Part shown: positions 1-64,000 of the stretch, piece after piece
Numbering within the stretch: the stretch's first letter is position 1
Layout: each line of letters begins with the position of its first letter
Source: Acidobacteriota bacterium
GTDB taxonomy: Bacteria > Acidobacteriota > Vicinamibacteria > Vicinamibacterales > UBA2999
Assembly: GCA_018000455.1 (NCBI GenBank)
Contig: JAGNJW010000025.1
Coordinates: 1 to 64,000 of the forward strand
Direction: 5' to 3'
DNA: 64,000 nucleotides
The notes under the pieces: model-generated
Told to the model about the DNA's origin: nothing
Seen by the model: the letters and a program-made list of their open reading frames with translations, nothing else
Database searches by the model: none
Made by a program: the position numbers and the translations under genes

Positions 1-2
1 GC

Positions 3-1712
3 GGCGCGGCCGCGTGGCTGGTGACGGGCCTGCTGCCGCTGGTGGCGGCGTGCGGAGGCGCGAGCCAGCCGGCCGCTCCGGCCGGCGCACCGTCTGCCGC
101 GGCGGCGCAGCCGGACGAGAGCGTCGGGTCGGTGACCGACGCGATGCTGCAGGATGGCCATCGCGGACGGCCCGCTACCTGGCCCACCTACGGAGGGGAC
201 TGGGGGCAGTCGCGCTACTCGCCGCTCACCGAGATCCGCCGCGAGAACGTTGCCCGGCTGCGCCCGGCGTGGATCGCTCAGACGGGTGTGGTGGGTTCGT
301 TCGAGAACACGCCGATCGTGCTCGGCCGCGAGATGTACGTGGTCACGCCGGGCGAGGGCGGCGTGCAACGCGTCATCCGCCTCGATTCGGCGACTGGCGA
401 AGTGGCCTGGCAGGCCACCATCACCGGCGACAGCGCCAGCGAACAGGCCGCCACCGAAGACCTCCATCTGCCCACGCATTTCGGTCCGAACCGCGGCGTG
501 GCCGTTTGCGGCGACAAGGTCTACGTCGGCACGCTGAACGGCAAGCTGCGGGCGATCGAGCGCAGTAGCGGCAAGACGGTCTTCGAGGTGGACACGCTGT
601 CGCCGCGCCTGACTGGCGCGCCGGTGGCCGCACCGGGCAAGATCATCCAGGGCTTGTCGTTCGTCGATCGCGGGGCCGTGCAGGCCTTCGATGCCGGCAC
701 CGGGGCGTTGGCGTGGACGTGGTACGCGATCCCCTCGCCCGAAGATGGCGGTTGGTGGGGCGAGTGGATCGAAGGCCTGCCGGGACGGCCCGAGATCAGC
801 CTCGGCCGCGACATCGCCTGGGAGAAGGCCAATCAGACGCGTCTCGCCGATGGCTGGAAGACCGGCGGTGCCAGCGCGCCGATGACGCCGACCGTCGATG
901 CCGAGCGGGGCCTCGCCTACGTGTCCACCGGCGGGCCCGACCCGACTGCGTTTCCACCGCCCGCCGAGCCGCACCCCGGCGACATGCGCTGGACCAACTC
1001 GGTGTGCGCCATCCGCATCGCCGACGGATCCACCGCGTGGTGCTATCAGTTCCTGCCGCACGACATCTGGGGCGCTTCCGGACCGACACCGCCTATCCGC
1101 TTCGCGCTCGAGCGTGACGGACGCGTGCAGCAGGTCGTGGGCAAGTTCACCGGCATGGGGAACCTCTACGTCCTGGACGCCGACACCGGCGCTCTCGTGA
1201 CGCGCTCGGACAACTACATGCCGGTCGACGGCACGGTGGGCGGCGTGGCCGGATCGAATCTGATCCGCGGCGGCGTGGCCGGCACCATCTGGTCGCCGGG
1301 CGCCTACAGCGCCGACACGGGTCTTCTCTACGCGGTCAACCAGCGCATCGAGGGCTACTTCCTGCCGCGCGAAGAAGCGCGAGGCAATGAGCGCTTCGGC
1401 AGCGTGGTGGCGGTGAGCCCGCTCACCGGGAAGGTGGTCTGGACGCACAAGACCGAGCAGCCGCTGGCCGGCGGAGTGTTGGCCACCGCGGGCGGGCTGG
1501 TGTTTGCCGGACGGAGCTCGGGCTGGTTCGACGCCTACGATGCCGCCACCGGCGACGTGCTGTGGAGCTTCCGCACGGGCGCCGGCTGCAACTCGGCGCC
1601 GATGACCTATCGGGTGGGCGGACGGCAATACGTGGCGGTCTCCTGCGGCGGCCACGGACTGCTCGACCCGCAGGGCGGCGACACGGTGCTGGCCTTCGCA
1701 CTGCCCGACTGA
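3..1712 (+). CDS. PQQ-type quinoprotein dehydrogenase lipoprotein, 5' truncated
   Basis: Exported eight-bladed beta-propeller of the PQQ-dependent alcohol/glucose dehydrogenase type, expected to oxidise an alcohol or sugar in the periplasm. The N-terminal WPTYGGDWGQSRYSPL block followed by NVARLRPAW is the typical opening of the family. The C-terminal QYVAVSCGGH...LAFALP is its usual end. There is no CxxCH, so no fused haem domain. The usual WDYD-like segment reads HDIWGASGP, so an acidic ligand near the cofactor may be missing. The frame is open to the window edge and residues before the lipobox (LVAAC) are hydrophobic, so the signal peptide very probably starts upstream; a GTG at 21 is the first in-window start. 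Substrate unknown. Confidence 0.8.
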   Translation, partial: GAAAWLVTGLLPLVAACGGASQPAAPAGAPSAAAAQPDESVGSVTDAMLQDGHRGRPATWPTYGGDWGQSRYSPLTEIRRENVARLRPAWIAQTGVVGSFENTPIVLGREMYVVTPGEGGVQRVIRLDSATGEVAWQATITGDSASEQAATEDLHLPTHFGPNRGVAVCGDKVYVGTLNGKLRAIERSSGKTVFEVDTLSPRLTGAPVAAPGKIIQGLSFVDRGAVQAFDAGTGALAWTWYAIPSPEDGGWWGEWIEGLPGRPEISLGRDIAWEKANQTRLADGWKTGGASAPMTPTVDAERGLAYVSTGGPDPTAFPPPAEPHPGDMRWTNSVCAIRIADGSTAWCYQFLPHDIWGASGPTPPIRFALERDGRVQQVVGKFTGMGNLYVLDADTGALVTRSDNYMPVDGTVGGVAGSNLIRGGVAGTIWSPGAYSADTGLLYAVNQRIEGYFLPREEARGNERFGSVVAVSPLTGKVVWTHKTEQPLAGGVLATAGGLVFAGRSSGWFDAYDAATGDVLWSFRTGAGCNSAPMTYRVGGRQYVAVSCGGHGLLDPQGGDTVLAFALPD

Positions 1713-1830
1713 GCGCCGCCTCCAGGCCGATCTCGATGGTCAGCGAGGCGCTGCGGTGGCCGTTCGCGTCAGCAGCACCCCGCGTTGAAGCGCCAACGTG
1801 CGAGCCCGGTGCCCCAGGGTGAGCGGGCGG

Positions 1831-3180
1831 TCACACCGTGCGCGCGCGCCACGCCGCCCACAGCAGCGCCGCCGTGCCGACGATCGGCCCGGCTACGCTA
1901 GTCGTCCGCAACAGCACCTCCACACTCCCGCTACCGAATCCGGTAGCGGCGACGTGGCGCACCGACGCGACGGCATCGAACAGCGCAACGAAAGCGACGA
2001 CCAGCAGGGGCCTCGGCCGAGGCTTGCGGGCCACGCGGAAGAGCGTCCATGCCAGGACGATGTCGAACAGAACCCAGGCGCGAAGACTGGCCGGTGAGAA
2101 TCCCAGGACGGCCGTCTGCTGAAAGAGCACGAGCCCGGCAAGTACCGTGGTCCAGACGACGAGAGGCACCGCGATGGCCCAGGGCGGACCACTCGGATGC
2201 CACAGCAGCGATCGCCACGCGAACCGCACGAGGCGTCCGCCCGCAAAGGCACGCAGCACGTCGAGCAGCACGAGCGGTGCGAGGCCGCGGTCCCATGCCA
2301 GCCACACGGGCGTCCAGGCGGCCGGGTGAAGCCGCGACCGGAACCGCAACAGGCCGGAGAAGTCGTAGAGCGCCACGGTTGCGATGCTCGTGACGCGCAG
2401 CCACCAGGGCACCGGCCCGGCCAGCGGTGTCAGGCCCGGCGTCACCCAGAACGGCTCGCCACCGAGCCGCCGCATCAACGCGGCGATCAGGAGCTCGGTC
2501 GTGCCGTTGGGGGCGTCTGGTCCGCGCAGCATGTCCTCCATCAACCAGCCGTCGCCTGTGCCGATGGGCACCGCGGAGAGAAACTGCACCGCCTGTCCGC
2601 CGTGTTCGGCGACGAAATAGAGGTGTTCAGCGCTCGCATAGAACGGATCGACATCCACCAGGAAATGCAGCGGTTCCATGGCGCGCGAGCGCAGCCACTC
2701 GACCCGCAGGCGTTCGACGGCCGCACCGAGCGGCCTGCCGGCGGCGAGTTCCTGCGGATCGACCGCACGCACGCTGACGCCTTTGGCCCGCGCCCGGCGC
2801 ACTTGCTCGCGCAGCTTCGGCCAGCGGCCGAGCGTCGCCGCCCACTCCGAGGGCTTCAGCACCGACTGCAGTCCGAGGACCAGAGTGCGACACCCGACAA
2901 AGGGCGCCGGGTCCTCGATCCCGATGAAGACCGGCCGACGTCCGTGCGAGCGGGCGGCGCGGCAGAACCGCCGCACGGCGTCGGCACGCTGGTTGATGTC
3001 CACGAGCGGCGTCCCAACCGCGATCCACGAGCCGCCCGCGGGCTGATAGGCGAGCACCGCGCCGGAGCCGTCGGGAGGCGAACGATCCACCCACCACTGC
3101 AGGTCCGCTTTGAGCGCCTGAAACGACACGGCATCGGCGCCGTAGCGCTTCAGCCACTCGATGCGCGTCGCTTCCAGCAC
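1831..3180 (-). CDS. DUF2156 protein (phosphatidylglycerol lysyltransferase C-terminal-like) with membrane tail
   Basis: The first 300 residues match the GNAT-like DUF2156 domain of MprF-type aminoacyl-phosphatidylglycerol synthases (GAVLAYQPAGGSWIAVGTP, VFIGIE and MEPLHFLVDVDPF blocks). In that family the domain transfers an aminoacyl or acyl group to a lipid head group. About four hydrophobic segments follow (residues 300-445). This is the reverse of MprF, where the membrane part comes first. GTG is chosen as start with an AGGTGGTGG upstream. The gene ends convergently with the quinoprotein gene. Whether it aminoacylates lipids is not shown by the sequence; no class-specific substrate residues can be assigned by eye. 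Confidence 0.7.
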   Translation of the reverse strand: MLEATRIEWLKRYGADAVSFQALKADLQWWVDRSPPDGSGAVLAYQPAGGSWIAVGTPLVDINQRADAVRRFCRAARSHGRRPVFIGIEDPAPFVGCRTLVLGLQSVLKPSEWAATLGRWPKLREQVRRARAKGVSVRAVDPQELAAGRPLGAAVERLRVEWLRSRAMEPLHFLVDVDPFYASAEHLYFVAEHGGQAVQFLSAVPIGTGDGWLMEDMLRGPDAPNGTTELLIAALMRRLGGEPFWVTPGLTPLAGPVPWWLRVTSIATVALYDFSGLLRFRSRLHPAAWTPVWLAWDRGLAPLVLLDVLRAFAGGRLVRFAWRSLLWHPSGPPWAIAVPLVVWTTVLAGLVLFQQTAVLGFSPASLRAWVLFDIVLAWTLFRVARKPRPRPLLVVAFVALFDAVASVRHVAATGFGSGSVEVLLRTTSVAGPIVGTAALLWAAWRARTV

Positions 3181-3219
3181 GGCACCACCACCTAGCTCAA
3201 GGAAGTTGCCCCGGGTCCG

Positions 3220-3300
3220 CTATCGCCGGGCACCGAGCGCCAGGCGCAGACCCAGACCGATGAAAAGCGCGCCCATCGCGCGGGTCAACCACGTGTGGAC
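3220..3300 (-). pseudogene. C-terminal remnant of a LysE/RhtB-family amino-acid exporter
   Basis: Between two intact genes, one minus-strand frame encodes WLTRAMGALFIGLGLRLALG followed by a stop. This matches the last transmembrane helix and tail of LysE/RhtB exporters (pattern: basic, G-A-L-F-x-G-x-G-x-R-L). The other 170 or so residues of the family are absent, because the amidohydrolase gene ends at once upstream in another frame. It is too short to function and has no start. I read it as the scar of a deletion or replacement. Recognition rests on about 25 residues. Confidence 0.5.
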
Positions 3301-3313
3301 GTTGCGGGTGGAC

Positions 3314-4990
3314 CTACGGTCGCGCGTCGTGCACGATGCGCCCATCCAGCATCGTGAGGAGCACCCGCACGTCGCGAAGGCGCGGTGCGGGACACGTCAC
3401 CGGATCCTCCGAGAGCAGCACGAGGTCTGCCAGCTTGCCTGGCTCGATGGCGCCCTTGTCGGCTTCCTCCATCGTGAGCCAGGCATTGCCGTTGGTGGCG
3501 ATGCGGAGGGCCTGTTCGCGGCTGATGGCCTGGTCTGCGCCCAGCACGCCGCCGGCGATCGTGTCGCGCGTCACGAAGTGGTAGATCGTCCACAGTGGCG
3601 GATAAGGCACGACCGGCGCATCGGTGCCCGACGACACGGGCAGGCCGGCATCGAGATACCGCTTCACTGGCGTCGTGAGGGCCGCTCGCGCCGGCCCCCA
3701 GTACTGCACCAGGCTCGGTCCGGCCAGATACAGATGGCTCTGCACCGAGAGCGCGAGGCCGAGGGCCCGCATGCGCGGCAGATGATCGGGACGCCCGATG
3801 AAGGCGTGCTCGATCGACCACCGCCGCTCGACGATCGATCGCTGCCGGTTGGCGCGCTCGTAGGTATCGAGCACGAGGTCGATGGCGGCGTCGCCCACGG
3901 CGTGCGTAGCCACGCGCCAGCCGCGCGCGTTCAGTGCCGTGACGGTGGCCTCGAACGACTCGTTCGACTGCGTCTGCAGCCCGCGGAACGTGCCCTTCTC
4001 GCCCCACGGTTCCTCGTACGGCTCACGCATCAGCCCGCCCTCGAAGCCGCCGTCCACGGCGAGCTTCACGCCGCCCACGCGCAGCCAGTGGTCGCCCTGG
4101 CCCTGCGTGAGGCCCGAGCCGTCGAGTGTCGCGGCCACCGCCGGCGCCGAACCGCCGGGACGCAGCAGCGCGTTCACCCGCATCGTGAGCGTGCCGGCCT
4201 TCCGCATGGCCTCGAGCAGCCGGTAGTCGTCCACGGAAATTCCCGGCAGGCGCACGGAGGTGAGTCCGGCGACGTTCAGGGTGGCGAACTCCTTGACCCG
4301 GGCCGCCATGCGCGCATCGTCCGAGAGCGCCGGAGGGGGTGGCAGCTTCACCAGGGCCTTGGCCGTATCCACGAGCTCGCCGTTCAGGCGTTTGTCTGGA
4401 TACCGTGTCAGGCGACCGCCGGGTGGTTCGGGCGTCGTCTCGTCAATACCCCAGCGGCGAAGAGCCGCCGAGTTGACGATGTACTCGTGGCCGCCGCGCA
4501 CGAGCACCACCGGATGATCGGGTGCCAGCCGATCGAGATCGTCCCTGAGCGGAAGGCGCTTCTCCTGCAGCTGCGCTTCATGCCAGTCGCTGTTCGAGGC
4601 GACGATCCCGCCCGCCGGCGTCTCGCCAACCCGCGCGGTGATGGCCGCGAAGACGTCGGCCAGCGACCGCGCGCGCGACAGGTCGACGCCGGGGCCGCCG
4701 CCGGCTCCGTGCAGATGGTTGTCCATCAACCCGGGCACGAGCGTGGCGCCGCCAAGATCGATGAGGCGGGTGGCTGGGCCCGCCAGGGCGCGCAGCCGCG
4801 CGTTGGTGCCCACCGCCGTGATCCGATTGCCGGTCACGGCCACGGCCTCGGCCGTCGAGAACGCCTGGTCCACCGTGCGCACCGTGCCGTTGAAGAGCAC
4901 CATGTCGGGCGGCGCTGGTTGGGCCGCTCCGCGGCTGAGCCCCAGGGCCGCGGCGAGCGCGGTTGCGCACATCCATCCACCAATTCGCAT
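3314..4990 (-). CDS. Exported YtcJ-like amidohydrolase (Amidohydro_3)
   Basis: Metal-dependent hydrolase of the amidohydrolase superfamily, YtcJ/NfdA-like branch. It shows the NGTVRTVD opening, the LVPGLMDNHLHG metal-binding HxH loop, a central VDGGFEG stretch, HAVGDAAIDLVLDTYE carrying a metal-binding His, and the SSGTDAPVVPYPPL segment with the catalytic Asp. The end DVRVLLTMLDGRIVHDARP is the usual C-terminal beta-sandwich strand. The start was taken at the ATG beginning a signal peptide (MRIGGWMCATALAAALGL) rather than 12 codons upstream. Likely periplasmic. Substrate unknown; relatives hydrolyse amides or formamides. It is divergent from lemA. Confidence 0.85.
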   Translation of the reverse strand: MRIGGWMCATALAAALGLSRGAAQPAPPDMVLFNGTVRTVDQAFSTAEAVAVTGNRITAVGTNARLRALAGPATRLIDLGGATLVPGLMDNHLHGAGGGPGVDLSRARSLADVFAAITARVGETPAGGIVASNSDWHEAQLQEKRLPLRDDLDRLAPDHPVVLVRGGHEYIVNSAALRRWGIDETTPEPPGGRLTRYPDKRLNGELVDTAKALVKLPPPPALSDDARMAARVKEFATLNVAGLTSVRLPGISVDDYRLLEAMRKAGTLTMRVNALLRPGGSAPAVAATLDGSGLTQGQGDHWLRVGGVKLAVDGGFEGGLMREPYEEPWGEKGTFRGLQTQSNESFEATVTALNARGWRVATHAVGDAAIDLVLDTYERANRQRSIVERRWSIEHAFIGRPDHLPRMRALGLALSVQSHLYLAGPSLVQYWGPARAALTTPVKRYLDAGLPVSSGTDAPVVPYPPLWTIYHFVTRDTIAGGVLGADQAISREQALRIATNGNAWLTMEEADKGAIEPGKLADLVLLSEDPVTCPAPRLRDVRVLLTMLDGRIVHDARP

Positions 4991-5019
4991 GCCGGGCATC
5001 GTGGAGCCAGGATCCCCGC

Positions 5020-5047
5020 TTGTCAAGGCGGCCGTCGCAGGGATAAT
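5020..5047 (+). promoter_or_regulatory. Sigma70-type promoter of lemA
   Basis: TTGTCA (5020-5025), a 16-nt spacer and GATAAT (5042-5047). Each hexamer differs from consensus at one base. A GGGAG ribosome binding site lies 8 nt before the lemA ATG. The position fits a short leader for the lemA-DUF3137 operon. Read by eye only. Confidence 0.55.
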
Positions 5048-5067
5048 CGCGCCCGGGAGTCTTCGAC

Positions 5068-5619
5068 ATGTCGATGTCCGCCATCGCCGGCCTCGCAGCC
5101 GTCGTGCTGCTCGTGTTCGTCATCTCGCTCTACAACCGCCTGGTGCGATCGCGCAACGGCGTTGAAAACGCGTTTGCCAGCATCGACGTGCAGCTCAAGC
5201 AACGCTGCGACCTGGTGCCGAAGCTCGTCGACTCGATGCGCGCCTACATGACGCACGAACGGGGCACGCTCGACGAACTGACCGCGCTGCGCGAGAAGGC
5301 GACCAGCGCCGGCGTGTCGGCGGGCGATCGGGTCGCCATCGACCAGCAGATGTCGGGCCTCATGCGCGGCCTGATGGTGCGGGCCGAGGCCTATCCTGAT
5401 CTCAAGGCCAGCGAGACGGTGATGCTGCTGCAGCGCTCGCTCAACGAGGTGGAGGCGCAGATCGCCGCCGCCCGCCGCACCTACAACGCGGCCGTCACCG
5501 GCTTCAACACCGCCATCGAGGTGTTCCCCGCCAACTTTCTGGCCGGCTCCTTCGGCTTTTCGCGCCGTCCGCTGTTTGAAGCCTCGGCCGACGAGCGCCA
5601 CGCGCCGACCATTCGCTGA
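5068..5619 (+). CDS. lemA: LemA family membrane protein
   Basis: Small inner-membrane protein of the LemA family: one N-terminal transmembrane helix (about residues 5-24), then YNRLVRSRNGVENAFASIDVQLKQR and CDLVPKLVDSMRAYMTHE, which are family signatures, and a helical-bundle domain ending in FGFSRRPLFEA. Length (183 residues) is normal. Function of the family is not settled. It precedes a DUF3137 gene by 14 nt, a common pairing, so the two probably act together at the membrane. GGGAG 8 nt upstream supports this start. Confidence 0.92.
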   Translation: MSMSAIAGLAAVVLLVFVISLYNRLVRSRNGVENAFASIDVQLKQRCDLVPKLVDSMRAYMTHERGTLDELTALREKATSAGVSAGDRVAIDQQMSGLMRGLMVRAEAYPDLKASETVMLLQRSLNEVEAQIAAARRTYNAAVTGFNTAIEVFPANFLAGSFGFSRRPLFEASADERHAPTIR

Positions 5620-5633
5620 CGAGTCACGACGCC

Positions 5634-7283
5634 ATGGTGTCTGCCGCCGAGATCGACGCGCTGTACGCATCCACGCTCGAGCCGCGTCTGGCCGCACTCG
5701 AGGGTTTGCGGAGCGAGGTCAAAGGCCACATCAAGCGGGCAGCCTTCCTCGTGGGCGTGCCGGCGGTGCTGCTCTGGGCCAACGACCTCGTCGCCCTGGC
5801 GCTGCCCGGCGGCTTCGGCTGGCTGGCGACCGCCGTGCCGCTCGTGGCGCTCTTTGCCGGCCTCATCGTCGCCGCCGTGAGGCACCTCGTGCCGGGCTTC
5901 GCCGCCTTCTCGAACTACCGCGTACGGTTCAAGCACGAGGTGGCGGCGGAGGTCTTCAAGATCGTCTGCCCCACCGCGGCCTATGCGCCGCTCGAGGGCA
6001 TCGCCGAGGTCACCTTCGACGAGGCCGGGCTCTTCAACCTGCGTGGCCACTTCAAGTCGGACGACCGCGTGCGCGGGCGGATCGGCCAGACGCCCTTCGA
6101 AGCGGCAGACGTGAGCCGCTCGTACACGACCGGTGGCGAGAACAAGCGTACCGTCGTCGTCTTCCGCGGACTGTTCTTCCATCTCGACTTCAACAAGACC
6201 CTGCGCGGCATCACGCTCGTGGATCCGAAGACCGCGGCGTCGACGTCGGTGGGCGACCGTTCGGGACTCACCGAGGTGACCCTCGAGAATCCTGCCTTCG
6301 AGGCTGGGTTCCGCGTCCATGCGAGCGACGAGGTGGAAGCCCGCTACATCCTCACGCCGGCGATCATGGAGCGCATCCTCACGCTGCAGGCGTGCACCGA
6401 GCGGCCCGTCCACCTGGCCTTCAGAGACAATCGCGCGTTCCTCGGCGTGAACTACGGCCGCGCGCTGTTTGAGCCGGCGGTTGCCGCCAGCACGTCGCTG
6501 GCTGCCATCCACGAGATGGCCGCCCACTTCGCGCTGGCGGAAGGCATCGTCCATGAGCTGGACCTCAACACACGCATCTGGACCAAGGGCGTGGACGAAT
6601 CGCTTCTGACGTCGGCGGTGACGGTCGAGCAAGACGCCTTCGATCTGGCGACCAAGCAGGGCAACGTGACGCCCGAGGCGCTGTGGGCGGCTGCGATGGA
6701 CGCCAGCGGCCACGGCGACGACGAGGCGGCAGAGGTCGTCATGGCGGCGCCGCCTGGCACGTCGATCCAGATCGATCGCGCTGGCAGCGCCGTGACGATC
6801 GACTACGGTCTCGGCCTCGGCTTCTACCTAGCGCTCGTCGTGTGGATGGCCGCCGTGGCGCTGGCGCTCGCCGCGGTGCGCGTCATCCCCACGGCGCTGC
6901 ACATGGGCGACGAGATCGCGTCGTCCACCGCGTGGCTGCCCGAGATTCCCTACGCCTCCCAGGTGGTCACCACGTTGCCAGTCGTGTGGTTCGTCGGCGC
7001 CTGCCTCGTCGGAGCCTTGGCATTCCTGATGTGGGGCGTGCGCGTCCGCAAGGTCGAGATTGCCGCCGACGCCGTGCGGATCTGGCGCGGGCTCCGTCCC
7101 CTGCCGCGCATTTACCGCCGGCCACCCTACGGCAAGGTCGTGCGCCTCGAGAAGGCCGTCTACGTCGGCAAGACCACCGGGTTTGCGCTCCTCAACGCAA
7201 CGGCGTCGCCGATGCTCTCACCGGGCGACGTGCCATGGGTGGCCAGCGAGATGCGGCGGGCGATGCGCGAGACGGCGCGTTGA
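5634..7283 (+). CDS. DUF3137 membrane protein
   Basis: Partner of LemA. Two hydrophobic hairpins near the N-terminus (about residues 40-80) are followed by a soluble region with FKHEVAAEVFKIVCP, a DUF3137 hallmark. A second pair of helices lies near residues 390-475 (FYLALVVWMAAVALALAAVR and VVTTLPVVWFVGACLVGALA). The canonical DUF3137 region is about 300 residues; this protein is longer (549) with an extra C-terminal membrane part. Co-transcribed with lemA. Function unknown. Confidence 0.75.
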   Translation: MVSAAEIDALYASTLEPRLAALEGLRSEVKGHIKRAAFLVGVPAVLLWANDLVALALPGGFGWLATAVPLVALFAGLIVAAVRHLVPGFAAFSNYRVRFKHEVAAEVFKIVCPTAAYAPLEGIAEVTFDEAGLFNLRGHFKSDDRVRGRIGQTPFEAADVSRSYTTGGENKRTVVVFRGLFFHLDFNKTLRGITLVDPKTAASTSVGDRSGLTEVTLENPAFEAGFRVHASDEVEARYILTPAIMERILTLQACTERPVHLAFRDNRAFLGVNYGRALFEPAVAASTSLAAIHEMAAHFALAEGIVHELDLNTRIWTKGVDESLLTSAVTVEQDAFDLATKQGNVTPEALWAAAMDASGHGDDEAAEVVMAAPPGTSIQIDRAGSAVTIDYGLGLGFYLALVVWMAAVALALAAVRVIPTALHMGDEIASSTAWLPEIPYASQVVTTLPVVWFVGACLVGALAFLMWGVRVRKVEIAADAVRIWRGLRPLPRIYRRPPYGKVVRLEKAVYVGKTTGFALLNATASPMLSPGDVPWVASEMRRAMRETAR

Positions 7284-7315
7284 CCACGACAGCGAGAAAC
7301 GGGAAGATGCTGGCC

Positions 7316-7795
7316 ATGTATCGACTTGCTGCGTTTCTCATCACGACGTCGGTCATGGCTGCCGCCTGCGGCGGCAACGCTCCGGCTGATGCCGGCAACG
7401 CTGCGGCCACCTCTCCAGCGGCAGCACCGCCGTCGGCACCGGCCGATGTCAATACGCTCGGCAAGGACGACCGCACCGCCGGCACGGGCGCCGAAGCACG
7501 GCCCGGCATGATGGTGTCGGTGCACTACACGGGCTGGCTCTACGATCCGTCCGCGACCGACACGCGCGGGACGAAGTTCGACAGCTCGAAAGATCGCGGC
7601 CAGCCCTTCGAGTTCCAGCTCGGCAAGGGCGATGTCATCGCCGGCTGGGATGAAGGCGTGGCCGGCATGAAGGTGGGCGGCACGCGCCTCCTCACCATTC
7701 CCTCGCAGATGGGCTACGGCGCGCGCGGTGCCGGCGCCGACATTCCGCCGAACGCGGCGCTCGTCTTCGAAGTCGAGCTGCTCGGCGTCAAGTAG
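7316..7795 (+). CDS. FKBP-type peptidyl-prolyl cis-trans isomerase lipoprotein
   Basis: Accelerates proline isomerisation in folding of exported proteins. The signal peptide ends in the lipobox MAAAC, so it should be lipid-anchored in the periplasm. After a 35-residue Ala/Pro linker comes a complete FKBP domain: VSVHYTGWLYD, KFDSSKDRGQPFEFQLGKG, VIAGWDEGVAGMKVGG, IPSQMGYGARG and FEVELLGVK, with the Tyr, Asp, Phe, Val-Ile and Trp positions of the active site present. The ATG at 7316 is preferred over 7307 because GGGAAG is 9 nt away rather than overlapping. It follows the DUF3137 gene closely. Confidence 0.92.
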   Translation: MYRLAAFLITTSVMAAACGGNAPADAGNAAATSPAAAPPSAPADVNTLGKDDRTAGTGAEARPGMMVSVHYTGWLYDPSATDTRGTKFDSSKDRGQPFEFQLGKGDVIAGWDEGVAGMKVGGTRLLTIPSQMGYGARGAGADIPPNAALVFEVELLGVK

Positions 7796-7799
7796 CCAG

Positions 7800-8990
7800 G
7801 TGACGGCCACGGCGGTCACGCCTCGCTGCCGGCACGCCGGCCGCTGCGGCGGATGCCAGTGGCAGCACGTCGCCTATCCCGATCAGCTCGCCGAGAAGCG
7901 CGACGCGCTCGACCGGCTGCTCCGTCAGCACGTCCGCGACCTGCCGGAGGTCGCGCCCGTCGTGCCGATGCCGGTCGACGACGACGGCATGCCGTGGCAC
8001 TTCCGCCACAAGGCGGCGTTCGTCTTCGGCCCCGCGGGCAGAGACGGACGCGGACTCGTCATGGGCCACTTCGCTGCCGGCGGCAAGGACGTCGTGCCCG
8101 TCGAGGAATGCCCGGTGCACAGCGCTCGCGCCAACCGCATTGCCTTTCGTCTTCGCGACGAGCTCGTGAAGGTTCGCGTCTCGGCCGCCGGCCCGGATCT
8201 GGGCGGCGTGCTCCGCCACGTCATCGTGCGCACGAGCGCCGATGAACGCGACGCCGTCGCCATGCTGGTCGTCACCCGCAACGCCGGCGAGCTCAAGAAA
8301 CCGGTGCGGGCGCTGCTGGCCAGCGACGATCGCCCCGACGGCTTCTTCCTCAACATCCACGACACGCCGTCGGCCTACATGGTGGGGAAAGAGACGCTGC
8401 GCATCGACGGTCACGCCCACGTGCGCGAACGCAGCCTCGGGCCCACGTTCCTGGTCTCGCCGACGGCGTTCTTCCAGACCAATCCCGTGGCCGCGGCGGC
8501 TCTGGTCGACATCGTGCTCGGCGCAATCGATCGACGGGCGGGGCACGTGCTGGACCTCTATGCCGGCAGCGGCCTCTTCACGCTGCCGCTGGCCGCGCGC
8601 GGGCACCGCGTGACGGCGGTCGAAGAGAACGCCCGCGCCGTGGCCGACGCCGGCAGGAATCTCGAGGCGAACCGCGTCGATCCCCGTCGCGTGCGGCTCA
8701 TCCAGGCGCGCACCGAGCGCGCGATTCGCGATCTGGAGCGGCGAGCGGTCGACGCCGTGGTGCTGGATCCGCCGCGTCAGGGCTGCGGGCCCACCGTCAT
8801 CGACGCCGTCTTCGCACGGCTCGCGCCGCCACGGGCGGTCTACGTATCGTGCCATCCTGCCGCACTGGCCGGAGAACTGCCGGCGATCGTCGCCGCCGGC
8901 TACCGCGTGACCGCCGTTTATCCGGTGGACATGTTTCCGCACACACCGCACGTGGAAACCGTCGTCGTCCTCGACCGTGTTCGACCCTGA
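7800..8990 (+). CDS. Iron-sulfur RNA m5U methyltransferase (RlmD/RumA-TrmA family)
   Basis: SAM-dependent methylation of a uridine C5 in 23S rRNA or tRNA. The protein opens with a [4Fe-4S] motif (C-x5-C-x2-C, CRHAGRCGGC) and a fourth Cys in VEECPVHS. SAM-binding LDLYAGSGLFTLPL, the DPPRQGC motif and the nucleophile Cys in YVSCHPAAL are intact. The N-terminal TRAM RNA-binding domain of RumA is missing, so it is a TRAM-less type. It starts at a GTG 4 nt after the FKBP gene; there is no in-frame ATG before the first Cys motif. Which uridine is modified cannot be told. Confidence 0.88.
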   Translation: MTATAVTPRCRHAGRCGGCQWQHVAYPDQLAEKRDALDRLLRQHVRDLPEVAPVVPMPVDDDGMPWHFRHKAAFVFGPAGRDGRGLVMGHFAAGGKDVVPVEECPVHSARANRIAFRLRDELVKVRVSAAGPDLGGVLRHVIVRTSADERDAVAMLVVTRNAGELKKPVRALLASDDRPDGFFLNIHDTPSAYMVGKETLRIDGHAHVRERSLGPTFLVSPTAFFQTNPVAAAALVDIVLGAIDRRAGHVLDLYAGSGLFTLPLAARGHRVTAVEENARAVADAGRNLEANRVDPRRVRLIQARTERAIRDLERRAVDAVVLDPPRQGCGPTVIDAVFARLAPPRAVYVSCHPAALAGELPAIVAAGYRVTAVYPVDMFPHTPHVETVVVLDRVRP

Positions 8991-9040
8991 GACAGGGGCC
9001 CGGGCCCACGTCCTCTTCCAGCAAGCGCAGGTCTGATCCG

Positions 9041-9877
9041 ATGGCAGAAATCGCTCCGCTCCGGCCGGCAGCCACCGTCGTCGTGCTGCGGCCGGCGGCC
9101 GCGCATCCGTTCGACGTGCTGCTCGTGCGCCGCAACGACAAGGTGGCGTTCATGGCCGGGGCCCACGTGTTCCCCGGCGGCCGCGTCGATGACGCCGACC
9201 TGGCCGAGCCGGTGGCGGGATGCATCGGGCTCGACGCGCTTGGCCGCTGCCAGGATCTGTCCGCAAGCGAAGAGGCCCGCTACCGCGTGGCCGCGATTCG
9301 TGAGCTCATCGAGGAGGCGGGTCTCGTGCTCGCCCGTCGGGACGGCCGGATGGTGGACGGCGCCACCGCCACCGCCGTGCGGGCGTCGCTCACGCCGCGC
9401 ACGTCGTTGGTTGCGCAGCTGGCCGCCCAGGGACTCACCATGGCGATTGATGCCGTGATGCCGTTTGCGCACTGGGTCACGCCCGAGATCGAGATCCGCC
9501 GCTTCGATACGCGCTTCCTGCTGGCGCGCACGCCCGGCGAGCAAGAGGCCACCCACGACAATGGCGAGATGACCGCGCTCGAGTGGCTGGCGCCAGAGGA
9601 GGCCATCACCCGCGCGCTCCGGCGCGACATCCACCTGCCACCGCCGACGTGGTCCACGCTCGAGCGTCTGTCGAGGTTCGCGAGCATCGACCAGGCATGG
9701 CAGTGGGCGAGCACCACGCCCATCGTGCGTATCCAGCCCGGCTTCGTGCGCGATGGCGAGACGACCACGCTCTTCCTGCCGGGAGATCCGTCCTACCCGT
9801 GCCCGGAAGGTTGCGAGCCGTTCCCGCACACGCGCTTCCAGCTGGTCGGCGGCGGCTGGCTGCCAGTTGGCCCCTGA
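9041..9877 (+). CDS. Nudix hydrolase, NUDT19-like
   Basis: Hydrolase of nucleoside-diphosphate-linked compounds, possibly CoA derivatives as in NUDT19. It shows the split Nudix box typical of that group: AHVFPGGRVDDAD, a 40-residue insertion, then AIRELIEEAGLVL with the metal-binding REx2EExG. The downstream HWVTPEIEIRRFDTRFLLA also occurs in NUDT19-like proteins. The ATG is the first after the preceding stop and gives 278 residues, normal for the group. Confidence 0.82.
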   Translation: MAEIAPLRPAATVVVLRPAAAHPFDVLLVRRNDKVAFMAGAHVFPGGRVDDADLAEPVAGCIGLDALGRCQDLSASEEARYRVAAIRELIEEAGLVLARRDGRMVDGATATAVRASLTPRTSLVAQLAAQGLTMAIDAVMPFAHWVTPEIEIRRFDTRFLLARTPGEQEATHDNGEMTALEWLAPEEAITRALRRDIHLPPPTWSTLERLSRFASIDQAWQWASTTPIVRIQPGFVRDGETTTLFLPGDPSYPCPEGCEPFPHTRFQLVGGGWLPVGP

Positions 9878-9943
9878 GCAATCGACCACCGGCCCGCCCC
9901 CGAATCCCGGCCGATCGGCGCTCTCGCGTACACTACCGCTACG

Positions 9944-11113
9944 ATGAACGAGCCGCCGGACGACGTTGCGCCGGTGCCACCCGACCCGCTCGCCGACGAC
10001 AGTTGGTCCTTCCCGGCCGATGAGAAGTCCGCGGACGTGCCCCCCGCACTGCCCCCCGCGTCGCCGCTACCAGCGACCGTAGACCTCGATCCGCGGCCGT
10101 TCGCCTTCACGGGCAGCGGCGGCGAGTACTTCCGCATCTGGATCGTGAACCTGCTGCTCAGCATCGTCACTCTCGGCATCTACTCGGCCTGGGCCAAGGT
10201 GCGGCGACTGCGCTATTTCTACGGCCACACGTCGCTCGACGGCAACGCCTTCGGATATCACGCGCTTCCGATTGCCATTCTCAAGGGTCGCCTCATCGCC
10301 TACGCCGTGGTCATCGTGCTGGCGGTGCTGTCGGAGGTTGCTCCGCTGGCGGCCAGCGCGTTGTACCTGCCGATTGCGGTGCTGGTGCCGATCATCGTCG
10401 TGCGGTCATTCCGCTTTCGCGCCGCCAACTCGTCGTATCGCGGCATCCGCTTCGGATTCGACGGGCTCGACACCGACGCCTACACGGTGTTCCTGTTCTG
10501 GCCCATCACCGTGGCGCTGTCGCTCGGCCTCACCTACCCCTACGTCACCAAGCGCCAGCGCGAGTTCTTCGTCGGCGACAGCCGCTACGGGCGGTCGCTG
10601 TTCGGCCTCGAGATGCCGACCGGCGAGGTTTACCGGATCTACGTCCTCGCCGCGCTCGCGCTGCTCCTGTGGTTCGGCGTCGCCACCATGACGTTTCTGA
10701 GCGCAATCGTCCGCCGCGGGAACGGACCCCTCGATCCCGAGGCGATGTCGGGCCCGGGCGTGCTGGCCGGCGTGGCGCTGCTCTACGCGGGGATCGGCGT
10801 GACGGTCGTGGTCGTGCGGACGGCGTTCGAGAACCTGGTGTGGAACCACACGCTGCTCGAGACGCACCGCTTCGAGAGCCGCCTGCGCCCCGGCTACATG
10901 CTGTGGCTCTATGCCACGAACATCTTCCTCATCGTGTCGACGCTGGGCCTCTTCGTGCCGTGGGCGCGCATCCGGCTGGCGCGCTACCGCGCGCAATCGC
11001 TTACGCTCCTGCCGGGTGGTCCGCTCACGAGCGCCGCCCTTGACGGCGGGCTCGACGCCGCGGCCACCGGAGCGGAGCTGAGCGACGCGATGGACCTGGA
11101 TTTCGGCCTTTGA
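9944..11113 (+). CDS. YjgN family (DUF898) membrane protein
   Basis: Integral membrane protein with the DUF898 signature: FAFTGSGGEYFRIWIVN, LLSIVTLGIYSAWAKVRRLRYFYGHT and a repeat of the same module near the end (WLYATNIFLIVSTLGLFVPWARIRLARYR). There is a 45-residue Pro/Asp-rich cytoplasmic start, then about six to eight helices. Function of the family is unknown. It overlaps by 4 nt the M48 peptidase gene, a pairing known from other bacteria, so the two products probably work together. TACACT 9 nt before the ATG hints at a very short leader. Confidence 0.88.
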   Translation: MNEPPDDVAPVPPDPLADDSWSFPADEKSADVPPALPPASPLPATVDLDPRPFAFTGSGGEYFRIWIVNLLLSIVTLGIYSAWAKVRRLRYFYGHTSLDGNAFGYHALPIAILKGRLIAYAVVIVLAVLSEVAPLAASALYLPIAVLVPIIVVRSFRFRAANSSYRGIRFGFDGLDTDAYTVFLFWPITVALSLGLTYPYVTKRQREFFVGDSRYGRSLFGLEMPTGEVYRIYVLAALALLLWFGVATMTFLSAIVRRGNGPLDPEAMSGPGVLAGVALLYAGIGVTVVVVRTAFENLVWNHTLLETHRFESRLRPGYMLWLYATNIFLIVSTLGLFVPWARIRLARYRAQSLTLLPGGPLTSAALDGGLDAAATGAELSDAMDLDFGL

Positions 11114-12117
11114 CCGGCGTCGCGGCCACGTATCACGACGGACGCACGTCGGCCTCGCGCGCGGTACGTGTCAGCGTGGCCGACGGTCTCGTGCATGTCG
11201 ACGGCGGCGACGTGTCGACGGCGATTCCGCTCTCGGCCGTGTCGCTCGAGCCCCGGCTCGGCAATCTGGCGCGCCGGCTCGACTTGCCAGACGGTGCGAG
11301 CTGTCAGGTGCCCGCCGACTTCGAGCTGCCGATCCCGGGCGGCGCCCCGGCGCGGGTTGAGCGCTGGGTCAACGAGGCCGAGATCCGGTGGGTGCCGGCG
11401 ACCATCGCCGCGCTGCTCGTTGTCGCCGTCATGTGGGCGGCGATCGTCTACGGGGTGCCGGCAGCCGCCAATGTGGTGGCGCGACGCATCAGTCCGTCCA
11501 TGGAGCGCGGTATGGGTGCACAGGCGCTCGGCACGCTCGACCGCGTGGCGCTGGCACCGTCGACGCTGCCGGCAGATCGTCAGGCGCAGCTGGCCGCGCG
11601 ATTTGCCGAAGTGTCGCGCCTGGCGAGCCCCGACGGCGGGCCAACCCTGGTCTTCCGCGCCAGCCCGGCGGTGGGCCCGAACGCGTTCGCGCTGCCCGGC
11701 GGCACGATCGTGCTGCTCGACGAACTGGTGGCCGAGGCAAACAACGACGACGAGATCGTGGCCGTGCTCGCCCACGAGATCGGCCACGTGCAGGAGCGCC
11801 ACACGCTTCGCCACGTGCTGCAGACGTCGGCGGCCGGCGTGGTGCTGGCAACGGTGCTGGGCGACGTGGTGTCGGCCACTACCTATGCCGTGGCGGCGGT
11901 GCCCACCTTCCTGCTGAACGCGCGCTACTCGCGGGCCTTCGAGCTGGAGGCCGACAAGTTCGGGTTCGCGTTGCTCGACCAGGCCGGCATCGACCGCGCG
12001 CACTTCGTGCGCTTTCTGACCCGCCTCGAGGCCAAACACGGCGGCGTCGGTTCACTGCCGGGCTGGCTCGCCACCCATCCGCGCGCCGACGAACGCGGCC
12101 GCGCCGCTACGCCCTGA
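11110..12117 (+). CDS. M48 family membrane metallopeptidase
   Basis: Zinc endopeptidase. The catalytic motif VLAHEIGHVQERH (HExxH, near residue 220) and the third-ligand region ELEADKFGF are intact. One transmembrane helix lies near residues 95-120 and another after the active site (LQTSAAGVVLATVLGDVV). The N-terminal 90 residues form a small domain seen in M48 proteins paired with DUF898. It starts at a TTG inside the stop of the DUF898 gene (TTGA overlap), which implies translational coupling. Probable role in membrane protein quality control. Confidence 0.88.
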   Translation: MTGVAATYHDGRTSASRAVRVSVADGLVHVDGGDVSTAIPLSAVSLEPRLGNLARRLDLPDGASCQVPADFELPIPGGAPARVERWVNEAEIRWVPATIAALLVVAVMWAAIVYGVPAAANVVARRISPSMERGMGAQALGTLDRVALAPSTLPADRQAQLAARFAEVSRLASPDGGPTLVFRASPAVGPNAFALPGGTIVLLDELVAEANNDDEIVAVLAHEIGHVQERHTLRHVLQTSAAGVVLATVLGDVVSATTYAVAAVPTFLLNARYSRAFELEADKFGFALLDQAGIDRAHFVRFLTRLEAKHGGVGSLPGWLATHPRADERGRAATP

Positions 12118-12199
12118 ATCTGCCAGAAGTCCTGGAAACGCGGGGATCTGGCCGGGCCCGCTCCGCACCCGGTCACGATTCTGGCCCGCTCGCGACGGC

Positions 12200-13081
12200 T
12201 CAGTTGGTGTCGATGAAGCGGTAGAGCACGCGGATGAGGCGGTAGGCGTCGGGCATGGCGTCGCGCTCGAAGGCGATGGTGTCGGGGGCCGGGCGCGACA
12301 TCTCGCGGAAGGCGCTCGCCACTTCGGGAATCGTGACGTCGCGGAACTGCATGGTGACCTTGTACGAGCCCGCGCGCACGGGCGCTGGTTTCTTGGCCGC
12401 CGCCACCGCCGCCTTCGCGCCGGCTTCGATGCGGCGGCGTGCCTCGGCCACCGGCACCAGTTCCACCGCGCGTGTGTTGATGGCGCGCTTGACGACCACG
12501 CCCGTCACGCCCGGCGCACTCGCCTTCACCTCTTCCACCGCCGTGTCGTCGCCGGTGACGAGCGCCACGGCCACGCCGTACCACGCCGCCATGGCGGCAT
12601 TCATGCCACCCTCACCGATCGACACGCCGTTCAACTGCACGTCGCGCACGACGCCAGAGCCGGTGTGCGCGAACAGCCCGCGTGGCGCGCTCGCCTTGGC
12701 GTGATAGCCGACGAAGAGCACGCTGTCGAACGACTCATCGAGTCCCTCCATCATGCCGTGCCGCTTGAAGCTGTGGCTGATGAGCCGGGCGCGCGGATCG
12801 AGATCCTCCGGCAGCAGATTGCGCTGGCTGCCGTGGGAATCGTTGACGAGCACGTCGGTGGCGCCGCCGGCAAAGGCGCCGCGAATGGCCGCGTTGGCGT
12901 CTTCGAGCATGAGCTTGCGGCCGCGCGCGTACTCGGGCTGGCCGGCCGACGTCTGGTCGTCGCCGTTGACGCCGCTGATGCCTTCCATGTCGACCGAGAT
13001 GTAGACCTTCTTCGCCGTCTGCGCCGAGGCGCCGACGGCGACGGTGAGGACGAGTGACAAGGCGAGTGTGGCGGCGCGCAT
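12200..13081 (-). CDS. Exported M55 family D-aminopeptidase (DppA-like)
   Basis: Zinc peptidase of the DppA family, which releases N-terminal D-amino acids from small peptides such as those from peptidoglycan. VYISVDMEGISGV (the SxDxEG metal site), VNDSHGSQRNLL and FVGYHAKA with its His are present. The ATG that begins a clear signal peptide (MRAATLALSLVLTVAVGASA) is taken as start, so it differs from cytoplasmic DppA by being exported. Length 293 is normal. It lies downstream of the selenoprotein candidate on the same strand with a 23-nt gap. Confidence 0.88.
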   Translation of the reverse strand: MRAATLALSLVLTVAVGASAQTAKKVYISVDMEGISGVNGDDQTSAGQPEYARGRKLMLEDANAAIRGAFAGGATDVLVNDSHGSQRNLLPEDLDPRARLISHSFKRHGMMEGLDESFDSVLFVGYHAKASAPRGLFAHTGSGVVRDVQLNGVSIGEGGMNAAMAAWYGVAVALVTGDDTAVEEVKASAPGVTGVVVKRAINTRAVELVPVAEARRRIEAGAKAAVAAAKKPAPVRAGSYKVTMQFRDVTIPEVASAFREMSRPAPDTIAFERDAMPDAYRLIRVLYRFIDTN

Positions 13082-13104
13082 GGAGGGTCTCCGGGCGGGA
13101 ACGC

Positions 13105-13764
13105 TTACGACGTAGTGTCGGTCGGACGCTGCAGCGCAGCTTCCACGAACTCGGCTTCCGGCAGACCGCCGAGGATCTCGACCGTGTCGTTCACGACCGT
13201 CTTCGGCACGCCGCTGACACGGTAGCGGCGCGAGAGATCCATGAACTCCTGTGCGTCGACGGCATCGGCCGTGATGTGGGGGTTGGCGTACGCCATCTTG
13301 TGAGCCAGGACGACCGCCCTGGGGCAATGCGGTCAAGTGGGGGTCGTGAACACCTGCAGGTGCAGCGGCTTGTCGACGCCGGCGAGCGAGGCCACGGTCT
13401 CGGGTTCGAGCTCGAGGTTACCGGTGCCGGCCAGCAGCACGGCTTCCACCAGCGACACGAACTCGTAGCCAGTATTGGCGCCGTAGAAGCGGATGCGTGT
13501 GTCGGCGCCGTCGCCCAGCACGACCACGGCCGGTGCCTTGTCGACGCCGTACTTGGCGAGGTCGTCGGTGTCGAGCACGAAGTTCTTGTCGACGACGGTA
13601 ATCTTCTCGTGCAGCGAGGCCACTTCATCCACCACCTGTCGGGCGATGAGGCCGCTCTCGCTGCCGCCGATCGTTTGCGTGAAGAGCAGCAGGTCGACCG
13701 GCTTGCTGATCGGGGCCAGGTGGGTGGTGAGGGTCTGACGATCACTATCGGAAAGAAGGGCCAT
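13105..13764 (-). CDS. Candidate selenoprotein: tandem thioredoxin/glutaredoxin-fold oxidoreductase with U-x-x-C
   Basis: One reading frame of 220 codons is interrupted only by a TGA at codon 144 (13333-13335). Read through as selenocysteine it gives LQVFTTPT-U-PHCPRAVVLAH, exactly the active site of protein-disulfide-oxidoreductase-like proteins where CPxC is expected. Downstream, VSGVPKTV supplies the cis-proline loop and GGLPEAEFVEAAL the final helix. The N-terminal half is a second thioredoxin fold whose active site has decayed (FTQTIGGSE, no Cys), with KAPAVVVL as its cis-Pro strand. Stopping at TGA would remove the catalytic half of the domain. The SECIS-like hairpin is listed separately. 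No sel genes are in the window. Alternatives are a sequencing error or a nonsense mutation. Confidence 0.75.
13305..13322 (-). promoter_or_regulatory. Bacterial SECIS-like hairpin after the in-frame TGA
   Basis: On the minus strand, CCAGGGC pairs with GUCCUGG (seven pairs including one G-U) and closes a GGUC tetraloop. The loop starts 17 nt after the TGA. A GGUC apical loop at nearly this distance is what I recall of E. coli fdhF, where SelB contacts the G and U. No equivalent of its bulged U is obvious. Confidence 0.55.
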
Positions 13765-13770
13765 GAGGGG

Positions 13771-13776
13771 ATCTTA
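13771..13776 (-). promoter_or_regulatory. -10 element of the selenoprotein candidate, leaderless type
   Basis: TAAGAT on the minus strand, 6 nt before the ATG, with no ribosome binding site between. This spacing would place the transcript start at or next to the start codon. No -35 element was seen. Confidence 0.35.
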
Positions 13777-13812
13777 CAGGGACCGCGGGTCGGGCAACAG
13801 GGCCGCGGATTC

Positions 13813-14310
13813 CTAGAACTTGAACAGATCGTCGAACGCCTTCTTGGCGCCCGACGCCGACTCCGGCGACCCGCTCGTCGGCGAAACCGGCGCCGGCGTG
13901 GAGCTGGTCTCACGCTCCCAGCTGGCACGCGCCGAGAAGAGGCTGCACTCGTTGGCGGCATCCTTCGGCGAGACGCGCGCCGGAATCGTCTCGCTGCACT
14001 CGAAGCGCGCGCTTGGGTCGAAGTGCACGCACTGGATGCAGGCGTGCAACGCCGTCTGGCACTTCTCGCACTTGCTGAGCGCGAGGATCTCGCTTTCGAC
14101 GGGGGTGCCGCAGCGCGCGCATTTCGCCACCGCGCGATAGCCCATCATGCGCGGGTTCTTGGCGCCTTCCGACGACATGCGCCGCGTGCCTGCGGGTGCG
14201 CCAGGCTCCCGTTCCGGGCGCCGGTCCCCGCCGCTGAGACCGCTGTCGCGAGGCCGCCGGTCGCGATCGTCGTCCTGGTAGCCGTGCTGCCGGTACTTGC
14301 GTTCGGACAT
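13813..14310 (-). CDS. Small zinc-ribbon protein of unknown function
   Basis: 165 residues. A basic, disordered first third (many Arg and Asp) is followed by a Cys-rich core with CARC, CEKC, CIQC, FECSE and ECSLF, enough for two or three zinc sites, then a Ser/Pro-rich tail ending KKAFDDLFKF. Likely cytoplasmic, and probably a nucleic-acid or protein-binding adaptor. I know similar uncharacterised proteins but cannot name a family. GAAGG lies before the ATG. It stands alone between the thioredoxin-fold gene and a serine hydrolase gene on the same strand. Confidence 0.7.
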   Translation of the reverse strand: MSERKYRQHGYQDDDRDRRPRDSGLSGGDRRPEREPGAPAGTRRMSSEGAKNPRMMGYRAVAKCARCGTPVESEILALSKCEKCQTALHACIQCVHFDPSARFECSETIPARVSPKDAANECSLFSARASWERETSSTPAPVSPTSGSPESASGAKKAFDDLFKF

Positions 14311-14348
14311 GTATTTGCCTTCGGCGTGCCGTCAGGGGCGCGCGGGTG

Positions 14349-15485
14349 TCATCGAGTTGACACGGGGAGGGGATCGGGAGCCAGCGCCATGAGCTGCTCG
14401 GCGAGTTCGCGCAGTCGTGGGACGTTGTCGAGGTTGACGAAGACGACGCTTGCGGTGCGCGCTCGTGGTTCGCGGAGCACGTAGGTCGTGCCGCCCATCG
14501 CACCGCCGCTGTGCGCGACCAGTTGGCGGCTGCCCTGCTGACTGAGCATCCAGCCGAGTCCGTAGCCCATGCGCGCGCCGTTGTTGAGGCGTCCAGCGGT
14601 GTACATCCGCTCGAGTGTCTCGGGACGCAGGAGCTTGCCGTAGTTGAGGGCGATGTCGAAGCGCGCGATGTCACTGGCGGTGGCGATGAGCCCGCCACCG
14701 GCCCACTTCACGCTCAGGTCCACGTACGGCGCGTTCAACCACGAGAGCGGCGTCGCGCCGTGCACGTACTGGCGAGCACGAAACCGCACGATCTCCTGCG
14801 GGTGCTCGAGCCACGTGGAGGTCATCCCCGCTGGCCCGAAAATCGCCGATCGCAAGTACTCCTCGAACGAGCGGCCCGAGACGTTCTCGACGACCCCCTG
14901 CAGCAGGCTGTAACCGAAGGTCGAATAGAGATACCGCTCACCCGGCGCGAACTCGAGCGGGTCGTTCCTGAAGACGCCGAGCGCGCTCTCGAGCGTGGGG
15001 AACGGCGCGGCCAACCCGAATTCGTTGCCCCGGTAGTGGCGGATGCCCGAGGTGTGGGCGAGCAGATGGTGAATGCGCACCTCGCCCTGAATCTTGCGTG
15101 GGAACGACGGCACGTATTTCTGGATCGGGTCGTCGAGTGACACGAGGCCCCGTTCCACCAGTTGCATCACGGCCACGGCGGTGATGGGCTTCGAGATCGA
15201 GGCGAGGCGAAACACCGATTCAGGCCGAGCCGGGGCCGCCTGCTCGACATCGGCTGCGCCAAAGCCCTCCGCCCACACGATCTGGTCGCCCTGGACGACG
15301 GCGGCCGACAGCCCCGGCACATTCACGCCCACCCGCCAGTCGTCGGCCAGGCGTGCCAGCACTGCCGCCTGGCGGTCGACGGCGACAGCGAGGCGGGCCG
15401 CGGCAGGCTGCGCCGACACCACGGCCGACAGCGCGAGGCCAGCAAGACAAAGCGAAGCGAAGGGGCGTAGAAGCCTGAGGTGCAT
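14349..15485 (-). CDS. Exported serine hydrolase, class C beta-lactamase fold
   Basis: Penicillin-binding-protein-like esterase or peptidase. The SxxK nucleophile motif is in FRLASISKPITAVAVMQLVE. The second motif YSTFGYSLLQG has Thr where Asn or Ser is usual (YxN). The third is VAHSGGAMGG (HxG). These are the three active-site motifs of the family. The signal peptide starts at the ATG 15485 (MHLRLLRPFASLCLAGLALS); the frame also allows a GTG seven codons upstream. Probably periplasmic. Substrate could be a peptide, ester or lactam; actual beta-lactam resistance is not implied. Confidence 0.87.
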   Translation of the reverse strand: MHLRLLRPFASLCLAGLALSAVVSAQPAAARLAVAVDRQAAVLARLADDWRVGVNVPGLSAAVVQGDQIVWAEGFGAADVEQAAPARPESVFRLASISKPITAVAVMQLVERGLVSLDDPIQKYVPSFPRKIQGEVRIHHLLAHTSGIRHYRGNEFGLAAPFPTLESALGVFRNDPLEFAPGERYLYSTFGYSLLQGVVENVSGRSFEEYLRSAIFGPAGMTSTWLEHPQEIVRFRARQYVHGATPLSWLNAPYVDLSVKWAGGGLIATASDIARFDIALNYGKLLRPETLERMYTAGRLNNGARMGYGLGWMLSQQGSRQLVAHSGGAMGGTTYVLREPRARTASVVFVNLDNVPRLRELAEQLMALAPDPLPVSTR

Positions 15486-16022
15486 TGCGCCAGGGTGAGA
15501 CGTCACCCGGTGGCCATCCGGCGCCAGCCCGCGGCAGGCGCCTCACGGCGAGTTATGGGCCGCACGCGTGCGATATGTCAAGAACCAACTGGACCCGGCT
15601 CTGGCGAGGCGCTGGGTGATGGACGCCAGTGGCGGTCATGCCCGCCGTCGTGCACTTCGGGCCGTGCGGCCAGGCGCAATCTCGTGTGCAGGCCGCGCTG
15701 GAGTGGTGGCAGCAATGGCGCTGGTGTTGCCGCCCGGGAGGTCGCACCGGAACTAGCCGCCGCGGATCGCACCCGCACTTCTCTAATGTTTTGTCAAATG
15801 CCAGAATATCATCGTCGGCAGGGAAATCAGGCCTCTCGGTTGCTTGTCTATCCCTGGTGATTCTGGTACAACTCCTCGCGGAAGTTTTCACAAGCGGTCG
15901 TGCCCCGGCCACCTACCCCGCCCCTTGCGCTGCGGAGTGGTGAGTTGGGCGTGATTGCGTGTAAAGTTGCCCGCTGCCCCGCGGGATAGGTAGCAGTCCA
16001 GCGACTGCTGAAACGACGGTTC
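15486..16022. other. Intergenic region before the act operon
   Basis: 537 bases with no credible coding frame. The stretch 15780-15900 is less GC-rich than its surroundings, as expected of a promoter region, and holds the candidate listed next. No tRNA or terminator was recognised. Confidence 0.6.
15844..15872 (+). promoter_or_regulatory. Candidate promoter of the act-caa3 operon
   Basis: TTGTCT (15844-15849), a 17-nt spacer and TACAAC (15867-15872). Each hexamer matches consensus at four of six positions and the spacing is ideal. It lies about 150 nt before actA in a locally AT-richer patch. Moderate evidence only. Confidence 0.35.
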
Positions 16023-16673
16023 ATGTCGCAGATCTTTTCTAAGAGCGCAAACGCTTGGTCGAAGGCCAGCATCTTCGTCGTGCTGGCCCTCGTGGTGTCC
16101 CTCGGTGGTGCGGTCCGAGTGTTTCAACGCTCGGACGTGGTCACGGCGGCCAACACGGTCAGAGACCAGCCGGTGCAGTTCAGTCACCAGCACCACGTCG
16201 GCGGCATCGGCATCGACTGCCGCTATTGCCACACGTCGGTGGAGGTGTCGTCCACGGCGGGCATCCCGCCGACCAAGACCTGCATCAACTGCCACTCGCA
16301 GATCTGGTCTACCAGTCCTTACCTCGAGCCGGTGCGCTCGAGCTTTCGCGACGACCAGCCGCTCAAGTGGCTGCGCGTGCACGACACCCCCGACTTCGTC
16401 TACTTCAATCACAGCATCCACGTGAAGAAAGGCGTTGGCTGCGAGACCTGTCACGGTCGCGTTGACCAGATGCCGCTCATGCGGCAGCAGAACTCGCTGC
16501 AGATGGAGTGGTGCCTGAACTGCCACCGCAACCCGGAGCAGTTCGTGCGCCCGCGCTCAGAAGTCTTCACGATGGGCTACGTGCCGGCGGTCGATCAGCG
16601 CGAGCTCGGCCCGCAGCTGGTCGCCGAATACAAGATCCAGAGCCTGACCAATTGCTCGGTGTGCCATCGCTAG
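16023..16673 (+). CDS. actA: Alternative complex III pentahaem cytochrome subunit ActA
   Basis: Pentahaem cytochrome c of the ACIII quinol:electron-acceptor oxidoreductase. Five CxxCH motifs are present (CRYCH, CINCH, CETCH, CLNCH, CSVCH), as in ActA. One uncleaved N-terminal helix (WSKASIFVVLALVVSLGGAV) anchors it in the inner membrane with haems in the periplasm. It passes electrons from the complex to the monohaem ActE or directly to the oxidase. First gene of actABCDEF. No good ribosome binding site precedes the ATG. Confidence 0.93.
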   Translation: MSQIFSKSANAWSKASIFVVLALVVSLGGAVRVFQRSDVVTAANTVRDQPVQFSHQHHVGGIGIDCRYCHTSVEVSSTAGIPPTKTCINCHSQIWSTSPYLEPVRSSFRDDQPLKWLRVHDTPDFVYFNHSIHVKKGVGCETCHGRVDQMPLMRQQNSLQMEWCLNCHRNPEQFVRPRSEVFTMGYVPAVDQRELGPQLVAEYKIQSLTNCSVCHR

Positions 16674-16808
16674 GCACCGAACCGGAACGACGCTCAAATC
16701 AGCACGACAGCCACGCGACGTCGCGTGCCCCGGAGTACGGGGAGTGACACGGGACGAAGTCGCGCCGTCGCCGGCCTCAGGTCGGCGGACGCGGACGGAA
16801 TCAGAACG

Positions 16809-19859
<3,051 letters not shown>

Positions 19860-19960
19860 ACGCCTTGAGAGGCAGGGATTTCATGCCAATGAGTCAACTC
19901 AGTCGACCGGCTCCTCGAGGCGTCTACGCCCGCGCGGAGCGTGGGCACGACAATACTGTG

Positions 19961-20018
19961 GCTAGCGACGCGGAGCTGTGCCTCCTGGCGCGCCGGCCCG
20001 AAGCGGAGCGTCGCTAGC
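19961..20018 (+). repeat. Inverted repeat abutting the actC start
   Basis: GCTAGCGACGC (19961-19971) and its exact complement GCGTCGCTAGC (20008-20018) flank a 36-nt loop that itself contains GGAG...CTCC. The right arm ends 1 nt before the actC ATG. In RNA this 11-bp stem would lie on the actC start. It may tune actC translation or be a small dispersed palindrome. Confidence 0.6.
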
Positions 20019-20019
20019 A

Positions 20020-21435
<1,416 letters not shown>

Positions 21436-21449
21436 GCGGGATTCCAGTC

Positions 21450-21998
21450 ATGCACGTCAGCACAGACAAAACGGGGCTCTACGGGTTGATGGCCGAGTTC
21501 GACTCGGCGCAGAGCATCGTCGACGCCTCGATCAAGACGGTGGCGGCGGGCTACTCGAAGCTCGAGGCCTACACGCCGATCCCGATCGAGGAACTGAACG
21601 ACATCATCCACAAGAAGCGGACGATCCTGCCGAAGATCGTGCTGGCCATGGCGTTCGTGGGCATGGGCACCGGCTTCGGGTTGCAGTATTGGGCGTCGGT
21701 CATCGAGTACCCGCTCAACATCGGCGGCCGGCCGCTGGCCACCTGGCCGGCCTTCGTCATCCCGTCCTTCGAGCTGACGATTCTCTTCTCGGCGCTCACC
21801 GCCGCGATTGGCATGATCGCCATGAACGGGCTGCCGCAGCCCTATCATCCGGTGTTCAATGCCGAGCGCTTCTCGATGGCCTCGTCCGACAAGTTCTTCC
21901 TCGTCATCGAGGCCGACGACGCGCACTTCGCCAAGGATCAGACGAGCTCGTTCCTGCACAGCCTCGGCGCGAAGGGAGTCTACGACGTTGCGGAATAA
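21450..21998 (+). CDS. actD: Alternative complex III subunit ActD (DUF3341)
   Basis: Two-helix membrane subunit. GLYGLMAEFDSAQSIVDASI opens the DUF3341 domain, which ends FFLVIEADDAHF; in between are two helices (IVLAMAFVGMGTGFGLQYWA and FELTILFSALTAAIGMIA). It is structural in known ACIII. Length 182 fits. It begins 14 nt after actC. Confidence 0.92.
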   Translation: MHVSTDKTGLYGLMAEFDSAQSIVDASIKTVAAGYSKLEAYTPIPIEELNDIIHKKRTILPKIVLAMAFVGMGTGFGLQYWASVIEYPLNIGGRPLATWPAFVIPSFELTILFSALTAAIGMIAMNGLPQPYHPVFNAERFSMASSDKFFLVIEADDAHFAKDQTSSFLHSLGAKGVYDVAE

Positions 21999-22064
21999 CG
22001 GACGGATGTCGACGCTTCGCGTTGGAATGGAGATGCTCCGCGTCGCCATCTGCGGTGCCCTTCG

Positions 22065-22083
22065 GCCGTCGCTTCGCGACGGC
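22065..22083 (+). repeat. Perfect hairpin between actD and actE
   Basis: GCCGTCGC, loop TTC, then GCGACGGC: an 8-bp GC-only stem with a 3-nt loop. Nearby GCTCCGCGTCGC (22035-22046) is the reverse complement of a 12-mer inside the actB-actC inverted repeat, so both spacers carry related sequence. It could be an mRNA stability or attenuation element; no T-run follows, so it is not a classical terminator. Confidence 0.5.
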
Positions 22084-22122
22084 GCGACGCCTTCCATTTC
22101 CAGACACGCAGGAAGTCGTCGG

Positions 22123-22728
22123 ATGTGGGTGGTGGCAGTGGCGGTGGTGGCCATGGCCGGCTGCCGCCAGGACATGCACGACACCCCACGCTACGAGGTG
22201 TTCGAGGCCAACCCGGGCTACCCGGATGGGCGGGCCTCACGGAACCCTCCGGCCGGCACCGTGGCGCGCGGCCAGCTGCGCGATGACGATCACTTCTACA
22301 CCGGCAAGGTCGACGGCGAGTTCGTCGCCGACTTCCCGTTCGTGATGAGCCAGGCCGACCTCGCCCGTGGGCGGGAGCGCTACACGGCCTACTGCACGCC
22401 GTGCCACGGCCAGACCGGCGATGGCCAGGGCATGGTCGTGCAGCGCGGCCTGCGTCAGGCGGCGACCTATCACCAGGATCGGCTGCGCACGGCGGCCCCC
22501 GGCTACTTCTACGACGTGATCTCGAATGGCTTCGGCGCGATGCAGGGCTATGCCGAACAGGTTCCGCCGCGCGACCGCTGGCTGATTGCCGCCTACGTGC
22601 GGGCGCTGCAGCTCAGTCAGAACGCGACGGTCGACGACGTGCCGGCCGCCGACCGCGGCCGCCTCGATGCGGCGCCCGCCGCGGCCGCGCTGGCTGCCGC
22701 GGAACCAGCGAAGAAGGCGGAACACTAG
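22123..22728 (+). CDS. actE: Alternative complex III monohaem cytochrome lipoprotein ActE
   Basis: Periplasmic monohaem cytochrome c of ACIII: a single YCTPCHGQTGDGQG haem site, a Met-containing loop further on, and a short signal peptide ending in lipobox MAGC. The start is set at 22123 because GGAAG lies 7 nt upstream and the signal peptide begins there. An in-frame ATG at 22006 would add 39 non-signal residues covering the hairpin spacer. It ends in an Ala-rich tail 2 nt before actF. Confidence 0.88.
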   Translation: MWVVAVAVVAMAGCRQDMHDTPRYEVFEANPGYPDGRASRNPPAGTVARGQLRDDDHFYTGKVDGEFVADFPFVMSQADLARGRERYTAYCTPCHGQTGDGQGMVVQRGLRQAATYHQDRLRTAAPGYFYDVISNGFGAMQGYAEQVPPRDRWLIAAYVRALQLSQNATVDDVPAADRGRLDAAPAAAALAAAEPAKKAEH

Positions 22729-22730
22729 AC

Positions 22731-23906
22731 ATGGCTTCGGAAACGTACACCCCGCCCGAGAGCCTCTCGGGCCTGCAGTCGAAGGGCATGATGGCGGCCG
22801 TGGCCGGCGCCGTGCTCACGGCCGTCGGCTTCGCCCTGACCGGTGCCGATCGCTTCTACGAAGCGTATCTGGTGGCCTGGATCTACTGGACGGGCGTCGG
22901 TCTCGGCAGCCTGGCGCTGCTGATGCTGCAGCATCTGAGCGGCGGCGCCTGGGGCGTGGTCATCCGCCGCATCCTCGAAGCGGCCGCCCGCACCCTGCCG
23001 GCGATGGCCGTGCTCGGACTGCCGATCCTGGCCGGCATGGGCCACCTGTACCACTGGACCCACCCCACCACCGACGCGGCCATCCTCGACAAGGCGGCCT
23101 ACCTCAACGTGCCGTTCTTCATCGGCCGTTACATCTTCTACTTCGCGGTGTGGAGCTTCCTGGCCCAGCGCCTCAGCGCCTGGTCGGCCGAGCAGGACCG
23201 CACCGGCGACCCGGCCCTGGCCACGAAGATGTCGAGCCTCTCGGGCGGCGGCCTGGTGGTGTTCTTCCTCACGGTGACGTTCGCCGTCGTCGACTGGACG
23301 ATGTCGATCAACCCGCACTGGTTCTCCACCATGTGGGGCTTCCTCTACATCGTGGGCCAGGGGCTGTCGGCGCTCGCCTTCGCCGTGTTCATGCTGGCGC
23401 GGCTGTCGCGGGAACGGCCGATGGATCACGTCGTGAACCCGTCGCACTTCCACGACCTGGGCAAGCTGCTCTTCGCCTTCATCATGTTGTGGGCGTATCT
23501 CTCGTTCTCGCAGTTCCTCATCATCTATTCGGCGAACACCCAGGAAGAGATTCCGCACTACTTCGTGCGCTCGCAGCACGGCTGGCAGTGGGTCGGCTGG
23601 ACGCTGGTCATCTTCCATTTCGTGCTGCCCTACGTGCTGCTGCTGGCGCGCGACATCAAGCGCGACTGGAGCCGGGTCAGCCGGATCGCCCTGGGGGTCG
23701 TGGCCATCCGTTTCGTCGACTACTACTGGCACGTCGCCCCTGAGTTCCATCACGAGGGCCTGTCGTTCGGGCTCATCGACCTCGCCCTGCCCGTGGCCAT
23801 CGGCGGCGTCTTCGTGATGCTGTTCGCCATGCAGCTCAAGGGCCGCTCGTTGCTGCCCCTGCAGGACCAGGGACTGGCGAAGGCACTCACGCACCATACG
23901 CACTAG
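22731..23906 (+). CDS. actF: Alternative complex III membrane subunit ActF
   Basis: Second large membrane subunit of ACIII, distantly related to ActC. About ten helices. Typical stretches are YWTGVGLGSLALLMLQHLSG, YHWTHPTTDAAILDKAAYLN, DWTMSINPHWFSTMWGFLYI and QFLIIYSANTQEEIPHYFVR. The ATG at 22731 starts 2 nt after the actE stop and gives 391 residues. In known complexes ActF pairs with ActC and may take part in proton movement. Confidence 0.92.
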   Translation: MASETYTPPESLSGLQSKGMMAAVAGAVLTAVGFALTGADRFYEAYLVAWIYWTGVGLGSLALLMLQHLSGGAWGVVIRRILEAAARTLPAMAVLGLPILAGMGHLYHWTHPTTDAAILDKAAYLNVPFFIGRYIFYFAVWSFLAQRLSAWSAEQDRTGDPALATKMSSLSGGGLVVFFLTVTFAVVDWTMSINPHWFSTMWGFLYIVGQGLSALAFAVFMLARLSRERPMDHVVNPSHFHDLGKLLFAFIMLWAYLSFSQFLIIYSANTQEEIPHYFVRSQHGWQWVGWTLVIFHFVLPYVLLLARDIKRDWSRVSRIALGVVAIRFVDYYWHVAPEFHHEGLSFGLIDLALPVAIGGVFVMLFAMQLKGRSLLPLQDQGLAKALTHHTH

Positions 23907-23909
23907 AGC

Positions 23910-23948
23910 AGGGAATAGGGAACGGGGAGCAGGGAACAGGGATCGGGA
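23910..23948 (+). repeat. Degenerate GGGAACA heptamer repeat
   Basis: Five consecutive 7-nt units (GGGAATA, GGGAACG, GGGAGCA, GGGAACA, GGGATCG) between actF and the next gene. The same unit occurs in inverse orientation at 63787-63840. Looks like a dispersed simple-sequence spacer. Confidence 0.7.
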
Positions 23949-23986
23949 CGACCGGAGCTGCACCTCGACCTCGCCAGGACAACGAT

Positions 23987-24454
23987 ATGTCGAACGACGC
24001 GGACCTCGAATACGGACCAACGCCACCGGGGGCGGAGTACGAGCACACGGATATCGATCCGGGAATCGGCTACCGGTTCGGGATCTGGCTCACTGTCTCG
24101 ATGGCGGTCGGCGCCGCCATCGTCTACGGCACGTATGCGTTTCTGGAGTACCGAGCCGACGTGGCGGATGCGACCCGCCGCTTCCCGCTGGCACAGGGCA
24201 TCGCGCAGGAGCCGTCGGCGCCGCGCCTCCAGACCCAGCCGTTCAAGGACGTCCTGCAGCTCAAGACCGAGCAGCGCGCGGTGCTCAACAGCTACGGCTG
24301 GATCGACAAGACCAACGGTGTCGTGCACATCCCGATCGAGCGCGCCATGGCGCTCACGCTCGAGCGCGGTCTGCCGGCGCGCCCGGGCGGTTCGGCGGCG
24401 CCCGCGATGATCGTGCAGGATTCCTCGGCCGGCCGCACCTCCGCTCCAAGGTAA
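23987..24454 (+). CDS. Small membrane protein of the act-caa3 operon
   Basis: 155 residues with one helix (GIWLTVSMAVGAAIVYGTYAF), an acidic N-terminus and a periplasmic C-terminal part containing YGWIDKTNGVVHIPIERAMA. That motif is familiar from small genes between ACIII and oxidase genes in related bacteria. It is probably an accessory or linking subunit between complex III and the oxidase, or an assembly factor. No cofactor ligands are seen. It lies 8 nt before the SCO gene. Function is inferred from position only. Confidence 0.75.
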   Translation: MSNDADLEYGPTPPGAEYEHTDIDPGIGYRFGIWLTVSMAVGAAIVYGTYAFLEYRADVADATRRFPLAQGIAQEPSAPRLQTQPFKDVLQLKTEQRAVLNSYGWIDKTNGVVHIPIERAMALTLERGLPARPGGSAAPAMIVQDSSAGRTSAPR

Positions 24455-24462
24455 ACAGGATC

Positions 24463-25317
24463 ATGAACACCTTCGCCAGATACCTCCTCGCGCTTGCGGC
24501 TCTTGCCGCCGTGACCGGCGTGTCGGCGTTCGCTCAGGCCGACGCGCCGGGCCTCAGGCCGGCGGCCGGACCACCCGCGAGCTCGATGCCGGTCGCGCTG
24601 CAGCAGATCCGGTTCGACCAGCGGCTCGAGGCGCAGCTGCCCCTCGATGCCGTCTTCAAGGACGAGCACGGCGCCGTCGTCACCCTCGGCGACTACTTCG
24701 GCGCGCGTCCGGTCGTGGTGGCGTTCGTGTATTACGAGTGTCCGATGCTCTGCAACCAGATCCTGAACGGACTGGTGAGCGCCATCGGAGTGCTCGACCA
24801 GACCGTCGGCGAAGACTTCGACGTGGTGGCCATCAGCTTCGACGCCCGCGAGACGCCGGTGCAGGCGGCCGCGAAGAAGGCCACCTACGTCGACAGCTAC
24901 CAGCGACCCGGGAGCGAGCGCGGCTGGCACTTCCTCACCGGTGACGAGGATGCGATCCGGCGCGTCACCGACTCGGCAGGATTCCAGTTCGCCTGGGACG
25001 CCGCCACCCAGCAGTTCGCACACGCCAGCGGCATCGTCGTCGCTACGCCGGAGGGCAAGCTGTCACGCTACCTCTTCGGCATCGAGTATCCGCCGCGCGA
25101 TCTGAAGTTCGCGCTGATGGAGTCGTCGGCGGGCAGGATCGGGTCGGTGGTCGATCAGGTGCTGCTCTACTGCTATCACTACGAACCCGCCACGGGCACT
25201 TACAGCCTCGTGGCCATGAACGCCGTCAGGATGGGCGGTGTCGTCACGATGGTGGCGCTCGTCGGGTTCGTCGGGATTTCGCTCAGGCGCGATGGCCGCG
25301 CCCGAGCCGGGCACTGA
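24463..25317 (+). CDS. SCO1/SenC copper chaperone for cytochrome oxidase
   Basis: Thioredoxin-fold copper chaperone that delivers copper to the CuA centre of subunit II. The copper-binding CxxxC (YYECPMLCNQ) is present, and the later His lies in QFAHASGIVVATPEGKLSRY. It has a signal peptide at the start and a C-terminal transmembrane helix (GGVVTMVALVGFVGISL), so it is membrane-tethered in the periplasm. Its place just before the caa3 genes fits assembly of that oxidase. Confidence 0.9.
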   Translation: MNTFARYLLALAALAAVTGVSAFAQADAPGLRPAAGPPASSMPVALQQIRFDQRLEAQLPLDAVFKDEHGAVVTLGDYFGARPVVVAFVYYECPMLCNQILNGLVSAIGVLDQTVGEDFDVVAISFDARETPVQAAAKKATYVDSYQRPGSERGWHFLTGDEDAIRRVTDSAGFQFAWDAATQQFAHASGIVVATPEGKLSRYLFGIEYPPRDLKFALMESSAGRIGSVVDQVLLYCYHYEPATGTYSLVAMNAVRMGGVVTMVALVGFVGISLRRDGRARAGH

Positions 25318-25323
25318 GTCCTT

Positions 25324-26337
25324 ATGGGTGGTATTCCGCTGTTTCCAGAGGCCGCATCGTCCTTCGCTTCGGAGGTCGACGCGCTCTATCTGTTCATCGT
25401 TGCCGTCTCGGCGTTCTTCACGCTGGCCATTTCGGCGGCTGTCGTGTACTTCGCCTTCCGGTATCGCCGCCGGCATGCCGAGGAGATTGGCGCGCATATC
25501 GAGGGGTCGCTGCCTCTCGAGCTCGCGTGGTCGATCATCCCGGCCATCATCGCCATGGTCATGTTCGCCTGGGGCGCCAAGCTCTACTACGAGATACGGC
25601 GTCCACCGGCCGAGTCGTTGCAGATCTACGCGGTGGGCAAGCAGTGGATGTGGAAGTTCCAGCATACCGGCGGCCAGCGCGAGATCAACGAGCTGCACGT
25701 GCCGGTGGGACGCCCCATCAAGGTGCTCGTGACGTCGGAGGACGTGCTGCACGACCTCTACTTCCCGGCCTTCCGCACCAAGATCGACGCCATCCCCGGC
25801 CGCTATCAGCCGCTGTGGTTCGAAGCCACCAAGCCCGGCCGCTATCACATCTTCTGCGCTGAATATTGCGGCACCAAACACTCCGGCATGATCGGCACCG
25901 TGATCGTGATGGAAGCGCCGCAGTACCAGGAATGGCTCGCCGGTGGCGGCAGTGAAGGCACGATGGCCGAGCGCGGGGCCAAGCTCTTCAACGACCTGGC
26001 CTGCAGCACCTGCCATCTCGACAACGGCCAGGGCCGCGGCCCGTCGCTCAAGGACATCGTCGGCAGGCCGGTGGAGCTGACCAGCGGGCAGACGGCGGTG
26101 GTCGATGAAGGCTACCTGCGCGAGTCGATCCTCAACTCGCAGGCGAAGATCGTGAAGGGGTTCACGCCTCTGATGCCGACGTTCCAGGGTCTCGTCAGCG
26201 AAGAAGGCCTGGCCGCGCTCATCGAGCACATCAAGTCGCTGTCGCCCCAGGCGACGGCTGTCGCGCCGCCTTCCGAGCCAGCGTCGGCCCCCTCAACCAG
26301 CCCGCCAGGCGCGCCGGCGCAGGGCGCGCGAAGGTAA
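25324..26337 (+). CDS. coxB: caa3 cytochrome c oxidase subunit II with fused cytochrome c
   Basis: Two N-terminal helices, then the cupredoxin CuA domain (VGKQWMWKFQH, VLHDLYFPAFRTKID, FCAEYCGTKHSGMIG with both CuA Cys, the His and the Met) and a C-terminal haem domain (CSTCHLDNGQG, with PLMPTFQG supplying Met). Fusion of a haem domain defines the caa3 type and lets it accept electrons directly from ACIII. It ends in a Pro/Ala tail 3 nt before subunit I. Confidence 0.95.
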   Translation: MGGIPLFPEAASSFASEVDALYLFIVAVSAFFTLAISAAVVYFAFRYRRRHAEEIGAHIEGSLPLELAWSIIPAIIAMVMFAWGAKLYYEIRRPPAESLQIYAVGKQWMWKFQHTGGQREINELHVPVGRPIKVLVTSEDVLHDLYFPAFRTKIDAIPGRYQPLWFEATKPGRYHIFCAEYCGTKHSGMIGTVIVMEAPQYQEWLAGGGSEGTMAERGAKLFNDLACSTCHLDNGQGRGPSLKDIVGRPVELTSGQTAVVDEGYLRESILNSQAKIVKGFTPLMPTFQGLVSEEGLAALIEHIKSLSPQATAVAPPSEPASAPSTSPPGAPAQGARR

Positions 26338-26340
26338 GCC

Positions 26341-27963
26341 ATGGAAACGCCCGTCTACCCAGCGCTCAACTACCTGTCGAAGGGCCACGGCCTCAAGTCG
26401 TGGCTGCTCACCAAGGACCACAAGCGGATCGCGATCCTCTACCTGATCTCGATCTCGATCTTCTTCTTCCTCGGCGGCCTGTTCGCCGTGGGGATCCGGC
26501 TCGAGTTGACCACGCCGCAGGGCGATCTCTTCCAGCCCGACACCTACAACAAGTTCTTCACGCTGCACGGCGTGATCATGGTGTTCTTCTTCCTGATCCC
26601 GTCGGTGCCGGCGGTGCTGGGCAACTTCCTCATTCCGCCGATGATCGGGGCCAAAGACCTGGCCTTCCCGCGCATCAACCTGCTCAGCTGGTACCTCTAC
26701 ATCGTCGGCGGCGTCTTCACCCTGTTCGCCATCATCCTGGGCGGTGTCGACACCGGCTGGACGTTCTATACGCCTTACAGTTCGGTCTCCTCGAGCACCA
26801 ACGTCGTCGCGACGGCGCTCGGCGTCTTCATCTCGGGTTTCTCGTCGATTCTGACCGGCCTGAACTTCATCGTCACGATTCACCGGATGCGCGCTCCCGG
26901 GATGACGTGGTTCAAGCTGCCGCTCTTCGTCTGGGCGCACTACGCCACCAGCCTCATCCAGGTCCTGGGCACGCCGGTCATCGCCATCACCATCCTGATG
27001 GTGTTCGTGGAGCGGGCCTTCGGCTTCGGCATCTTCGACCCGCAGCGCGGTGGCGACCCGGTGCTCTTCCAGCACCTGTTCTGGTTCTACTCGCACCCGG
27101 CCGTCTACATCATGATCCTGCCGGCCATGGGCGTGATCAGCGAAGTGATCTCGACTTTCTCGCGCAAGCGCATCTTCGGCTACAGCTTCGTGGCGTTCTC
27201 GTCGCTCGCCATCGCGGTGTTCGGCTTCATCGTGTGGGCGCACCACCTGTTCGTCGCCGGCATCACGGTCTACGCCGCGATGGTGTTCTCGTTCCTGAGC
27301 TTCTCGGTTGCGATTCCATCCGCCGTCAAGGTCTTCAACTGGTCGGCCACGCTGCACAAGGGCTCGCTCCGCTTCGACACGCCGATGCTCTATGTCTACG
27401 GTTTCTTCGGGCTGTTCCTCATCGGCGGGCTGACCGGCCTGTTCCTGGCCACGCTGGCCGTCGACGTCCACGTCCACGACACCTACTTCGTCGTGGCGCA
27501 CTTCCACTACATCATGGTGGGCGGCGCCATCATGGGCTACCTCGGCGGCCTGCACTTCTGGTGGCCGAAGATGGTCGGGCGGATGTACTCGGAGTTCTGG
27601 TCGAGGATCGCCGCTATTCTCGTGTTCGTGGGCTTCAACCTCACGTTCTTCCCGCAGTTCGTGCTGGGCTACATGGGCATGCCGCGCCGCTACCACATGT
27701 ATCCGGACGAGTTCCAGGTCCTGAACGTGTTGTCGTCGGCGGGGGCCTCGGTGCTCGGCCTCGGTTATCTGCTGCCGGTCATCTACTTCCTCTACTCACT
27801 CAAGTACGGCGAAGTGGCCGGCAACAACCCGTGGGGCGCCTCCGGCCTCGAGTGGCGCACGCAGTCGCCGCCGTTGACGGAGAACTTTCTCGAAGTGCCC
27901 CGGGACGTGCCGGAAGCGTACGAATACACCCCCAAGGTCATTCGGGAGGCCAAGCTTGTCTAA
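26341..27963 (+). CDS. coxA: Cytochrome c oxidase subunit I
   Basis: Catalytic haem-copper subunit: O2 reduction with proton pumping. The haem a ligand is in [12 protein letters not shown]. The CuB site is [12 protein letters not shown] with the crosslinked Tyr, plus WAHHLFVAG. The haem a3 and a ligands are in [12 protein letters not shown]. The K-channel region is visible; YSHP is of A-type. Twelve helices, 540 residues. TTG of subunit III overlaps its stop. Confidence 0.96.
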
Positions 27964-28738
27964 CGGCACCGCTCACGCCGATGGGGCCTCGCCCATGTCC
28001 GACCACGGACATGCCCATCACCCGGCGCTGCAGCACCACTTCACCACCATGGCCCAGCAGCGCGAAGCTGGGGTGCTGGGGATGTGGGTGTTCCTGCTCA
28101 CCGAGGTGCTGTTCTTCGGCGGGCTGTTCATCACCTACACCGTCTACCGGATGTGGTACTACGACGCGTTCGCGGCCGCGAGCAAGTCGATCGCCATCGT
28201 CCCCGGCCTCGTCAACACCGTCGTGCTCATCGGCAGCTCGCTGACCATGGCGCTGTCGGTGCGTGCCGCCCAGACCAACCAGCGCAAGGCAACGGTGAAC
28301 TGGCTGCTGGCCACTATTGTCCTCGGCACGGTGTTCCTCGGGATCAAGGTCTACGAGTACGCCGACAAGTTCGAGCACCATCACGTCCCGGGAGCAACGT
28401 TCCAGTTCGCGCCCGAGCACGAAGGCGGCGCGGCGGCGGCCGAGGACTCCTCGACGGCGCTCGGAGCAGGCGGTCACGTCGCCACCATGGGGCCCGACCA
28501 GCTCCAGCGCACGACGCAGATCTTCTTCAGCCTCTACTTCCTGATGACGGGCCTCCACGCCATCCACATGATCGTGGGCGTCGTGATCCTGTTCATCATC
28601 GCGTGGATGGCGCACAAGGGCCGGTTCGACAGCGAGTACCACGCGCCGGTCGAGATGACGGGTCTCTACTGGCACTTCGTCGACATCGTCTGGATCTTCC
28701 TGTTCCCGCTGCTCTACCTCGTGGAACGGCACAACTAG
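27956..28738 (+). CDS. coxC: Cytochrome c oxidase subunit III
   Basis: Membrane subunit III ([20 protein letters not shown] opening, [20 protein letters not shown] end). A non-conserved Ala/Glu-rich insert of about 45 residues lies in the middle ([20 protein letters not shown]). The start is a TTG supported by GGGAGG six nt upstream, overlapping the coxA stop by 8 nt, which suggests coupling. Length 260 with the insert. Confidence 0.92.
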
Positions 28739-28754
28739 GCCGGGAATCGTTCAC

Positions 28755-29063
28755 ATGTCATCCGTCCACGTTTCGCCCCTCAGCACCTATCTCACGATCT
28801 TCGGCGCCCTGATGGTGCTGTCGGCGATCACGGTGGGCGCCGCCTTCGTCAACCTCGGGTCGCTGAACCCGGTCGTGGCGCTGGCGATTGCCGGCTTGAA
28901 GGCCACGCTGGTCATCCTCTACTTCATGCACGTGAGGCACAGCAGCCGGCTCACCAAGCTCACGGTCGTGCTCAGCTTGTTCTTCGTGGCCATCTTGTTT
29001 GCAGAAACGCTGATGGACTACGCTACCCGTGGCTGGCTGAACTACATCCCGATGAGCCAGTAA
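28755..29063 (+). CDS. coxD: Cytochrome c oxidase subunit IV (prokaryotic type)
   Basis: 102 residues with three helices, matching the CtaF/CoxD-type small subunit: YLTIFGALMVLSAITVGAAF, the AGLKATLVILYFMHVRHSSR signature, and a last helix. A structural and assembly subunit of the oxidase. Last gene of the respiratory operon. Confidence 0.9.
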   Translation: MSSVHVSPLSTYLTIFGALMVLSAITVGAAFVNLGSLNPVVALAIAGLKATLVILYFMHVRHSSRLTKLTVVLSLFFVAILFAETLMDYATRGWLNYIPMSQ

Positions 29064-29161
29064 GGCGCGCTCAACCAATCGGCGACACTCGCGACGTGCC
29101 TCGTGCTCGCCAACGAACCGTACCGGCCCGGTCGGCCGTGCGGTCACCCTGGAGCTGGTCC

Positions 29162-31357
29162 ATGAAGCGTTCGCTTGCCGTTCTCGCTCTCGTTGCCCTG
29201 GTCTCGTGCAAGGCGACCCCCCCGGTTCCCGCCGTGTCGCCAGAGATGGCCGCGTGGCAGCAGCGAGCCGAGGGTATCACCATCGTGCGCGACGACTGGG
29301 GCGTGCCGCACATCACCGGCAAGACCGATGCCGATGCCGTCTTCGGCCTCATGTACGCGCAGGCGGAAGACGACTTCAACCGCGTGGAGATGAACTTCAT
29401 CAACGCCATGGGCCGCCTGGCCGAGGCCGAGGGCGAGATGGAGATCTACCGCGACTTGCGGATGAAGCTCTTCATCGATCCGGTGGAGCTCAAGGCCGAG
29501 TACGAGAAGGCGCCCGACTGGCTCAAGGCGCTCATGACGGGGTGGGCGGATGGCCTCAACTACTACCTGGCCATGCATCCGGAGGTGACGCCGCGCGTCA
29601 TCACCAAGTTCGAACCGTGGATGGCCCTCAGCTTCAGTGAAGGCAGCATCGGTGGCGACATCGAACGCGTGTCGATTGCCCAGCTCGAAGCCTTCTACGG
29701 CAAGAACCCGGCGGCGATGACGCGCCTCGAGCCCGACCCGCGCTACATGGCCGTGCCGCCCGAGCCGGCCGGTTCCAACGGGTGGGCGATCGCGCCGGCC
29801 AACACGACTGCCGGCAAGGCGCTGCTGTGGATCAACCCGCACACGTCGTTCTCGTTCCGCGAAGAAGCGCAGATGACGAGCCAGGAAGGGCTGAACGCCT
29901 ACGGCGCGCTCACCTGGGGCCAGTTCTTCATCTACCAGGGCTTCAACGAAACGGCCGGCTGGATGCACACCTCGAGCGGAGTCGACAACATCGACGAGTT
30001 CCTCGAGACCATCGTGCGGAAGGACGGCAAGGTGTTCTACAAGTACGGGGCCGAGGAGCGTGAGGTCCAGACCAAGACGGTGACCGTGCCCTACAAGACC
30101 GGGAGCGGAATGGCCACGAAGGAATTCACCGTCTATCGCACGCACCACGGCCCGATCGTGCGCGAGCAGGACGGCAAGTGGGTGGCGGCGGCGCTCATGG
30201 AGCAGCCGCTGAAGGCCCTGCAGCAGTCCTACGGCCGGACCAAGACGAAGAACATGGCCGAGTACAAGCAGGTGATGGAGCTGCACACCAACTCGTCGAA
30301 CGACACCCTGTTTGCCGACGCCGAGGGCAACATCGCCTACTTCCACTCGAACTTCGTCCCCAAGCGCAATCCGAAGCTCGACTGGACCAAGCCGGTGGAT
30401 GGCAGCGTGCCGGCCAACGACTGGCAGGGCGTGCACGCCGTGGACGACAGCCCGAGCGTGGAGAATCCGCCGAACGGGTGGGTCTACAACACCAACAACT
30501 GGCCGTATACCGCCGCCGGCGCCAACAGCAAGAAGAAGAGCGACTTCCCCGCCTACTTCGATCGCAACGGCGAGAACCCGCGCGGCGTTCACGCCATCCG
30601 CGTGCTCGACAAGAAGAAGGACTTCTCGATCGAGGCGCTCATCGCGGCTGGTTTCGACACCCAGCAGCCGGAGTTCGACGTGCAGATCCCGCTCCTGCTC
30701 CGGGCGTGGGACCAGGCGGCGGCGAACCCGCTGAAGGCCAAACTCGCCGAGCCGATCAAGGCACTGCGCGCGTGGGATCGCCGCTGGGCCGTCGACTCGG
30801 TGCCGCAGTCGCTGGCGATCTTCTGGGGTGACGAGCTGTGGGCGAAGAGCGCCGACGCCGCCCGCGCCGCCGGCATCACGGTCTACGAGCAGATGCGCGC
30901 CAAGGCCACCGGCCAGCAGCGGCTCGAGGCGCTGGCGGAGGTGGTCGACAAGCTGACCGCCGACTTCGGCACCTGGCAGACACCGTGGGGTGAGATCAAC
31001 CGCTTCCAGCGCATCTCGCCGGCGATCGTCCATCCCTACACCGACGACAAGCCGAGCACGCCCGTAGGCTTCGCCTCGGCGCGCTGGGGGTCGCTGGCAT
31101 CCTTCGGCGCCCGTTCCTACAACGGCAGCAAGCGGATCTACGGGTCGAGCGGCAACAGCTTCGTGGCGGCCGTGGAGTTCGGCCAAGACGGCGTGCGGGC
31201 CCGCGCCATCACGGCCGGCGGGCTGAGCAGCGACATCAATTCGAAGCACTTCAACGACCAGGCCGAGCGCTACGCCACCGGCAACCTGCGCGAGGTCTAC
31301 TTCTACCCGAAGCAGCTCGAGGGCCACACCGAGCGGACCTACGCACCCGGGAAGTAA
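29162..31357 (+). CDS. Penicillin-acylase-like (S45) N-terminal nucleophile hydrolase, lipoprotein
   Basis: Ntn-hydrolase of the penicillin/acyl-homoserine-lactone acylase family, which cleaves amide bonds of acylated amines. The signal peptide ends in lipobox LVSC. The autocatalytic junction and nucleophile are at GSNGWAIAP, near residue 204, giving a roughly 200-residue alpha chain and 530-residue beta chain. EFTVYRTHHGPIV and the INPHTSFSF region are typical. GGAG before the ATG supports the start. Substrate not deducible: acyl-homoserine lactones, peptides and beta-lactams are all possible. Confidence 0.88.
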   Translation: MKRSLAVLALVALVSCKATPPVPAVSPEMAAWQQRAEGITIVRDDWGVPHITGKTDADAVFGLMYAQAEDDFNRVEMNFINAMGRLAEAEGEMEIYRDLRMKLFIDPVELKAEYEKAPDWLKALMTGWADGLNYYLAMHPEVTPRVITKFEPWMALSFSEGSIGGDIERVSIAQLEAFYGKNPAAMTRLEPDPRYMAVPPEPAGSNGWAIAPANTTAGKALLWINPHTSFSFREEAQMTSQEGLNAYGALTWGQFFIYQGFNETAGWMHTSSGVDNIDEFLETIVRKDGKVFYKYGAEEREVQTKTVTVPYKTGSGMATKEFTVYRTHHGPIVREQDGKWVAAALMEQPLKALQQSYGRTKTKNMAEYKQVMELHTNSSNDTLFADAEGNIAYFHSNFVPKRNPKLDWTKPVDGSVPANDWQGVHAVDDSPSVENPPNGWVYNTNNWPYTAAGANSKKKSDFPAYFDRNGENPRGVHAIRVLDKKKDFSIEALIAAGFDTQQPEFDVQIPLLLRAWDQAAANPLKAKLAEPIKALRAWDRRWAVDSVPQSLAIFWGDELWAKSADAARAAGITVYEQMRAKATGQQRLEALAEVVDKLTADFGTWQTPWGEINRFQRISPAIVHPYTDDKPSTPVGFASARWGSLASFGARSYNGSKRIYGSSGNSFVAAVEFGQDGVRARAITAGGLSSDINSKHFNDQAERYATGNLREVYFYPKQLEGHTERTYAPGK

Positions 31358-31368
31358 GCGGACCGCTC

Positions 31369-31983
31369 GTGACACGTCGCTCCCTGGCCGATGAGTTCGG
31401 CCACCTCGACATCTACCTGTTCGACCAGCTCCTGCGCGGCCGGATCGCGCCCGGCATGCGCGTGCTCGATGCCGGTTGCGGCGCCGGACGCAACCTCGTC
31501 TACCTGCTCCGCGAAGGGTTCGACCTGTGGGCCATGGATCGCGATCCGGCGGCCGTCGACGCCGTACGTGCCCTGGCCGCCAGCCTGGCGCCTGCCCTGT
31601 CGGCCGATCACTTCCACGTCGGGCCGGTCGAGTCGATGCCGTTCGCCGACGCCTCGTTCGACGTCGTCGTCAGCAACGCCGTGCTCCACTTCGCGCGGGA
31701 CGACCACCATTTCGAGGCCATGGTGCATGAGATGTGGCGAGTGCTGGCTCCGCGAGGCCTGCTGTTCGCGCGTCTGGCGTCGTCGATCGGCATGGCCGAG
31801 CGCATGCGGGCCCTGGGCCAGGGCCGGCACCTGTTGCCGGACGGGTCTGAACGCTACCTCGTCGACGAAACCAGGCTGCTCACCCTGACGAACCGTCTCG
31901 GCGCGCGCCTGCTCGATCCGCTCAAGACGACCATCGTGCAGGACCAGCGCTGCATGACGACCTGGGTCATCGCTCGACCGTAG
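31369..31983 (+). CDS. Class I SAM-dependent methyltransferase
   Basis: Rossmann-fold methyltransferase of the Methyltransf_11 type: VLDAGCGAGRNLVYLL (SAM-binding glycine motif), LWAMDRD (acidic ribose-binding residue), FDVVVSNAVLHFA and VLAPRGLLFARLA. 204 residues, soluble. It begins at a GTG 11 nt after the acylase gene. Substrate unknown. Confidence 0.85.
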   Translation: MTRRSLADEFGHLDIYLFDQLLRGRIAPGMRVLDAGCGAGRNLVYLLREGFDLWAMDRDPAAVDAVRALAASLAPALSADHFHVGPVESMPFADASFDVVVSNAVLHFARDDHHFEAMVHEMWRVLAPRGLLFARLASSIGMAERMRALGQGRHLLPDGSERYLVDETRLLTLTNRLGARLLDPLKTTIVQDQRCMTTWVIARP

Positions 31984-32126
31984 CGGCCTGCGCGGGCGGT
32001 GGGTTGCAATTCGCCGCCGTTCGTGTGACGATTTGCTGCTCAGTCGGCGGCCTTCCATCATCAGGAATCATCCACCGCCGTTTTTGAGCGCATAGCGTGT
32101 GCGCCAACACGAGGGAGCCTGGCCGG

Positions 32127-32531
32127 ATGCGTCAGTCGTTCAAATATGCCACCGCGCTGCTGTTCAGCGCGCTTCTCGTGATGTCCGCCCACGCGCAGAC
32201 GACGCCGAGAGCGGTGGCCGCCAAAATGAAGAACCCCGTGCCGACCAGTGCCGCGTCGATCGCTGCCGGCGAACAGGTGTACCAGAAGCAGTGCCGGCTG
32301 TGCCATGGCGCAACCGGACTCGCCGACACGCCGGTGGCCAAGAAGGTGAAAGCCTCAGACCTCACCGATGACATCTGGACCCGCGGCTCGACCGATGGCG
32401 AGATCTTCGTCGTGATTCAGGAGGGCGCCGGGCCTGACTTCAAGATGAAGGGCTTCAAGGACAAGATCTCCGACCAAGACACCTGGCACGTCGTGAACTA
32501 CGTCCGCAGCCTGGCCGCGGCCAAGAAGTAG
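32127..32531 (+). CDS. Periplasmic monohaem cytochrome c
   Basis: 134 residues with a cleavable signal peptide (MRQSFKYATALLFSALLVMS AHAQ region) and one haem site, CRLCHGATG, with a Met-containing stretch (FKMKGFKDKI) for the sixth ligand. It begins a six-gene run that looks like a second ACIII-like locus and may serve as its electron acceptor, replacing ActE. GGGAG is upstream. Confidence 0.88.
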   Translation: MRQSFKYATALLFSALLVMSAHAQTTPRAVAAKMKNPVPTSAASIAAGEQVYQKQCRLCHGATGLADTPVAKKVKASDLTDDIWTRGSTDGEIFVVIQEGAGPDFKMKGFKDKISDQDTWHVVNYVRSLAAAKK

Positions 32532-32539
32532 AGCACCCT

Positions 32540-33145
32540 GTGTCGAGATGGCTGGCAATAGCCGTGCTTGCCCTCAGCGCGGCTTCCTGCGCTGGCGGCA
32601 CCGCGCCGTCTGAACGGATTCAGGCCGAGCGCGTGCAGCAACGCTCCCGCTGGGGCACGTCGTCGGTCTTCACGCCCGCCCGCACCGGCGTGGCGGATGC
32701 GGTTGGCACGCACTTCGGCATCCGCCGCGATCCCGTGCAGCCGTTCGCCTACAGCCACCGGATTCACCTCGCCAACGAACTCCTCTGCACCGATTGCCAC
32801 CAGGGAGTCGAAAGCGGGCCGATCGCCGGTATTCCCGGCATCAACACCTGCATGACGTGCCACGCCGCAATCGCGACCGACCAGCCGCTGGTCCAGACCA
32901 TGGCGGAGATGCAGTCGCAGGGGCGCGATTTTGCCTGGCAGCGGGTCTACGACTACCCGCGCGAAGCGCACGTGCGCTTCGAGCACGCTCCGCACGTCCG
33001 CGCCAAGGTGGAGTGCTCGACTTGTCACGGAGACATGCGCCAGCAGGACGTGGCCCAACGCGTCGTCGACATGGACATGGCCTTCTGCGTGAACTGCCAC
33101 AAACAGAAACAGGCGTCGAACGACTGCCTGACGTGCCACTACTGA
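32540..33145 (+). CDS. Pentahaem cytochrome c lipoprotein, ActA-like
   Basis: Five CxxCH motifs (CTDCH, CMTCH, CSTCH, CVNCH, CLTCH) in 201 residues, spaced like ActA. Unlike ActA it has a lipoprotein signal (lipobox AASC). The segment HRIHLANELLCTDCHQGVES parallels QHHVGGIGIDCRYCHTSVEV of ActA. It starts at GTG 8 nt after the previous stop. It would carry electrons from the adjacent Fe-S subunits. Confidence 0.88.
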   Translation: MSRWLAIAVLALSAASCAGGTAPSERIQAERVQQRSRWGTSSVFTPARTGVADAVGTHFGIRRDPVQPFAYSHRIHLANELLCTDCHQGVESGPIAGIPGINTCMTCHAAIATDQPLVQTMAEMQSQGRDFAWQRVYDYPREAHVRFEHAPHVRAKVECSTCHGDMRQQDVAQRVVDMDMAFCVNCHKQKQASNDCLTCHY

Positions 33146-33155
33146 GCCACCAGCC

Positions 33156-35324
33156 GTGACAGCGCCGATCGATCGCCGACGATTTCTCAAGGTCACCGCC
33201 ATCACCGGCACGACGGTGGCACTGGCCTCGTGCGGCAATCCCGAGAATCAGATCGTCCGCTTCATTCCGGACGAGGAGCTGGTGCCGGGCATAGCCGTCG
33301 CCAAGCCCAGCGTGTGCCCGCTGTGCGCCGCCGGGTGTGGCGTGGTGGCGCGCGTGATGGACGGCGAGGTCGAGGTCGTTCGCCAGGGGCAGCCGGGCGT
33401 CACGCGGATGGGCCTGGTGAAGAAGCTCGAAGGCGATGCCGCGCATCCGATCAGCCGCGGCCGCTTGTGCGTGCGCGGCCAGGCGGGCGTGCAGCTCACC
33501 TATCACCCCGATCGCCTCGTCGCCCCGCAGCGCCGAACCGGCGAGCGGGGCAGCGGCCAGTTCGCCGAGATCTCGTGGGACGAGGCTCTCAACCAGCTGG
33601 TCGAGCGCGTGGAGGCCGCCAGGGCGGTGAACCCCGAGAGCGTGGCGCTCTTGTCGCGCCGGCGCCGTGGACGCCGCGCCGCCATCGGCGCCGGACTCCT
33701 GGCAGGCATCGGCGCCCTGCCGCCGATCGTCTTCGACGTCTTCGACGACGCCGTGCTGCGCCGGGCCAACGAGCTCGCCTTTGGACACCACCAACTGCCG
33801 ACCTTCGACCTGGCGCACACCCGGTACCTCTTGAACTTCGGCGCCGACCTCCTCGGCACCTGGAACTCGCCGCTGGCGCAGTCGGCAGCCTACGGCGCCA
33901 TGCGCCGCGGCGGCTCGGGCGCCCGGGGCGCCTTCATCCACATCGAGCCACGGCTGTCGCAGACGGGGGCGAGCGCCGATGAATGGCTGCCGATTCGTCC
34001 GGGCACCGAAGGGGCGCTGGCGCTCGGCATCGCGCACGTCATCATGGCCGCCGGCCTCAGGCCCGCGGCCGCCGCCGGGCGTGCCGGGGCGCTCATCGAC
34101 GGATGGTCGTTGGGGCTCCCGGCCTTCACGCCAGAGGCGGTCGAGGCCACGACCGGCATCGTCCGGTCGCGGATTGAACGCCTGGCGCACGAGTTCGCCA
34201 CGCGCGCGCCGGCGGTGGCCGTGATTGGCGGCGCGCCGCTCGCCAACAGCAACGGTCTGGGGCAGGCGCTCGCCGTCAACGCGCTGAACGCTCTGGCCGG
34301 CAGCGTGGGCGTCGACGGGGGCGTGTCGTTCATGCCACAACCGGCCGGGGCGACGGCGCCCTCACGCCCTCTGCTACAGGCCTTGGGCGGCACAGCGCCG
34401 CAGGTGCTCCTGCTCGACGACACGAACCCGGTGTTCGGCGCGCCGCCGGGCTGGAAGACCCGGGACTGGCTGCGTCAGGTGCCGTTCATCGCCAGCTTCG
34501 GCAGTTTCGTCGACGACACCAGCGTGCAGGCCGACCTGCTGCTGCCCGACCACTCGTTCCTCGAGGCGTGGACCGAGTCGATGCCGGAATCCGGCGCCCG
34601 ATCGCTCGTGGCCACGGTGACGCCGCCGGCGATGCGCCCGCTCTACGACACCCGCGCCACACCCGACGTGCTGCTCGATCTGTCGCGACGGCTGCGGCCT
34701 GGCCAGTCACCGCCCCCGCCAGAGACATTCGAAGCGGCCCTGCAAGCCGCTGTCGAGCCCGCGCCGGTGGCGGCATCAGAACGGGCCGGCGGCGCCCCTG
34801 CCACCACGCCGATCGCCTGGCAGCCGCCGGAGTTCGACGGCGAAGTCGGCGAGTTCCCGTTCCTGTTTCAGCCCTATGCCTCGCAGGCACTGTTCGATGG
34901 CTCGCTGGCGCATCTGCCGTGGCTGCAGGAACTCCCCGACCCGCTGACGACGGCGATGTGGTGCAGCTGGGTCGAGGTGAATGCGCGCACCGCCGAGCGC
35001 CTCGGCATCCACGACGGCGACATCGTGGCGATCGCCTCGGCTCACGGCCAAATCGAGGCGCCGGTGGTCATCTCGCCCGGCATCGGACCGGAGACGATCG
35101 CCATGCCGGTCGGTCAGGGGCACGAGACGTTCACCCGGTATGCCAGCGGTCGTGGTGCGAATCCGTTGGCCATTCTGGCGCCCGCCACCGAGCCTGCCAC
35201 AGGGCAGGCGGCGTGGGCGGCGACGCGCGTCAAGCTCACCAGGGTCCGCGCCGCTGACGGCCAGCTGATTCTGTTCGGCGGCGCCACCAGAGAGCGCCCG
35301 GACCACGCGATGGGACGAGGCTGA
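33156..35324 (+). CDS. Molybdopterin-oxidoreductase-fold subunit with N-terminal [4Fe-4S] motif
   Basis: ActB-like large subunit of the second locus, 722 residues. A Tat signal (DRRRFLKVTAITGTTVALASC) implies folded export and lipidation. Unlike ActB it has C54-x2-C57-x3-C61 and C105 (PSVCPLCAAGC, GRLCVRG), the cluster ligands of genuine molybdoenzymes. ADLLLPDHSFLEAWTESMPE and the C-terminal VEVNARTAERLGIHDGDIVA dinucleotide-binding region are present. I see no clear Mo-ligating Cys, Ser or Sec, so catalytic molybdenum is uncertain. The ferredoxin part is a separate gene 1 nt downstream. Start GTG. Confidence 0.85.
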   Translation: MTAPIDRRRFLKVTAITGTTVALASCGNPENQIVRFIPDEELVPGIAVAKPSVCPLCAAGCGVVARVMDGEVEVVRQGQPGVTRMGLVKKLEGDAAHPISRGRLCVRGQAGVQLTYHPDRLVAPQRRTGERGSGQFAEISWDEALNQLVERVEAARAVNPESVALLSRRRRGRRAAIGAGLLAGIGALPPIVFDVFDDAVLRRANELAFGHHQLPTFDLAHTRYLLNFGADLLGTWNSPLAQSAAYGAMRRGGSGARGAFIHIEPRLSQTGASADEWLPIRPGTEGALALGIAHVIMAAGLRPAAAAGRAGALIDGWSLGLPAFTPEAVEATTGIVRSRIERLAHEFATRAPAVAVIGGAPLANSNGLGQALAVNALNALAGSVGVDGGVSFMPQPAGATAPSRPLLQALGGTAPQVLLLDDTNPVFGAPPGWKTRDWLRQVPFIASFGSFVDDTSVQADLLLPDHSFLEAWTESMPESGARSLVATVTPPAMRPLYDTRATPDVLLDLSRRLRPGQSPPPPETFEAALQAAVEPAPVAASERAGGAPATTPIAWQPPEFDGEVGEFPFLFQPYASQALFDGSLAHLPWLQELPDPLTTAMWCSWVEVNARTAERLGIHDGDIVAIASAHGQIEAPVVISPGIGPETIAMPVGQGHETFTRYASGRGANPLAILAPATEPATGQAAWAATRVKLTRVRAADGQLILFGGATRERPDHAMGRG

Positions 35325-35325
35325 G

Positions 35326-36033
35326 ATGGCGTACCGGTGGGGCATGGCGGTGGATCTCGACTCCTGCACGGGCTGTGAAGCCTGTGTCACGGCCTGCCAC
35401 GCCGAAAACAACATTCCGACCGTGGGCGCGACCGAGGCGGCGCGTGGCCGTGCCATGCACTGGCTGCGCGTGGAGCGCTACTGGGAGGGCGAGTTCCCAG
35501 ACGCCACGGTGAAGTTCCGGCCGGTGCTGTGCCAGCACTGCGACAACGCGCCGTGCGAAGCCGTGTGTCCCACCTACGCCAGTCATCAGACCGAAGACGG
35601 CCTGAACGCCCAGGTCTACAACCGGTGTATCGGCACCCGCTACTGCGGTAACGCCTGTTCCTACAACGTCCGCTTCTTCAACTTCTTCAATCCGCAATGG
35701 GAGAAGCCGCTGCACCTTCAGTTGAACCCCGACGTCTCGGTGCGTGAAGGCGGCGTGATGGAGAAGTGCACCTTCTGCGTGCAGCGCATCAAGGCCGCCA
35801 AGACCACCGCCAGGGCCGAGGACCGGCCGCTGGCCGACGGCGAAGTGCAACCGGCCTGCGGGCAGGCGTGCCCCACGAGCGCCATCGTCTTTGGCGATCT
35901 CAACGATCCGGACAGCCGCGTGTCGCGCCTGTCGAGGTCGCCGCGCGGCACCAAACTGCTCGAGGACCTGGGCGCCGAACCCAAGGTCACGTATCTGCAG
36001 AAACGGGGTGGGGATGAGCCGGACCCGCAATAA
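35326..36033 (+). CDS. Ferredoxin-type subunit with four Fe-S clusters (ActB C-terminal-like)
   Basis: 235 residues corresponding to the C-terminal domain of ActB, here a free protein. Cys groups are SCTGCEACVTACH, CQHCDNAPCEAVC, CIGTRYCGNAC and CTFC with ACGQAC. It has no signal peptide, so it would travel with its Tat-bearing partner encoded just upstream. It connects the NrfD-like subunit to the pentahaem cytochrome. Confidence 0.9.
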   Translation: MAYRWGMAVDLDSCTGCEACVTACHAENNIPTVGATEAARGRAMHWLRVERYWEGEFPDATVKFRPVLCQHCDNAPCEAVCPTYASHQTEDGLNAQVYNRCIGTRYCGNACSYNVRFFNFFNPQWEKPLHLQLNPDVSVREGGVMEKCTFCVQRIKAAKTTARAEDRPLADGEVQPACGQACPTSAIVFGDLNDPDSRVSRLSRSPRGTKLLEDLGAEPKVTYLQKRGGDEPDPQ

Positions 36034-37372
36034 TCCCCTCGCCGACGACCTCGTGCGCCCGCTGTTCCACACCTCGGTGTGGTTCTACGGCGCGCTGCTC
36101 GTGCTGGCCACCATCGTGCTCTCGGGCGCGGCGGCGTGGGCCTATCAGGTGTGGTACGGGATCGGCGTGGCCGGCATCAACTCGCCGGTCTACTGGGGCT
36201 TCTACCTCACGAACTTCGTGTTCTGGATCGGCATCAGCCACGCCGGCACGCTCATCTCGGCCATCCTCAGGCTCGTCAACGCGCGGTGGCGGCGTCCGGT
36301 CACCCGGTGCGCCGAGGTCATCACGGTGTTCGCGCTCATGATCGGCGCGCTGTTCCCCATCATCCATCTCGGCAAGCCCTGGCTGTTCTTCTGGTTGGCG
36401 CCGTACCCGAGCGCGAGAGAAATCTGGCCCAACTTCCGCTCGCCGCTGGTGTGGGATTTCTTCGCCATCAACACCTACCTGACCGGCAGCCTGCTCTTCC
36501 TGCTGCTGCCGATGATTCCAGACTTCGCGCTGATTCGTGATCGCGCCACCGGGTGGCGCAAGCGCGTCTACGGCACGCTCGCCCTGGGCTGGCAGGGCAC
36601 GACCACGCAGTGGCACCGGCTCGAGGCTGGCATGCAGATCATGGCCGTTGCCATCATTCCGGTGGCGGTATCGGTGCACTCGATCGTGAGTTTCGACTTC
36701 TCGATGGCCACCGTGCCAATGTGGCATTCGACGATCTTCGGGCCCTACTTCGTGGCGGGCGCGATCTTCAGTGGCATCGCCGCGCTCATCATCGCCATGG
36801 CGGTGCTGCGCCGGTTGCTTCACCTGGAGCCCTACCTGCACCACGTGCACTTCGACAACCTGGCCAAGCTGCTGCTGCTCATGAGCCTGTTGTGGGGGTA
36901 CTTCGTCTTCGCCGAGCGGCTCACGGTGTGGTACGGCAACGAGCCATCGGAGATGGCCGTGTTCTGGGCGACCCAGCGCGGCAGCTACGCGCCGCTCTAC
37001 TGGACGATGGTCATCTGCAACTTCGTCGTGCCGTTGTGCATCCTGTCGTTCAGGCGCCTGCGCACGATTCCCGGCATCCTCATCGCCTCATGCGGCGTGC
37101 TGGTGGGCATGTGGCTGGAACGCTTCCTCATCATCGTGCCGTCGTTGTCACACAAGCAGCTGCCCTACAGCTGGGGCAGCTACAGCCCGCAGCCTGTCGA
37201 GATCGTGATCATGGTGGCGACGTTCGCCGCCATGGCGCTGCTCTACATGCTGTTCGCGAAGTTCGTGCCCATCATCTCGATCTGGGAGATGAAGGTGGGC
37301 AACCAGCCGCACCCGGTGGCCCCCGCCGCCGACGAAGACGAACTCGCCGGCCTGTGGAAGGCCCGCCCATGA
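36014..37372 (+). CDS. NrfD/ActC-like integral membrane subunit
   Basis: Ten-helix quinol-handling subunit of the second locus. Parallels to ActC are close: FVFWIGISHAGTLISAILRL, IIHLGKPWLFFWLAPYPSAR, VHSIVSFDFSMATVPMWHS and MWLERFLIIVPSLSHKQLPY. The ATG overlaps the end of the ferredoxin gene by 20 nt. 452 residues. Confidence 0.9.
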   Translation: MSRTRNNPLADDLVRPLFHTSVWFYGALLVLATIVLSGAAAWAYQVWYGIGVAGINSPVYWGFYLTNFVFWIGISHAGTLISAILRLVNARWRRPVTRCAEVITVFALMIGALFPIIHLGKPWLFFWLAPYPSAREIWPNFRSPLVWDFFAINTYLTGSLLFLLLPMIPDFALIRDRATGWRKRVYGTLALGWQGTTTQWHRLEAGMQIMAVAIIPVAVSVHSIVSFDFSMATVPMWHSTIFGPYFVAGAIFSGIAALIIAMAVLRRLLHLEPYLHHVHFDNLAKLLLLMSLLWGYFVFAERLTVWYGNEPSEMAVFWATQRGSYAPLYWTMVICNFVVPLCILSFRRLRTIPGILIASCGVLVGMWLERFLIIVPSLSHKQLPYSWGSYSPQPVEIVIMVATFAAMALLYMLFAKFVPIISIWEMKVGNQPHPVAPAADEDELAGLWKARP

Positions 37373-37875
37373 CGGCCATCTACGCGCTCTACGACGATCC
37401 GGTCATCGCCCAGAAAGCCGTCGACGGCCTGCGCGCGGCGGGCGTTGCCGACAAAGACATCGCCGTGATGTCGTCGGAGCCGTTCGAGGAGTTCGAGTTC
37501 AGCCAGCGCGACTCGGCGCATTGGCTGCACTGGGTCGCCGGCCTCGGCGGCGCCGCGGGTTTCGGCGGCGGCTACTGGCTGACGTCGGCCACGCAACAGG
37601 CGTGGCCGCTCAGAACGAGCGGCATGCCGATCGTGTCGCCGTGGCCGAATCTCATCGTCATCTTCGAGATGGCGATGCTGGGGGCGATACTCGCCACGGT
37701 GGTCACACTGTTCGTGACCGCCCGGCTGGGCCGTCGCATCACGCCGATGTACGACCCCGAGGTCTCGCTCGGTCAGATCCTGGTGGGTGTGCAGCAACCC
37801 ACGATCGACCACGCGGCGATCCGCCAGGCGCTCGAGGCTGCCGGGCCCGGGCGCCTGAAGACCATCCCCGCCTGA
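37369..37875 (+). CDS. DUF3341 (ActD-like) membrane subunit
   Basis: 168 residues. YALYDDPVIAQKAVDGLRAA opens the DUF3341 domain, with two helices (WVAGLGGAAGFGGGYWL and FEMAMLGAILATVVTLFV). It overlaps the previous gene by 4 nt (ATGA) and ends the second ACIII-like locus. Its 3' part overlaps a weak minus-strand frame. Confidence 0.88.
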   Translation: MTAIYALYDDPVIAQKAVDGLRAAGVADKDIAVMSSEPFEEFEFSQRDSAHWLHWVAGLGGAAGFGGGYWLTSATQQAWPLRTSGMPIVSPWPNLIVIFEMAMLGAILATVVTLFVTARLGRRITPMYDPEVSLGQILVGVQQPTIDHAAIRQALEAAGPGRLKTIPA

Positions 37876-38395
37876 CGGCAGCCACTGCGTCGCTCGGGAT
37901 GTCGCCCGAGACATCGACGATGCCAGTGGTGGTCACGCGACCCACGTCGATTCTGGTCAGCACGCCATCCGAGGCCCAGGCCCGTGCAATCGTCATCCCC
38001 CACGGCGGCGGTACCGTCTCCACCTTCTTCCAGGCGTATTCAGTCACGCTGCCGAGCTCGGCCAGGGCGAGAGGACGAGTGCGTTCCGCCTCCCGTGCCC
38101 GCGCGGCGGCCACCGTGTCTTGCGTGAAGGTCGTCGCCATGTCGGCCGCGCGGTAGGCGACGAAAATGGCAATGGCCACCGAGACCGCGACCATGAACAG
38201 GATGATGGCGATGATGGCGCGCGCCTCCCGTGCCCGCGCGGCGGCCACCGTGTCTTGCGTGAAGGTCGTCGCCACATCGGCCAACTGGTTGATGTCGTGG
38301 CGCAGGCCGCAGAAGCGGCAGACGATCGCGAGGTCGTCGTCGGTCGGCTCGCCCAGGGCGGCACCGCACCCGCAACAGCGTCGAGGAGTGGGCAT
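37739..38395 (-). pseudogene. Zinc-ribbon membrane protein with internal duplication, 3' end probably broken
   Basis: It begins as a plausible protein: a zinc ribbon (CCGCGAALGE, VCRFCGLRHD), a linker, one helix (IIAIILFMVAVSVAIAIFVA), then a domain to about residue 150 (IARAWASDGVLTRIDVGRV). The last 55 residues are Arg/Gly/Pro-rich, look like out-of-frame sequence and run 137 nt antisense into the DUF3341 gene. The linker ATTFTQDTVAAARAREA occurs twice because of a 61-bp duplication. Either a decaying gene or one whose real end is earlier. No family recognised. Confidence 0.45.
38087..38282. repeat. 61-bp direct repeat (two copies)
   Basis: 38087-38147 and 38222-38282 are identical except at two adjacent positions. 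The offset is 135 nt, a multiple of three, so the duplication kept the reading frame of the minus-strand gene. Near-identity points to a recent event. Confidence 0.85.
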
Positions 38396-38416
38396 CAGGG
38401 GTACTAGCGGAATCGG

Positions 38417-38896
38417 CTAGAAAAAGTACGCCAGCACCGCCAGACCGACGATGAGAAAGCCGAACGCCGACTTGGCCACGATGCCGAGCACGAACCCCAC
38501 GAATCCGCCGAGCCCGGCCGTGGCCGCCCGGCGCACGTCCGGATTACGGGCGAATTCCAACGCGAACGCACCGACGGCGGGCCCGAGGACGATACCTGGT
38601 AACCCGAACGGGATGCCGGCCAGCATGCCGATGGCCGCGCCGGCCACGCCCCACCCCGACGCCCCGGCCTTGCGAGCTCCGAAGAGCGTGGCCACATTGT
38701 CGGCGAGCGACCCGACAATCGCGAGCACCAGCATCACCGAGAGCGACGCCCAGCCGATGCGCGTGAAGCCGTCGGCCCAGGCCAGGAGCGCCACGCCGGA
38801 GTAGATGATCCCAACGGCTGGCACGGCCGGGATGGCGAGCAGGCCGATTCCCAGCACCATCACGAGCACGCCGAACACCGCGAGCGCCACCTGCAC
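38417..38896 (-). CDS. DUF456 family membrane protein
   Basis: 159 residues, almost all hydrophobic, about five helices with Gly-rich hairpins (GIGLLAIPAVPAVGIIYSGV, GIPFGLPGIVLGPAVGAF), the DUF456 pattern. Similar glycine-zipper proteins are of unknown function. It stands alone, divergent from the amidase gene. Confidence 0.8.
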   Translation of the reverse strand: MQVALAVFGVLVMVLGIGLLAIPAVPAVGIIYSGVALLAWADGFTRIGWASLSVMLVLAIVGSLADNVATLFGARKAGASGWGVAGAAIGMLAGIPFGLPGIVLGPAVGAFALEFARNPDVRRAATAGLGGFVGFVLGIVAKSAFGFLIVGLAVLAYFF

Positions 38897-39067
38897 GGGT
38901 CCATCTTACTGGCCGCGTGGTGAGCACGCCCCGTCGCCCGTCGTCGAGGGCGCAGCCGGATGGGCTGGCTTCGCCGACGAGGGTATCATTCACCACACGC
39001 TGGTCGGGGCTGCCTGGCGCGGCGGCATCACGCCGCGCATCAGTATCGGGCCCGAGCCGGATCTCAT

Positions 39068-40474
39068 ATGACTCTCGACCTCCCGAGCGCGTCGGCGCTG
39101 GCAGATGCGGTCGCGTCGGGTCGCCGTTCGGCGGTCGGGGTCGTCGAAGACGCGCTGGCCCGGGTGACCGCTCGCAACGGCGAGCTGAATGCGATCGTCA
39201 CGCTCAACCCGCGCGCGCTCGACGACGCACGGGCGATCGACGCGCGCCTGGAGGCGGGTGACAGCGTCGGTCCGCTCGCCGGCGTGCCCGTGGGCATCAA
39301 GGACATCACGGCGGTGGCGGGCCTGCGCACGACCTACGGCTCGCCGATCTACGCCGACCACGTGCCCGGCGCCGACGCCGTCGTGGTCGAGCGGCTGCGC
39401 GCCGCCGGCGCCGTCATCCTCGGCAAGACCAACACGCCGGAGTTCGCGGCTGGCGCCAACACCTGGAACTCGGTGTTCGGCCCCACGCGCAACCCGTGGA
39501 ATCCGGCGCTCACCTCAGGTGGGTCGACCGGTGGCGGCGCGGCGGCCCTGGCGGCCGGCATGGTGGCGCTGGCCGATGGCACCGACCTGGGCGGATCGCT
39601 TCGCATCCCGGCGGCCTTCTGTGGCGTCGTCGGCCTGCGCCCCTCGCCGGGTCTCGTGCCGCAGCAACCCGTGGACTGGGTGTGGGACACGATCTCGGTG
39701 GCCGGGCCGATGGGCCGCACCGTGGAAGACGTGGCGCGCATGCTGCAGGTCATCGCCGGGCACTCGCCGGACGCGCCGCTCGGCTGCCGAGTCGGCGGAC
39801 GCGACTTCCCGGCGGCGGCACGAGCGTCGCTGGCGCCGGGCGTGCGCGTGGCCTACTGCGCCGACGTGGCCAGCATCGGCGTCGACGCCTCGATCGAGGC
39901 GGCGTGCCGCACGGCCGCCTTTGCCCTGGCCGGCGCCGGCGCTCACGTGGAAGAGACCGCGTGCGATCTGAGCGCCTACAGGGACGCGTTTCTCACGCTG
40001 CGCGCCGAGTGGTTCCTGGCCGGCATGGCGGGCCGCATGGACCGCCTCGACGACTTCGGGGTCAACGTGCGCGCCAACGTCGAGGCCGGGCTGGCGCTCG
40101 ATCCGCGCGCGCTCGGCGCCGCGCATCACGCCCGCGGGCAGCTGTGGCACCGCATGCGGGACCTCTTCTCGCGGATCGACTACCTGGTCACGCCGACCAC
40201 TGCCGTGCCGCCCTTCCCCGTCGAGCAGAACTACCCCACCGAGGTCGCCGGCCGGCCAATGCGCACCTACGTCGACTGGTTCGCCCCGACCTTCCTGCTG
40301 AGCCTGACCGGTCTGCCGATCGCCTCGGTGCCCTGCGGCATCGATGGCAACGGCCTGCCGGTAGGACTGCAGATCGTCGGGCGTCCGCAGGGCGAGGAGG
40401 CGGTGCTGACGCTCGCGGCGGCGGTCGAAAGATCGACGCCGGGGGTTGCTGGCCCCAGGAGGAACCCATGCTGA
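39068..40474 (+). CDS. Amidase signature family hydrolase
   Basis: Ser-Ser-Lys amidase: the Lys is in VPVGIKDITAVAG, the cis-Ser in SGGSTGGGAAALA and the nucleophile Ser in DGTDLGGSLRIP, all intact. No signal peptide, so cytoplasmic. 468 residues. Relatives hydrolyse aryl or fatty amides, or act as the GatA subunit; no gatB or gatC nearby argues against that. It overlaps the M20-like gene by 7 nt, so they form an operon. Confidence 0.9.
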   Translation: MTLDLPSASALADAVASGRRSAVGVVEDALARVTARNGELNAIVTLNPRALDDARAIDARLEAGDSVGPLAGVPVGIKDITAVAGLRTTYGSPIYADHVPGADAVVVERLRAAGAVILGKTNTPEFAAGANTWNSVFGPTRNPWNPALTSGGSTGGGAAALAAGMVALADGTDLGGSLRIPAAFCGVVGLRPSPGLVPQQPVDWVWDTISVAGPMGRTVEDVARMLQVIAGHSPDAPLGCRVGGRDFPAAARASLAPGVRVAYCADVASIGVDASIEAACRTAAFALAGAGAHVEETACDLSAYRDAFLTLRAEWFLAGMAGRMDRLDDFGVNVRANVEAGLALDPRALGAAHHARGQLWHRMRDLFSRIDYLVTPTTAVPPFPVEQNYPTEVAGRPMRTYVDWFAPTFLLSLTGLPIASVPCGIDGNGLPVGLQIVGRPQGEEAVLTLAAAVERSTPGVAGPRRNPC

Positions 40475-41751
40475 CCCGCCGAGAGCTCATCGCCGTCGCA
40501 CCCTTCACGCTGGCCGCGCGCCTCGCTCTCGCCCAGCCCGCGGCCGCCACTGGTCGGGTGCTCGCCGCGGTGAACGACCCTGCCGACCTGGCACTCCTGC
40601 AGGAGATGATCCGCATGCGCTCGTACAGCGCCGGCGGCGAAGAGAGCACGCTGGCGCGGAAGCTCGTGGCCGACATGCGTACCCTCGGCCTCGACGCGCG
40701 CCTGCAAGAGGTCGAGCCGGGCCGCTTCAACGCCATCGGCGTGCTCAAAGGCACGGGCGGCGGCAAGAGCCTGATACTGAACGGGCACATCGACACCAAC
40801 CCGGTCGGTGTCGGCTGGACGGTCGATCCCTTTGGCGGGCTCGTGCGCGACGGCTTCGTGCACGGCATCGGCGTGTCGAACATGAAGGCGTCGTGCGCAG
40901 CGTTCTTCGGCGCCGCCCGAGCGGTGGTCGGATCGGGCGTTCGGCTGCGCGGCGATCTCGTGCTGACGTTCGTGGTTGGCGAGTTGCAGGGCGGCGTCGG
41001 CACCAAGAAGCTGGTGGCCGAGGGCCTGCGAGCCGACCACTTCATCGTCGGCGAACCCACCGACCTTGCCGTGATGACGCTGCACGCGGCCAACGCCGAG
41101 TTCGCCGTGCACACCTTCGGCGTCACCCGGCACATGTCGAAGGCGGAGGAGGCCGTGTCGGCCATCGACACGATGTACCTCGTCATCGAGCGCCTGAAAG
41201 GGATGGCGTTCTCCGGTCCGTCGAATCCGGAGCACGCCAGCGTGCGCCGGCTCAACATCGGCTCGATGCGAGCCGGCCTGGGTCGCGAGTACTTCGACTG
41301 GCGCACGCCGCAAGTGCCCGACGTGGCGACGATCAAGGTGGCAGTGCGCTACGGGCCTGGCCAGACCGGCGAGGGCGTGCTGGCCGACGTGCAACGCGAA
41401 CTCGACGCTCTTGCGAAGGCCGATCCGCGCGTCCGCGTCGAGATCGCGCCGCCGGCCGCCTCGAACACCAACCGCACGGACGCCTTCGAGATCGCCAAGG
41501 ACGCGCCCATCGTGCTGCTCGTGCGCGACGCGCACCGCCTGGTGATGCGCCGCGATCCCGAGGTGGGCGCCGTCGCACCCTACCGCTACTACGGCACCGA
41601 CGCGCCGTTTCTCGCTGCCGTGGGTGCGCAAGGAGTCGTCTGCGGCGTGGGCGGCAAGTACAACACCATGCCCGACGAGAAAGTGGAACTCACCGACTTC
41701 CACGGCGGCACGCGCATCTACGCGGCCGTCGCGGCCGCGGTCTGCGGCTGA
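40468..41751 (+). CDS. Exported M20-family peptidase-like protein with altered metal site
   Basis: Zinc-peptidase fold of the M20/ArgE-DapE family. The signal region MLTRRELIAVAPFTLAARLA looks Tat-like. His107 (NGHIDTNP) and Glu196 (VGEPTDL), ligands of one zinc, are kept. The bridging Asp is Asn138 (VSNMK), the Glu pair is Glu172-Leu173 (VGELQGG), and the final His is Asn399 (YNTMPDE), so the second zinc site appears lost. It may be mononuclear, bind another metal, or be a non-catalytic binding protein. AGGAGG six nt before the ATG is the best ribosome binding site in this area. Confidence 0.85.
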   Translation: MLTRRELIAVAPFTLAARLALAQPAAATGRVLAAVNDPADLALLQEMIRMRSYSAGGEESTLARKLVADMRTLGLDARLQEVEPGRFNAIGVLKGTGGGKSLILNGHIDTNPVGVGWTVDPFGGLVRDGFVHGIGVSNMKASCAAFFGAARAVVGSGVRLRGDLVLTFVVGELQGGVGTKKLVAEGLRADHFIVGEPTDLAVMTLHAANAEFAVHTFGVTRHMSKAEEAVSAIDTMYLVIERLKGMAFSGPSNPEHASVRRLNIGSMRAGLGREYFDWRTPQVPDVATIKVAVRYGPGQTGEGVLADVQRELDALAKADPRVRVEIAPPAASNTNRTDAFEIAKDAPIVLLVRDAHRLVMRRDPEVGAVAPYRYYGTDAPFLAAVGAQGVVCGVGGKYNTMPDEKVELTDFHGGTRIYAAVAAAVCG

Positions 41752-41810
41752 CCGCCCGGGCTCGCAGGAGAGCCATCCGCCGCGGATGCACGGCCGAACC
41801 GGCTGACACC

Positions 41811-41850
41811 AAAAAGAAAACCGCCGGCCGGGCGTGAGCCCGGCCGGCGG
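41811..41850 (-). terminator. Rho-independent terminator of the barrel protein gene
   Basis: A 13-bp perfect stem (CCGCCGGCCGGGC with its complement), 4-nt loop, followed on the minus strand by TTTTCTTTTT. It lies 27 nt after the stop of the minus-strand gene. It would also stop nothing on the plus strand, where no T-run follows the stem. Confidence 0.9.
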
Positions 41851-41876
41851 CAATGGTCGTAGACGGTGACGTCGAC

Positions 41877-43103
41877 TTACCGGAACAGGTAGCGGAGGCC
41901 GCCCCAGAACTGGTAGTTGCTGTCGATGTCGCTCGCCCGGCGCAGCATCACGCGGCCTTCGGTCACGAAGAACAGCGTGCGCTGGTCGTCACCCTTCCAC
42001 AGCGGCAGCCCGAAGTGCAGGAGCGCCGTGGGCGTGATGAAGTCGCTGTGCGTCACGTCCCACAGGCCGAGGCCCGTGCCGACGTAGGCGCGGTTGCCGA
42101 AGCGCCTGTTGATCTCGGCATCCACGAAGAGGCTCGAGCGGTCGGACTCGTCGGTGTTGAAGGCGAAGCCAACGGCCGGGGCGAACACCCAGTTGCCCTT
42201 GAGCGCCTTCTCGATGCCCACCTTGCCGCCGAACAGCGGATCGCAGAAGCCGGGCAGGAACGCCGTGCCGAGACCGGCCGGATCGTTCTCGTCATACTGC
42301 CGGCGCTGCTTGCCGCCGAAGGCCGCGATGAACGGACGAATCGACAGCTCGCGCTCTTCGGCCAGACGCGCCTCTTCGGCGAGGCGCGCTTCTTCGGCAA
42401 GCCGCGCTTCCTCGGCCTTGCGGGCCTCCTCAGCGAGACGGGCCGCTTCGGCCGCGCGGGCCGCTTCGGCCGCGCGGGCGGCCTCAGCCTTGCGGGCTTC
42501 CTCGGCCATCCGGGCCTCTTCAGCCTTGCGAGCCTCGGCGGCGCGCATTTCCTCTGCCCTCTTGGCGGCAGCGGCTTCGGCCTCACGGCGGGCCATTTCC
42601 CGGCTCGGCTCACGCGAGGTGAGCGAGAGATTGCCGCAGTCCTGCGGGATGACGAAGGTGTAGGTTTCCTTCAGGTCGTCGATCACGAACTCGAAGCCGG
42701 CAAACGGCTTGGCGCCCTGCCAGCGGACCATACGCAGAACATTGGCCCGGCCTCTGGGCCGAAGGGCCATCCACTGCAGGTTCGTGCCCGGCGCGATTGT
42801 GACTTCGCGGACGGCGCCGTCGCCGATCGCCTTCTTGACCTCGGCCTCGAGATGAGACAACCCGGTGAGGTTCAGTACGGTCGTGATGTCGCGCTGGGTG
42901 CGCGGGCTGGAGAACGTCTTCTGGAGGCTCTGGACGGTACGGACTGGAGCCGTGAACCGCGATGGGGTTCCGAGCCGACGGACGACGTGCACCTTTTCGG
43001 TGGACGCCTGGGCAAATGTCTCCGCGGGCATTCCGAAGGTCACGAACCCCAGCAGGGCGGCGAGACATACGGCGTGCGCGCGAGCATGGACATGAATGGT
43101 CAT
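41877..43103 (-). CDS. Exported protein with Ala/Glu/Arg coiled coil and C-terminal beta-barrel
   Basis: Signal peptide (about residues 1-30, starting MTIHVHARAHAVC), then a 130-residue domain with VREVTIAPGTNLQWMALRP, a coiled coil of some 85 residues built from EEARKAEEARLA units (about 170-255), and a 150-residue C-terminal part of alternating strands ending in FWGGLRYLFR, which has the terminal aromatic residue of outer-membrane barrels. I infer a small barrel in the outer membrane with a TolA-like periplasmic stalk. No known family recognised. It has its own -10 box and a strong terminator, so it is monocistronic. Confidence 0.75.
   Translation of the reverse strand: MTIHVHARAHAVCLAALLGFVTFGMPAETFAQASTEKVHVVRRLGTPSRFTAPVRTVQSLQKTFSSPRTQRDITTVLNLTGLSHLEAEVKKAIGDGAVREVTIAPGTNLQWMALRPRGRANVLRMVRWQGAKPFAGFEFVIDDLKETYTFVIPQDCGNLSLTSREPSREMARREAEAAAAKRAEEMRAAEARKAEEARMAEEARKAEAARAAEAARAAEAARLAEEARKAEEARLAEEARLAEEARLAEERELSIRPFIAAFGGKQRRQYDENDPAGLGTAFLPGFCDPLFGGKVGIEKALKGNWVFAPAVGFAFNTDESDRSSLFVDAEINRRFGNRAYVGTGLGLWDVTHSDFITPTALLHFGLPLWKGDDQRTLFFVTEGRVMLRRASDIDSNYQFWGGLRYLFR
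42350..42597 (-). repeat. Coding repeat of the coiled-coil segment
   Basis: Short in-frame units of about 15 nt encoding EEARL/EEARK/AEAAR variants repeat through this stretch. It is a low-complexity, helix-forming repeat that may vary in copy number between strains. Confidence 0.7.
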
Positions 43104-43477
43104 GACACCTCGCTGTCGATTACAGGTTGGCAGCCGTGCTGGGGACACGACTACTGTCCGCATTATAGACACAAGGTGAGGGGAAAGACAGTCCTTGCGC
43201 ACTCTGGCACCCAGGGTGCCGAGGTTCGGCGGCGTCCCTGGCCCTGCTTTCGACTTCCCGTCGCACTACTGGCTGTCGTCGAACACGCCTGGTGTCGGCT
43301 GCGCGCCGCCGGCGCCGGTCGTGGTCCTGCCCCCCAGCCGACCTGGCGCGGCCGGCCTGAAGCGGGCCACGGGGTCCCGAGCGGTTCGGCGACCCCGGCC
43401 CGTCCTGGCCTTCGACCCGACCGGCGACCCCTTGGGCATTCGGGTAGACTGCGCGGGATCGGCGAGGGGGTGGGCAG
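43104..43477. other. Divergent intergenic region
   Basis: 374 bases between the barrel gene (minus) and the M28 peptidase gene (plus). It contains the minus-strand -10 box below and GGACA...TGTCC around the expected transcript start (43143-43159). No convincing gene; GAGGGGG precedes the M28 ATG. Confidence 0.6.
43162..43167 (-). promoter_or_regulatory. -10 box of the barrel protein gene
   Basis: Perfect TATAAT on the minus strand, 58 nt before the start codon; no good -35 partner at 16-18 nt. In such GC-rich DNA a perfect hexamer between divergent genes is noteworthy. Confidence 0.45.
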
Positions 43478-44689
43478 ATGCGAACGATGACGTGGCTCTT
43501 CGGACTGGCGGTGGCAATCGCGTGCACCGCAAGCATGCGCGCACAGGCGCCTGCGCAGGCGCCGACCGCGCCCGACGCCGTTCGGACCCTCGTTTCGCGG
43601 CTCGAACTCGAACGCTACAAGGCCACCATCAAGGGCCTGACCGAGTTCGGGGATCGCCGGCAGGGCACCGAGCGCAACCGCAAGGCCGTGGACTGGATCG
43701 AAGCGCAGCTCAAGAGCTACGGCTGCCCCACCGAACGCCTCAAGTACGACTTCAGTGCGCCGCCGCCTCGTCCGACGTCCGCGGCGGCCGGGCCGCGCCC
43801 GGCGCCGAATCCGAACGCCCGCGCCGTGGGTGGCGGGCGTCCGCGCGGGCAGCGCGCCCGCACCGGCGTCAACACCGATCCGATGCGCCAGCCGGACGAG
43901 CGGCTGCGCGCGCTCAACAGCGAGCCGGCGACCAACGGCCCGCGCGAGCTCGTCTACTGCACCAAGGTCGGCACGTCCCTGCCCGGTGAGATGTACATCA
44001 TCGGCGCCCACATGGACGGCCACGGCTGGGGCGAGGCGGCCAACGACGATGGCTCCGGCACCGCGCTCGTGATGGAGCTGGCCCGTATCTTCTCGATGCC
44101 CGACGTCACCACCGAGCGCACGATCCGCTTTGCGCTCTGGAACAACGAAGAAACAGGCCTCAACGGCGCCCGCGCCTACGTCGAGCAGCGCAAGGCGCTT
44201 CAGGGCAGGGAAGACCCGCCCGGATCGGGTCGCTATCCGGAGCCGCGCTGGCTCGGCATGATCCAGCACGACATGATGCTCTTCGACCATGGCGCCCCGC
44301 GTGCAGACGGCACGGTGAGTCCCGACCAGCGGCCCGAGGCCGACGTGAACATCGAGTTCCAGAGCAACTCGCGGATGGCGGCCGATTCGCAGAAGCTCGC
44401 CTGGTTCCTGCACGCCGCCAACGCGGAATATGCCACCGACTACCCGGCACAGGTCGGCCCGCACATGACCAACACCGACTCGACGCCGTTCATGGACGAG
44501 GTGGCCGCCGTCAGCATGCGCGAGAACGAACGCGGCGTTCACGTCGGCAGCGGCTGGGATCCGCACTGGCACCAGCCGACCGACATCTACGCTACGTTCT
44601 CCGACCAGGACTTCCTGCTGGGCCTCAACGCCGGCCAGACGACGCTGTCCGGGGTGGCGCAGCTCACCGGCGCGAAGCTGAAGCCGTAG
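43478..44689 (+). CDS. Exported M28 family zinc peptidase
   Basis: Aminopeptidase or glutamate-carboxypeptidase-like enzyme. Signal peptide MRTMTWLFGLAVAIACTASM. Metal and catalytic residues are visible in order: GAHMDGHGWG (His-x-Asp near residue 178), EAANDDGSGTALVMELARI (bridging Asp), LWNNEETGLNGARAY (Glu pair), QHDMMLFD (Asp) and WHQPTDIY (final His). A 60-residue Pro/Arg/Gly-rich insert lies before the catalytic core. 403 residues. Probably periplasmic or secreted. Confidence 0.9.
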   Translation: MRTMTWLFGLAVAIACTASMRAQAPAQAPTAPDAVRTLVSRLELERYKATIKGLTEFGDRRQGTERNRKAVDWIEAQLKSYGCPTERLKYDFSAPPPRPTSAAAGPRPAPNPNARAVGGGRPRGQRARTGVNTDPMRQPDERLRALNSEPATNGPRELVYCTKVGTSLPGEMYIIGAHMDGHGWGEAANDDGSGTALVMELARIFSMPDVTTERTIRFALWNNEETGLNGARAYVEQRKALQGREDPPGSGRYPEPRWLGMIQHDMMLFDHGAPRADGTVSPDQRPEADVNIEFQSNSRMAADSQKLAWFLHAANAEYATDYPAQVGPHMTNTDSTPFMDEVAAVSMRENERGVHVGSGWDPHWHQPTDIYATFSDQDFLLGLNAGQTTLSGVAQLTGAKLKP

Positions 44690-44976
44690 CGAGCGGTCGC
44701 GTCGTCCACCGAGGCGCTTGGCCTCGACGATGACGCCGGCGCTCGTGCACATCGCCTCCCTGCCGCCACCCTGACGGCTTGGTCACAAAGTGTAAGAAGT
44801 GCGACGGGAATCGATACGATCCTGCCGGCCTGGGAAGCCTCCCACAGCGCCAACTCCGCGCAAACCCTACTAGAGCTACCGACGAGCTAAGCGGCAGCGT
44901 GCTTGCAAGGAGAGCCGTGCGCCATTCCGGGCGAGAGCCCGGACGGAGCCGACGCCTATCGGTTGAGTGATCCCAA
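44690..44976 (+). promoter_or_regulatory. Structured leader region before the multihaem operon
   Basis: 287 bases without a gene but with several perfect hairpins in a row: ATCG-ATA-CGAT (44810-44820), TGGGA-AGCC-TCCCA (44831-44844), TCCGGGC-GAGA-GCCCGGA with a GNRA-type loop (44926-44943) and CCGA...TCGG (44949-44962). The density suggests a structured 5' untranslated RNA controlling the downstream operon. It does not fit the riboswitch consensus sequences I can recall. Confidence 0.35.
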
Positions 44977-46323
44977 ATGTCGTCTGTCGTGCCTCTGGAG
45001 ACCTCGTGGCTGGCTGCCGCCACCACCCTCCACCTCGCGCTGGCTGCCTTGTGCAGTCACCGCCAGCCCGCCCGTCGCTGGACGAGCCCGCTGGCGCTCG
45101 TCTCCGTCCTGCTCGCCGGAGCGCCGTGGTTCTTCCCGTCACTCCTCGGCGTAATGGCCGGCGTGGCCGTCCACGCTGTGTGGTTTGCCATTTGCGTCCG
45201 CGTGACCCCGGCTGCCGCGCCGGTCACCACCGCGCCCCGGCCCGCCCCACCGCGTGCCACGCCGACACCGGCCCGTCGGGCGGCCGATACCAGGCCCAAG
45301 GGGTTCGTCCAGGCGCCCGTGCTCGCCGTGCTCCCTGAGAGCGTCGACATCAAGACCTTCCGTCTGGCGCGTCCCGAAGGCTTCGAGTTCACGCCCGGCC
45401 AGTTCCTCACGCTGCGGGTACGCGCCAACGGCAAGGATGTCGTGCGCTGTTACTCGATCAGCTCGCCGCCGGCCGCTCGCGGCTATCTCGAGATCTCCGT
45501 CCGCAAGCAGGGCCTCGTTTCGAACGCCCTGCACGCGATGGTGCGTCCTGGCTCGATGCTCAGCGTGCGCGCGCCAGCCGGAGCGTTCGTCTACCCCGGC
45601 GGCGACGACCGGCCGCTCGTGCTGCTGGCCGGCGGCATCGGCATCACGCCGCTCATGAGCATGCTGCGCCACGCACTCCTCAACGAGCCGACCCGGCCCG
45701 TGGCGCTGCTCTACTCGGCTCGCGAGCTGGCCGACTTCGCGTTCAGAGATGAGCTATTGACGCTCGCCCGTCGCCATGACGATCTGCGGCTGGTCTTCGC
45801 GGCCACGCGGGGCGAGGCGCCGCCCGACGTGCATCGCGGCCGGATCGACGCCACGCTGTTGTCGTCGGCGGTGCCCGACCTGCAGCATGCCATCTCGATG
45901 ATCTGCGGCCCGCAGGCGATGATCGACGACCTCACCGCGACCCTGCACGGCCTGGGCGTGGCTGCCGATCAGGTCCGCTCCGAGCGTTTCGAAGCGGCCG
46001 TCGCCGCGTCCGCGGGACGCCCGGCCGCGGCCGTCGACGACGATGCGGGGGACGGGCGCGAGGCGTTCCAGATGCGGGAGCGACGCTCGGCGCGGGCCGT
46101 GCCGGTCGCGCGCGGTCAAACGCTGCTCGACGCCGCCGACGCCCATGGCCTCGACATCCCGTCGCTGTGCCGGGCTGGTGTCTGCGGCACCTGCCGAACG
46201 CGGGTGATTGAAGGCGACGTGCGCTGTGATGGGGGCGTGCTCGACGACGCCGATCGGGAATCCGGCTACGTGCTGGCCTGTCTGGCGTCGCCTCGCAGCG
46301 ACTGTGTGATCGAGGTCGCCTGA
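44977..46323 (+). CDS. Membrane-anchored FAD/NAD(P)H reductase with C-terminal 2Fe-2S ferredoxin
   Basis: Three parts. Residues 1-75 form two or three membrane helices. Residues 110-340 are a ferredoxin-NADP reductase module: RCYSISSPP (FAD-binding RxYS), GYLEISVRKQ, LLAGGIGITPLMSMLRHAL (NAD(P) site) and ICGPQAMIDD. The end is a plant-type [2Fe-2S] domain (CRAGVCGTCRTRV and LACLA). It would take electrons from NAD(P)H, or give them back, at the cytoplasmic face. It leads an operon with a putative b-type cytochrome and two giant multihaem cytochromes, so it is likely the entry point. The ATG follows the structured leader. Confidence 0.85.
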   Translation: MSSVVPLETSWLAAATTLHLALAALCSHRQPARRWTSPLALVSVLLAGAPWFFPSLLGVMAGVAVHAVWFAICVRVTPAAAPVTTAPRPAPPRATPTPARRAADTRPKGFVQAPVLAVLPESVDIKTFRLARPEGFEFTPGQFLTLRVRANGKDVVRCYSISSPPAARGYLEISVRKQGLVSNALHAMVRPGSMLSVRAPAGAFVYPGGDDRPLVLLAGGIGITPLMSMLRHALLNEPTRPVALLYSARELADFAFRDELLTLARRHDDLRLVFAATRGEAPPDVHRGRIDATLLSSAVPDLQHAISMICGPQAMIDDLTATLHGLGVAADQVRSERFEAAVAASAGRPAAAVDDDAGDGREAFQMRERRSARAVPVARGQTLLDAADAHGLDIPSLCRAGVCGTCRTRVIEGDVRCDGGVLDDADRESGYVLACLASPRSDCVIEVA

Positions 46324-46326
46324 GTC

Positions 46327-47250
46327 ATGACGTCCTCGTCGGCCGCCGTCGCCCGCCCCGTCGCCGCCACGCCATCGCGCGCGCGCCAGATGCTCATGCC
46401 GCTCGGCGCGCTGGTCGGGGTGATGAGCATCAGCTTCGCCGTGGCCGTGGGCGTGATGCTCTGGGTGCTGGTGGGCCTCGACGGCTGGACCTACTACGGT
46501 ACGCCCTTCAGTGTGCGCGGATACAGCCCCGCGCATCCGCTGCTCCGACCCTCGGGCCCGGTCGGGCAGACGCTCGGCGTGGCCGGGGCCGCGCTCATGC
46601 TCGTGCCGTTCATCTACATGGTGCGCAAGCGGCTGGCCCGCGGGCGAAGCGGTGCGAATCTCAAGCGGTGGCTGGAGGTGCACATCTTCTGCGGCATCGT
46701 CGGCCCGGTGCTCGTCACGTTTCACACGGCCTTCAAGTTCAACGGCATCGTCTCGGCGGCTTACTGGTCGATGGTGCTGGTGGCGCTCTCGGGCTTCGTC
46801 GGCCGCTATCTCTACGTGCGAATTCCCCGCACCATCCGTGGCGTGGAGCTCTCGCAGGGCGAACTCGACGAGCGGATGTCGGCCCTGCTCGAAGACCTGC
46901 AGTGGACGGCCGGTCCGGGCGTGCTCGACGCCATCGATGGACTCGATGCCGACATCACCGCCGCCGCGCCGCGTTGGTGGCAGCTCGGGAGCCGTCGTTC
47001 ATTGGCCGCCTCGATTCAGACGGCGACGAGCAACCTGGCGATCGCCGACGCCGGCGTGTCGGCGCGCCTCGCCGCGCTGCTCGGCGAACGCGCCGAACTT
47101 CAGCAGCGCCGGCACGCGCTCGACGTGACCAAGCGCATCTTCAACATGTGGCACGTGTTCCATCTGCCGCTCGTCTGGATCATGTTCGCCATCGTCTCGC
47201 TTCATGTCGCAGTGGCGCTCTATCTGGGATACGTCCCGTTCCGATGGTGA
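46327..47250 (+). CDS. Putative di-haem b-type membrane electron carrier
   Basis: 307 residues, about five helices. His119 and His133 lie in one helix (RWLEVHIFCGIVGPVLVTFH), and His279 and His293 in the last helix (MWHVFHLPLVWIMFAIVSLH). The two 14-residue spacings are what stacked bis-His b haems need. A 110-residue loop between helices is helical and non-conserved looking. It lies 3 nt after the reductase gene and overlaps the 24-haem gene by 7 nt. Inferred to move electrons across the inner membrane between the flavoprotein or quinone pool and periplasmic cytochromes. No family name can be given with certainty. Confidence 0.7.
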   Translation: MTSSSAAVARPVAATPSRARQMLMPLGALVGVMSISFAVAVGVMLWVLVGLDGWTYYGTPFSVRGYSPAHPLLRPSGPVGQTLGVAGAALMLVPFIYMVRKRLARGRSGANLKRWLEVHIFCGIVGPVLVTFHTAFKFNGIVSAAYWSMVLVALSGFVGRYLYVRIPRTIRGVELSQGELDERMSALLEDLQWTAGPGVLDAIDGLDADITAAAPRWWQLGSRRSLAASIQTATSNLAIADAGVSARLAALLGERAELQQRRHALDVTKRIFNMWHVFHLPLVWIMFAIVSLHVAVALYLGYVPFRW

Positions 47251-49274
47251 GTGGGTGTGGACCTACGCGCGCGCCGACGGCGCTCAGAGTCTGCGGGCTG
47301 GCGACACTGCTGTGCCTGACGGCGGCCTCAGCGACGGCCGGCGAGCAGCTCGGCGCGCTCGTCTCGCCTGGACGCCTCAGCCAGCCGCACGCCGAACTGG
47401 AAGGCATCCGCAGCTGCATCAAGTGTCACGAGGCCGGCCAGCGCGTGTCGACCGCCAAGTGCCTGTCGTGTCATACGCCGATTGCCGACCGTATCCGCGC
47501 CAAACGCGGCGTGCACCGGAGCGTGCAAGGTGAGTGTGTGACCTGCCACGCCGAGCATCAGGGCGCCGCCGGCGAGTTGCGCCCGTTTACCACCGCGGGC
47601 TTCGACCATGGGCGCGAGGCCGGCTATCCGCTCGACGGCCGGCACGCGCCGCTGGCGGCCAAGTGCGAGTCGTGCCACAAGACGCGCACGTTCCTTGCGG
47701 CGTCAACCGCCTGCGCTTCGTGCCATACCGACACCCACAAGGGCACGCTCGGGAACCGGTGCGAGACGTGTCACACGACCAGCGCCGCCTTCAAGGACGT
47801 CAGCCAGGCCTTCGACCATACCAAGGCGGCCTTCCGGCTCGAAGGCGCCCATCAGAAGGTGGCGTGTGCGGCGTGCCACAAGAACCAGCAGTTCAAGGGT
47901 CTCGCCTTCGCGACCTGCGACAGCTGCCATCGCGATCCGCACACGCCCAAGCAGGCCGAGTCGTGCGCCGCCTGCCACACCGCGGCATCCTGGCGGACGC
48001 GTCGCTTCGACCACGAGCGCACGAAGTTCGTCCTCAAGGGCCAGCACCAGACGACCGCCTGCGCGGCGTGCCACGTGAAGCCGGCCCTGCAAGTGACGCC
48101 AGGTCACGCCACCTGCGCCGCGTGCCATCAAGATCCTCATCGCGGTCGCTTCAAGGAAGACTGTGCGTCGTGCCACAACGAGCAGAGCTTCGCGAAGGCG
48201 CCGTTCGATCACGCCACTACGGCCTTTCCCCTCACCGGGAAACACGCCCCCGCGACCTGCGTGGCCTGCCACACGAATCTGACGCGCGTGGCGGCGCGCA
48301 CCGGGCGTCCGGCGCAGGCGGCCACGGTGGATTTCGGCGGCCTGAAGCGTGACTGCGTGTCGTGTCACGACGACACGCACAAGGGCGACCTCGGCGCGTC
48401 GTGCGAGAGCTGCCACACCACCGAACGTTTCGCCGTCACGACCTATGCGCATCGCACGCCGGCGCCCTTCTTCGACGGCGCGCACACGCCGGCGACGTGT
48501 GTGCAGTGTCATGCGCCCACAGGGTCGGCCGCGACGCCCGTGCTGGCGCGAGCGACTGCGCCGGCCGCCCCGGCCGCCCCGGCCGCGGGCGCCGCCTCGG
48601 GTGCCGCGACAGTGCGCACGGCGCCGACGCCAGGCCCCCTTGCCGACGTCCACTTCAGCGCCACGCCGCGGACGTGCGTTACCTGTCACGCCGACGCGCA
48701 CCTCGGCCAGGTGGCGCAGACGTGCGAGAGCTGCCACAGCGTGTCGCTGGCGAAGTTTGCCGTGGCGTCCACCTTTGACCACGCGCGCACGAAGTTTTCA
48801 CTCGGCGGCAAGCACGCCTCGCTCGCTTGCGCCAAGTGCCACGACACGAAGACGCAGGCCTTCCCGGCCGGTGCGGGCACGGCGGTGCGGCTGATTGGCC
48901 TCGGCACGACGTGCGCCTCCTGTCATCAGGACGTGCACCTCGGGCAACTCGGCGCTCGCTGCGAGACGTGCCACTCCGACCAGACGTTCAAGGTCGGCAC
49001 CTACACCCACCAGAACGCCGCCCAGGCCGCGTTCTTCGCCGGCGCCCATCGCAAGACCGCCTGTAGCGCCTGCCACACGCCGGCCACCGGCGCGTTTGCC
49101 GCCGGCAACGGCACGGCCGTGCGCTACGCCATCGCCACGACCTGCACGAGCTGCCACAAGGACGTCCACAACGGCGCGCTCGGACCGAAGTGCGCCGACT
49201 GCCATCGTCTCGACCGTCTGGCAGGAGGTCGCCTCGCACCGTCGACCCTGGCCGCGACCAGGAGCGCTCGATGA
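47244..49274 (+). CDS. 24-haem periplasmic cytochrome c
   Basis: 676 residues with 24 CxxCH motifs from CIKCH to CADCH, about one per 27 residues. Signal peptide in the first 33 residues. Repeating pattern: FDH...F.L.G.H....C..CH followed by THKG.LG..C..CH. An Ala/Pro linker (TAPAAPAAPAAGAASGAATV) near residue 440 splits it into about 16 and 8 haems. Many non-motif His residues could be axial ligands. The start ATG overlaps the b-type gene. Likely a long periplasmic electron wire. Confidence 0.88.
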   Translation: MVSGCGPTRAPTALRVCGLATLLCLTAASATAGEQLGALVSPGRLSQPHAELEGIRSCIKCHEAGQRVSTAKCLSCHTPIADRIRAKRGVHRSVQGECVTCHAEHQGAAGELRPFTTAGFDHGREAGYPLDGRHAPLAAKCESCHKTRTFLAASTACASCHTDTHKGTLGNRCETCHTTSAAFKDVSQAFDHTKAAFRLEGAHQKVACAACHKNQQFKGLAFATCDSCHRDPHTPKQAESCAACHTAASWRTRRFDHERTKFVLKGQHQTTACAACHVKPALQVTPGHATCAACHQDPHRGRFKEDCASCHNEQSFAKAPFDHATTAFPLTGKHAPATCVACHTNLTRVAARTGRPAQAATVDFGGLKRDCVSCHDDTHKGDLGASCESCHTTERFAVTTYAHRTPAPFFDGAHTPATCVQCHAPTGSAATPVLARATAPAAPAAPAAGAASGAATVRTAPTPGPLADVHFSATPRTCVTCHADAHLGQVAQTCESCHSVSLAKFAVASTFDHARTKFSLGGKHASLACAKCHDTKTQAFPAGAGTAVRLIGLGTTCASCHQDVHLGQLGARCETCHSDQTFKVGTYTHQNAAQAAFFAGAHRKTACSACHTPATGAFAAGNGTAVRYAIATTCTSCHKDVHNGALGPKCADCHRLDRLAGGRLAPSTLAATRSAR

Positions 49275-51337
49275 ATCGCTTCCCGCTGCTGCTGGCACTC
49301 GCCCTGGCCGTGCTCATTGGCTCGATCGCGACCCGCGCCCAGTTCGAGACACCGAATCGCGCGTTTCACAGCAACACGACTTTCCCGCTCACTGGCCGCC
49401 ATCAGGTCGTGGCCTGCGAATCGTGCCATTTGAAGGGCGTCTTCAAGGGTACGCCACGCACCTGCTACGACTGCCACTGGGTGCGCAGACAAGACGACAA
49501 GTTCAAGACGACCCTCGGCACCCAGTGCGAGAGCTGTCATCGGACCATCAGCTGGACCGCCGTGCGCTGGGATCACGCGGCACTGACGGGCATGCCCCTC
49601 AACGGCGCGCATCGCACCATCGGCTGCGAGTCGTGTCACACCAACGGGCGCTTCACCGGCGTGGCGGTGTCGTGCGTCAACTGTCACCAGAAGGACTACG
49701 CGGCGACCACGACCCCGAACCACGCCGCGGCCGGTTTCCCTACCGCGTGTGAGGCCTGCCACCGGCCGGCTGATGTCGCCTTCAGCCAGGCCCGCTTCGA
49801 CCACAACGCGTCATTCCCGCTGACCGGGCCCCACCAGACGACCACCTGCGCTAGCTGCCACCGCAACAACGTGTTCCGGGGCACGTCGCGCGAGTGTTCC
49901 AGTTGCCACCAGGCCGACTTCGCGCGGGCACAGGAACCCAATCACGTCGCCGCCGGCTTCCCGACGACCTGCGAACTCTGCCATCGCGCCAACGCGCCTT
50001 CGTGGCGGACGTCCGGCACGACGGCCTTCGCGCACGCGAGCTTCCCACTCGTCGGCCTGCACGCGCAGCAGACCTGCACCAGCTGCCACAGGAACAGCGT
50101 CTTTGCCGGCACGCCCCGCGACTGCGTGGGCTGTCATCGGCCTGCCTACGAGCGGACGACGACACCGAATCACATCGCCGCTGGCTTCCCGACCACGTGC
50201 GAGAGCTGCCACCGGCCGAGCGAGCCAGGCTGGCGCAGCTCCGGAGGCTTCAATCACGCGCAGTTCTTCCCGCTCGTCGGTCAGCACACGATGCAGACGT
50301 GCGTGGCCTGCCACACGAACAACCAGTTCAAGGGCACCGCGCGCGACTGCGTCGGTTGCCACCGTGCCAACTACGAGCGCACGACCACGCCGAATCACGC
50401 CCAGGCGGGCTTCCCGACCACCTGCGAGAACTGCCACCGGCCGACGGATCCGAGCTGGGGCGGCGGCAACTTCAATCACAATCAGGTGTTCGCGCTGGCC
50501 GGGCGGCACGCCACCGCGGCCTGCGCCGCGTGCCATGTGAACAACGTGTTCAGAGGTACGGCGCGCGACTGCGTCGGTTGCCACCGCACCGAGTACGACC
50601 GCACCACGGCACCCAACCACGTGCAGGCGGGGTTCCCGACGACCTGCGACAACTGCCATCGCAACAGCGACCAGACGTGGCGGAACGCCAACTTCAACCA
50701 CAACCAGGTGTTCCAGCTGGTCGGCAAACACGCCACCGTGGCCTGCGCCGTGTGCCACGTGAACAACGTGTTCCGAGGCACCGCGCGCGAGTGCATCGGG
50801 TGCCACCGCGCCGAGTACGACCGCACGGCCACGCCGAACCATGCGGCGGCCGGCTTCTCGACCAACTGCGAGACCTGTCATCGCCCGACCGACCAGACAT
50901 GGCGCGGTGTGACCTTCAATCACAACACCTTCTTTGCCCTGCAGGGCATCCACGCGCTGCAGGCGTGCGCGACGTGTCACCGGAACAACGTCTATCGCGG
51001 CACGCCCCGTGACTGCGTGAGCTGTCACCGCGCCAAGTACGACGCCACGCGCAATCCGAACCACGTGCAGTCGGGCTTTCCGACCACTTGTGAGAACTGT
51101 CATCGGGCCGGCGACACCAACTGGAACCAGGGCCGCTTCTCGCACACACGGTTCCCGCTCAGCGGGCGGCACAACGTGGCCTGCGTGCAGTGCCACACGA
51201 CCAACAACCCTCCCGTCTTCAACTGCCTCGTCTGTCACACGCGATCGGAGACCGACAGTCACCACCGAAACCGCGCCGGCTACCGCTACGAGTCGGCGGC
51301 CTGCTACTCGTGTCACGCCAACGGAAGGGCGGACTGA
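49271..51337 (+). CDS. 27-haem cytochrome c of nine triple-haem repeats
   Basis: 688 residues with 27 CxxCH motifs arranged as nine tandem units of about 72 residues. Each unit reads roughly FPLxGxHxxxxCxxCH, NNVFRGTxRxCxxCH, PNHxxAGFPTTCExCHR, followed by W...FNH. The regular unit implies a filament-like or solenoid stack of haems. A cleavable signal peptide (MNRFPLLLALALAVLIGSI) exports it. It overlaps the 24-haem gene by 4 nt (ATGA). Triple-haem repeats of this kind occur in other environmental bacteria, but I know of no functional assignment. Likely located in the periplasm or at the cell surface. Confidence 0.9.
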   Translation: MNRFPLLLALALAVLIGSIATRAQFETPNRAFHSNTTFPLTGRHQVVACESCHLKGVFKGTPRTCYDCHWVRRQDDKFKTTLGTQCESCHRTISWTAVRWDHAALTGMPLNGAHRTIGCESCHTNGRFTGVAVSCVNCHQKDYAATTTPNHAAAGFPTACEACHRPADVAFSQARFDHNASFPLTGPHQTTTCASCHRNNVFRGTSRECSSCHQADFARAQEPNHVAAGFPTTCELCHRANAPSWRTSGTTAFAHASFPLVGLHAQQTCTSCHRNSVFAGTPRDCVGCHRPAYERTTTPNHIAAGFPTTCESCHRPSEPGWRSSGGFNHAQFFPLVGQHTMQTCVACHTNNQFKGTARDCVGCHRANYERTTTPNHAQAGFPTTCENCHRPTDPSWGGGNFNHNQVFALAGRHATAACAACHVNNVFRGTARDCVGCHRTEYDRTTAPNHVQAGFPTTCDNCHRNSDQTWRNANFNHNQVFQLVGKHATVACAVCHVNNVFRGTARECIGCHRAEYDRTATPNHAAAGFSTNCETCHRPTDQTWRGVTFNHNTFFALQGIHALQACATCHRNNVYRGTPRDCVSCHRAKYDATRNPNHVQSGFPTTCENCHRAGDTNWNQGRFSHTRFPLSGRHNVACVQCHTTNNPPVFNCLVCHTRSETDSHHRNRAGYRYESAACYSCHANGRAD
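49361..51330 (+). repeat. Nine tandem coding repeats of about 216 bp
   Basis: The triple-haem units are visible at DNA level, best conserved in units 4 to 8 (about 50050-51110), where phrases for FPTTCE and NNVFRGTAR recur every 210-220 bp. Likely grown by unequal recombination; copy number may differ between strains. Confidence 0.75.
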
Positions 51338-51339
51338 TC

Positions 51340-53454
51340 GTGGTGAGATACGCACGCCTGATCTACGCCCTGTGCGCAGTGCTCGTGTCGGTGCCAGAGA
51401 TGGCGTCGGCCGAGGCCGGCCGGGCTCGACAGCCAGCGGCCTCCGTGCAGCTGAGCGCGGTCACGGTCGGACTCGACGGTCCGTTCGTTCGGATCACCGT
51501 GCACGGCACGGCCGCACTGCCGGTCGTGACCGCGACGCCAACCACCGAAGGTCCGCCGCGAGTGTTCATCGACCTGCCGGGCGTGTCGCCGGGACGGGTG
51601 CCGGCGTCGCTCACCGGGCGGGCGATCGTGCGCCGGGTGCGCGTGGCTCTCAACTCGGCCGATCCGCCGGTGACCCGGCTGGTGCTGGACCTTGCCGGCG
51701 AGGTCACGACGGCGATGGTGCCGGGTGGCAGCGAGCTCACGATCGTGGTCGCGCCCGCGCCAGGGGTCACCGTCGCAACGGCGCCGCTGTTGGCCAACGC
51801 TGCGCCGGCCCCAGTGCCGCCTGCGACGAGTCAGGCGACCCCGCCTGCGCCGTCCAGGCCCTCGCCGGTGCCGGCAGCAGCCGCGGTGGCTTCACTTCGT
51901 CCACCACCGGCGGTAGCTGCCCCAGCTCCCCCCGCAGCGCGCGTGTCCGCCCTTGCTACACCCGCCGCCTCGTCGACTGCCCCTGCGATCTCGCCACGTG
52001 CGACGCCACTACCCGCGCCCCTTTCCGAGACACGTGCCGCCCTGTCTGAACCGCCATCCGCCGCGCCGCCTGCCGCACCGTCTGCCGCCCACACCGCCGC
52101 ACCGGCCGTCGCACCCACCGCGCCGCTCGCCGTCGCCGCTGCCGGGCCGGTGCCGCCAGCCGCGCAGCCTCCCTCGGCGCCGATGGGCGGCTTCGGCACA
52201 CCGCGGGCGTTGCGCCCGAGCGGTCGCGTGTCGGTCTACGTCAGCGGCGCGAAGACGTCACAGATGGACGGCCCAGGCTACGGCTACGGCGATGTCATGA
52301 CGGCCGTGAACTACGAGCTTTCCGATCGCGAGAGCGACGGCGTCGAATACGGTCTCGACATGCGGCACGCCGCCTACACGGTGCAGGGACGGGCATCACG
52401 CGTGTCGGTCTACACGGGCTACGTCGGCACGCGGCTGGCCGGCGGCGCTCTCAAGGCGCGCGTGGGCCATCTGTGGCTCGACGACCTTGGTGGGCTCGGC
52501 GCCGTGGCCGGCGCGCACGTCGAGGGCCGCACGGCTCCCGTGATTCCGACCTCCGGCCTCGGACGCTGGCGCGCGGGTGTGTTCGGCGGTCTCGAGCCCA
52601 ACGTCTATACGCTCGGCTACGGGGAGTCGGTGCGGAAGATGGGCGCCTACGGCGCGCTCGAGGGCGCGCGTGGTCGGCGCCACGTCGCCGGCTACGTCAA
52701 TATCCACAACGGCGCGCTGACCGAGCGCTCGGTGCTGACGGTGACCAACTACCTCCCAGCCGGGCCGCTTTCCGTCTATCAGGCGGCGGAATACGATCTG
52801 TCGCCGCCGGCCGGTGGACGCGGCCACGACGGGCTCACCTATTTCTTCAGCAACGCCCGGGTGAACGTGTCGCGGCGGCTCGAACTGCTCGGCACGGTGA
52901 GCCGCGGCCGCTCGGTCGACACGCGCGGGCTCAGCGACGATATTCAGGCCGGACGTGCCGTCTCGCAGCAGTCGCTCGACGGCCTGCGCTACGAGTCGGT
53001 CGGCGGGCGCGCCACCGTCGAAGTGCTGCCGCGCCTCAGGGTGCACGCCGGCTACTCCCGCGACAAGAACAACCGCGACGATGCGTCCACGGGTCGCTGG
53101 CAGGTCGGTGCCTTCGGCGGCAACGTCTTCGACACCGGTCTCGACGTGACGGTGTCCGACAACCGCACGGCCCGGCCCGACGGCAGCTATCACTCCACCT
53201 ATCTGTCGATGGGCCGCGAACTCGGTCGGCGCATCTACGCCACGGCCGAGTATTCGACGGCGCTGTCGCAGGTGCGCTTCGTGCGTGGCGACGGGATCAT
53301 CATCGACTCGCGGCCCGAGACCAAGCGCACCGGCGTGAACGGATCGATCCTGCTCTGGCGCTCGACGTCGCTACTCCTGTCGGCCGAGCGCACGACCGGC
53401 AACGACTACAAGGAACTGCGCGTGCTGGCCGGCATCACGGTGCGCCTGCGCTAG
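51340..53454 (+). CDS. AMIN domain, Pro/Ala linker and C-terminal outer-membrane beta-barrel
   Basis: Signal peptide, then an AMIN-like domain (about residues 35-140: RITVHGTAALPV, PRVFIDLPGV, RLVLDLAG), which binds peptidoglycan in other proteins. A 140-residue Pro/Ala/Thr linker follows, then from about residue 290 some 400 residues of short alternating strands and Tyr/Gly-rich turns (RVSVYVSG, YGLDMRHAAYTV, RVSVYTGYVG), ending GITVRLR. I infer an outer-membrane barrel tethered to the cell wall. Placed 2 nt after the 27-haem gene, it may hold the cytochrome as a porin-cytochrome conduit. GTG start; a second GTG follows directly. Confidence 0.72.
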   Translation: MVRYARLIYALCAVLVSVPEMASAEAGRARQPAASVQLSAVTVGLDGPFVRITVHGTAALPVVTATPTTEGPPRVFIDLPGVSPGRVPASLTGRAIVRRVRVALNSADPPVTRLVLDLAGEVTTAMVPGGSELTIVVAPAPGVTVATAPLLANAAPAPVPPATSQATPPAPSRPSPVPAAAAVASLRPPPAVAAPAPPAARVSALATPAASSTAPAISPRATPLPAPLSETRAALSEPPSAAPPAAPSAAHTAAPAVAPTAPLAVAAAGPVPPAAQPPSAPMGGFGTPRALRPSGRVSVYVSGAKTSQMDGPGYGYGDVMTAVNYELSDRESDGVEYGLDMRHAAYTVQGRASRVSVYTGYVGTRLAGGALKARVGHLWLDDLGGLGAVAGAHVEGRTAPVIPTSGLGRWRAGVFGGLEPNVYTLGYGESVRKMGAYGALEGARGRRHVAGYVNIHNGALTERSVLTVTNYLPAGPLSVYQAAEYDLSPPAGGRGHDGLTYFFSNARVNVSRRLELLGTVSRGRSVDTRGLSDDIQAGRAVSQQSLDGLRYESVGGRATVEVLPRLRVHAGYSRDKNNRDDASTGRWQVGAFGGNVFDTGLDVTVSDNRTARPDGSYHSTYLSMGRELGRRIYATAEYSTALSQVRFVRGDGIIIDSRPETKRTGVNGSILLWRSTSLLLSAERTTGNDYKELRVLAGITVRLR

Positions 53455-53463
53455 CCGTTTCCT

Positions 53464-53478
53464 GCGGGCGCTGCCCGC
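53464..53478. terminator. Hairpin between convergent genes
   Basis: GCGGGC-GCT-GCCCGC just after the barrel gene stop. A 6-bp GC stem without a T-run; it may serve as a weak bidirectional terminator or mRNA end. Confidence 0.3.
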
Positions 53479-53483
53479 CCTGG

Positions 53484-55088
53484 TCATCCGGTTGGCTTGA
53501 TCGGCAGCGTTTCACCCGGCAACGCCGGCGTGTGGGCGGGACGCCGTCGCGCCTTGGTGGCCTGTTCGAATGCGTAACCGAGGCCGAGTAGTCTGCCTTC
53601 GGTGAACGCGCGGCCCACGAACGAGAGGCCCACCGGTAGACGATCGGTCGTGAACCCTGCCGGCACGATCAGGTCGGGAAAGCCCGAGAGATTCGCCAGA
53701 TTCGATCCGCTGGCCGAGCCGCCCCCCGGCGTGTCCGGGGGCGCGTTGATGAACTCGGGCCGCCGCGACGACGTTGGGTAGACGATCGCGTCGAGCGTGT
53801 TCGCCGTGAACGCACCGTCGAGGAGCGCGGTCACGAGCGCCAGACCGTGTTCGTGCACGGCGACGTAGCCGGGGTCGTCGATCGAGCCGCTGGCGAGCTC
53901 GCGCTTGAACAGGTTCCAGCGTGGTGCGTTCGGTCCTGCGCCGTCGGGGCGCGTCGAGGCCATCTTGTCGGAGCGTGCGATCATCTCGGCCAGCGTCTTG
54001 GGGTAGCCGGGCTTGAGCGTTGCTAGGTACTGCTGAATCTGCACCGTGAACTCGGGATAGCGCAGGGCGGTGTAGAACTCGCCCTTGGCGTCGAGCAGCC
54101 ACTTCGGAAAGCGGACGTCGACGACGGTGGCGCCGGCATGGCGCATGGCGGCCAGCGATGATTCGACCACCCAGTCCACCTCGGCGTCTTGACCGAGGAA
54201 ATCGCGCGCGATGCCGATGCGCGCGCCCTTGAGCGCATCGGCCTTGAGGAACGCCGTGTAGTCGGTGGCGAACTTCCCCTCGCTCTTCTTGGTAGCGGCA
54301 TCGGCGGCATCGACCCCGGTCATGACCCCGAGCGCCACGGCGATGTCGGCGACGTGACGCGCCATCGGGCCTCCGGTGTCGAAGCTGAGCGCCAGCGGAA
54401 TGATGCCGTCGCGGCTGAGCAAGCCGAGCGTGGGCTTGAGGCCCACGATCCCGTTGGCCGTCGAGGGGCCACGCACGGAGCCGCCGGTGTCGGTGCCGAG
54501 CCCGAGCAGGGCATAGCCCGCGGCAATTGACGCCCCGGTGCCGCCCGAGGATCCAGACGGCGAGCGCAGCGGATCGTGGGGATTCCTTGTCTGTCCGCCG
54601 AGCGAGCTGTAGGCCCCGCCGGATGCGAACTCCGACAGGTTGACCTTGGCGAGGATGACCGCGCCGGCCTCGCGCAGCTTCTTGACGAGGAAGGCGTCAT
54701 CGGGCGGCACCGATCCTTCGAGCAGCACCGAGCCCCCGGTGGTGGGCAGATCGACGGTATCGAAGTTGTCCTTGAGCACGATCGGGATGCCGTGCAGGAG
54801 CGACCGCTTCCCTTTCGCCTTTCGTTCCGCGTCGAGTGCGCGCGCCTGCTCGAGCGCCCTGGGATTCGGCGTCAGCACCGCGTTCAGCCGCGGACCGCGA
54901 TCGTCGAAGGCGTCGATGCGGGCCAGGCCCACCTGCACCAGCCGCTCGCTCGTCACCGTGCCCGCATCCATCGCTGCGGCGAGCTGCTGAATGGTGACCG
55001 AATCGAGGTCGACGGCCTGTGCTGTGAGCGACGACGGCAAGACCAGCAGGGCGGCAGCGATGGCGGCAGCAAGACGCAATTGATTCAT
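53484..55088 (-). CDS. Exported amidase signature family hydrolase
   Basis: Second Ser-Ser-Lys amidase of the window: Lys in IPIVLKDNFDTVD, SGSSGGTGASIAAGYA for the cis-Ser, and nucleophile in GTDTGGSVRGPS. It has a signal peptide (MNQLRLAAAIAAALLVLPSS), so it acts in the periplasm. An in-frame start 60 codons upstream would precede the signal and is rejected. 534 residues. PGGGSASGSNLANLSGFPDL and VGLSFVGRAFTEGRLLGLGY are typical of the exported branch of the family. Substrate unknown. Confidence 0.9.
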   Translation of the reverse strand: MNQLRLAAAIAAALLVLPSSLTAQAVDLDSVTIQQLAAAMDAGTVTSERLVQVGLARIDAFDDRGPRLNAVLTPNPRALEQARALDAERKAKGKRSLLHGIPIVLKDNFDTVDLPTTGGSVLLEGSVPPDDAFLVKKLREAGAVILAKVNLSEFASGGAYSSLGGQTRNPHDPLRSPSGSSGGTGASIAAGYALLGLGTDTGGSVRGPSTANGIVGLKPTLGLLSRDGIIPLALSFDTGGPMARHVADIAVALGVMTGVDAADAATKKSEGKFATDYTAFLKADALKGARIGIARDFLGQDAEVDWVVESSLAAMRHAGATVVDVRFPKWLLDAKGEFYTALRYPEFTVQIQQYLATLKPGYPKTLAEMIARSDKMASTRPDGAGPNAPRWNLFKRELASGSIDDPGYVAVHEHGLALVTALLDGAFTANTLDAIVYPTSSRRPEFINAPPDTPGGGSASGSNLANLSGFPDLIVPAGFTTDRLPVGLSFVGRAFTEGRLLGLGYAFEQATKARRRPAHTPALPGETLPIKPTG

Positions 55089-55200
55089 CAAGAAGACACT
55101 CTCATCCAATGGCTCTCGGCGGCCGTAAAGGCACGCCGCATCGTTCGTGTTCATCGTCGGGGCCGCCAGCCGACGCGCCCACGCCGCCGGTCCCTGGTGG

Positions 55201-55440
55201 CTAGTGGTAGTGTCCGTGTTCGGGCGACCACACCTTGCCGGCTGCCGGACCGGCGGAAGCCGACTCACGGAACATCAGCGCCCCGGCGGCGATCCCGCCC
55301 ACGACCGCCGCGGCCACCACCGCCAGCAGTACCTTGTTGGTCCGCTCCGCCGCACTCTTGCCCGCGCAGCAGTGCTTGAACTTCTTCCCGCTGCCGCAGG
55401 CGCACAAGTCGTTGCGTCCGAGTTTGCCGTCAGTAGCCAT
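55201..55440 (-). CDS. SEC-C motif small membrane protein
   Basis: 79 residues: an N-terminal SEC-C zinc-binding motif (GRNDLCACGSGKKFKHCC), as at the end of SecA, fused to one transmembrane helix (VLLAVVAAAVVGGIAAGALM) and a short His-ending tail. The zinc motif is on the cytoplasmic side. It may bind ribosome or SecB-like partners, but no function is established. Confidence 0.82.
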   Translation of the reverse strand: MATDGKLGRNDLCACGSGKKFKHCCAGKSAAERTNKVLLAVVAAAVVGGIAAGALMFRESASAGPAAGKVWSPEHGHYH

Positions 55441-55556
55441 GATGCGGCTCGCTTTCCGTCCCGCTGTCCGCCCCGCAGGCGGCGCCAGACCTGCCGATCC
55501 TGTCGATTCCCGACCTAGGGGTCAAGCGCGCCGAACCCGTCGTATGATTCCGGGTC

Positions 55557-56378
55557 ATGATTCCAGCCGCCTCACCTCGCTCGCTGTCTGCCCTGCTCGC
55601 GTTGGCCGTCGCCCTGGCGGGCGCGCCTGCCTTCGGCCAGACGGCTGCTCCCGCCAAGCCCTTCGAGCCCTCCGTTGGGCAGGCCGGCAAGGACGTCGTC
55701 TGGGTGCCGACGCCTCAGCCGCTGGTCGAGAAGATGCTCGACCTGGCGAAGATCACCGCCCAGGACCTGCACTACGACCTCGGCTCGGGCGACGGCCGCA
55801 CGGTGATCACCGCCGCCAAGCGCGGCGCGCGCTCGTTCGGGATCGAATACAACCCCGACATGGTCGAGCTGTCGCGCCAGAACGCCGCGGCCGCCAAGGT
55901 GTCGCCCGACCGCGCGACTTTCGTGCAGGCCGACCTCTTCGAGACCGATTTCTCGAAGGCCAACGTCGTGACGCTGTTCCTGCTGCCGTCGATCAACATG
56001 AAGCTGCGCGACAAGATCCTCGCCATGGCGCCCGGCACCCGCATCGTCGCCAACACCTTCACGATGGAGGACTGGCAGGCCGACCAGACCGAAACGGTCA
56101 GCGGCGACTGCGTGAGCTGGTGCACGGCACTGCTCTGGATCGTGCCCGCGAAGGCGGAAGGCACGTGGCAAGTCGGCAACGAGACCCTGGTGCTCACCCA
56201 GAAGTTCCAGATGCTCGAGGGCACGCTCGGCGGCCGGGCACTCACCGATGCGAAGATGACCGGCAGCGAGATCGCCTTCACCGTTGGAGGCGGCGCGCGT
56301 TACACCGCTCACGTCGACGGCAACGTCATGGAAGGTACCATCAGCACCGGTGGCTCGTTCACCGGTTCCCGTAGGTAG
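55557..56378 (+). CDS. Exported protein with SAM-methyltransferase fold
   Basis: Signal peptide (MIPAASPRSLSALLALAVAL) followed by a Rossmann methyltransferase core: HYDLGSGDGRTVITAAKRGA (SAM glycine motif), GIEYNPDMVELSRQNA and VTLFLLPSINMKLRDKI, similar to exported DOT1-like/class I methyltransferases. The last 80 residues form a beta-rich domain. SAM is not known in the periplasm, so either the signal anchors it facing the cytoplasm or the fold has another role. TATGAT 8 nt before the ATG suggests a nearly leaderless transcript. Confidence 0.8.
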   Translation: MIPAASPRSLSALLALAVALAGAPAFGQTAAPAKPFEPSVGQAGKDVVWVPTPQPLVEKMLDLAKITAQDLHYDLGSGDGRTVITAAKRGARSFGIEYNPDMVELSRQNAAAAKVSPDRATFVQADLFETDFSKANVVTLFLLPSINMKLRDKILAMAPGTRIVANTFTMEDWQADQTETVSGDCVSWCTALLWIVPAKAEGTWQVGNETLVLTQKFQMLEGTLGGRALTDAKMTGSEIAFTVGGGARYTAHVDGNVMEGTISTGGSFTGSRR

Positions 56379-56417
56379 CCGCGCGCGGCCAATCCTGGCG
56401 CTCTCGTGGAGGTTCTC

Positions 56418-57137
56418 ATGGCACGCTTTGCTCGCACCGTCGTCGTCGTGGCCGCCGTGGCCGGACTTGCCATGCTGGCGCCGCGCTTGGCGGCACAAGC
56501 CGACGAGTATCCGCACGCGTTCCCGCGCCAGGGCGTGACCCAGATCCTCGATAACGTGCGCGTCTCGGTGTGGGAGGTGAACTGGCATCACGGTGACGCC
56601 CAGCCCGTGCATCGCCACAAGTACGACATGGCGGGCGTCTACCTGCGCTGGGGTCCCATCACGGTGACCGGGCTCGATGGCAAGGCCGTCCAGTCGGGCG
56701 AGTTCCCCATCCCGCGACCGTACTTCCAGCCCAAGGGCATCACCCACCGCGAAGAAGCGCACGGCGCCCCAGGCACGCCCGAGCGGCTCGCCATCATGGT
56801 CGACCTCAAGGACGCCGTGACCGACATGATGATGATCGACGACCCCGAGCCGTCGGCCTGGCCGCGCGAGGGCGCGACCAACGTGCTCGAGAATCCCCGC
56901 ATCCGGATGTGGGACTACACCTTCACGCCGAACGGCCCCGCCGTGAAACGCATCTACCGCAACGACGTCGTCGAGGTGGTGGTGACGGGCGGCACGGTGA
57001 AGGTCACCGGCCCCGACGGCAAGACCGACACGCGGACGCTGGCGCCGAAGCAGGCCCGCTACATCAACCGCGGCACGCTGCAGACCGAGCAGGGCGTGAG
57101 CGGCACGCCGCGCATCATCGCCATCGAGTTGAAGTAG
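56418..57137 (+). CDS. Exported bicupin-like protein
   Basis: Signal peptide (MARFARTVVVVAAVAGLAML) and two cupin-like halves: NVRVSVWEVNWHHGDAQPVH with HRHKYD as likely metal ligands, and NPRIRMWDYTF with VVEVVVTGGTVKV. The second half lacks the His cluster. 239 residues. GGAGG five nt before the ATG decides the start. Unknown function; it follows the exported methyltransferase-like gene by 39 nt. Confidence 0.75.
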   Translation: MARFARTVVVVAAVAGLAMLAPRLAAQADEYPHAFPRQGVTQILDNVRVSVWEVNWHHGDAQPVHRHKYDMAGVYLRWGPITVTGLDGKAVQSGEFPIPRPYFQPKGITHREEAHGAPGTPERLAIMVDLKDAVTDMMMIDDPEPSAWPREGATNVLENPRIRMWDYTFTPNGPAVKRIYRNDVVEVVVTGGTVKVTGPDGKTDTRTLAPKQARYINRGTLQTEQGVSGTPRIIAIELK

Positions 57138-57142
57138 CTGCA

Positions 57143-57185
57143 GGTCCGTGCAACCTGGGGCCAGGCCCCAGGAATGTCCCGGACC
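57143..57185. repeat. Two-step palindrome between convergent genes
   Basis: Outer arms GGTCCG (57143-57148) and CGGACC (57180-57185); inner arms CCTGGGGC and GCCCCAGG (57154-57172) with loop CAG. It resembles REP-like dispersed palindromes and may end both transcripts. Confidence 0.6.
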
Positions 57186-57193
57186 GGACTTCG

Positions 57194-58348
57194 TCAGAAC
57201 GTCTTGCGGGCCACCCACTCGCGGTAGAGCGAGTCGGTCACGGCGTAGCTCGCGCCGTCCTTCATCACGATGTCCTGTTTCGCCAGCGCGGTCAGCGCCG
57301 ACTGCACGCTCGATGCGCCCGACAGGCGATGCCGGGTGCGGACGTCGGCCGACAGCATCTCGCGGCCGTTTTCGAGCACGACCGCGCGCAGGGCGGCGCG
57401 CTGCGCCAGCGTGAGGCGCTGCCACGATTCCTCGAACATCGTGTGCTGCTCGCCCAGCAGACGCGTGAGCGTGATGTGCAGGTCGTCGAGCGTGGCCGCG
57501 CGGCGGCCGGCTTCGTGCAGGTCGTCCCATGTTTCGTGCGCCAGGCGCTGCACGTCGTAGGGCACGTTGCCGGCGAGATCGACGATGGCGGCGCCGAGAT
57601 CCGGCTCGGCCTTGATCCCGCTCGCCTTGAAGCGCTCGTCGAGCCAGTCGCCGAACACTTCCCGATCGATCTTCTGCAGGCGCATCACCGGGCCCGCTTT
57701 GTAGAAGGGCCGCTTGGCGCTGATCATCCGTTCCATGAGCGATGGCTCCGACCCGGCAAAGACGTAGCCCACCTGCCGCTGGTCCTGCACGGCCGCGCGC
57801 AACGCCTGCTCGGCCGTGTCACCATCGAAAGCGGTGAGCGCCTGGAACTCGTCGAGGGCGATGGCCAGCTTCTGCTTGCGCTCGGCCGCGATCCTGGCCG
57901 GCAACGCGAACACCTCGGCAGCCAGGCGCGCCGTGTCTCGGGCCGTGCGCACAGCGGGGAACGCCAGGCTGAAGCCGGTCTCGCCACCTGCCGGCGCATC
58001 GAACCGCACTTCAGGGCGTACCCCGGTCAGCAGCTCCGACGTCCAGCGGCGCAGGCGGCTCATCGGCGTGTCGGCCGCGACCAGCGCCCGGGCATACGAC
58101 TCCAGGAAACCGACGTAAGAGCTCGACGCCGCCACCGTCACTTCCACCGTCAGCACGTTCTCGCGCGCCAGGCTGCGCAGCACATCGCGCACGAGCGAGC
58201 TCTTGCCGTAGCGGCGCGGCGAGATGAGGAACACCTTCTGACCCGAGGCCAGATCGCGCCGTAGCCGGTCGCGTTCGGCCTCGCGGTCGGCGAAGGCCGC
58301 CGAGGTGACGATCTCGCCGTAGACGAAGGGATTGGTCGTGACTGCCAT
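57194..58348 (-). CDS. AAA ATPase of the archaeal-ATPase (STAND-like) type
   Basis: 384 residues. Walker A FLISPRRYGKSSLVRDVL, Walker B region LAIALDEFQALTAF, and sensor-like YVFAGSEPSLMERMI match the ATPase_2 family of P-loop proteins often linked to mobile or defence loci. The C-terminal 90 residues form a winged-helix-like DNA-binding region (LTLAQRAALRAVVLENG, SSVQSALTALAKQDIV). Probably a nucleotide-dependent regulator or switch. The promoter is unusual (next entry). Confidence 0.85.
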   Translation of the reverse strand: MAVTTNPFVYGEIVTSAAFADREAERDRLRRDLASGQKVFLISPRRYGKSSLVRDVLRSLARENVLTVEVTVAASSSYVGFLESYARALVAADTPMSRLRRWTSELLTGVRPEVRFDAPAGGETGFSLAFPAVRTARDTARLAAEVFALPARIAAERKQKLAIALDEFQALTAFDGDTAEQALRAAVQDQRQVGYVFAGSEPSLMERMISAKRPFYKAGPVMRLQKIDREVFGDWLDERFKASGIKAEPDLGAAIVDLAGNVPYDVQRLAHETWDDLHEAGRRAATLDDLHITLTRLLGEQHTMFEESWQRLTLAQRAALRAVVLENGREMLSADVRTRHRLSGASSVQSALTALAKQDIVMKDGASYAVTDSLYREWVARKTF

Positions 58349-58354
58349 TACGGC

Positions 58355-58386
58355 ATTATACGTAATCGTTACGTGGTTCGACGTAA
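58355..58386 (-). promoter_or_regulatory. Leaderless promoter and ACGTAA operator of the ATPase gene
   Basis: Perfect TATAAT on the minus strand (58355-58360) ends 6 nt before the ATG, so transcription should start at the start codon. A perfect palindrome ACGTAA-TCG-TTACGT (58360-58374) overlaps the -10 box, and a third ACGTAA half-site lies at 58381-58386. This suits a repressor, possibly the ATPase itself through its winged helix. Confidence 0.55.
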
Positions 58387-58634
58387 CGCCGGGCGACTCC
58401 CCCTTTCAGCATCTCGGCAACACGGTGCGCTCCACGCTCAGGCCGAAGGCGGGCTGCAGGCAGGTTGCCGAGGATGCTGCCGACAAACGCGCACGGCAGC
58501 CACAGCCAGCCGTGCAGGCTGCCCGACGCCACGCCAACGAAGAAGGCGCCGATACCGCAGCCGCAGGCGACGCACGCGCCGTAGTCGAGCATCAAGCCGC
58601 CGGGAATGGCCGCCGCGAGCCGGATCGCGGTGGG
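58356..58634 (-). pseudogene. C-terminal remnant of a YeeE/YedE (TsuA-like) sulfur transporter
   Basis: The frame encodes IPGGLMLDYGACVACGCGIG, then FFVGVASGSLHGWLWLPCAF, the last Cys-containing motif and helix of YeeE/YedE sulfur-compound transporters. The other 250 or more residues are missing. The frame runs on directly from the GMC oxidoreductase stop codon, and its tail (about 30 residues) is not family-like. An ATG at 58595 would allow a 79-residue product, but I judge it a remnant. Confidence 0.55.
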
Positions 58635-60122
58635 TCAAGCGCCCGACGGCGTGGCGGCGAGGAGGAACTCGGCCGCACGATCGCCGAGCATGAGCGAGGC
58701 GGCCGCCGGCGGCGCGTTCACGACGACGGGCATCACCGCCGCACCGGCCACGCGCAGGCCCGCCACGCCGTGTACGCCGAGCGTGGCGTCGACGACGGCC
58801 GCCTTGTCGCCGGCGCCGCCCATCGCGCACGTGCCTGCTTGATGCGCCAGTGGCTGCGCGGCCTGCTTCACGAACGCCTGCAGCTCCGGCAGTGGTACTA
58901 CGGCGGCCGTCGCGGCCGTCTCGTCGCCGCGCATCCGATCGAGCTGCGGACTGCCGGCAATGAAGCGCGCCAACCGGATGCCCTGCACGAGTGCGGTGAC
59001 GTCGGCCTCGGTCGCCATCGCGCCAAGCGCTGTGGCTGGTGCTGCCTGCGGGTCAAGGGAGGTGAGCCGCACCTCGCCTCGCGAGGTGGGCTGCACCAGG
59101 ATGACGTCGATGCCGAGCAAGGGCCCGCCGGCGGCCCGCGGGTCGAGGTAGTTCATCTGCAGGTCCGGCGGCGAGGCGTTGAGCGATACGGTGAACATGC
59201 CGGCCGTCACGGTCGTCTCGGGCAGATCGAGCGCAGGCCCCAAGGCCCGCCAGCGCAGCGCCACGCGCGTGTGGTCGTGCAGGTTACTGCCGACGCCGGC
59301 CCGATCGGCCACGACGGGCACGCCGATGGCCTTGAGATGGTCGGCGGGCCCGATGCCGGAAAGCATCAGGATCTGCGCGGCCCTGACGGGCTCGGCGCAG
59401 AGCAGCACGCCGCGTTCGGCCCGCAGGATCTCGCGCGTGGCGCCGCGAGCCAGTTCCACGCCCACGGCGCGGCCGCGCTCGATGACGATGCGCGTCACGG
59501 CGCCGCTCACCACCGCGAGTCCGGAGGTGACGGCCGGCGCCTGGAACGCCGCCTCGAAGGTGTGCGGGGCGTCGTCGAGAATCGTCTTCTGGTAGTAGCC
59601 GGCGATGCTCTGCGACCTGGGACCGTTGAAGTCGTGGCGCGAATCCTGCTGGAAGCCGCCCGACACCGACGCCAGCAGGAACGCGCGGTGCAGCGCATGC
59701 GGATCCCAGCAGTGCGTCACCGAGAGCGGGCCGCTGCCGCCCCGATAGGTGCTCTCGCCGGCTTCGTACCTTTCGAGCCGCTTGAACGAAGGCAGCACGT
59801 CGGCGTAGCCCCAGCCGGGATTGCCGAGATCGCGCCATCTGTCGAAACACACCTGGTGACCACGGGCAAAGGGGGGCAGCATGGCCAGCGAGGAGACCGC
59901 GGGCGCCGCCGGCCTACGCCACGCCGGGGTGTCATCGACCAGCACGACGCGCACGCCAGATGCCCGCGTCAGCCGGTAGACCGCAGCATCGGCGGCCGGA
60001 TCGCCACCGATGACGACGACGTCGCTTCCACCTTGTGCCGCCGCGCCCCAGGTCGGGGCCGGTGTGAAGGGCAGGGCGCCGGCGGCGGCCAGGAACGCAC
60101 GGCGGGTCAGGCGGCTCTGCAT
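58635..60122 (-). CDS. GMC-type oxidoreductase with Tat-like signal and degenerate FAD motif
   Basis: FAD-dependent alcohol or sugar oxidoreductase family. The signal TRRAFLAAAGALPF is Tat-like. The dinucleotide motif reads VVVIGGDPAADAAV instead of GxGxxG, and the usual GGSS FAD loop is reduced to AVSSLAML, so flavin binding is doubtful. The catalytic end is well kept (AHQAGTCAMGG, LRVAGAAVMPVVVNAPPAAA). 495 residues, slightly short. It lies divergent from a cytochrome c gene that could be its acceptor. Start at the ATG before the Tat motif. Confidence 0.82.
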   Translation of the reverse strand: MQSRLTRRAFLAAAGALPFTPAPTWGAAAQGGSDVVVIGGDPAADAAVYRLTRASGVRVVLVDDTPAWRRPAAPAVSSLAMLPPFARGHQVCFDRWRDLGNPGWGYADVLPSFKRLERYEAGESTYRGGSGPLSVTHCWDPHALHRAFLLASVSGGFQQDSRHDFNGPRSQSIAGYYQKTILDDAPHTFEAAFQAPAVTSGLAVVSGAVTRIVIERGRAVGVELARGATREILRAERGVLLCAEPVRAAQILMLSGIGPADHLKAIGVPVVADRAGVGSNLHDHTRVALRWRALGPALDLPETTVTAGMFTVSLNASPPDLQMNYLDPRAAGGPLLGIDVILVQPTSRGEVRLTSLDPQAAPATALGAMATEADVTALVQGIRLARFIAGSPQLDRMRGDETAATAAVVPLPELQAFVKQAAQPLAHQAGTCAMGGAGDKAAVVDATLGVHGVAGLRVAGAAVMPVVVNAPPAAASLMLGDRAAEFLLAATPSGA

Positions 60123-60331
60123 GCTGCGGCACACGATACCGCGTGCGGCCCGAAATACCACGCAGGGAACCGGGCGAATTCCCAAGCGGTGGCCATGGGT
60201 CCAGGTGGGCGCCGCGACGGCGCCGCCCGGAACCGCGAGCGTTGTGCTTGGCACGGGACGTGCGGCTGCTCTACCCGACCGGGCCGGAATCCGCGGGACG
60301 CCCCGCGCCTTGATCCGGCCGAGGAGGCGCC

Positions 60332-60769
60332 ATGACCAGCACCTGGACGTTCCGCGGCTTTCGCGCCGCGACTCTCGCCGCCGTCACACTCGCCGGCGTG
60401 CTGGCGGCCGGGCGTGCCGAGGCACAGCCGACCTCGGCCGCGACCGGTGACTACCTGTTTCGCACCTACTGCGCCGCCTGTCACGGCACGAGCGCCCGGG
60501 GCGATGGGCCGCTGGCCGACTCGATGCGGCGGCGCCCGTCCGATCTCACCGAGATCGCCAAACGCAACAAGGGCGTGTTCCCGGCCGAAGAGGTCAGGCG
60601 CATGGTCGACGGCCGCCAGCCCGTGAAGGGCCACGGCGGGCCCGACATGCCCGTCTGGGGTGACGTCTTCGCGCGTTCGGTCGATGGCGGCGATCCGGCC
60701 ATCGTCGAGGCCCGCATCAAGGCGCTGGTCGCCTATCTCGAGAGCATTCAGGCGAGAACGGCGTTCTGA
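60332..60769 (+). CDS. Exported monohaem cytochrome c
   Basis: 145 residues: signal peptide, haem site YCAACHGTSARGDG, and a Met-containing DMPVWGDVF loop for the sixth ligand. Typical class I cytochrome. GAGGAGG four nt before the ATG. It may accept electrons from a periplasmic dehydrogenase such as the divergent GMC protein. Confidence 0.9.
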   Translation: MTSTWTFRGFRAATLAAVTLAGVLAAGRAEAQPTSAATGDYLFRTYCAACHGTSARGDGPLADSMRRRPSDLTEIAKRNKGVFPAEEVRRMVDGRQPVKGHGGPDMPVWGDVFARSVDGGDPAIVEARIKALVAYLESIQARTAF

Positions 60770-60873
60770 CACCCGCCCGGTGTCGTTGACACGTCGCGCG
60801 AGATCGCGCACGCTCTCGTCGCGAGCACCGGCCCCCGAACGGCAGCGGCGCCTCGCGCGGGAGGGCTTCCAGC

Positions 60874-61497
60874 ATGCGCGTCCTTGGTGTCACCGTCACG
60901 ATGGCCTTGCTCGTTCTCACCGTGCCGATGCGGGCACAGACGCCGTCGTGGCAGCTCTCGGCCACGGTCGCTGAAAGCTGCAGCTGCACCATCTCGTGCC
61001 CGTGCAACTTCGGCGGGTCGCCCAACCGCATGCCGTGCGAGGGCAACCGGATGATCTCGATCGACTCCGGACGCTACGGCGAGACCGATCTGGCCGGCGT
61101 GCAGTTCCTCGTCACCTTCCAGATGGGCACCTGGTCGAAGATCTACGTCAGCGACAAAGTGTCCTCCGAGCAGGAGAAGGCTGTCGAAGCCCTGCTGCCG
61201 ATCGCCTTTGCGGGCTTCCATAAGGGCATGCTCTCGTTCAGCAAGGTGCCGATCACGATGGAGGTGAGCGACGCGCACGTGCGTTTTTCGACGCCTGAGT
61301 CGTCGGTCGACATGGAGGTGGTGCGCGGCTACAACGGCCAGGCCATCAAGGTGATGAACCTGCCCGGCGTGGCCCTGCAGAACTACACGCAGTTCAGGAG
61401 CGTGCTGCACCAGCACGCGAGTGCGACCCACCGCTGGAAGCATTCCGGCACCAACGGCTTCGTCTCGACGATGAACCTGGCCAGCAACCCCCAGTGA
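60874..61497 (+). CDS. Exported DUF1326 protein
   Basis: 207 residues. Signal peptide, then WQLSATVAESCSCTISCPCN, the Cys-rich opening of DUF1326, and FHKGMLSFSKVPITMEVSD later. The Cys cluster may bind a metal. Function unknown. It precedes another small exported protein, with which it is probably co-transcribed. Confidence 0.85.
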   Translation: MRVLGVTVTMALLVLTVPMRAQTPSWQLSATVAESCSCTISCPCNFGGSPNRMPCEGNRMISIDSGRYGETDLAGVQFLVTFQMGTWSKIYVSDKVSSEQEKAVEALLPIAFAGFHKGMLSFSKVPITMEVSDAHVRFSTPESSVDMEVVRGYNGQAIKVMNLPGVALQNYTQFRSVLHQHASATHRWKHSGTNGFVSTMNLASNPQ

Positions 61498-61531
61498 GCC
61501 AAGGCCACCGGCCCCGTCCACGGAGCACCCG

Positions 61532-61966
61532 ATGATGACCCTGCAGCGGGCCGCCCGCGCCGGCGCCGCGCTCGCACTCGCCATCGGCGTCAGCCTGCCA
61601 GTTGTCGCCCAACCCGCGGCCAGCTATACGAACGGGAGTGAGTTCTATCTCGCCTACCGTGTGGCCTTCGACAAGGCGACTTCGATCGACGAGTTGCTGC
61701 CATGGGTGGCGAAGGGGCGCGCCGAGCAGATTGCCAAGGCGCCGCCCGGCGAGCGGAGGGAAGCCTTCGAGATGATCAAGATGTTCGACGACCGCACGAA
61801 CGTCAAGGTCGTCAAGGAAACGCCCTCGGTTGGTGGCGCCGAGCTCCAGGTCGAGGGTATCAGCGCCGAGAGCAAGGGCAAGGCGACGGGCGTCATCACG
61901 CTCGTCAAGGAAGGCGGCGCCTGGAAGATCGAACGCGAGAGCTGGAAGGGCGGAATGGGGCAGTAG
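61532..61966 (+). CDS. Small exported protein of unknown function
   Basis: 144 residues: a signal peptide (ALALAIGVSLPVVA), a helical stretch (FDKATSIDELLPWVAKGRAE) and a C-terminal strand region ending GAWKIERESWKGG, reminiscent of NTF2-like or DUF4878 lipoproteins. No motif for a reaction. It lies 34 nt after the DUF1326 gene. Confidence 0.75.
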   Translation: MMTLQRAARAGAALALAIGVSLPVVAQPAASYTNGSEFYLAYRVAFDKATSIDELLPWVAKGRAEQIAKAPPGERREAFEMIKMFDDRTNVKVVKETPSVGGAELQVEGISAESKGKATGVITLVKEGGAWKIERESWKGGMGQ

Positions 61967-61978
61967 GGCTTCGCTTCG

Positions 61979-63220
61979 CTAGTCGAGCGTCCGGCCGCGT
62001 GTCTCGGGGCCCAGCCAGAGCAGCGCCACGCACAGCACACCGGCCGTCACGATGCAGTAGGCCATGGCCACGCGCAGGTCGGTGCCGCCGTCCTGCAGCC
62101 GGCCGATGAGAAACGGCGCGTACGAGCCGATGCCGACACCGGCGTGGTAGGCGAAGCCGGTGCCAACGCCGCGCGCTTCGGTGGGGAAGCGCTCCGACAG
62201 ATAGCCCGGCACCATGCCCCAGGCGCCGGCGGCGAAAAAGCCCATCATCCACGCGCCGAGCAGCAGCACCCACGTACTTTCGGCGAAGAGATACAGGGGC
62301 ACCGCCGCCAGGCCCACCACCATGCCGCTGGTGGCCGAGCCGCGACGTCCTCCCCAGCGTTCCGACATCGCGCCGAGTGCCACCGACCCCAGCATCCCGC
62401 CGGCATTGAGCAGCAGCAGGAACGACAACGGCTGCAGCTTCATCGTTGAGAGCAGCGTCGGGTACCAGAAGGTCGTCGACTGATAGACCGACACGAACGC
62501 ACCCATGAGGAGCGACGTGTGCAGCGTGACCCACACGAGGTCGCGGTCGAAGAGCCGTGCCAGCGACAGGCGCGTGCGGCCGCCCTCGGCCGCGAGACGC
62601 CGCTGCTGCTCGAGCCAGATCGGGCTCTCGGGCACGGTCCACATCACGGCGAAGACCACGAGCGCCGGAATCACGCCCGCCCACAGCATCACGCGCCAGG
62701 CCCACTCCGGCTCGTGGCGGATGAGCGGGTAGCCGAGCTGGTAGACCAGCGACGACAGCAGGAAGCCGGCGGAGTAGCCGCCCTGCAGGATGCCCGAGGC
62801 GATGCCGCGCAGGTGCTGCGGCCAGTGCTCGAGCGCCAGCGGCATGCCGGCCGCCCACATGCCGCCCATGCCGATTCCGAAGAGGCCGCGGAACGCGAAC
62901 AACATCACGTACGAGGTGGAGGCGCCGCTCAGCACGGCGAACGCCGTGAACCAGGCGATCGAAAAAAGAATCGGTCCCTTGCGCCCGTAGCGGTCGGCGA
63001 TGGTCCCGGCGCCGATGCCGCCGACCACGCGGAAGAGCAGCGTGACGGTGCCGAGCAGGCCGGCCAGCGCCTTGTTGACCGAGAAACTCTGCTGGATATC
63101 CACCAGCACGAACGTGATGATCGTGAAGTCGAACGCGTCGAGCACCCAGGCGAAGAAGGTCGTGAGGAAGGCTTTCCACTGCGCGGAGGAGACCTGGCGG
63201 TACCACGGAAGCGTCGACAT
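61979..63220 (-). CDS. MFS transporter, sugar/organic-acid symporter type
   Basis: Twelve-helix major facilitator protein. Typical motifs are DAFDFTIITFVLVDIQ in helix 1, ADRYGRKGPI in loop 2-3, RGLFGIGMGGMWAAGMPLAL and SERFPTEARGVGTGF. The pattern fits the metabolite:H+ symporter group (aromatic acids, sialate, shikimate). 413 residues from the ATG at 63220; TATGAT lies 9 nt upstream. Substrate unknown. Confidence 0.9.
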   Translation of the reverse strand: MSTLPWYRQVSSAQWKAFLTTFFAWVLDAFDFTIITFVLVDIQQSFSVNKALAGLLGTVTLLFRVVGGIGAGTIADRYGRKGPILFSIAWFTAFAVLSGASTSYVMLFAFRGLFGIGMGGMWAAGMPLALEHWPQHLRGIASGILQGGYSAGFLLSSLVYQLGYPLIRHEPEWAWRVMLWAGVIPALVVFAVMWTVPESPIWLEQQRRLAAEGGRTRLSLARLFDRDLVWVTLHTSLLMGAFVSVYQSTTFWYPTLLSTMKLQPLSFLLLLNAGGMLGSVALGAMSERWGGRRGSATSGMVVGLAAVPLYLFAESTWVLLLGAWMMGFFAAGAWGMVPGYLSERFPTEARGVGTGFAYHAGVGIGSYAPFLIGRLQDGGTDLRVAMAYCIVTAGVLCVALLWLGPETRGRTLD

Positions 63221-63273
63221 GCCGGCGTCATCATAGAATGGGCCGCCGCCCATGGCGGCCGAGGAGTAGCCAG

Positions 63274-63744
63274 ATGACCTGTGGACATGCGGTCGGAGTG
63301 ATGGCGGTGCTGGTCGGGTTGTCGGCGGCAGCGGTGCCGGCCCAGGCTCAGGCCGTGGCGGGGCCCGAAAAGGCGCGACCGGTGCAGGGCGATCCTGGCA
63401 TCTCGTCGCTGCAGGTGCTGAGCGAGGGGGCGTTCCGCGTGCTGCGCGACTACGCGGAGCCCGGCGCGACGCGCCGCATGCACAACCACGCCGACGCCAC
63501 CTACCACGTGTTCGTGCTCATCACCGGCCAGCTCCGGCTGACCGTGGAAGGGCAGACGCCGGTGGACGTCGGGCCGGGTGAAGCGCTGAGTCTCAAGGGC
63601 GGCGTCATGCACACCTTCACCAATACCGGCACGGTCACAGCCACTATCGTCGAGGTGTTCGGCAAGGCCCCGGCCGCCGCCGGAGATCTGGCGGCCGCCG
63701 CAGCCCTCGCACGGGCGCTTGCGCTTCCGCCCCCGGGTCGTTGA
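63274..63744 (+). CDS. Exported cupin-domain protein
   Basis: 156 residues. Signal peptide, then one cupin: RRMHNHADATYHVFVLITGQ (metal-binding His residues) and LSLKGGVMHTFTNTGTVTAT (second His). GAGGAG 7 nt before the ATG sets the start. Likely metal-binding periplasmic protein; role unknown. Divergent from the MFS gene. Confidence 0.85.
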   Translation: MTCGHAVGVMAVLVGLSAAAVPAQAQAVAGPEKARPVQGDPGISSLQVLSEGAFRVLRDYAEPGATRRMHNHADATYHVFVLITGQLRLTVEGQTPVDVGPGEALSLKGGVMHTFTNTGTVTATIVEVFGKAPAAAGDLAAAAALARALALPPPGR

Positions 63745-63786
63745 TGCTTTAAGGGCCGCCGACAGTCGCCGCGCTCCGTATCCGTC

Positions 63787-63840
63787 TTCCCTGTTCCCCG
63801 TTCCCCGTTCCCTGTTCCCTGTTCCCTGTTCCCTGTTCCC
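63787..63840 (+). repeat. TTCCCTG heptamer array
   Basis: About seven and a half copies of TTCCCTG/TTCCCCG directly before the EF-P-like gene; the reverse complement of the unit at 23910-23948. Nearly perfect at its 3' half. Confidence 0.85.
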
Positions 63841-63846
63841 GCACTT

Positions 63847-64000
63847 ATGGCCAGTCTGATCGAAGCAATCGACGTCAAGCGCAAGATGTACTTCGAGTTC
63901 GAAGGCGCCCCCTACCACTGCATCGACGTCGAGGTCAGCAAGCCGACCGCCCGCGGCGGTCAGACACTCGTGCGGCTCAAGATGCGCAACCTGCTCACGC
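63847..64000 (+). CDS. Elongation factor P family protein (EfpL/YeiP-like loop), 3' truncated
   Basis: The first 51 residues are visible: MASLIEAIDVKRKMYFEFEG, a KOW-like domain, and the loop SKPTARGGQTLVRLKMRNLL. In canonical EF-P the loop carries a modified Lys within KPGKG; here TARGG resembles the EfpL/YeiP loop (PTARGAAT). It rescues ribosomes stalled on difficult peptides. The gene runs off the window. The heptamer array sits where a ribosome binding site would be; none is seen. Confidence 0.82.
   Translation, partial: MASLIEAIDVKRKMYFEFEGAPYHCIDVEVSKPTARGGQTLVRLKMRNLLT

Follow-up and report, generated by a model that had tools for sequence, protein, structure and literature searches.

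The gene at positions 13,105–13,764 (minus strand) of the 64,000-nucleotide stretch analysed here, hereafter the window, is best explained as a whole as encoding a protein disulfide oxidoreductase (PDO) of the selenoprotein kind, in which selenocysteine (Sec) 144 forms the active site and which should act as a reductase rather than an isomerase; we put the probability of this reading at about 0.96. Judged from sequence comparison, the single in-frame TGA of the gene is almost certainly decoded as Sec at the active site. The assignment to a known selenoprotein PDO family is well supported, and since this family has already been catalogued (PMC1794560, PMC9312934, PMC13188914), its biology is not as novel as the original prediction implied. 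What is new is the wide conservation of the Sec form in apparently aerobic Acidobacteria, together with repeated switches between Sec and Cys, the loss of the N-terminal redox site and linkage to a gene for a zinc-ribbon-like protein.

The PDO gene begins with an ATG at 13,764 and ends with a TAA at 13,107–13,105. The coordinates and frame first proposed were exact, but the 220 codons then counted include the stop, and the protein has 219 residues. The TGA is codon 144 (13,333–13,335, minus strand), read as the first residue of UPHC in the context FTTPT-U-PHCPRA. Comparison with NCBIfam gave a match between the read-through protein and TIGR02187 ("PDO_seleno_TRX") of 229.3 bits against a curated cut-off of 185, which is exceeded across the full model (positions 2–207 of 209, residues 6–211 of the protein). 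Homology therefore continues unbroken past the TGA, as had been claimed. Solved PDOs of Aquifex and Pyrococcus match across most of the length, and the Pyrococcus protein (1a8l) aligns to residues 1–211 with a Cys opposite the TGA; Cys-form relatives also have Cys there, and the codon takes the place of the first Cys of the C-terminal CPHC site. Among 46 aligned proteins, C147, which would be the resolving Cys of the UPHC site, is invariant, as are V186 and P187 of the GVP motif (residues 185–187). An AlphaFold model built on the same 46-sequence alignment (pLDDT 94.9, pTM 0.91) contains the two tandem thioredoxin folds that characterize TIGR02187 PDOs, and places residue 144 just ahead of the helix starting at Cys147. 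In Foldseek searches, PDOs and the N-terminal domains of AhpF rank first (TM about 0.8–0.9), the best matches being the PDOs 2ywm, 1a8l and 2ayt (TM 0.89–0.91). The plasmid homologues among the matches listed are distant, and are mostly AhpF proteins. Comparison of close relatives gave dN/dS ratios of 0.12–0.34 upstream and 0.13–0.38 downstream of the TGA, and on these sequence data purifying selection acts on both sides of it; frame decay beyond the TGA was looked for and not found.

The N-terminal thioredoxin fold carries a redox site that is degenerate by alignment, at residues 29–40 (TQTIGGSESGLI; 13,645–13,680, minus strand). Most families of the order combine GCETC or a similar motif in the first fold with UPHC in the second, whereas the family to which the window PDO belongs has GGSESG or similar in the first fold, so the loss of the N-terminal Cys was rightly recognized from the beginning. 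Thus, the archaeal-type pattern of a CxxC in both folds is absent from the window PDO, which has the Cys-free GGSESG in the first fold and UPHC in the second. The loss of CxxC is placed only once, at the base of the 24-sequence clade formed by this family (SH-aLRT 97). In the PDO of Sulfolobus, thiol-transferase activity depends fundamentally on the C-terminal site, while isomerase activity needs both sites (PMC7465337). By comparison, the window PDO should be a reductase or thiol transferase and not an isomerase, and its first thioredoxin fold would then have a structural or docking role.

Relatives were searched in 149 genomes, including that of the window itself. A PDO is present in 83 of them, and 69 genes from 68 genomes carry TGA at the aligned codon. 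Another 12 genes of the order have a Cys codon at this position, and so do all 10 loci examined from other groups, so that the in-frame UGA is aligned with the catalytic Cys of homologues; TAA or TAG was never found at the Sec codon in the homologous genes of the order. Relatives accordingly show the expected TGA or Cys at codon 144. Further stops occur elsewhere in the matches of a few relatives (TAA in G028, TAG in G137 and G048, a second TGA in G129), none of them at the Sec codon; these are taken to be ordinary terminators near the C-terminal end, the position having been checked for G048 (210). In one group of relatives (L071–L074, L078, L079, L083 and L086) the active site reads U-RF-C instead of U-PH-C, a replacement that would be expected to shift the redox potential of the site. 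In two genomes, a Sec copy coexists with a Cys copy (L095 and L048 in G135; L101 and L096 in G043). Outside the order, a phylum-wide sample contains homologues with one in-frame TGA (e.g., in G175, G243, G327, G383 and G450), so that the Sec form may be distributed far more widely, judged by TGA-containing matches at any codon position.

The Sec form of the enzyme tends to go with the presence of selA. selA was found in 66 of the 68 Sec genomes but in only 3 of the 11 genomes with Cys forms alone (Fisher p 2.6e-7); the p value is left uncorrected for kinship because phylogenetically independent contrasts provided 5 pairs, too few for significance. The two Sec genomes lacking selA, G036 and G133, are both incomplete draft assemblies. 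A protein tree from which the trait columns had been excluded requires at least nine interchanges of Sec and Cys within the order, with several Cys forms nested within Sec clades. The simplest reading of this tree is that Sec reverted to Cys repeatedly, often together with the loss of selA.

These distributions bear on the possibility that the UGA is a true stop, that the functional product is the N-terminal 143 residues, and that read-through is occasional or regulated. Sec insertion driven by a bacterial SECIS element (bSECIS) is generally not fully efficient, and some truncated product is to be expected. However, a 143-residue product would be left with GGSESG and without any redox site, purifying selection is still seen in the C-terminal half, and the replacement of TGA by Cys mostly in lineages without selA would be senseless if the stop were the function. 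We consider a functional truncation very unlikely.

A second line of evidence for a Sec codon comes from the mRNA. The search for a bSECIS suggested for 13,280–13,340 (minus strand) located a hairpin at 13,305–13,322 (minus strand; CCAGGGC-GGUC-GUCCUGG), with a 7 bp stem, a 4-nt loop GGUC and a predicted energy of −11.4 kcal/mol. Published bSECIS constraints are a loop of 3–9 nt, a stem of 4–16 bp and a G in the first two loop positions, as well as a distance of 16–37 nt from the UGA and a minimum free energy of −7.5 or lower (PMC13188914). The window hairpin, whose loop starts 17 nt past the UGA with a G in its first position, agrees with all four published criteria. In codon-anchored sequences, all 69 Sec genes were predicted to fold a hairpin whose loop covers the invariant GU, compared with 14 of 22 Cys genes, the mean energy being −11.05 and −5.92 kcal/mol, respectively. 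The loop codons GCG and GTC are near-fixed in Sec genes (61/69 and 60/69) and variable in Cys genes. In addition, the wobble bases of the fourth and ninth codons past the UGA, which are both largely free to vary synonymously, covary in Sec genes: the 28 distinct Sec sequences having G or C at both positions comprise 15 C-G, 11 G-C and 2 mismatched combinations (p 6e-6), while in Cys genes the link is absent (p 1.0). Relative to synonymous-codon shuffles, the hairpin of Sec genes has a lower energy (mean z −1.18) than that of Cys genes (0.02; p 1e-4), with a z of −0.94 for the gene in the window. As this lowering is only moderate, the case for a bSECIS rests on the loop sequence, the placement of the hairpin and the wobble covariation rather than on energy alone.

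A lone in-frame stop in a draft assembly is often due to error or decay, and the gene could accordingly be a pseudogene or contain a miscalled base. Against such an origin, the identical codon recurs, far beyond chance, at the exact aligned position in 69 homologous genes from the genomes of 68 species, two of them assembled as single contigs; selection is purifying on both sides of it, and the hairpin behind it is conserved and covarying. This conservation refutes a sequencing error or a chance nonsense mutation, the latter already thought improbable when the gene was first noticed, and makes such an origin even less credible than a functional truncation.

Selenocysteine decoding would also require dedicated machinery, for which selA, selB, selC and selD were sought in the genome carrying the window (54 contigs, rated 100% complete). 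The complete set expected for a bacterial selenoprotein was recovered: selA (520 bits), selB (335 bits with its neighbours; cut-off 242), selD (352 bits) and selC, the tRNA-Sec with anticodon TCA. A genome-wide reassignment of UGA to Trp or Cys, yielding an ordinary protein, would equally leave the frame open once TGA is counted as a residue, but it is rejected as the least likely alternative, because TGA is the commonest stop codon in the window, where it terminates 23 of 44 long genes, and because the genome has tRNA-Sec together with SelA, SelB and SelD. Taken together, all the checks first suggested favour the interpretation of the gene as a selenoprotein, which is supported overall, and we infer the incorporation of Sec at codon 144.

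The same genome contains further genes of this kind. Its selD (L018; G000:C52:114870-115790, minus strand) is itself a selenoprotein gene with an in-frame TGA at SCAG-U-ASK, and a formate dehydrogenase alpha subunit (L119; G000:C48:53837-55714, minus strand), with an in-frame TGA at SCNRT-U-H, is the third selenoprotein; since PDO, selD and the formate dehydrogenase alpha subunit all have an in-frame TGA, at least three selenoproteins are encoded. A second stretch that matches the model for formate dehydrogenase alpha (G000:C38:155239-156009, plus strand) contains, within the match, a single in-frame TGA, which may mark a fourth selenoprotein or have arisen by chance. The genome also encodes a canonical thioredoxin reductase, and four matches to heme-copper oxidase subunit I suggest that the host is aerobic.

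Directly upstream of the PDO gene lies a gene for an uncharacterised Cys-rich, zinc-ribbon-like protein of 165 residues (13,813–14,310, minus strand). Among the 78 loci in the order that have sufficient flanking sequence, 57 (50 Sec, 7 Cys) show the gene in this position and on the strand of the PDO gene, with which it is probably co-transcribed. The protein has a conserved C-terminal tail, ARxAFDDLFK, and no match above cut-off in Pfam or NCBIfam. It is a possible partner of the PDO; as its gene is found in 130 of the 149 genomes, including genomes without a PDO, its role should be wider than that of a PDO substrate. A bolder scheme would make the PDO a dedicated reductase of the zinc-ribbon-like protein, and the pair an order-specific Sec-based thiol redox switch retained despite aerobic life, with the N-terminal site having become dispensable once Sec had made the C-terminal site more reactive; we regard this as speculative and rather unlikely.

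From the sequence, the structural model and the covariation, a mechanism can be proposed in which SelB would bind the bSECIS hairpin and bring tRNA-Sec to the ribosome, so that UGA 144 is decoded as Sec. Sec144 would then act as the nucleophile attacking disulfides of the substrate, and Cys147 would resolve the intermediate, leaving a selenenylsulfide. By analogy with the chain of thioredoxin reductase (Tr), PDO and peroxiredoxin described in archaea (PMC7465337), the selenenylsulfide would probably be re-reduced by thioredoxin reductase. Candidate substrates are peroxiredoxins and the zinc-ribbon-like protein encoded next to the PDO gene. The presumed single active site in the second fold would match the layout of the N-terminal domain of AhpF.

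Among known systems, the catalogued Sec-form PDOs are the closest. They include two sequences in PMC1794560 and four in Asgard archaea (PMC11227280), and resemble the window PDO in the TIGR02187 model, the UxxC motif and the kind of predictive evidence. The published counts consulted, however, amount to a few sequences scattered over anaerobes or microaerophiles and Asgard archaea, whereas the form described here is widespread in an order of Acidobacteria, occurs in a host with heme-copper oxidases and belongs to a family without the N-terminal CxxC. We found no literature report of the Sec PDO family in Acidobacteria, and none of the ten best of 37 literature matches mentioned selenoproteins in connection with Vicinamibacter or Luteitalea. 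The PDOs of thermophiles (1a8l of Pyrococcus furiosus, 2ayt and 2ywm of Aquifex aeolicus, and the Sulfolobus PDO) likewise have two tandem thioredoxin folds (TM about 0.9) and a dominant C-terminal site, but they use Cys at this site, whereas the window PDO has Sec there and lacks the N-terminal CxxC. PDOs have been called exclusive to thermophiles (PMC7465337); unlike these hosts, the order of the window PDO is probably mesophilic. Two thioredoxin folds are also found in the AhpF N-terminal domain (1zyn, 5h29 and 6il7; TM 0.81–0.89), from which the window PDO differs in its Sec site and in not being fused to a flavoprotein reductase. In the AhpF domain, the active site is located in the second thioredoxin fold only. 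The glutaredoxin-like selenoprotein Uxx-star (NF041212) has a U-containing redox motif as well, but it represents a short single-domain family of 70 positions as opposed to two thioredoxin folds; membership of the window PDO was rejected, as it scores only 13 bits against a cut-off of 66.

Among aerobic bacteria, selenoproteins have been described as rare (PMC13188914). In the present case, Sec is kept by most of the PDO-carrying genomes of an order of environmental (soil) Acidobacteria, including an apparent cultured isolate. The finding extends PDOs beyond thermophiles and draws attention to a conserved neighbour of the zinc-ribbon-like type, and it illustrates that annotation pipelines risk cutting such genes at the UGA. 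With Sec and Cys orthologues side by side, and with the Cys-form genomes mostly lacking selA, the order provides a natural series on what Sec buys in an aerobe.

Follow-up and report, generated by a model that had tools for sequence, protein, structure and literature searches.

The 27-haem c-type cytochrome encoded in a 64,000-nucleotide stretch of Acidobacteriota DNA (the window) belongs, with a probability of about 0.6, to a porin-cytochrome conduit of PCC3 type, in which it would be the distal cytochrome and the one that varies in length. The observations behind this reading concern the gene cluster, sequence motifs, conservation, turnover of repeat units, gene fusions and co-occurrence. 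From these we infer that the haems are in contact and that the two cytochromes dock end to end where they are separate proteins, and also the topology, direction and substrate; an extracellular location is suggested by analogy. Proposals of PCC3-type conduits date back to 2017; their function is predicted, and they are now seen in a new bacterial group. The Acidobacteriota set provides natural experiments, in which one half is constant at 24 haems while close relatives differ in the other by entire triple-haem units; where the halves are fused, the question of their being separate falls away. Two questions thus become testable: is there a single haem chain across the Gram-negative envelope, and what determines its length? 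The findings also point to electrons crossing the envelope in this abundant phylum, in which extracellular redox processes have been little studied. The source genome is described as that of a soil-type Acidobacteriota.

The 27-haem protein and its repeat units

The gene (49271..51337, + strand) opens with an ATG at 49271, overlapping the stop of the preceding cytochrome gene, and ends with a stop codon at 51335-51337. Its product of 688 aa contains exactly 27 CxxCH motifs, in nine triple-haem units, and no CX3-8CH motif besides these. The Sec signal peptide MNRFPLLLALALAVLIGSIATRA (49271..49339, +) has no lipobox, and the predicted mature N-terminus is QFETP. A first, sequence-only reading had placed 27 haems in nine triple-haem units at 49271-51337, and its coordinates, strand, frame and motif count were right. 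The unit is, however, about 74 aa long rather than about 72, and the units are not near-identical as had been stated, since their pairwise identity is 31-72%. At the DNA level the sequence repeats every 222 nt. The protein passes the gathering score of PF14522 (Cytochrome_C7) with 110.7 bits vs 24.8 over seven stretches (E=2.9e-32). In all six frames of the rest of the window only 17 CxxCH were found outside this gene and its 24-haem neighbour, 10 of them within two other pentahaem genes. The dN/dS against a same-genus orthologue is 0.12, and dN/dS values of 0.10-0.20 indicate purifying selection. The scarcity of CxxCH elsewhere in the window and this dN/dS show that the array of 27 motifs is not due to chance.

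In the inner units the CxxCH motifs are spaced by 16/25/33-35 residues; the spacing changes to 16/21 in unit 1 and to 14/26 in unit 9. Units 1, 2 and 9 each group as a clade of their own in a unit tree and, by sequence, are specialised. The N-terminal end units 1 and 2 (49364..49795, +) are position-wise orthologous across families (clade support 100/100 and 99/100). The C-terminal end unit 9 (51131..51334, +), terminating in GYxYxSxACYSCHxxG, is conserved in relatives from Acidobacteriota to Bacteroidota. Between them lie the middle units 3-8 (49796..51130, +; spacing 16/25/33), which vary in number, turn over within lineages and share the consensus FNHxxxFPLxGxHxxxxCxxCHxNNVFKGTxRDCxxCHxxxYxRTTPNHxxAGFPTTCxxCH.

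Counts of non-motif His vs haems in the 27-haem protein and its homologues (27/27, 26/27, 15/15, 45/45, 51/51) give about one extra His per haem, held across homologues of 15-51 haems, which points to bis-His coordination of all haems. The 688 aa include only 3 Met, counting the start Met, and none is conserved between units; the protein thus would have no His-Met haem per unit, unlike GSU1996, which has one such haem per domain.

Sequence searches of the PDB found no close relative of the 27-haem protein, the weak matches being cytochrome c554, nine- and sixteen-haem cytochromes and, at E=0.1, GSU1996. Such weak similarity to other multihaem cytochromes would be compatible with a catalytic multihaem enzyme, a terminal reductase or oxidase rather than a conductor. 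This is most improbable, as the His count suggests six-coordinate haems throughout and leaves no haem free for catalysis, there is no conserved non-haem domain in the protein, and the haem number drifts freely among relatives. In AlphaFold modelling, the mature protein with four relatives reached pLDDT 37.8 and pTM 0.17; three units alone, modelled with 23 repeat-shifted rows, reached pLDDT 57.8 and pTM 0.24. Because both models are of low confidence, they allowed no measurement of haem-haem distances and gave no support to the stacked haem filament suggested by the sequence-only reading. Foldseek with the three-unit model (pLDDT 57.8) yielded no meaningful match. Against the 40-bit cut-off of TIGR04257 (nanowire_3heme), the 27-haem protein scored 17.1 bits and its 24-haem neighbour 44.9; the former value supports, by sequence, the claim of a unit different from that of Geobacter c7.

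The gene cluster and its assignment

The 27-haem gene is the fourth of a five-gene cluster encoding a reductase, a protein with five transmembrane segments (5-TM protein), a 24-haem cytochrome, the 27-haem cytochrome and a probable beta-barrel. The sequence-only reading was silent on the adjoining 24-haem cytochrome (47244-49274) and on the remaining cluster. The first gene (44977..46323, +) encodes an NAD(P)H-dependent FAD/2Fe-2S reductase of 448 aa (Pfam FAD_binding_6, NAD_binding_1, Fer2), likely the cytoplasmic entry or exit point for electrons; in most relatives of this cluster type, whether split or fused, it lies beside the gene for the membrane protein. The inner-membrane protein of 307 aa (46327..47250, +) has five hydrophobic segments, with WX3HX13H on segments 3 and 5 and SGFVG on segment 4, a motif order that arises in 0/20,000 shuffles. 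From these motifs it is probably a transmembrane electron carrier with two b haems, of the PCC3/PCC4 type. Across genomes, 13 contain both this protein and the 27-haem gene, 3 and 2 contain one of them and 131 contain neither (odds ratio 284, p = 3e-14).

The 24-haem c-type cytochrome (47244..49274, +; 24 CxxCH, Cytochrome_C7 matches) carries a Sec signal, and its gene start overlaps the membrane protein gene. Residues 39-257, covering the first ~7 haems, are homologous to stand-alone heptahaem cytochromes, whose genes adjoin the same reductase and membrane protein pair on plasmids; the Pseudomonadota plasmid matches that were inspected are such heptahaem cassettes. No lipid anchor was found in either giant cytochrome, both having ordinary Sec signals.

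The last gene (51340..53454, +) encodes a probable outer-membrane protein composed of a signal, a marginal AMIN domain, a Pro/Ala-rich linker and a strand-rich region of ~400 aa. By a crude count this region has ~17 strand-like segments vs 12.7 +/- 2.1 in shuffles, and one orthologue has 23 vs 15.6, counted in the same crude way. A search of Pfam barrel and porin families with this candidate gave no match. Orthologues end in YRF/YRFR, and one orthologue examined over its whole length (G137) is without the AMIN part. A gene of this type is conserved 3' of the cytochromes in most relatives of this cluster type.

The PCC3/PCC4 membrane protein is described as having five TM helices with WX3HX13H on TM3 and TM5 and SGXXG on TM4, and PCC3 cytochromes as having 22-39 residues per haem (PMC5566968). 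The PCC3 porin is adjoining and often very large, with up to 42 strands. Every published PCC3/PCC4 motif is present in the 5-TM protein, which argues for a PCC3-type porin-cytochrome cluster. The gene order of membrane protein, two multihaem cytochromes and candidate porin agrees with that of PCC3, and the two cytochromes have 28.2 and 25.5 residues per haem, inside the published 22-39 (PMC5566968). By motifs, gene order and residues per haem, we assign the cluster to the PCC3 type.

Variable length, fusions and the proposed electron path

Of the 19 relatives in which the first cytochrome is readable, 18 have 24 haems in it. Orthologues of the second carry 15, 18, 21, 24 or 27, with the end units fixed, and a same-genus relative has exactly one unit fewer. 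This count of repeats in related genomes, a check that the sequence-only reading had proposed, gives good support to its claim that length is set by repeat number. As judged from this comparison, the design is a fixed 24-haem part paired with a variable part with conserved ends and middle units that turn over. The idea that 27 haems are required by the width of the periplasm (PMC7096707) was rejected for this protein, because orthologues span 15-27 haems while the 24-haem neighbour is fixed.

Eight relatives encode the two cytochromes as a single polypeptide of 45-54 haems, with a 33-34-residue motif gap and no signal peptide at the joint, and these single-chain fusions argue for an end-to-end wire. 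In two relatives with fused cytochromes (G076 and G089) the membrane protein was not detected, which speaks against the conduit reading. The same kind of cluster, with a different reductase, is found on the Bacteroidota plasmid pEMTOL02 of Emticicia.

Repeat architecture and, by sequence, dense haem packing might also suit an extracellular polymer of the OmcS, OmcE or OmcZ kind, with the repeats as the units from which the filament is built. We hold this to be highly unlikely: the end units are kept as specific start and end pieces, as one would expect of a single finite molecule; with the 24-haem protein fused on, every subunit would have to carry a large appendage; and PDB sequence searches with the 27-haem protein gave no similarity to OmcS, OmcE or OmcZ among solved structures.

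Alternatively, both giant cytochromes may be periplasmic, acting as an electron store (capacitor) or an inter-membrane relay, as proposed for GSU1996 and GSU2210. Plain Sec signals without a lipobox would fit this, as would the single chain of fused relatives, implying one export event, and the 27-haem GSU2210 is described as periplasmic (PMC10138318); variable haem number suits a store as much as a wire. However, an outer-membrane-type gene lies directly 3' and is retained in most relatives of this type, and, given the published relation between haem number and length (~27 haems per 200 Angstrom, PMC7096707), the 45-54-haem fusions would exceed the periplasm unless bent. We consider a purely periplasmic role rather unlikely.

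In the PCC3-type conduit that we favour, electrons would pass from NAD(P)H through the FAD/2Fe-2S reductase to the two b haems of the 5-TM protein, and from there to the heptahaem-like N-terminal part of the 24-haem cytochrome and along its 24 haems. Its C-terminus would pass them end to end to the 27-haem cytochrome, whose N-terminal end unit would receive them; they would then travel along the bis-His haems of the nine units and leave by the conserved C-terminal end unit, either at the outer membrane or outside it, helped by the beta-barrel. The path would be reversible in principle. In this scheme the periplasm would be spanned by the fixed 24-haem cytochrome, and the reach would be set by how many repeats the second one has. 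More tentatively, the two cytochromes may make up a continuous wire of 39-54 haems that starts at the inner membrane and passes through the barrel to the cell exterior. Its periplasm-bridging segment would be fixed, its outer segment would be free to evolve in length by three haems at a time, and in some Acidobacteriota the whole wire would be a single polypeptide.

Comparison with known systems

Published PCC3 pairs contain 24+14, 24+12, 24+28 and 24+49 haems, often 24 plus a variable number (PMC5566968, PMC7399161, PMC12442390), and their hosts are Pseudomonadota (He et al. 2017, PMC5566968), including Sideroxydans ES-1 and CL21 and Burkholderiales S13. Set beside the published descriptions, the cluster shares the motifs of the 5-TM protein, two haem-dense cytochromes and a probable outer-membrane barrel, and likewise the larger cytochrome gains or loses CxxCH domains among close relatives. 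It differs in its hosts, here Acidobacteriota and Bacteroidota, in the FAD/2Fe-2S reductase gene at its head, in the marginal AMIN domain that the probable barrel protein carries and in the fusion of both cytochromes in eight relatives. In Sideroxydans ES-1 both PCC3 clusters are down-regulated on Fe(II) (PMC8788666), so that the substrate may not be iron.

The Sphingobium and Methylophaga plasmid cassettes have a homologous reductase, membrane protein and a cytochrome that resembles the 24-haem protein over its first ~7 haems, but comprise 7 haems only, have no adjoining barrel gene and lie near copper/heavy-metal genes.

GSU2210, GSU1996 and GSU0592 (12 haems) of Geobacter sulfurreducens are likewise monomeric many-haem chains, GSU1996 being built of triple-haem domains; GSU2210, compared by description only, equals the 27-haem protein in haem total. 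Unlike these wires, the 27-haem gene sits in a cluster with a membrane protein and a probable barrel. The sequence-only reading had compared the protein in idea to cytochrome nanowires, but with a different unit. That holds for the sequence of the unit, but the idea is less new than implied, because both GSU2210 and the 24-plus-variable PCC3 pairs were already published.

MtrCAB, MtoAB and PioAB employ decahaem cytochromes and are not known to have a two-haem-b partner like the 5-TM protein (see PMC5566968). The logic of porin plus multihaem cytochrome is shared, and residues per haem are close to those of MtrA (25.1, PMC7399161). Long haem chains proposed for long-range conduction are also common to OmcS, OmcE and OmcZ. 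These nanowires are polymeric, with 4-8 haems per subunit; here, in contrast, chain length is built into a single polypeptide.

Haem array and haem ligands of the 27-haem cytochrome

The product of the open frame at 49271-51337 (+) is 688 residues long and has exactly 27 CxxCH motifs, in agreement with the nine three-haem units of the sequence-only reading. No wider haem motifs were found in the protein. Pairwise identity between units is 31-72%; they are thus related and not near-identical, as had been claimed. Inner units show motif spacings of 16/25/33-35, unit 1 of 16/21 and unit 9 of 14/26; the gene has a repeat period of 222 nt. Once the 27-haem and 24-haem genes are set aside, all six frames of the window contain only 17 CxxCH motifs, two pentahaem genes accounting for 10, so the array lies far outside what chance would give. 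Residues 1-23 form a Sec signal without lipobox, and comparison with the same-genus orthologue gives a dN/dS of 0.12. Two AlphaFold runs gave low-confidence models (pLDDT 37.8 and 57.8), and a Foldseek search from such a model returned no match.

The protein contains 54 Cys, exactly two per CxxCH motif, and 54 His, 27 of them outside the motifs. Each middle unit carries three such histidines, in FNH, GxH and PNH; unit 1 is devoid of the PNH histidine. In relatives, non-motif histidines stand to haems as 26/27, 23/24, 15/15, 45/45 and 51/51, a comparison from which G108, a relative whose sequence lies at a contig end, was left out. Because non-motif His tracks haem number here as well as in relatives, the sequence is most naturally read as giving bis-His coordination to nearly every haem. 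Geobacter sulfurreducens GSU1996 has one His-Met haem per domain (PMC10138318). The 27-haem protein has only three Met, including the start Met, with none conserved between units, and so lacks such a haem.

Gene cluster and proposed electron entry

The gene is the fourth of five packed genes on the + strand, each start overlapping or abutting the stop of the gene before. They encode an FAD/NAD(P)H reductase bearing a 2Fe-2S ferredoxin domain (44977-46323), a membrane protein of 307 aa (46327-47250), the cytochromes of 24 haems (47244-49274) and 27 haems, and a probable barrel protein (51340-53454). The last comprises a signal, a marginal AMIN domain, a Pro/Ala linker and a strand-rich region of ~400 aa. 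The membrane protein matches none of the Pfam or NCBIfam models. It has five hydrophobic segments; segments 3 and 5 carry WX3HX13H and segment 4 carries SGXXG, an order reproduced by 0/20,000 shuffles. These are exactly the motifs described by He et al. (PMC5566968) for the membrane proteins of the porin-cytochrome cluster types PCC3 and PCC4.

Residues 39-257 of the 24-haem protein (the first ~7 haems) resemble heptahaem cytochromes on Sphingobium and Methylophaga plasmids, beside which homologues of this reductase and this membrane protein are encoded; similar matches occur on more Sphingomonadales plasmids. From this likeness, docking to the membrane protein would fall to the N-terminus of the 24-haem protein, with the remainder as an extension. 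Two loci on Methylophaga and Sphingobium plasmids (L103, L104) carry cassettes of reductase, membrane protein, heptahaem cytochrome and DUF1622, with copper/heavy-metal genes near; the first three genes of each resemble a minimal version of the electron-entry module.

Elsewhere in the window, 16023-27963 encodes a pentahaem cytochrome, an Fe-S protein, NrfD, SCO1, COX2 with a cytochrome c domain and COX1, and looks like an alternative complex III and caa3-type oxidase operon. A second pentahaem cytochrome is followed by a molybdopterin oxidoreductase (32540-35321). An array of 18-nt period (42350-42536) lies within the frame 41853-43490, for which no Pfam family match was found, and TTCCCTG is repeated in tandem 7.7 times at 63787-63840.

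Fixed and variable halves in relatives

At E <= 1e-20, the 27-haem protein is matched in 16/149 near relatives and in 43/396 genomes sampled across Acidobacteriota. In near relatives the order reductase, membrane protein, cytochrome, cytochrome, barrel is kept. Of the 149, 13 have both the membrane protein and the 27-haem protein, 3 and 2 have just one of them, and 131 have neither (p = 3e-14, a value inflated by shared descent).

Where it can be read in near relatives, the first cytochrome carries 24 haems (11 split, 7 fused), with 6 in G076 as the sole exception. Complete second cytochromes have 15, 18, 21, 24 or 27, always in whole triple-haem units, which bears out the earlier proposal that length is set by repeat number. 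In the same-genus genome G003, the second cytochrome is one unit short, apparently through merging of units 6 and 7. A unit tree from eight genomes placed first, second and last units each in one clade (100/100, 99/100 and 100/100), and middle units often clustered by genome; the 27-haem protein therefore consists of two N-terminal end units, an interchangeable middle string and one C-terminal end unit.

Both cytochromes form a single open frame in eight genomes (G062, G078, G089, G153, G175/L007, G385, G399 and G076). That independent assemblies agree argues against an assembly artefact. At the joint, the chain runs from the final haem of the first cytochrome into RAFHK...FPLEGRH, where the second begins. 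The motifs on either side are 33-34 residues apart, which leaves no signal peptide there. Complete fused chains with a 24-haem half have 45, 51, 51 and 54 haems, the count for G399 including one CxxGGCH motif (53 by the CxxCH pattern). By the usual fusion argument, the separate 24-haem and 27-haem proteins would meet end to end. The fused cytochrome of G076 (L042, 3167-5572) is of the form 6+24, its first half cut from 24 to 6 haems, and the genome, 90% complete, yielded no match to the membrane protein; the fused cytochrome may be a wire shortened in nature or one using another electron partner.

In distant Acidobacteriota families, a 20-23-haem cytochrome is paired with another whose haem count is 19-46 or higher, and the reductase near the membrane protein is mostly a different one, of pyridine-nucleotide-disulphide type. 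The C-terminal end unit, GYxYxSxACYSCHPxG, can still be recognised in distant families and in Bacteroidota. Plasmid pEMTOL02 of Emticicia oligotrophica (Bacteroidota) bears the same kind of cluster (23 + 40 haems), with a CcsA gene before and a probable barrel gene after. This locus (L102, NC_018749.1) belongs to a named culture-collection strain, DSM 17448, a possible experimental system. In G141 the membrane protein is present twice, on separate contigs, with haem-rich frames near each copy. L008 (CALQBJ020000099.1), a MAG titled 'Bifidobacterium breve', has this Gram-negative cytochrome cluster and is probably mislabelled.

Comparison with known systems

The sequence-only reading had proposed a unit different from that of cytochrome nanowires, and with respect to the Geobacter c7 unit this is supported by sequence: the 27-haem protein scores below the cut-off of the c7 wire model TIGR04257 and is not a family member (the broad Pfam model Cytochrome_C7 does match). 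The mature chain has 24.6 residues per haem, close to the 25.1 of MtrA (PMC7399161); by the published correlation for peptide-minimised cytochromes, about 27 haems span ~200 Angstrom (PMC7096707). Published PCC3 cytochrome pairs include 24+14, 24+12, 24+28 and 24+49 haems (PMC12442390, PMC8788666, PMC7399161), and in Burkholderiales the larger cytochrome is known to vary by whole CxxCH domains (PMC7399161). An Acidobacteria genome with PCCs of other porin types is already known (PMC7399161); within the incomplete set of literature searched, neither this cluster in Acidobacteriota nor the fused form had been described. In Sideroxydans ES-1, both PCC3 clusters fall on Fe(II) (PMC8788666), so iron may not be the substrate. 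Judged by those published features that are testable, the cluster probably belongs with the PCC3 porin-cytochrome clusters, and by analogy it would work as they do.
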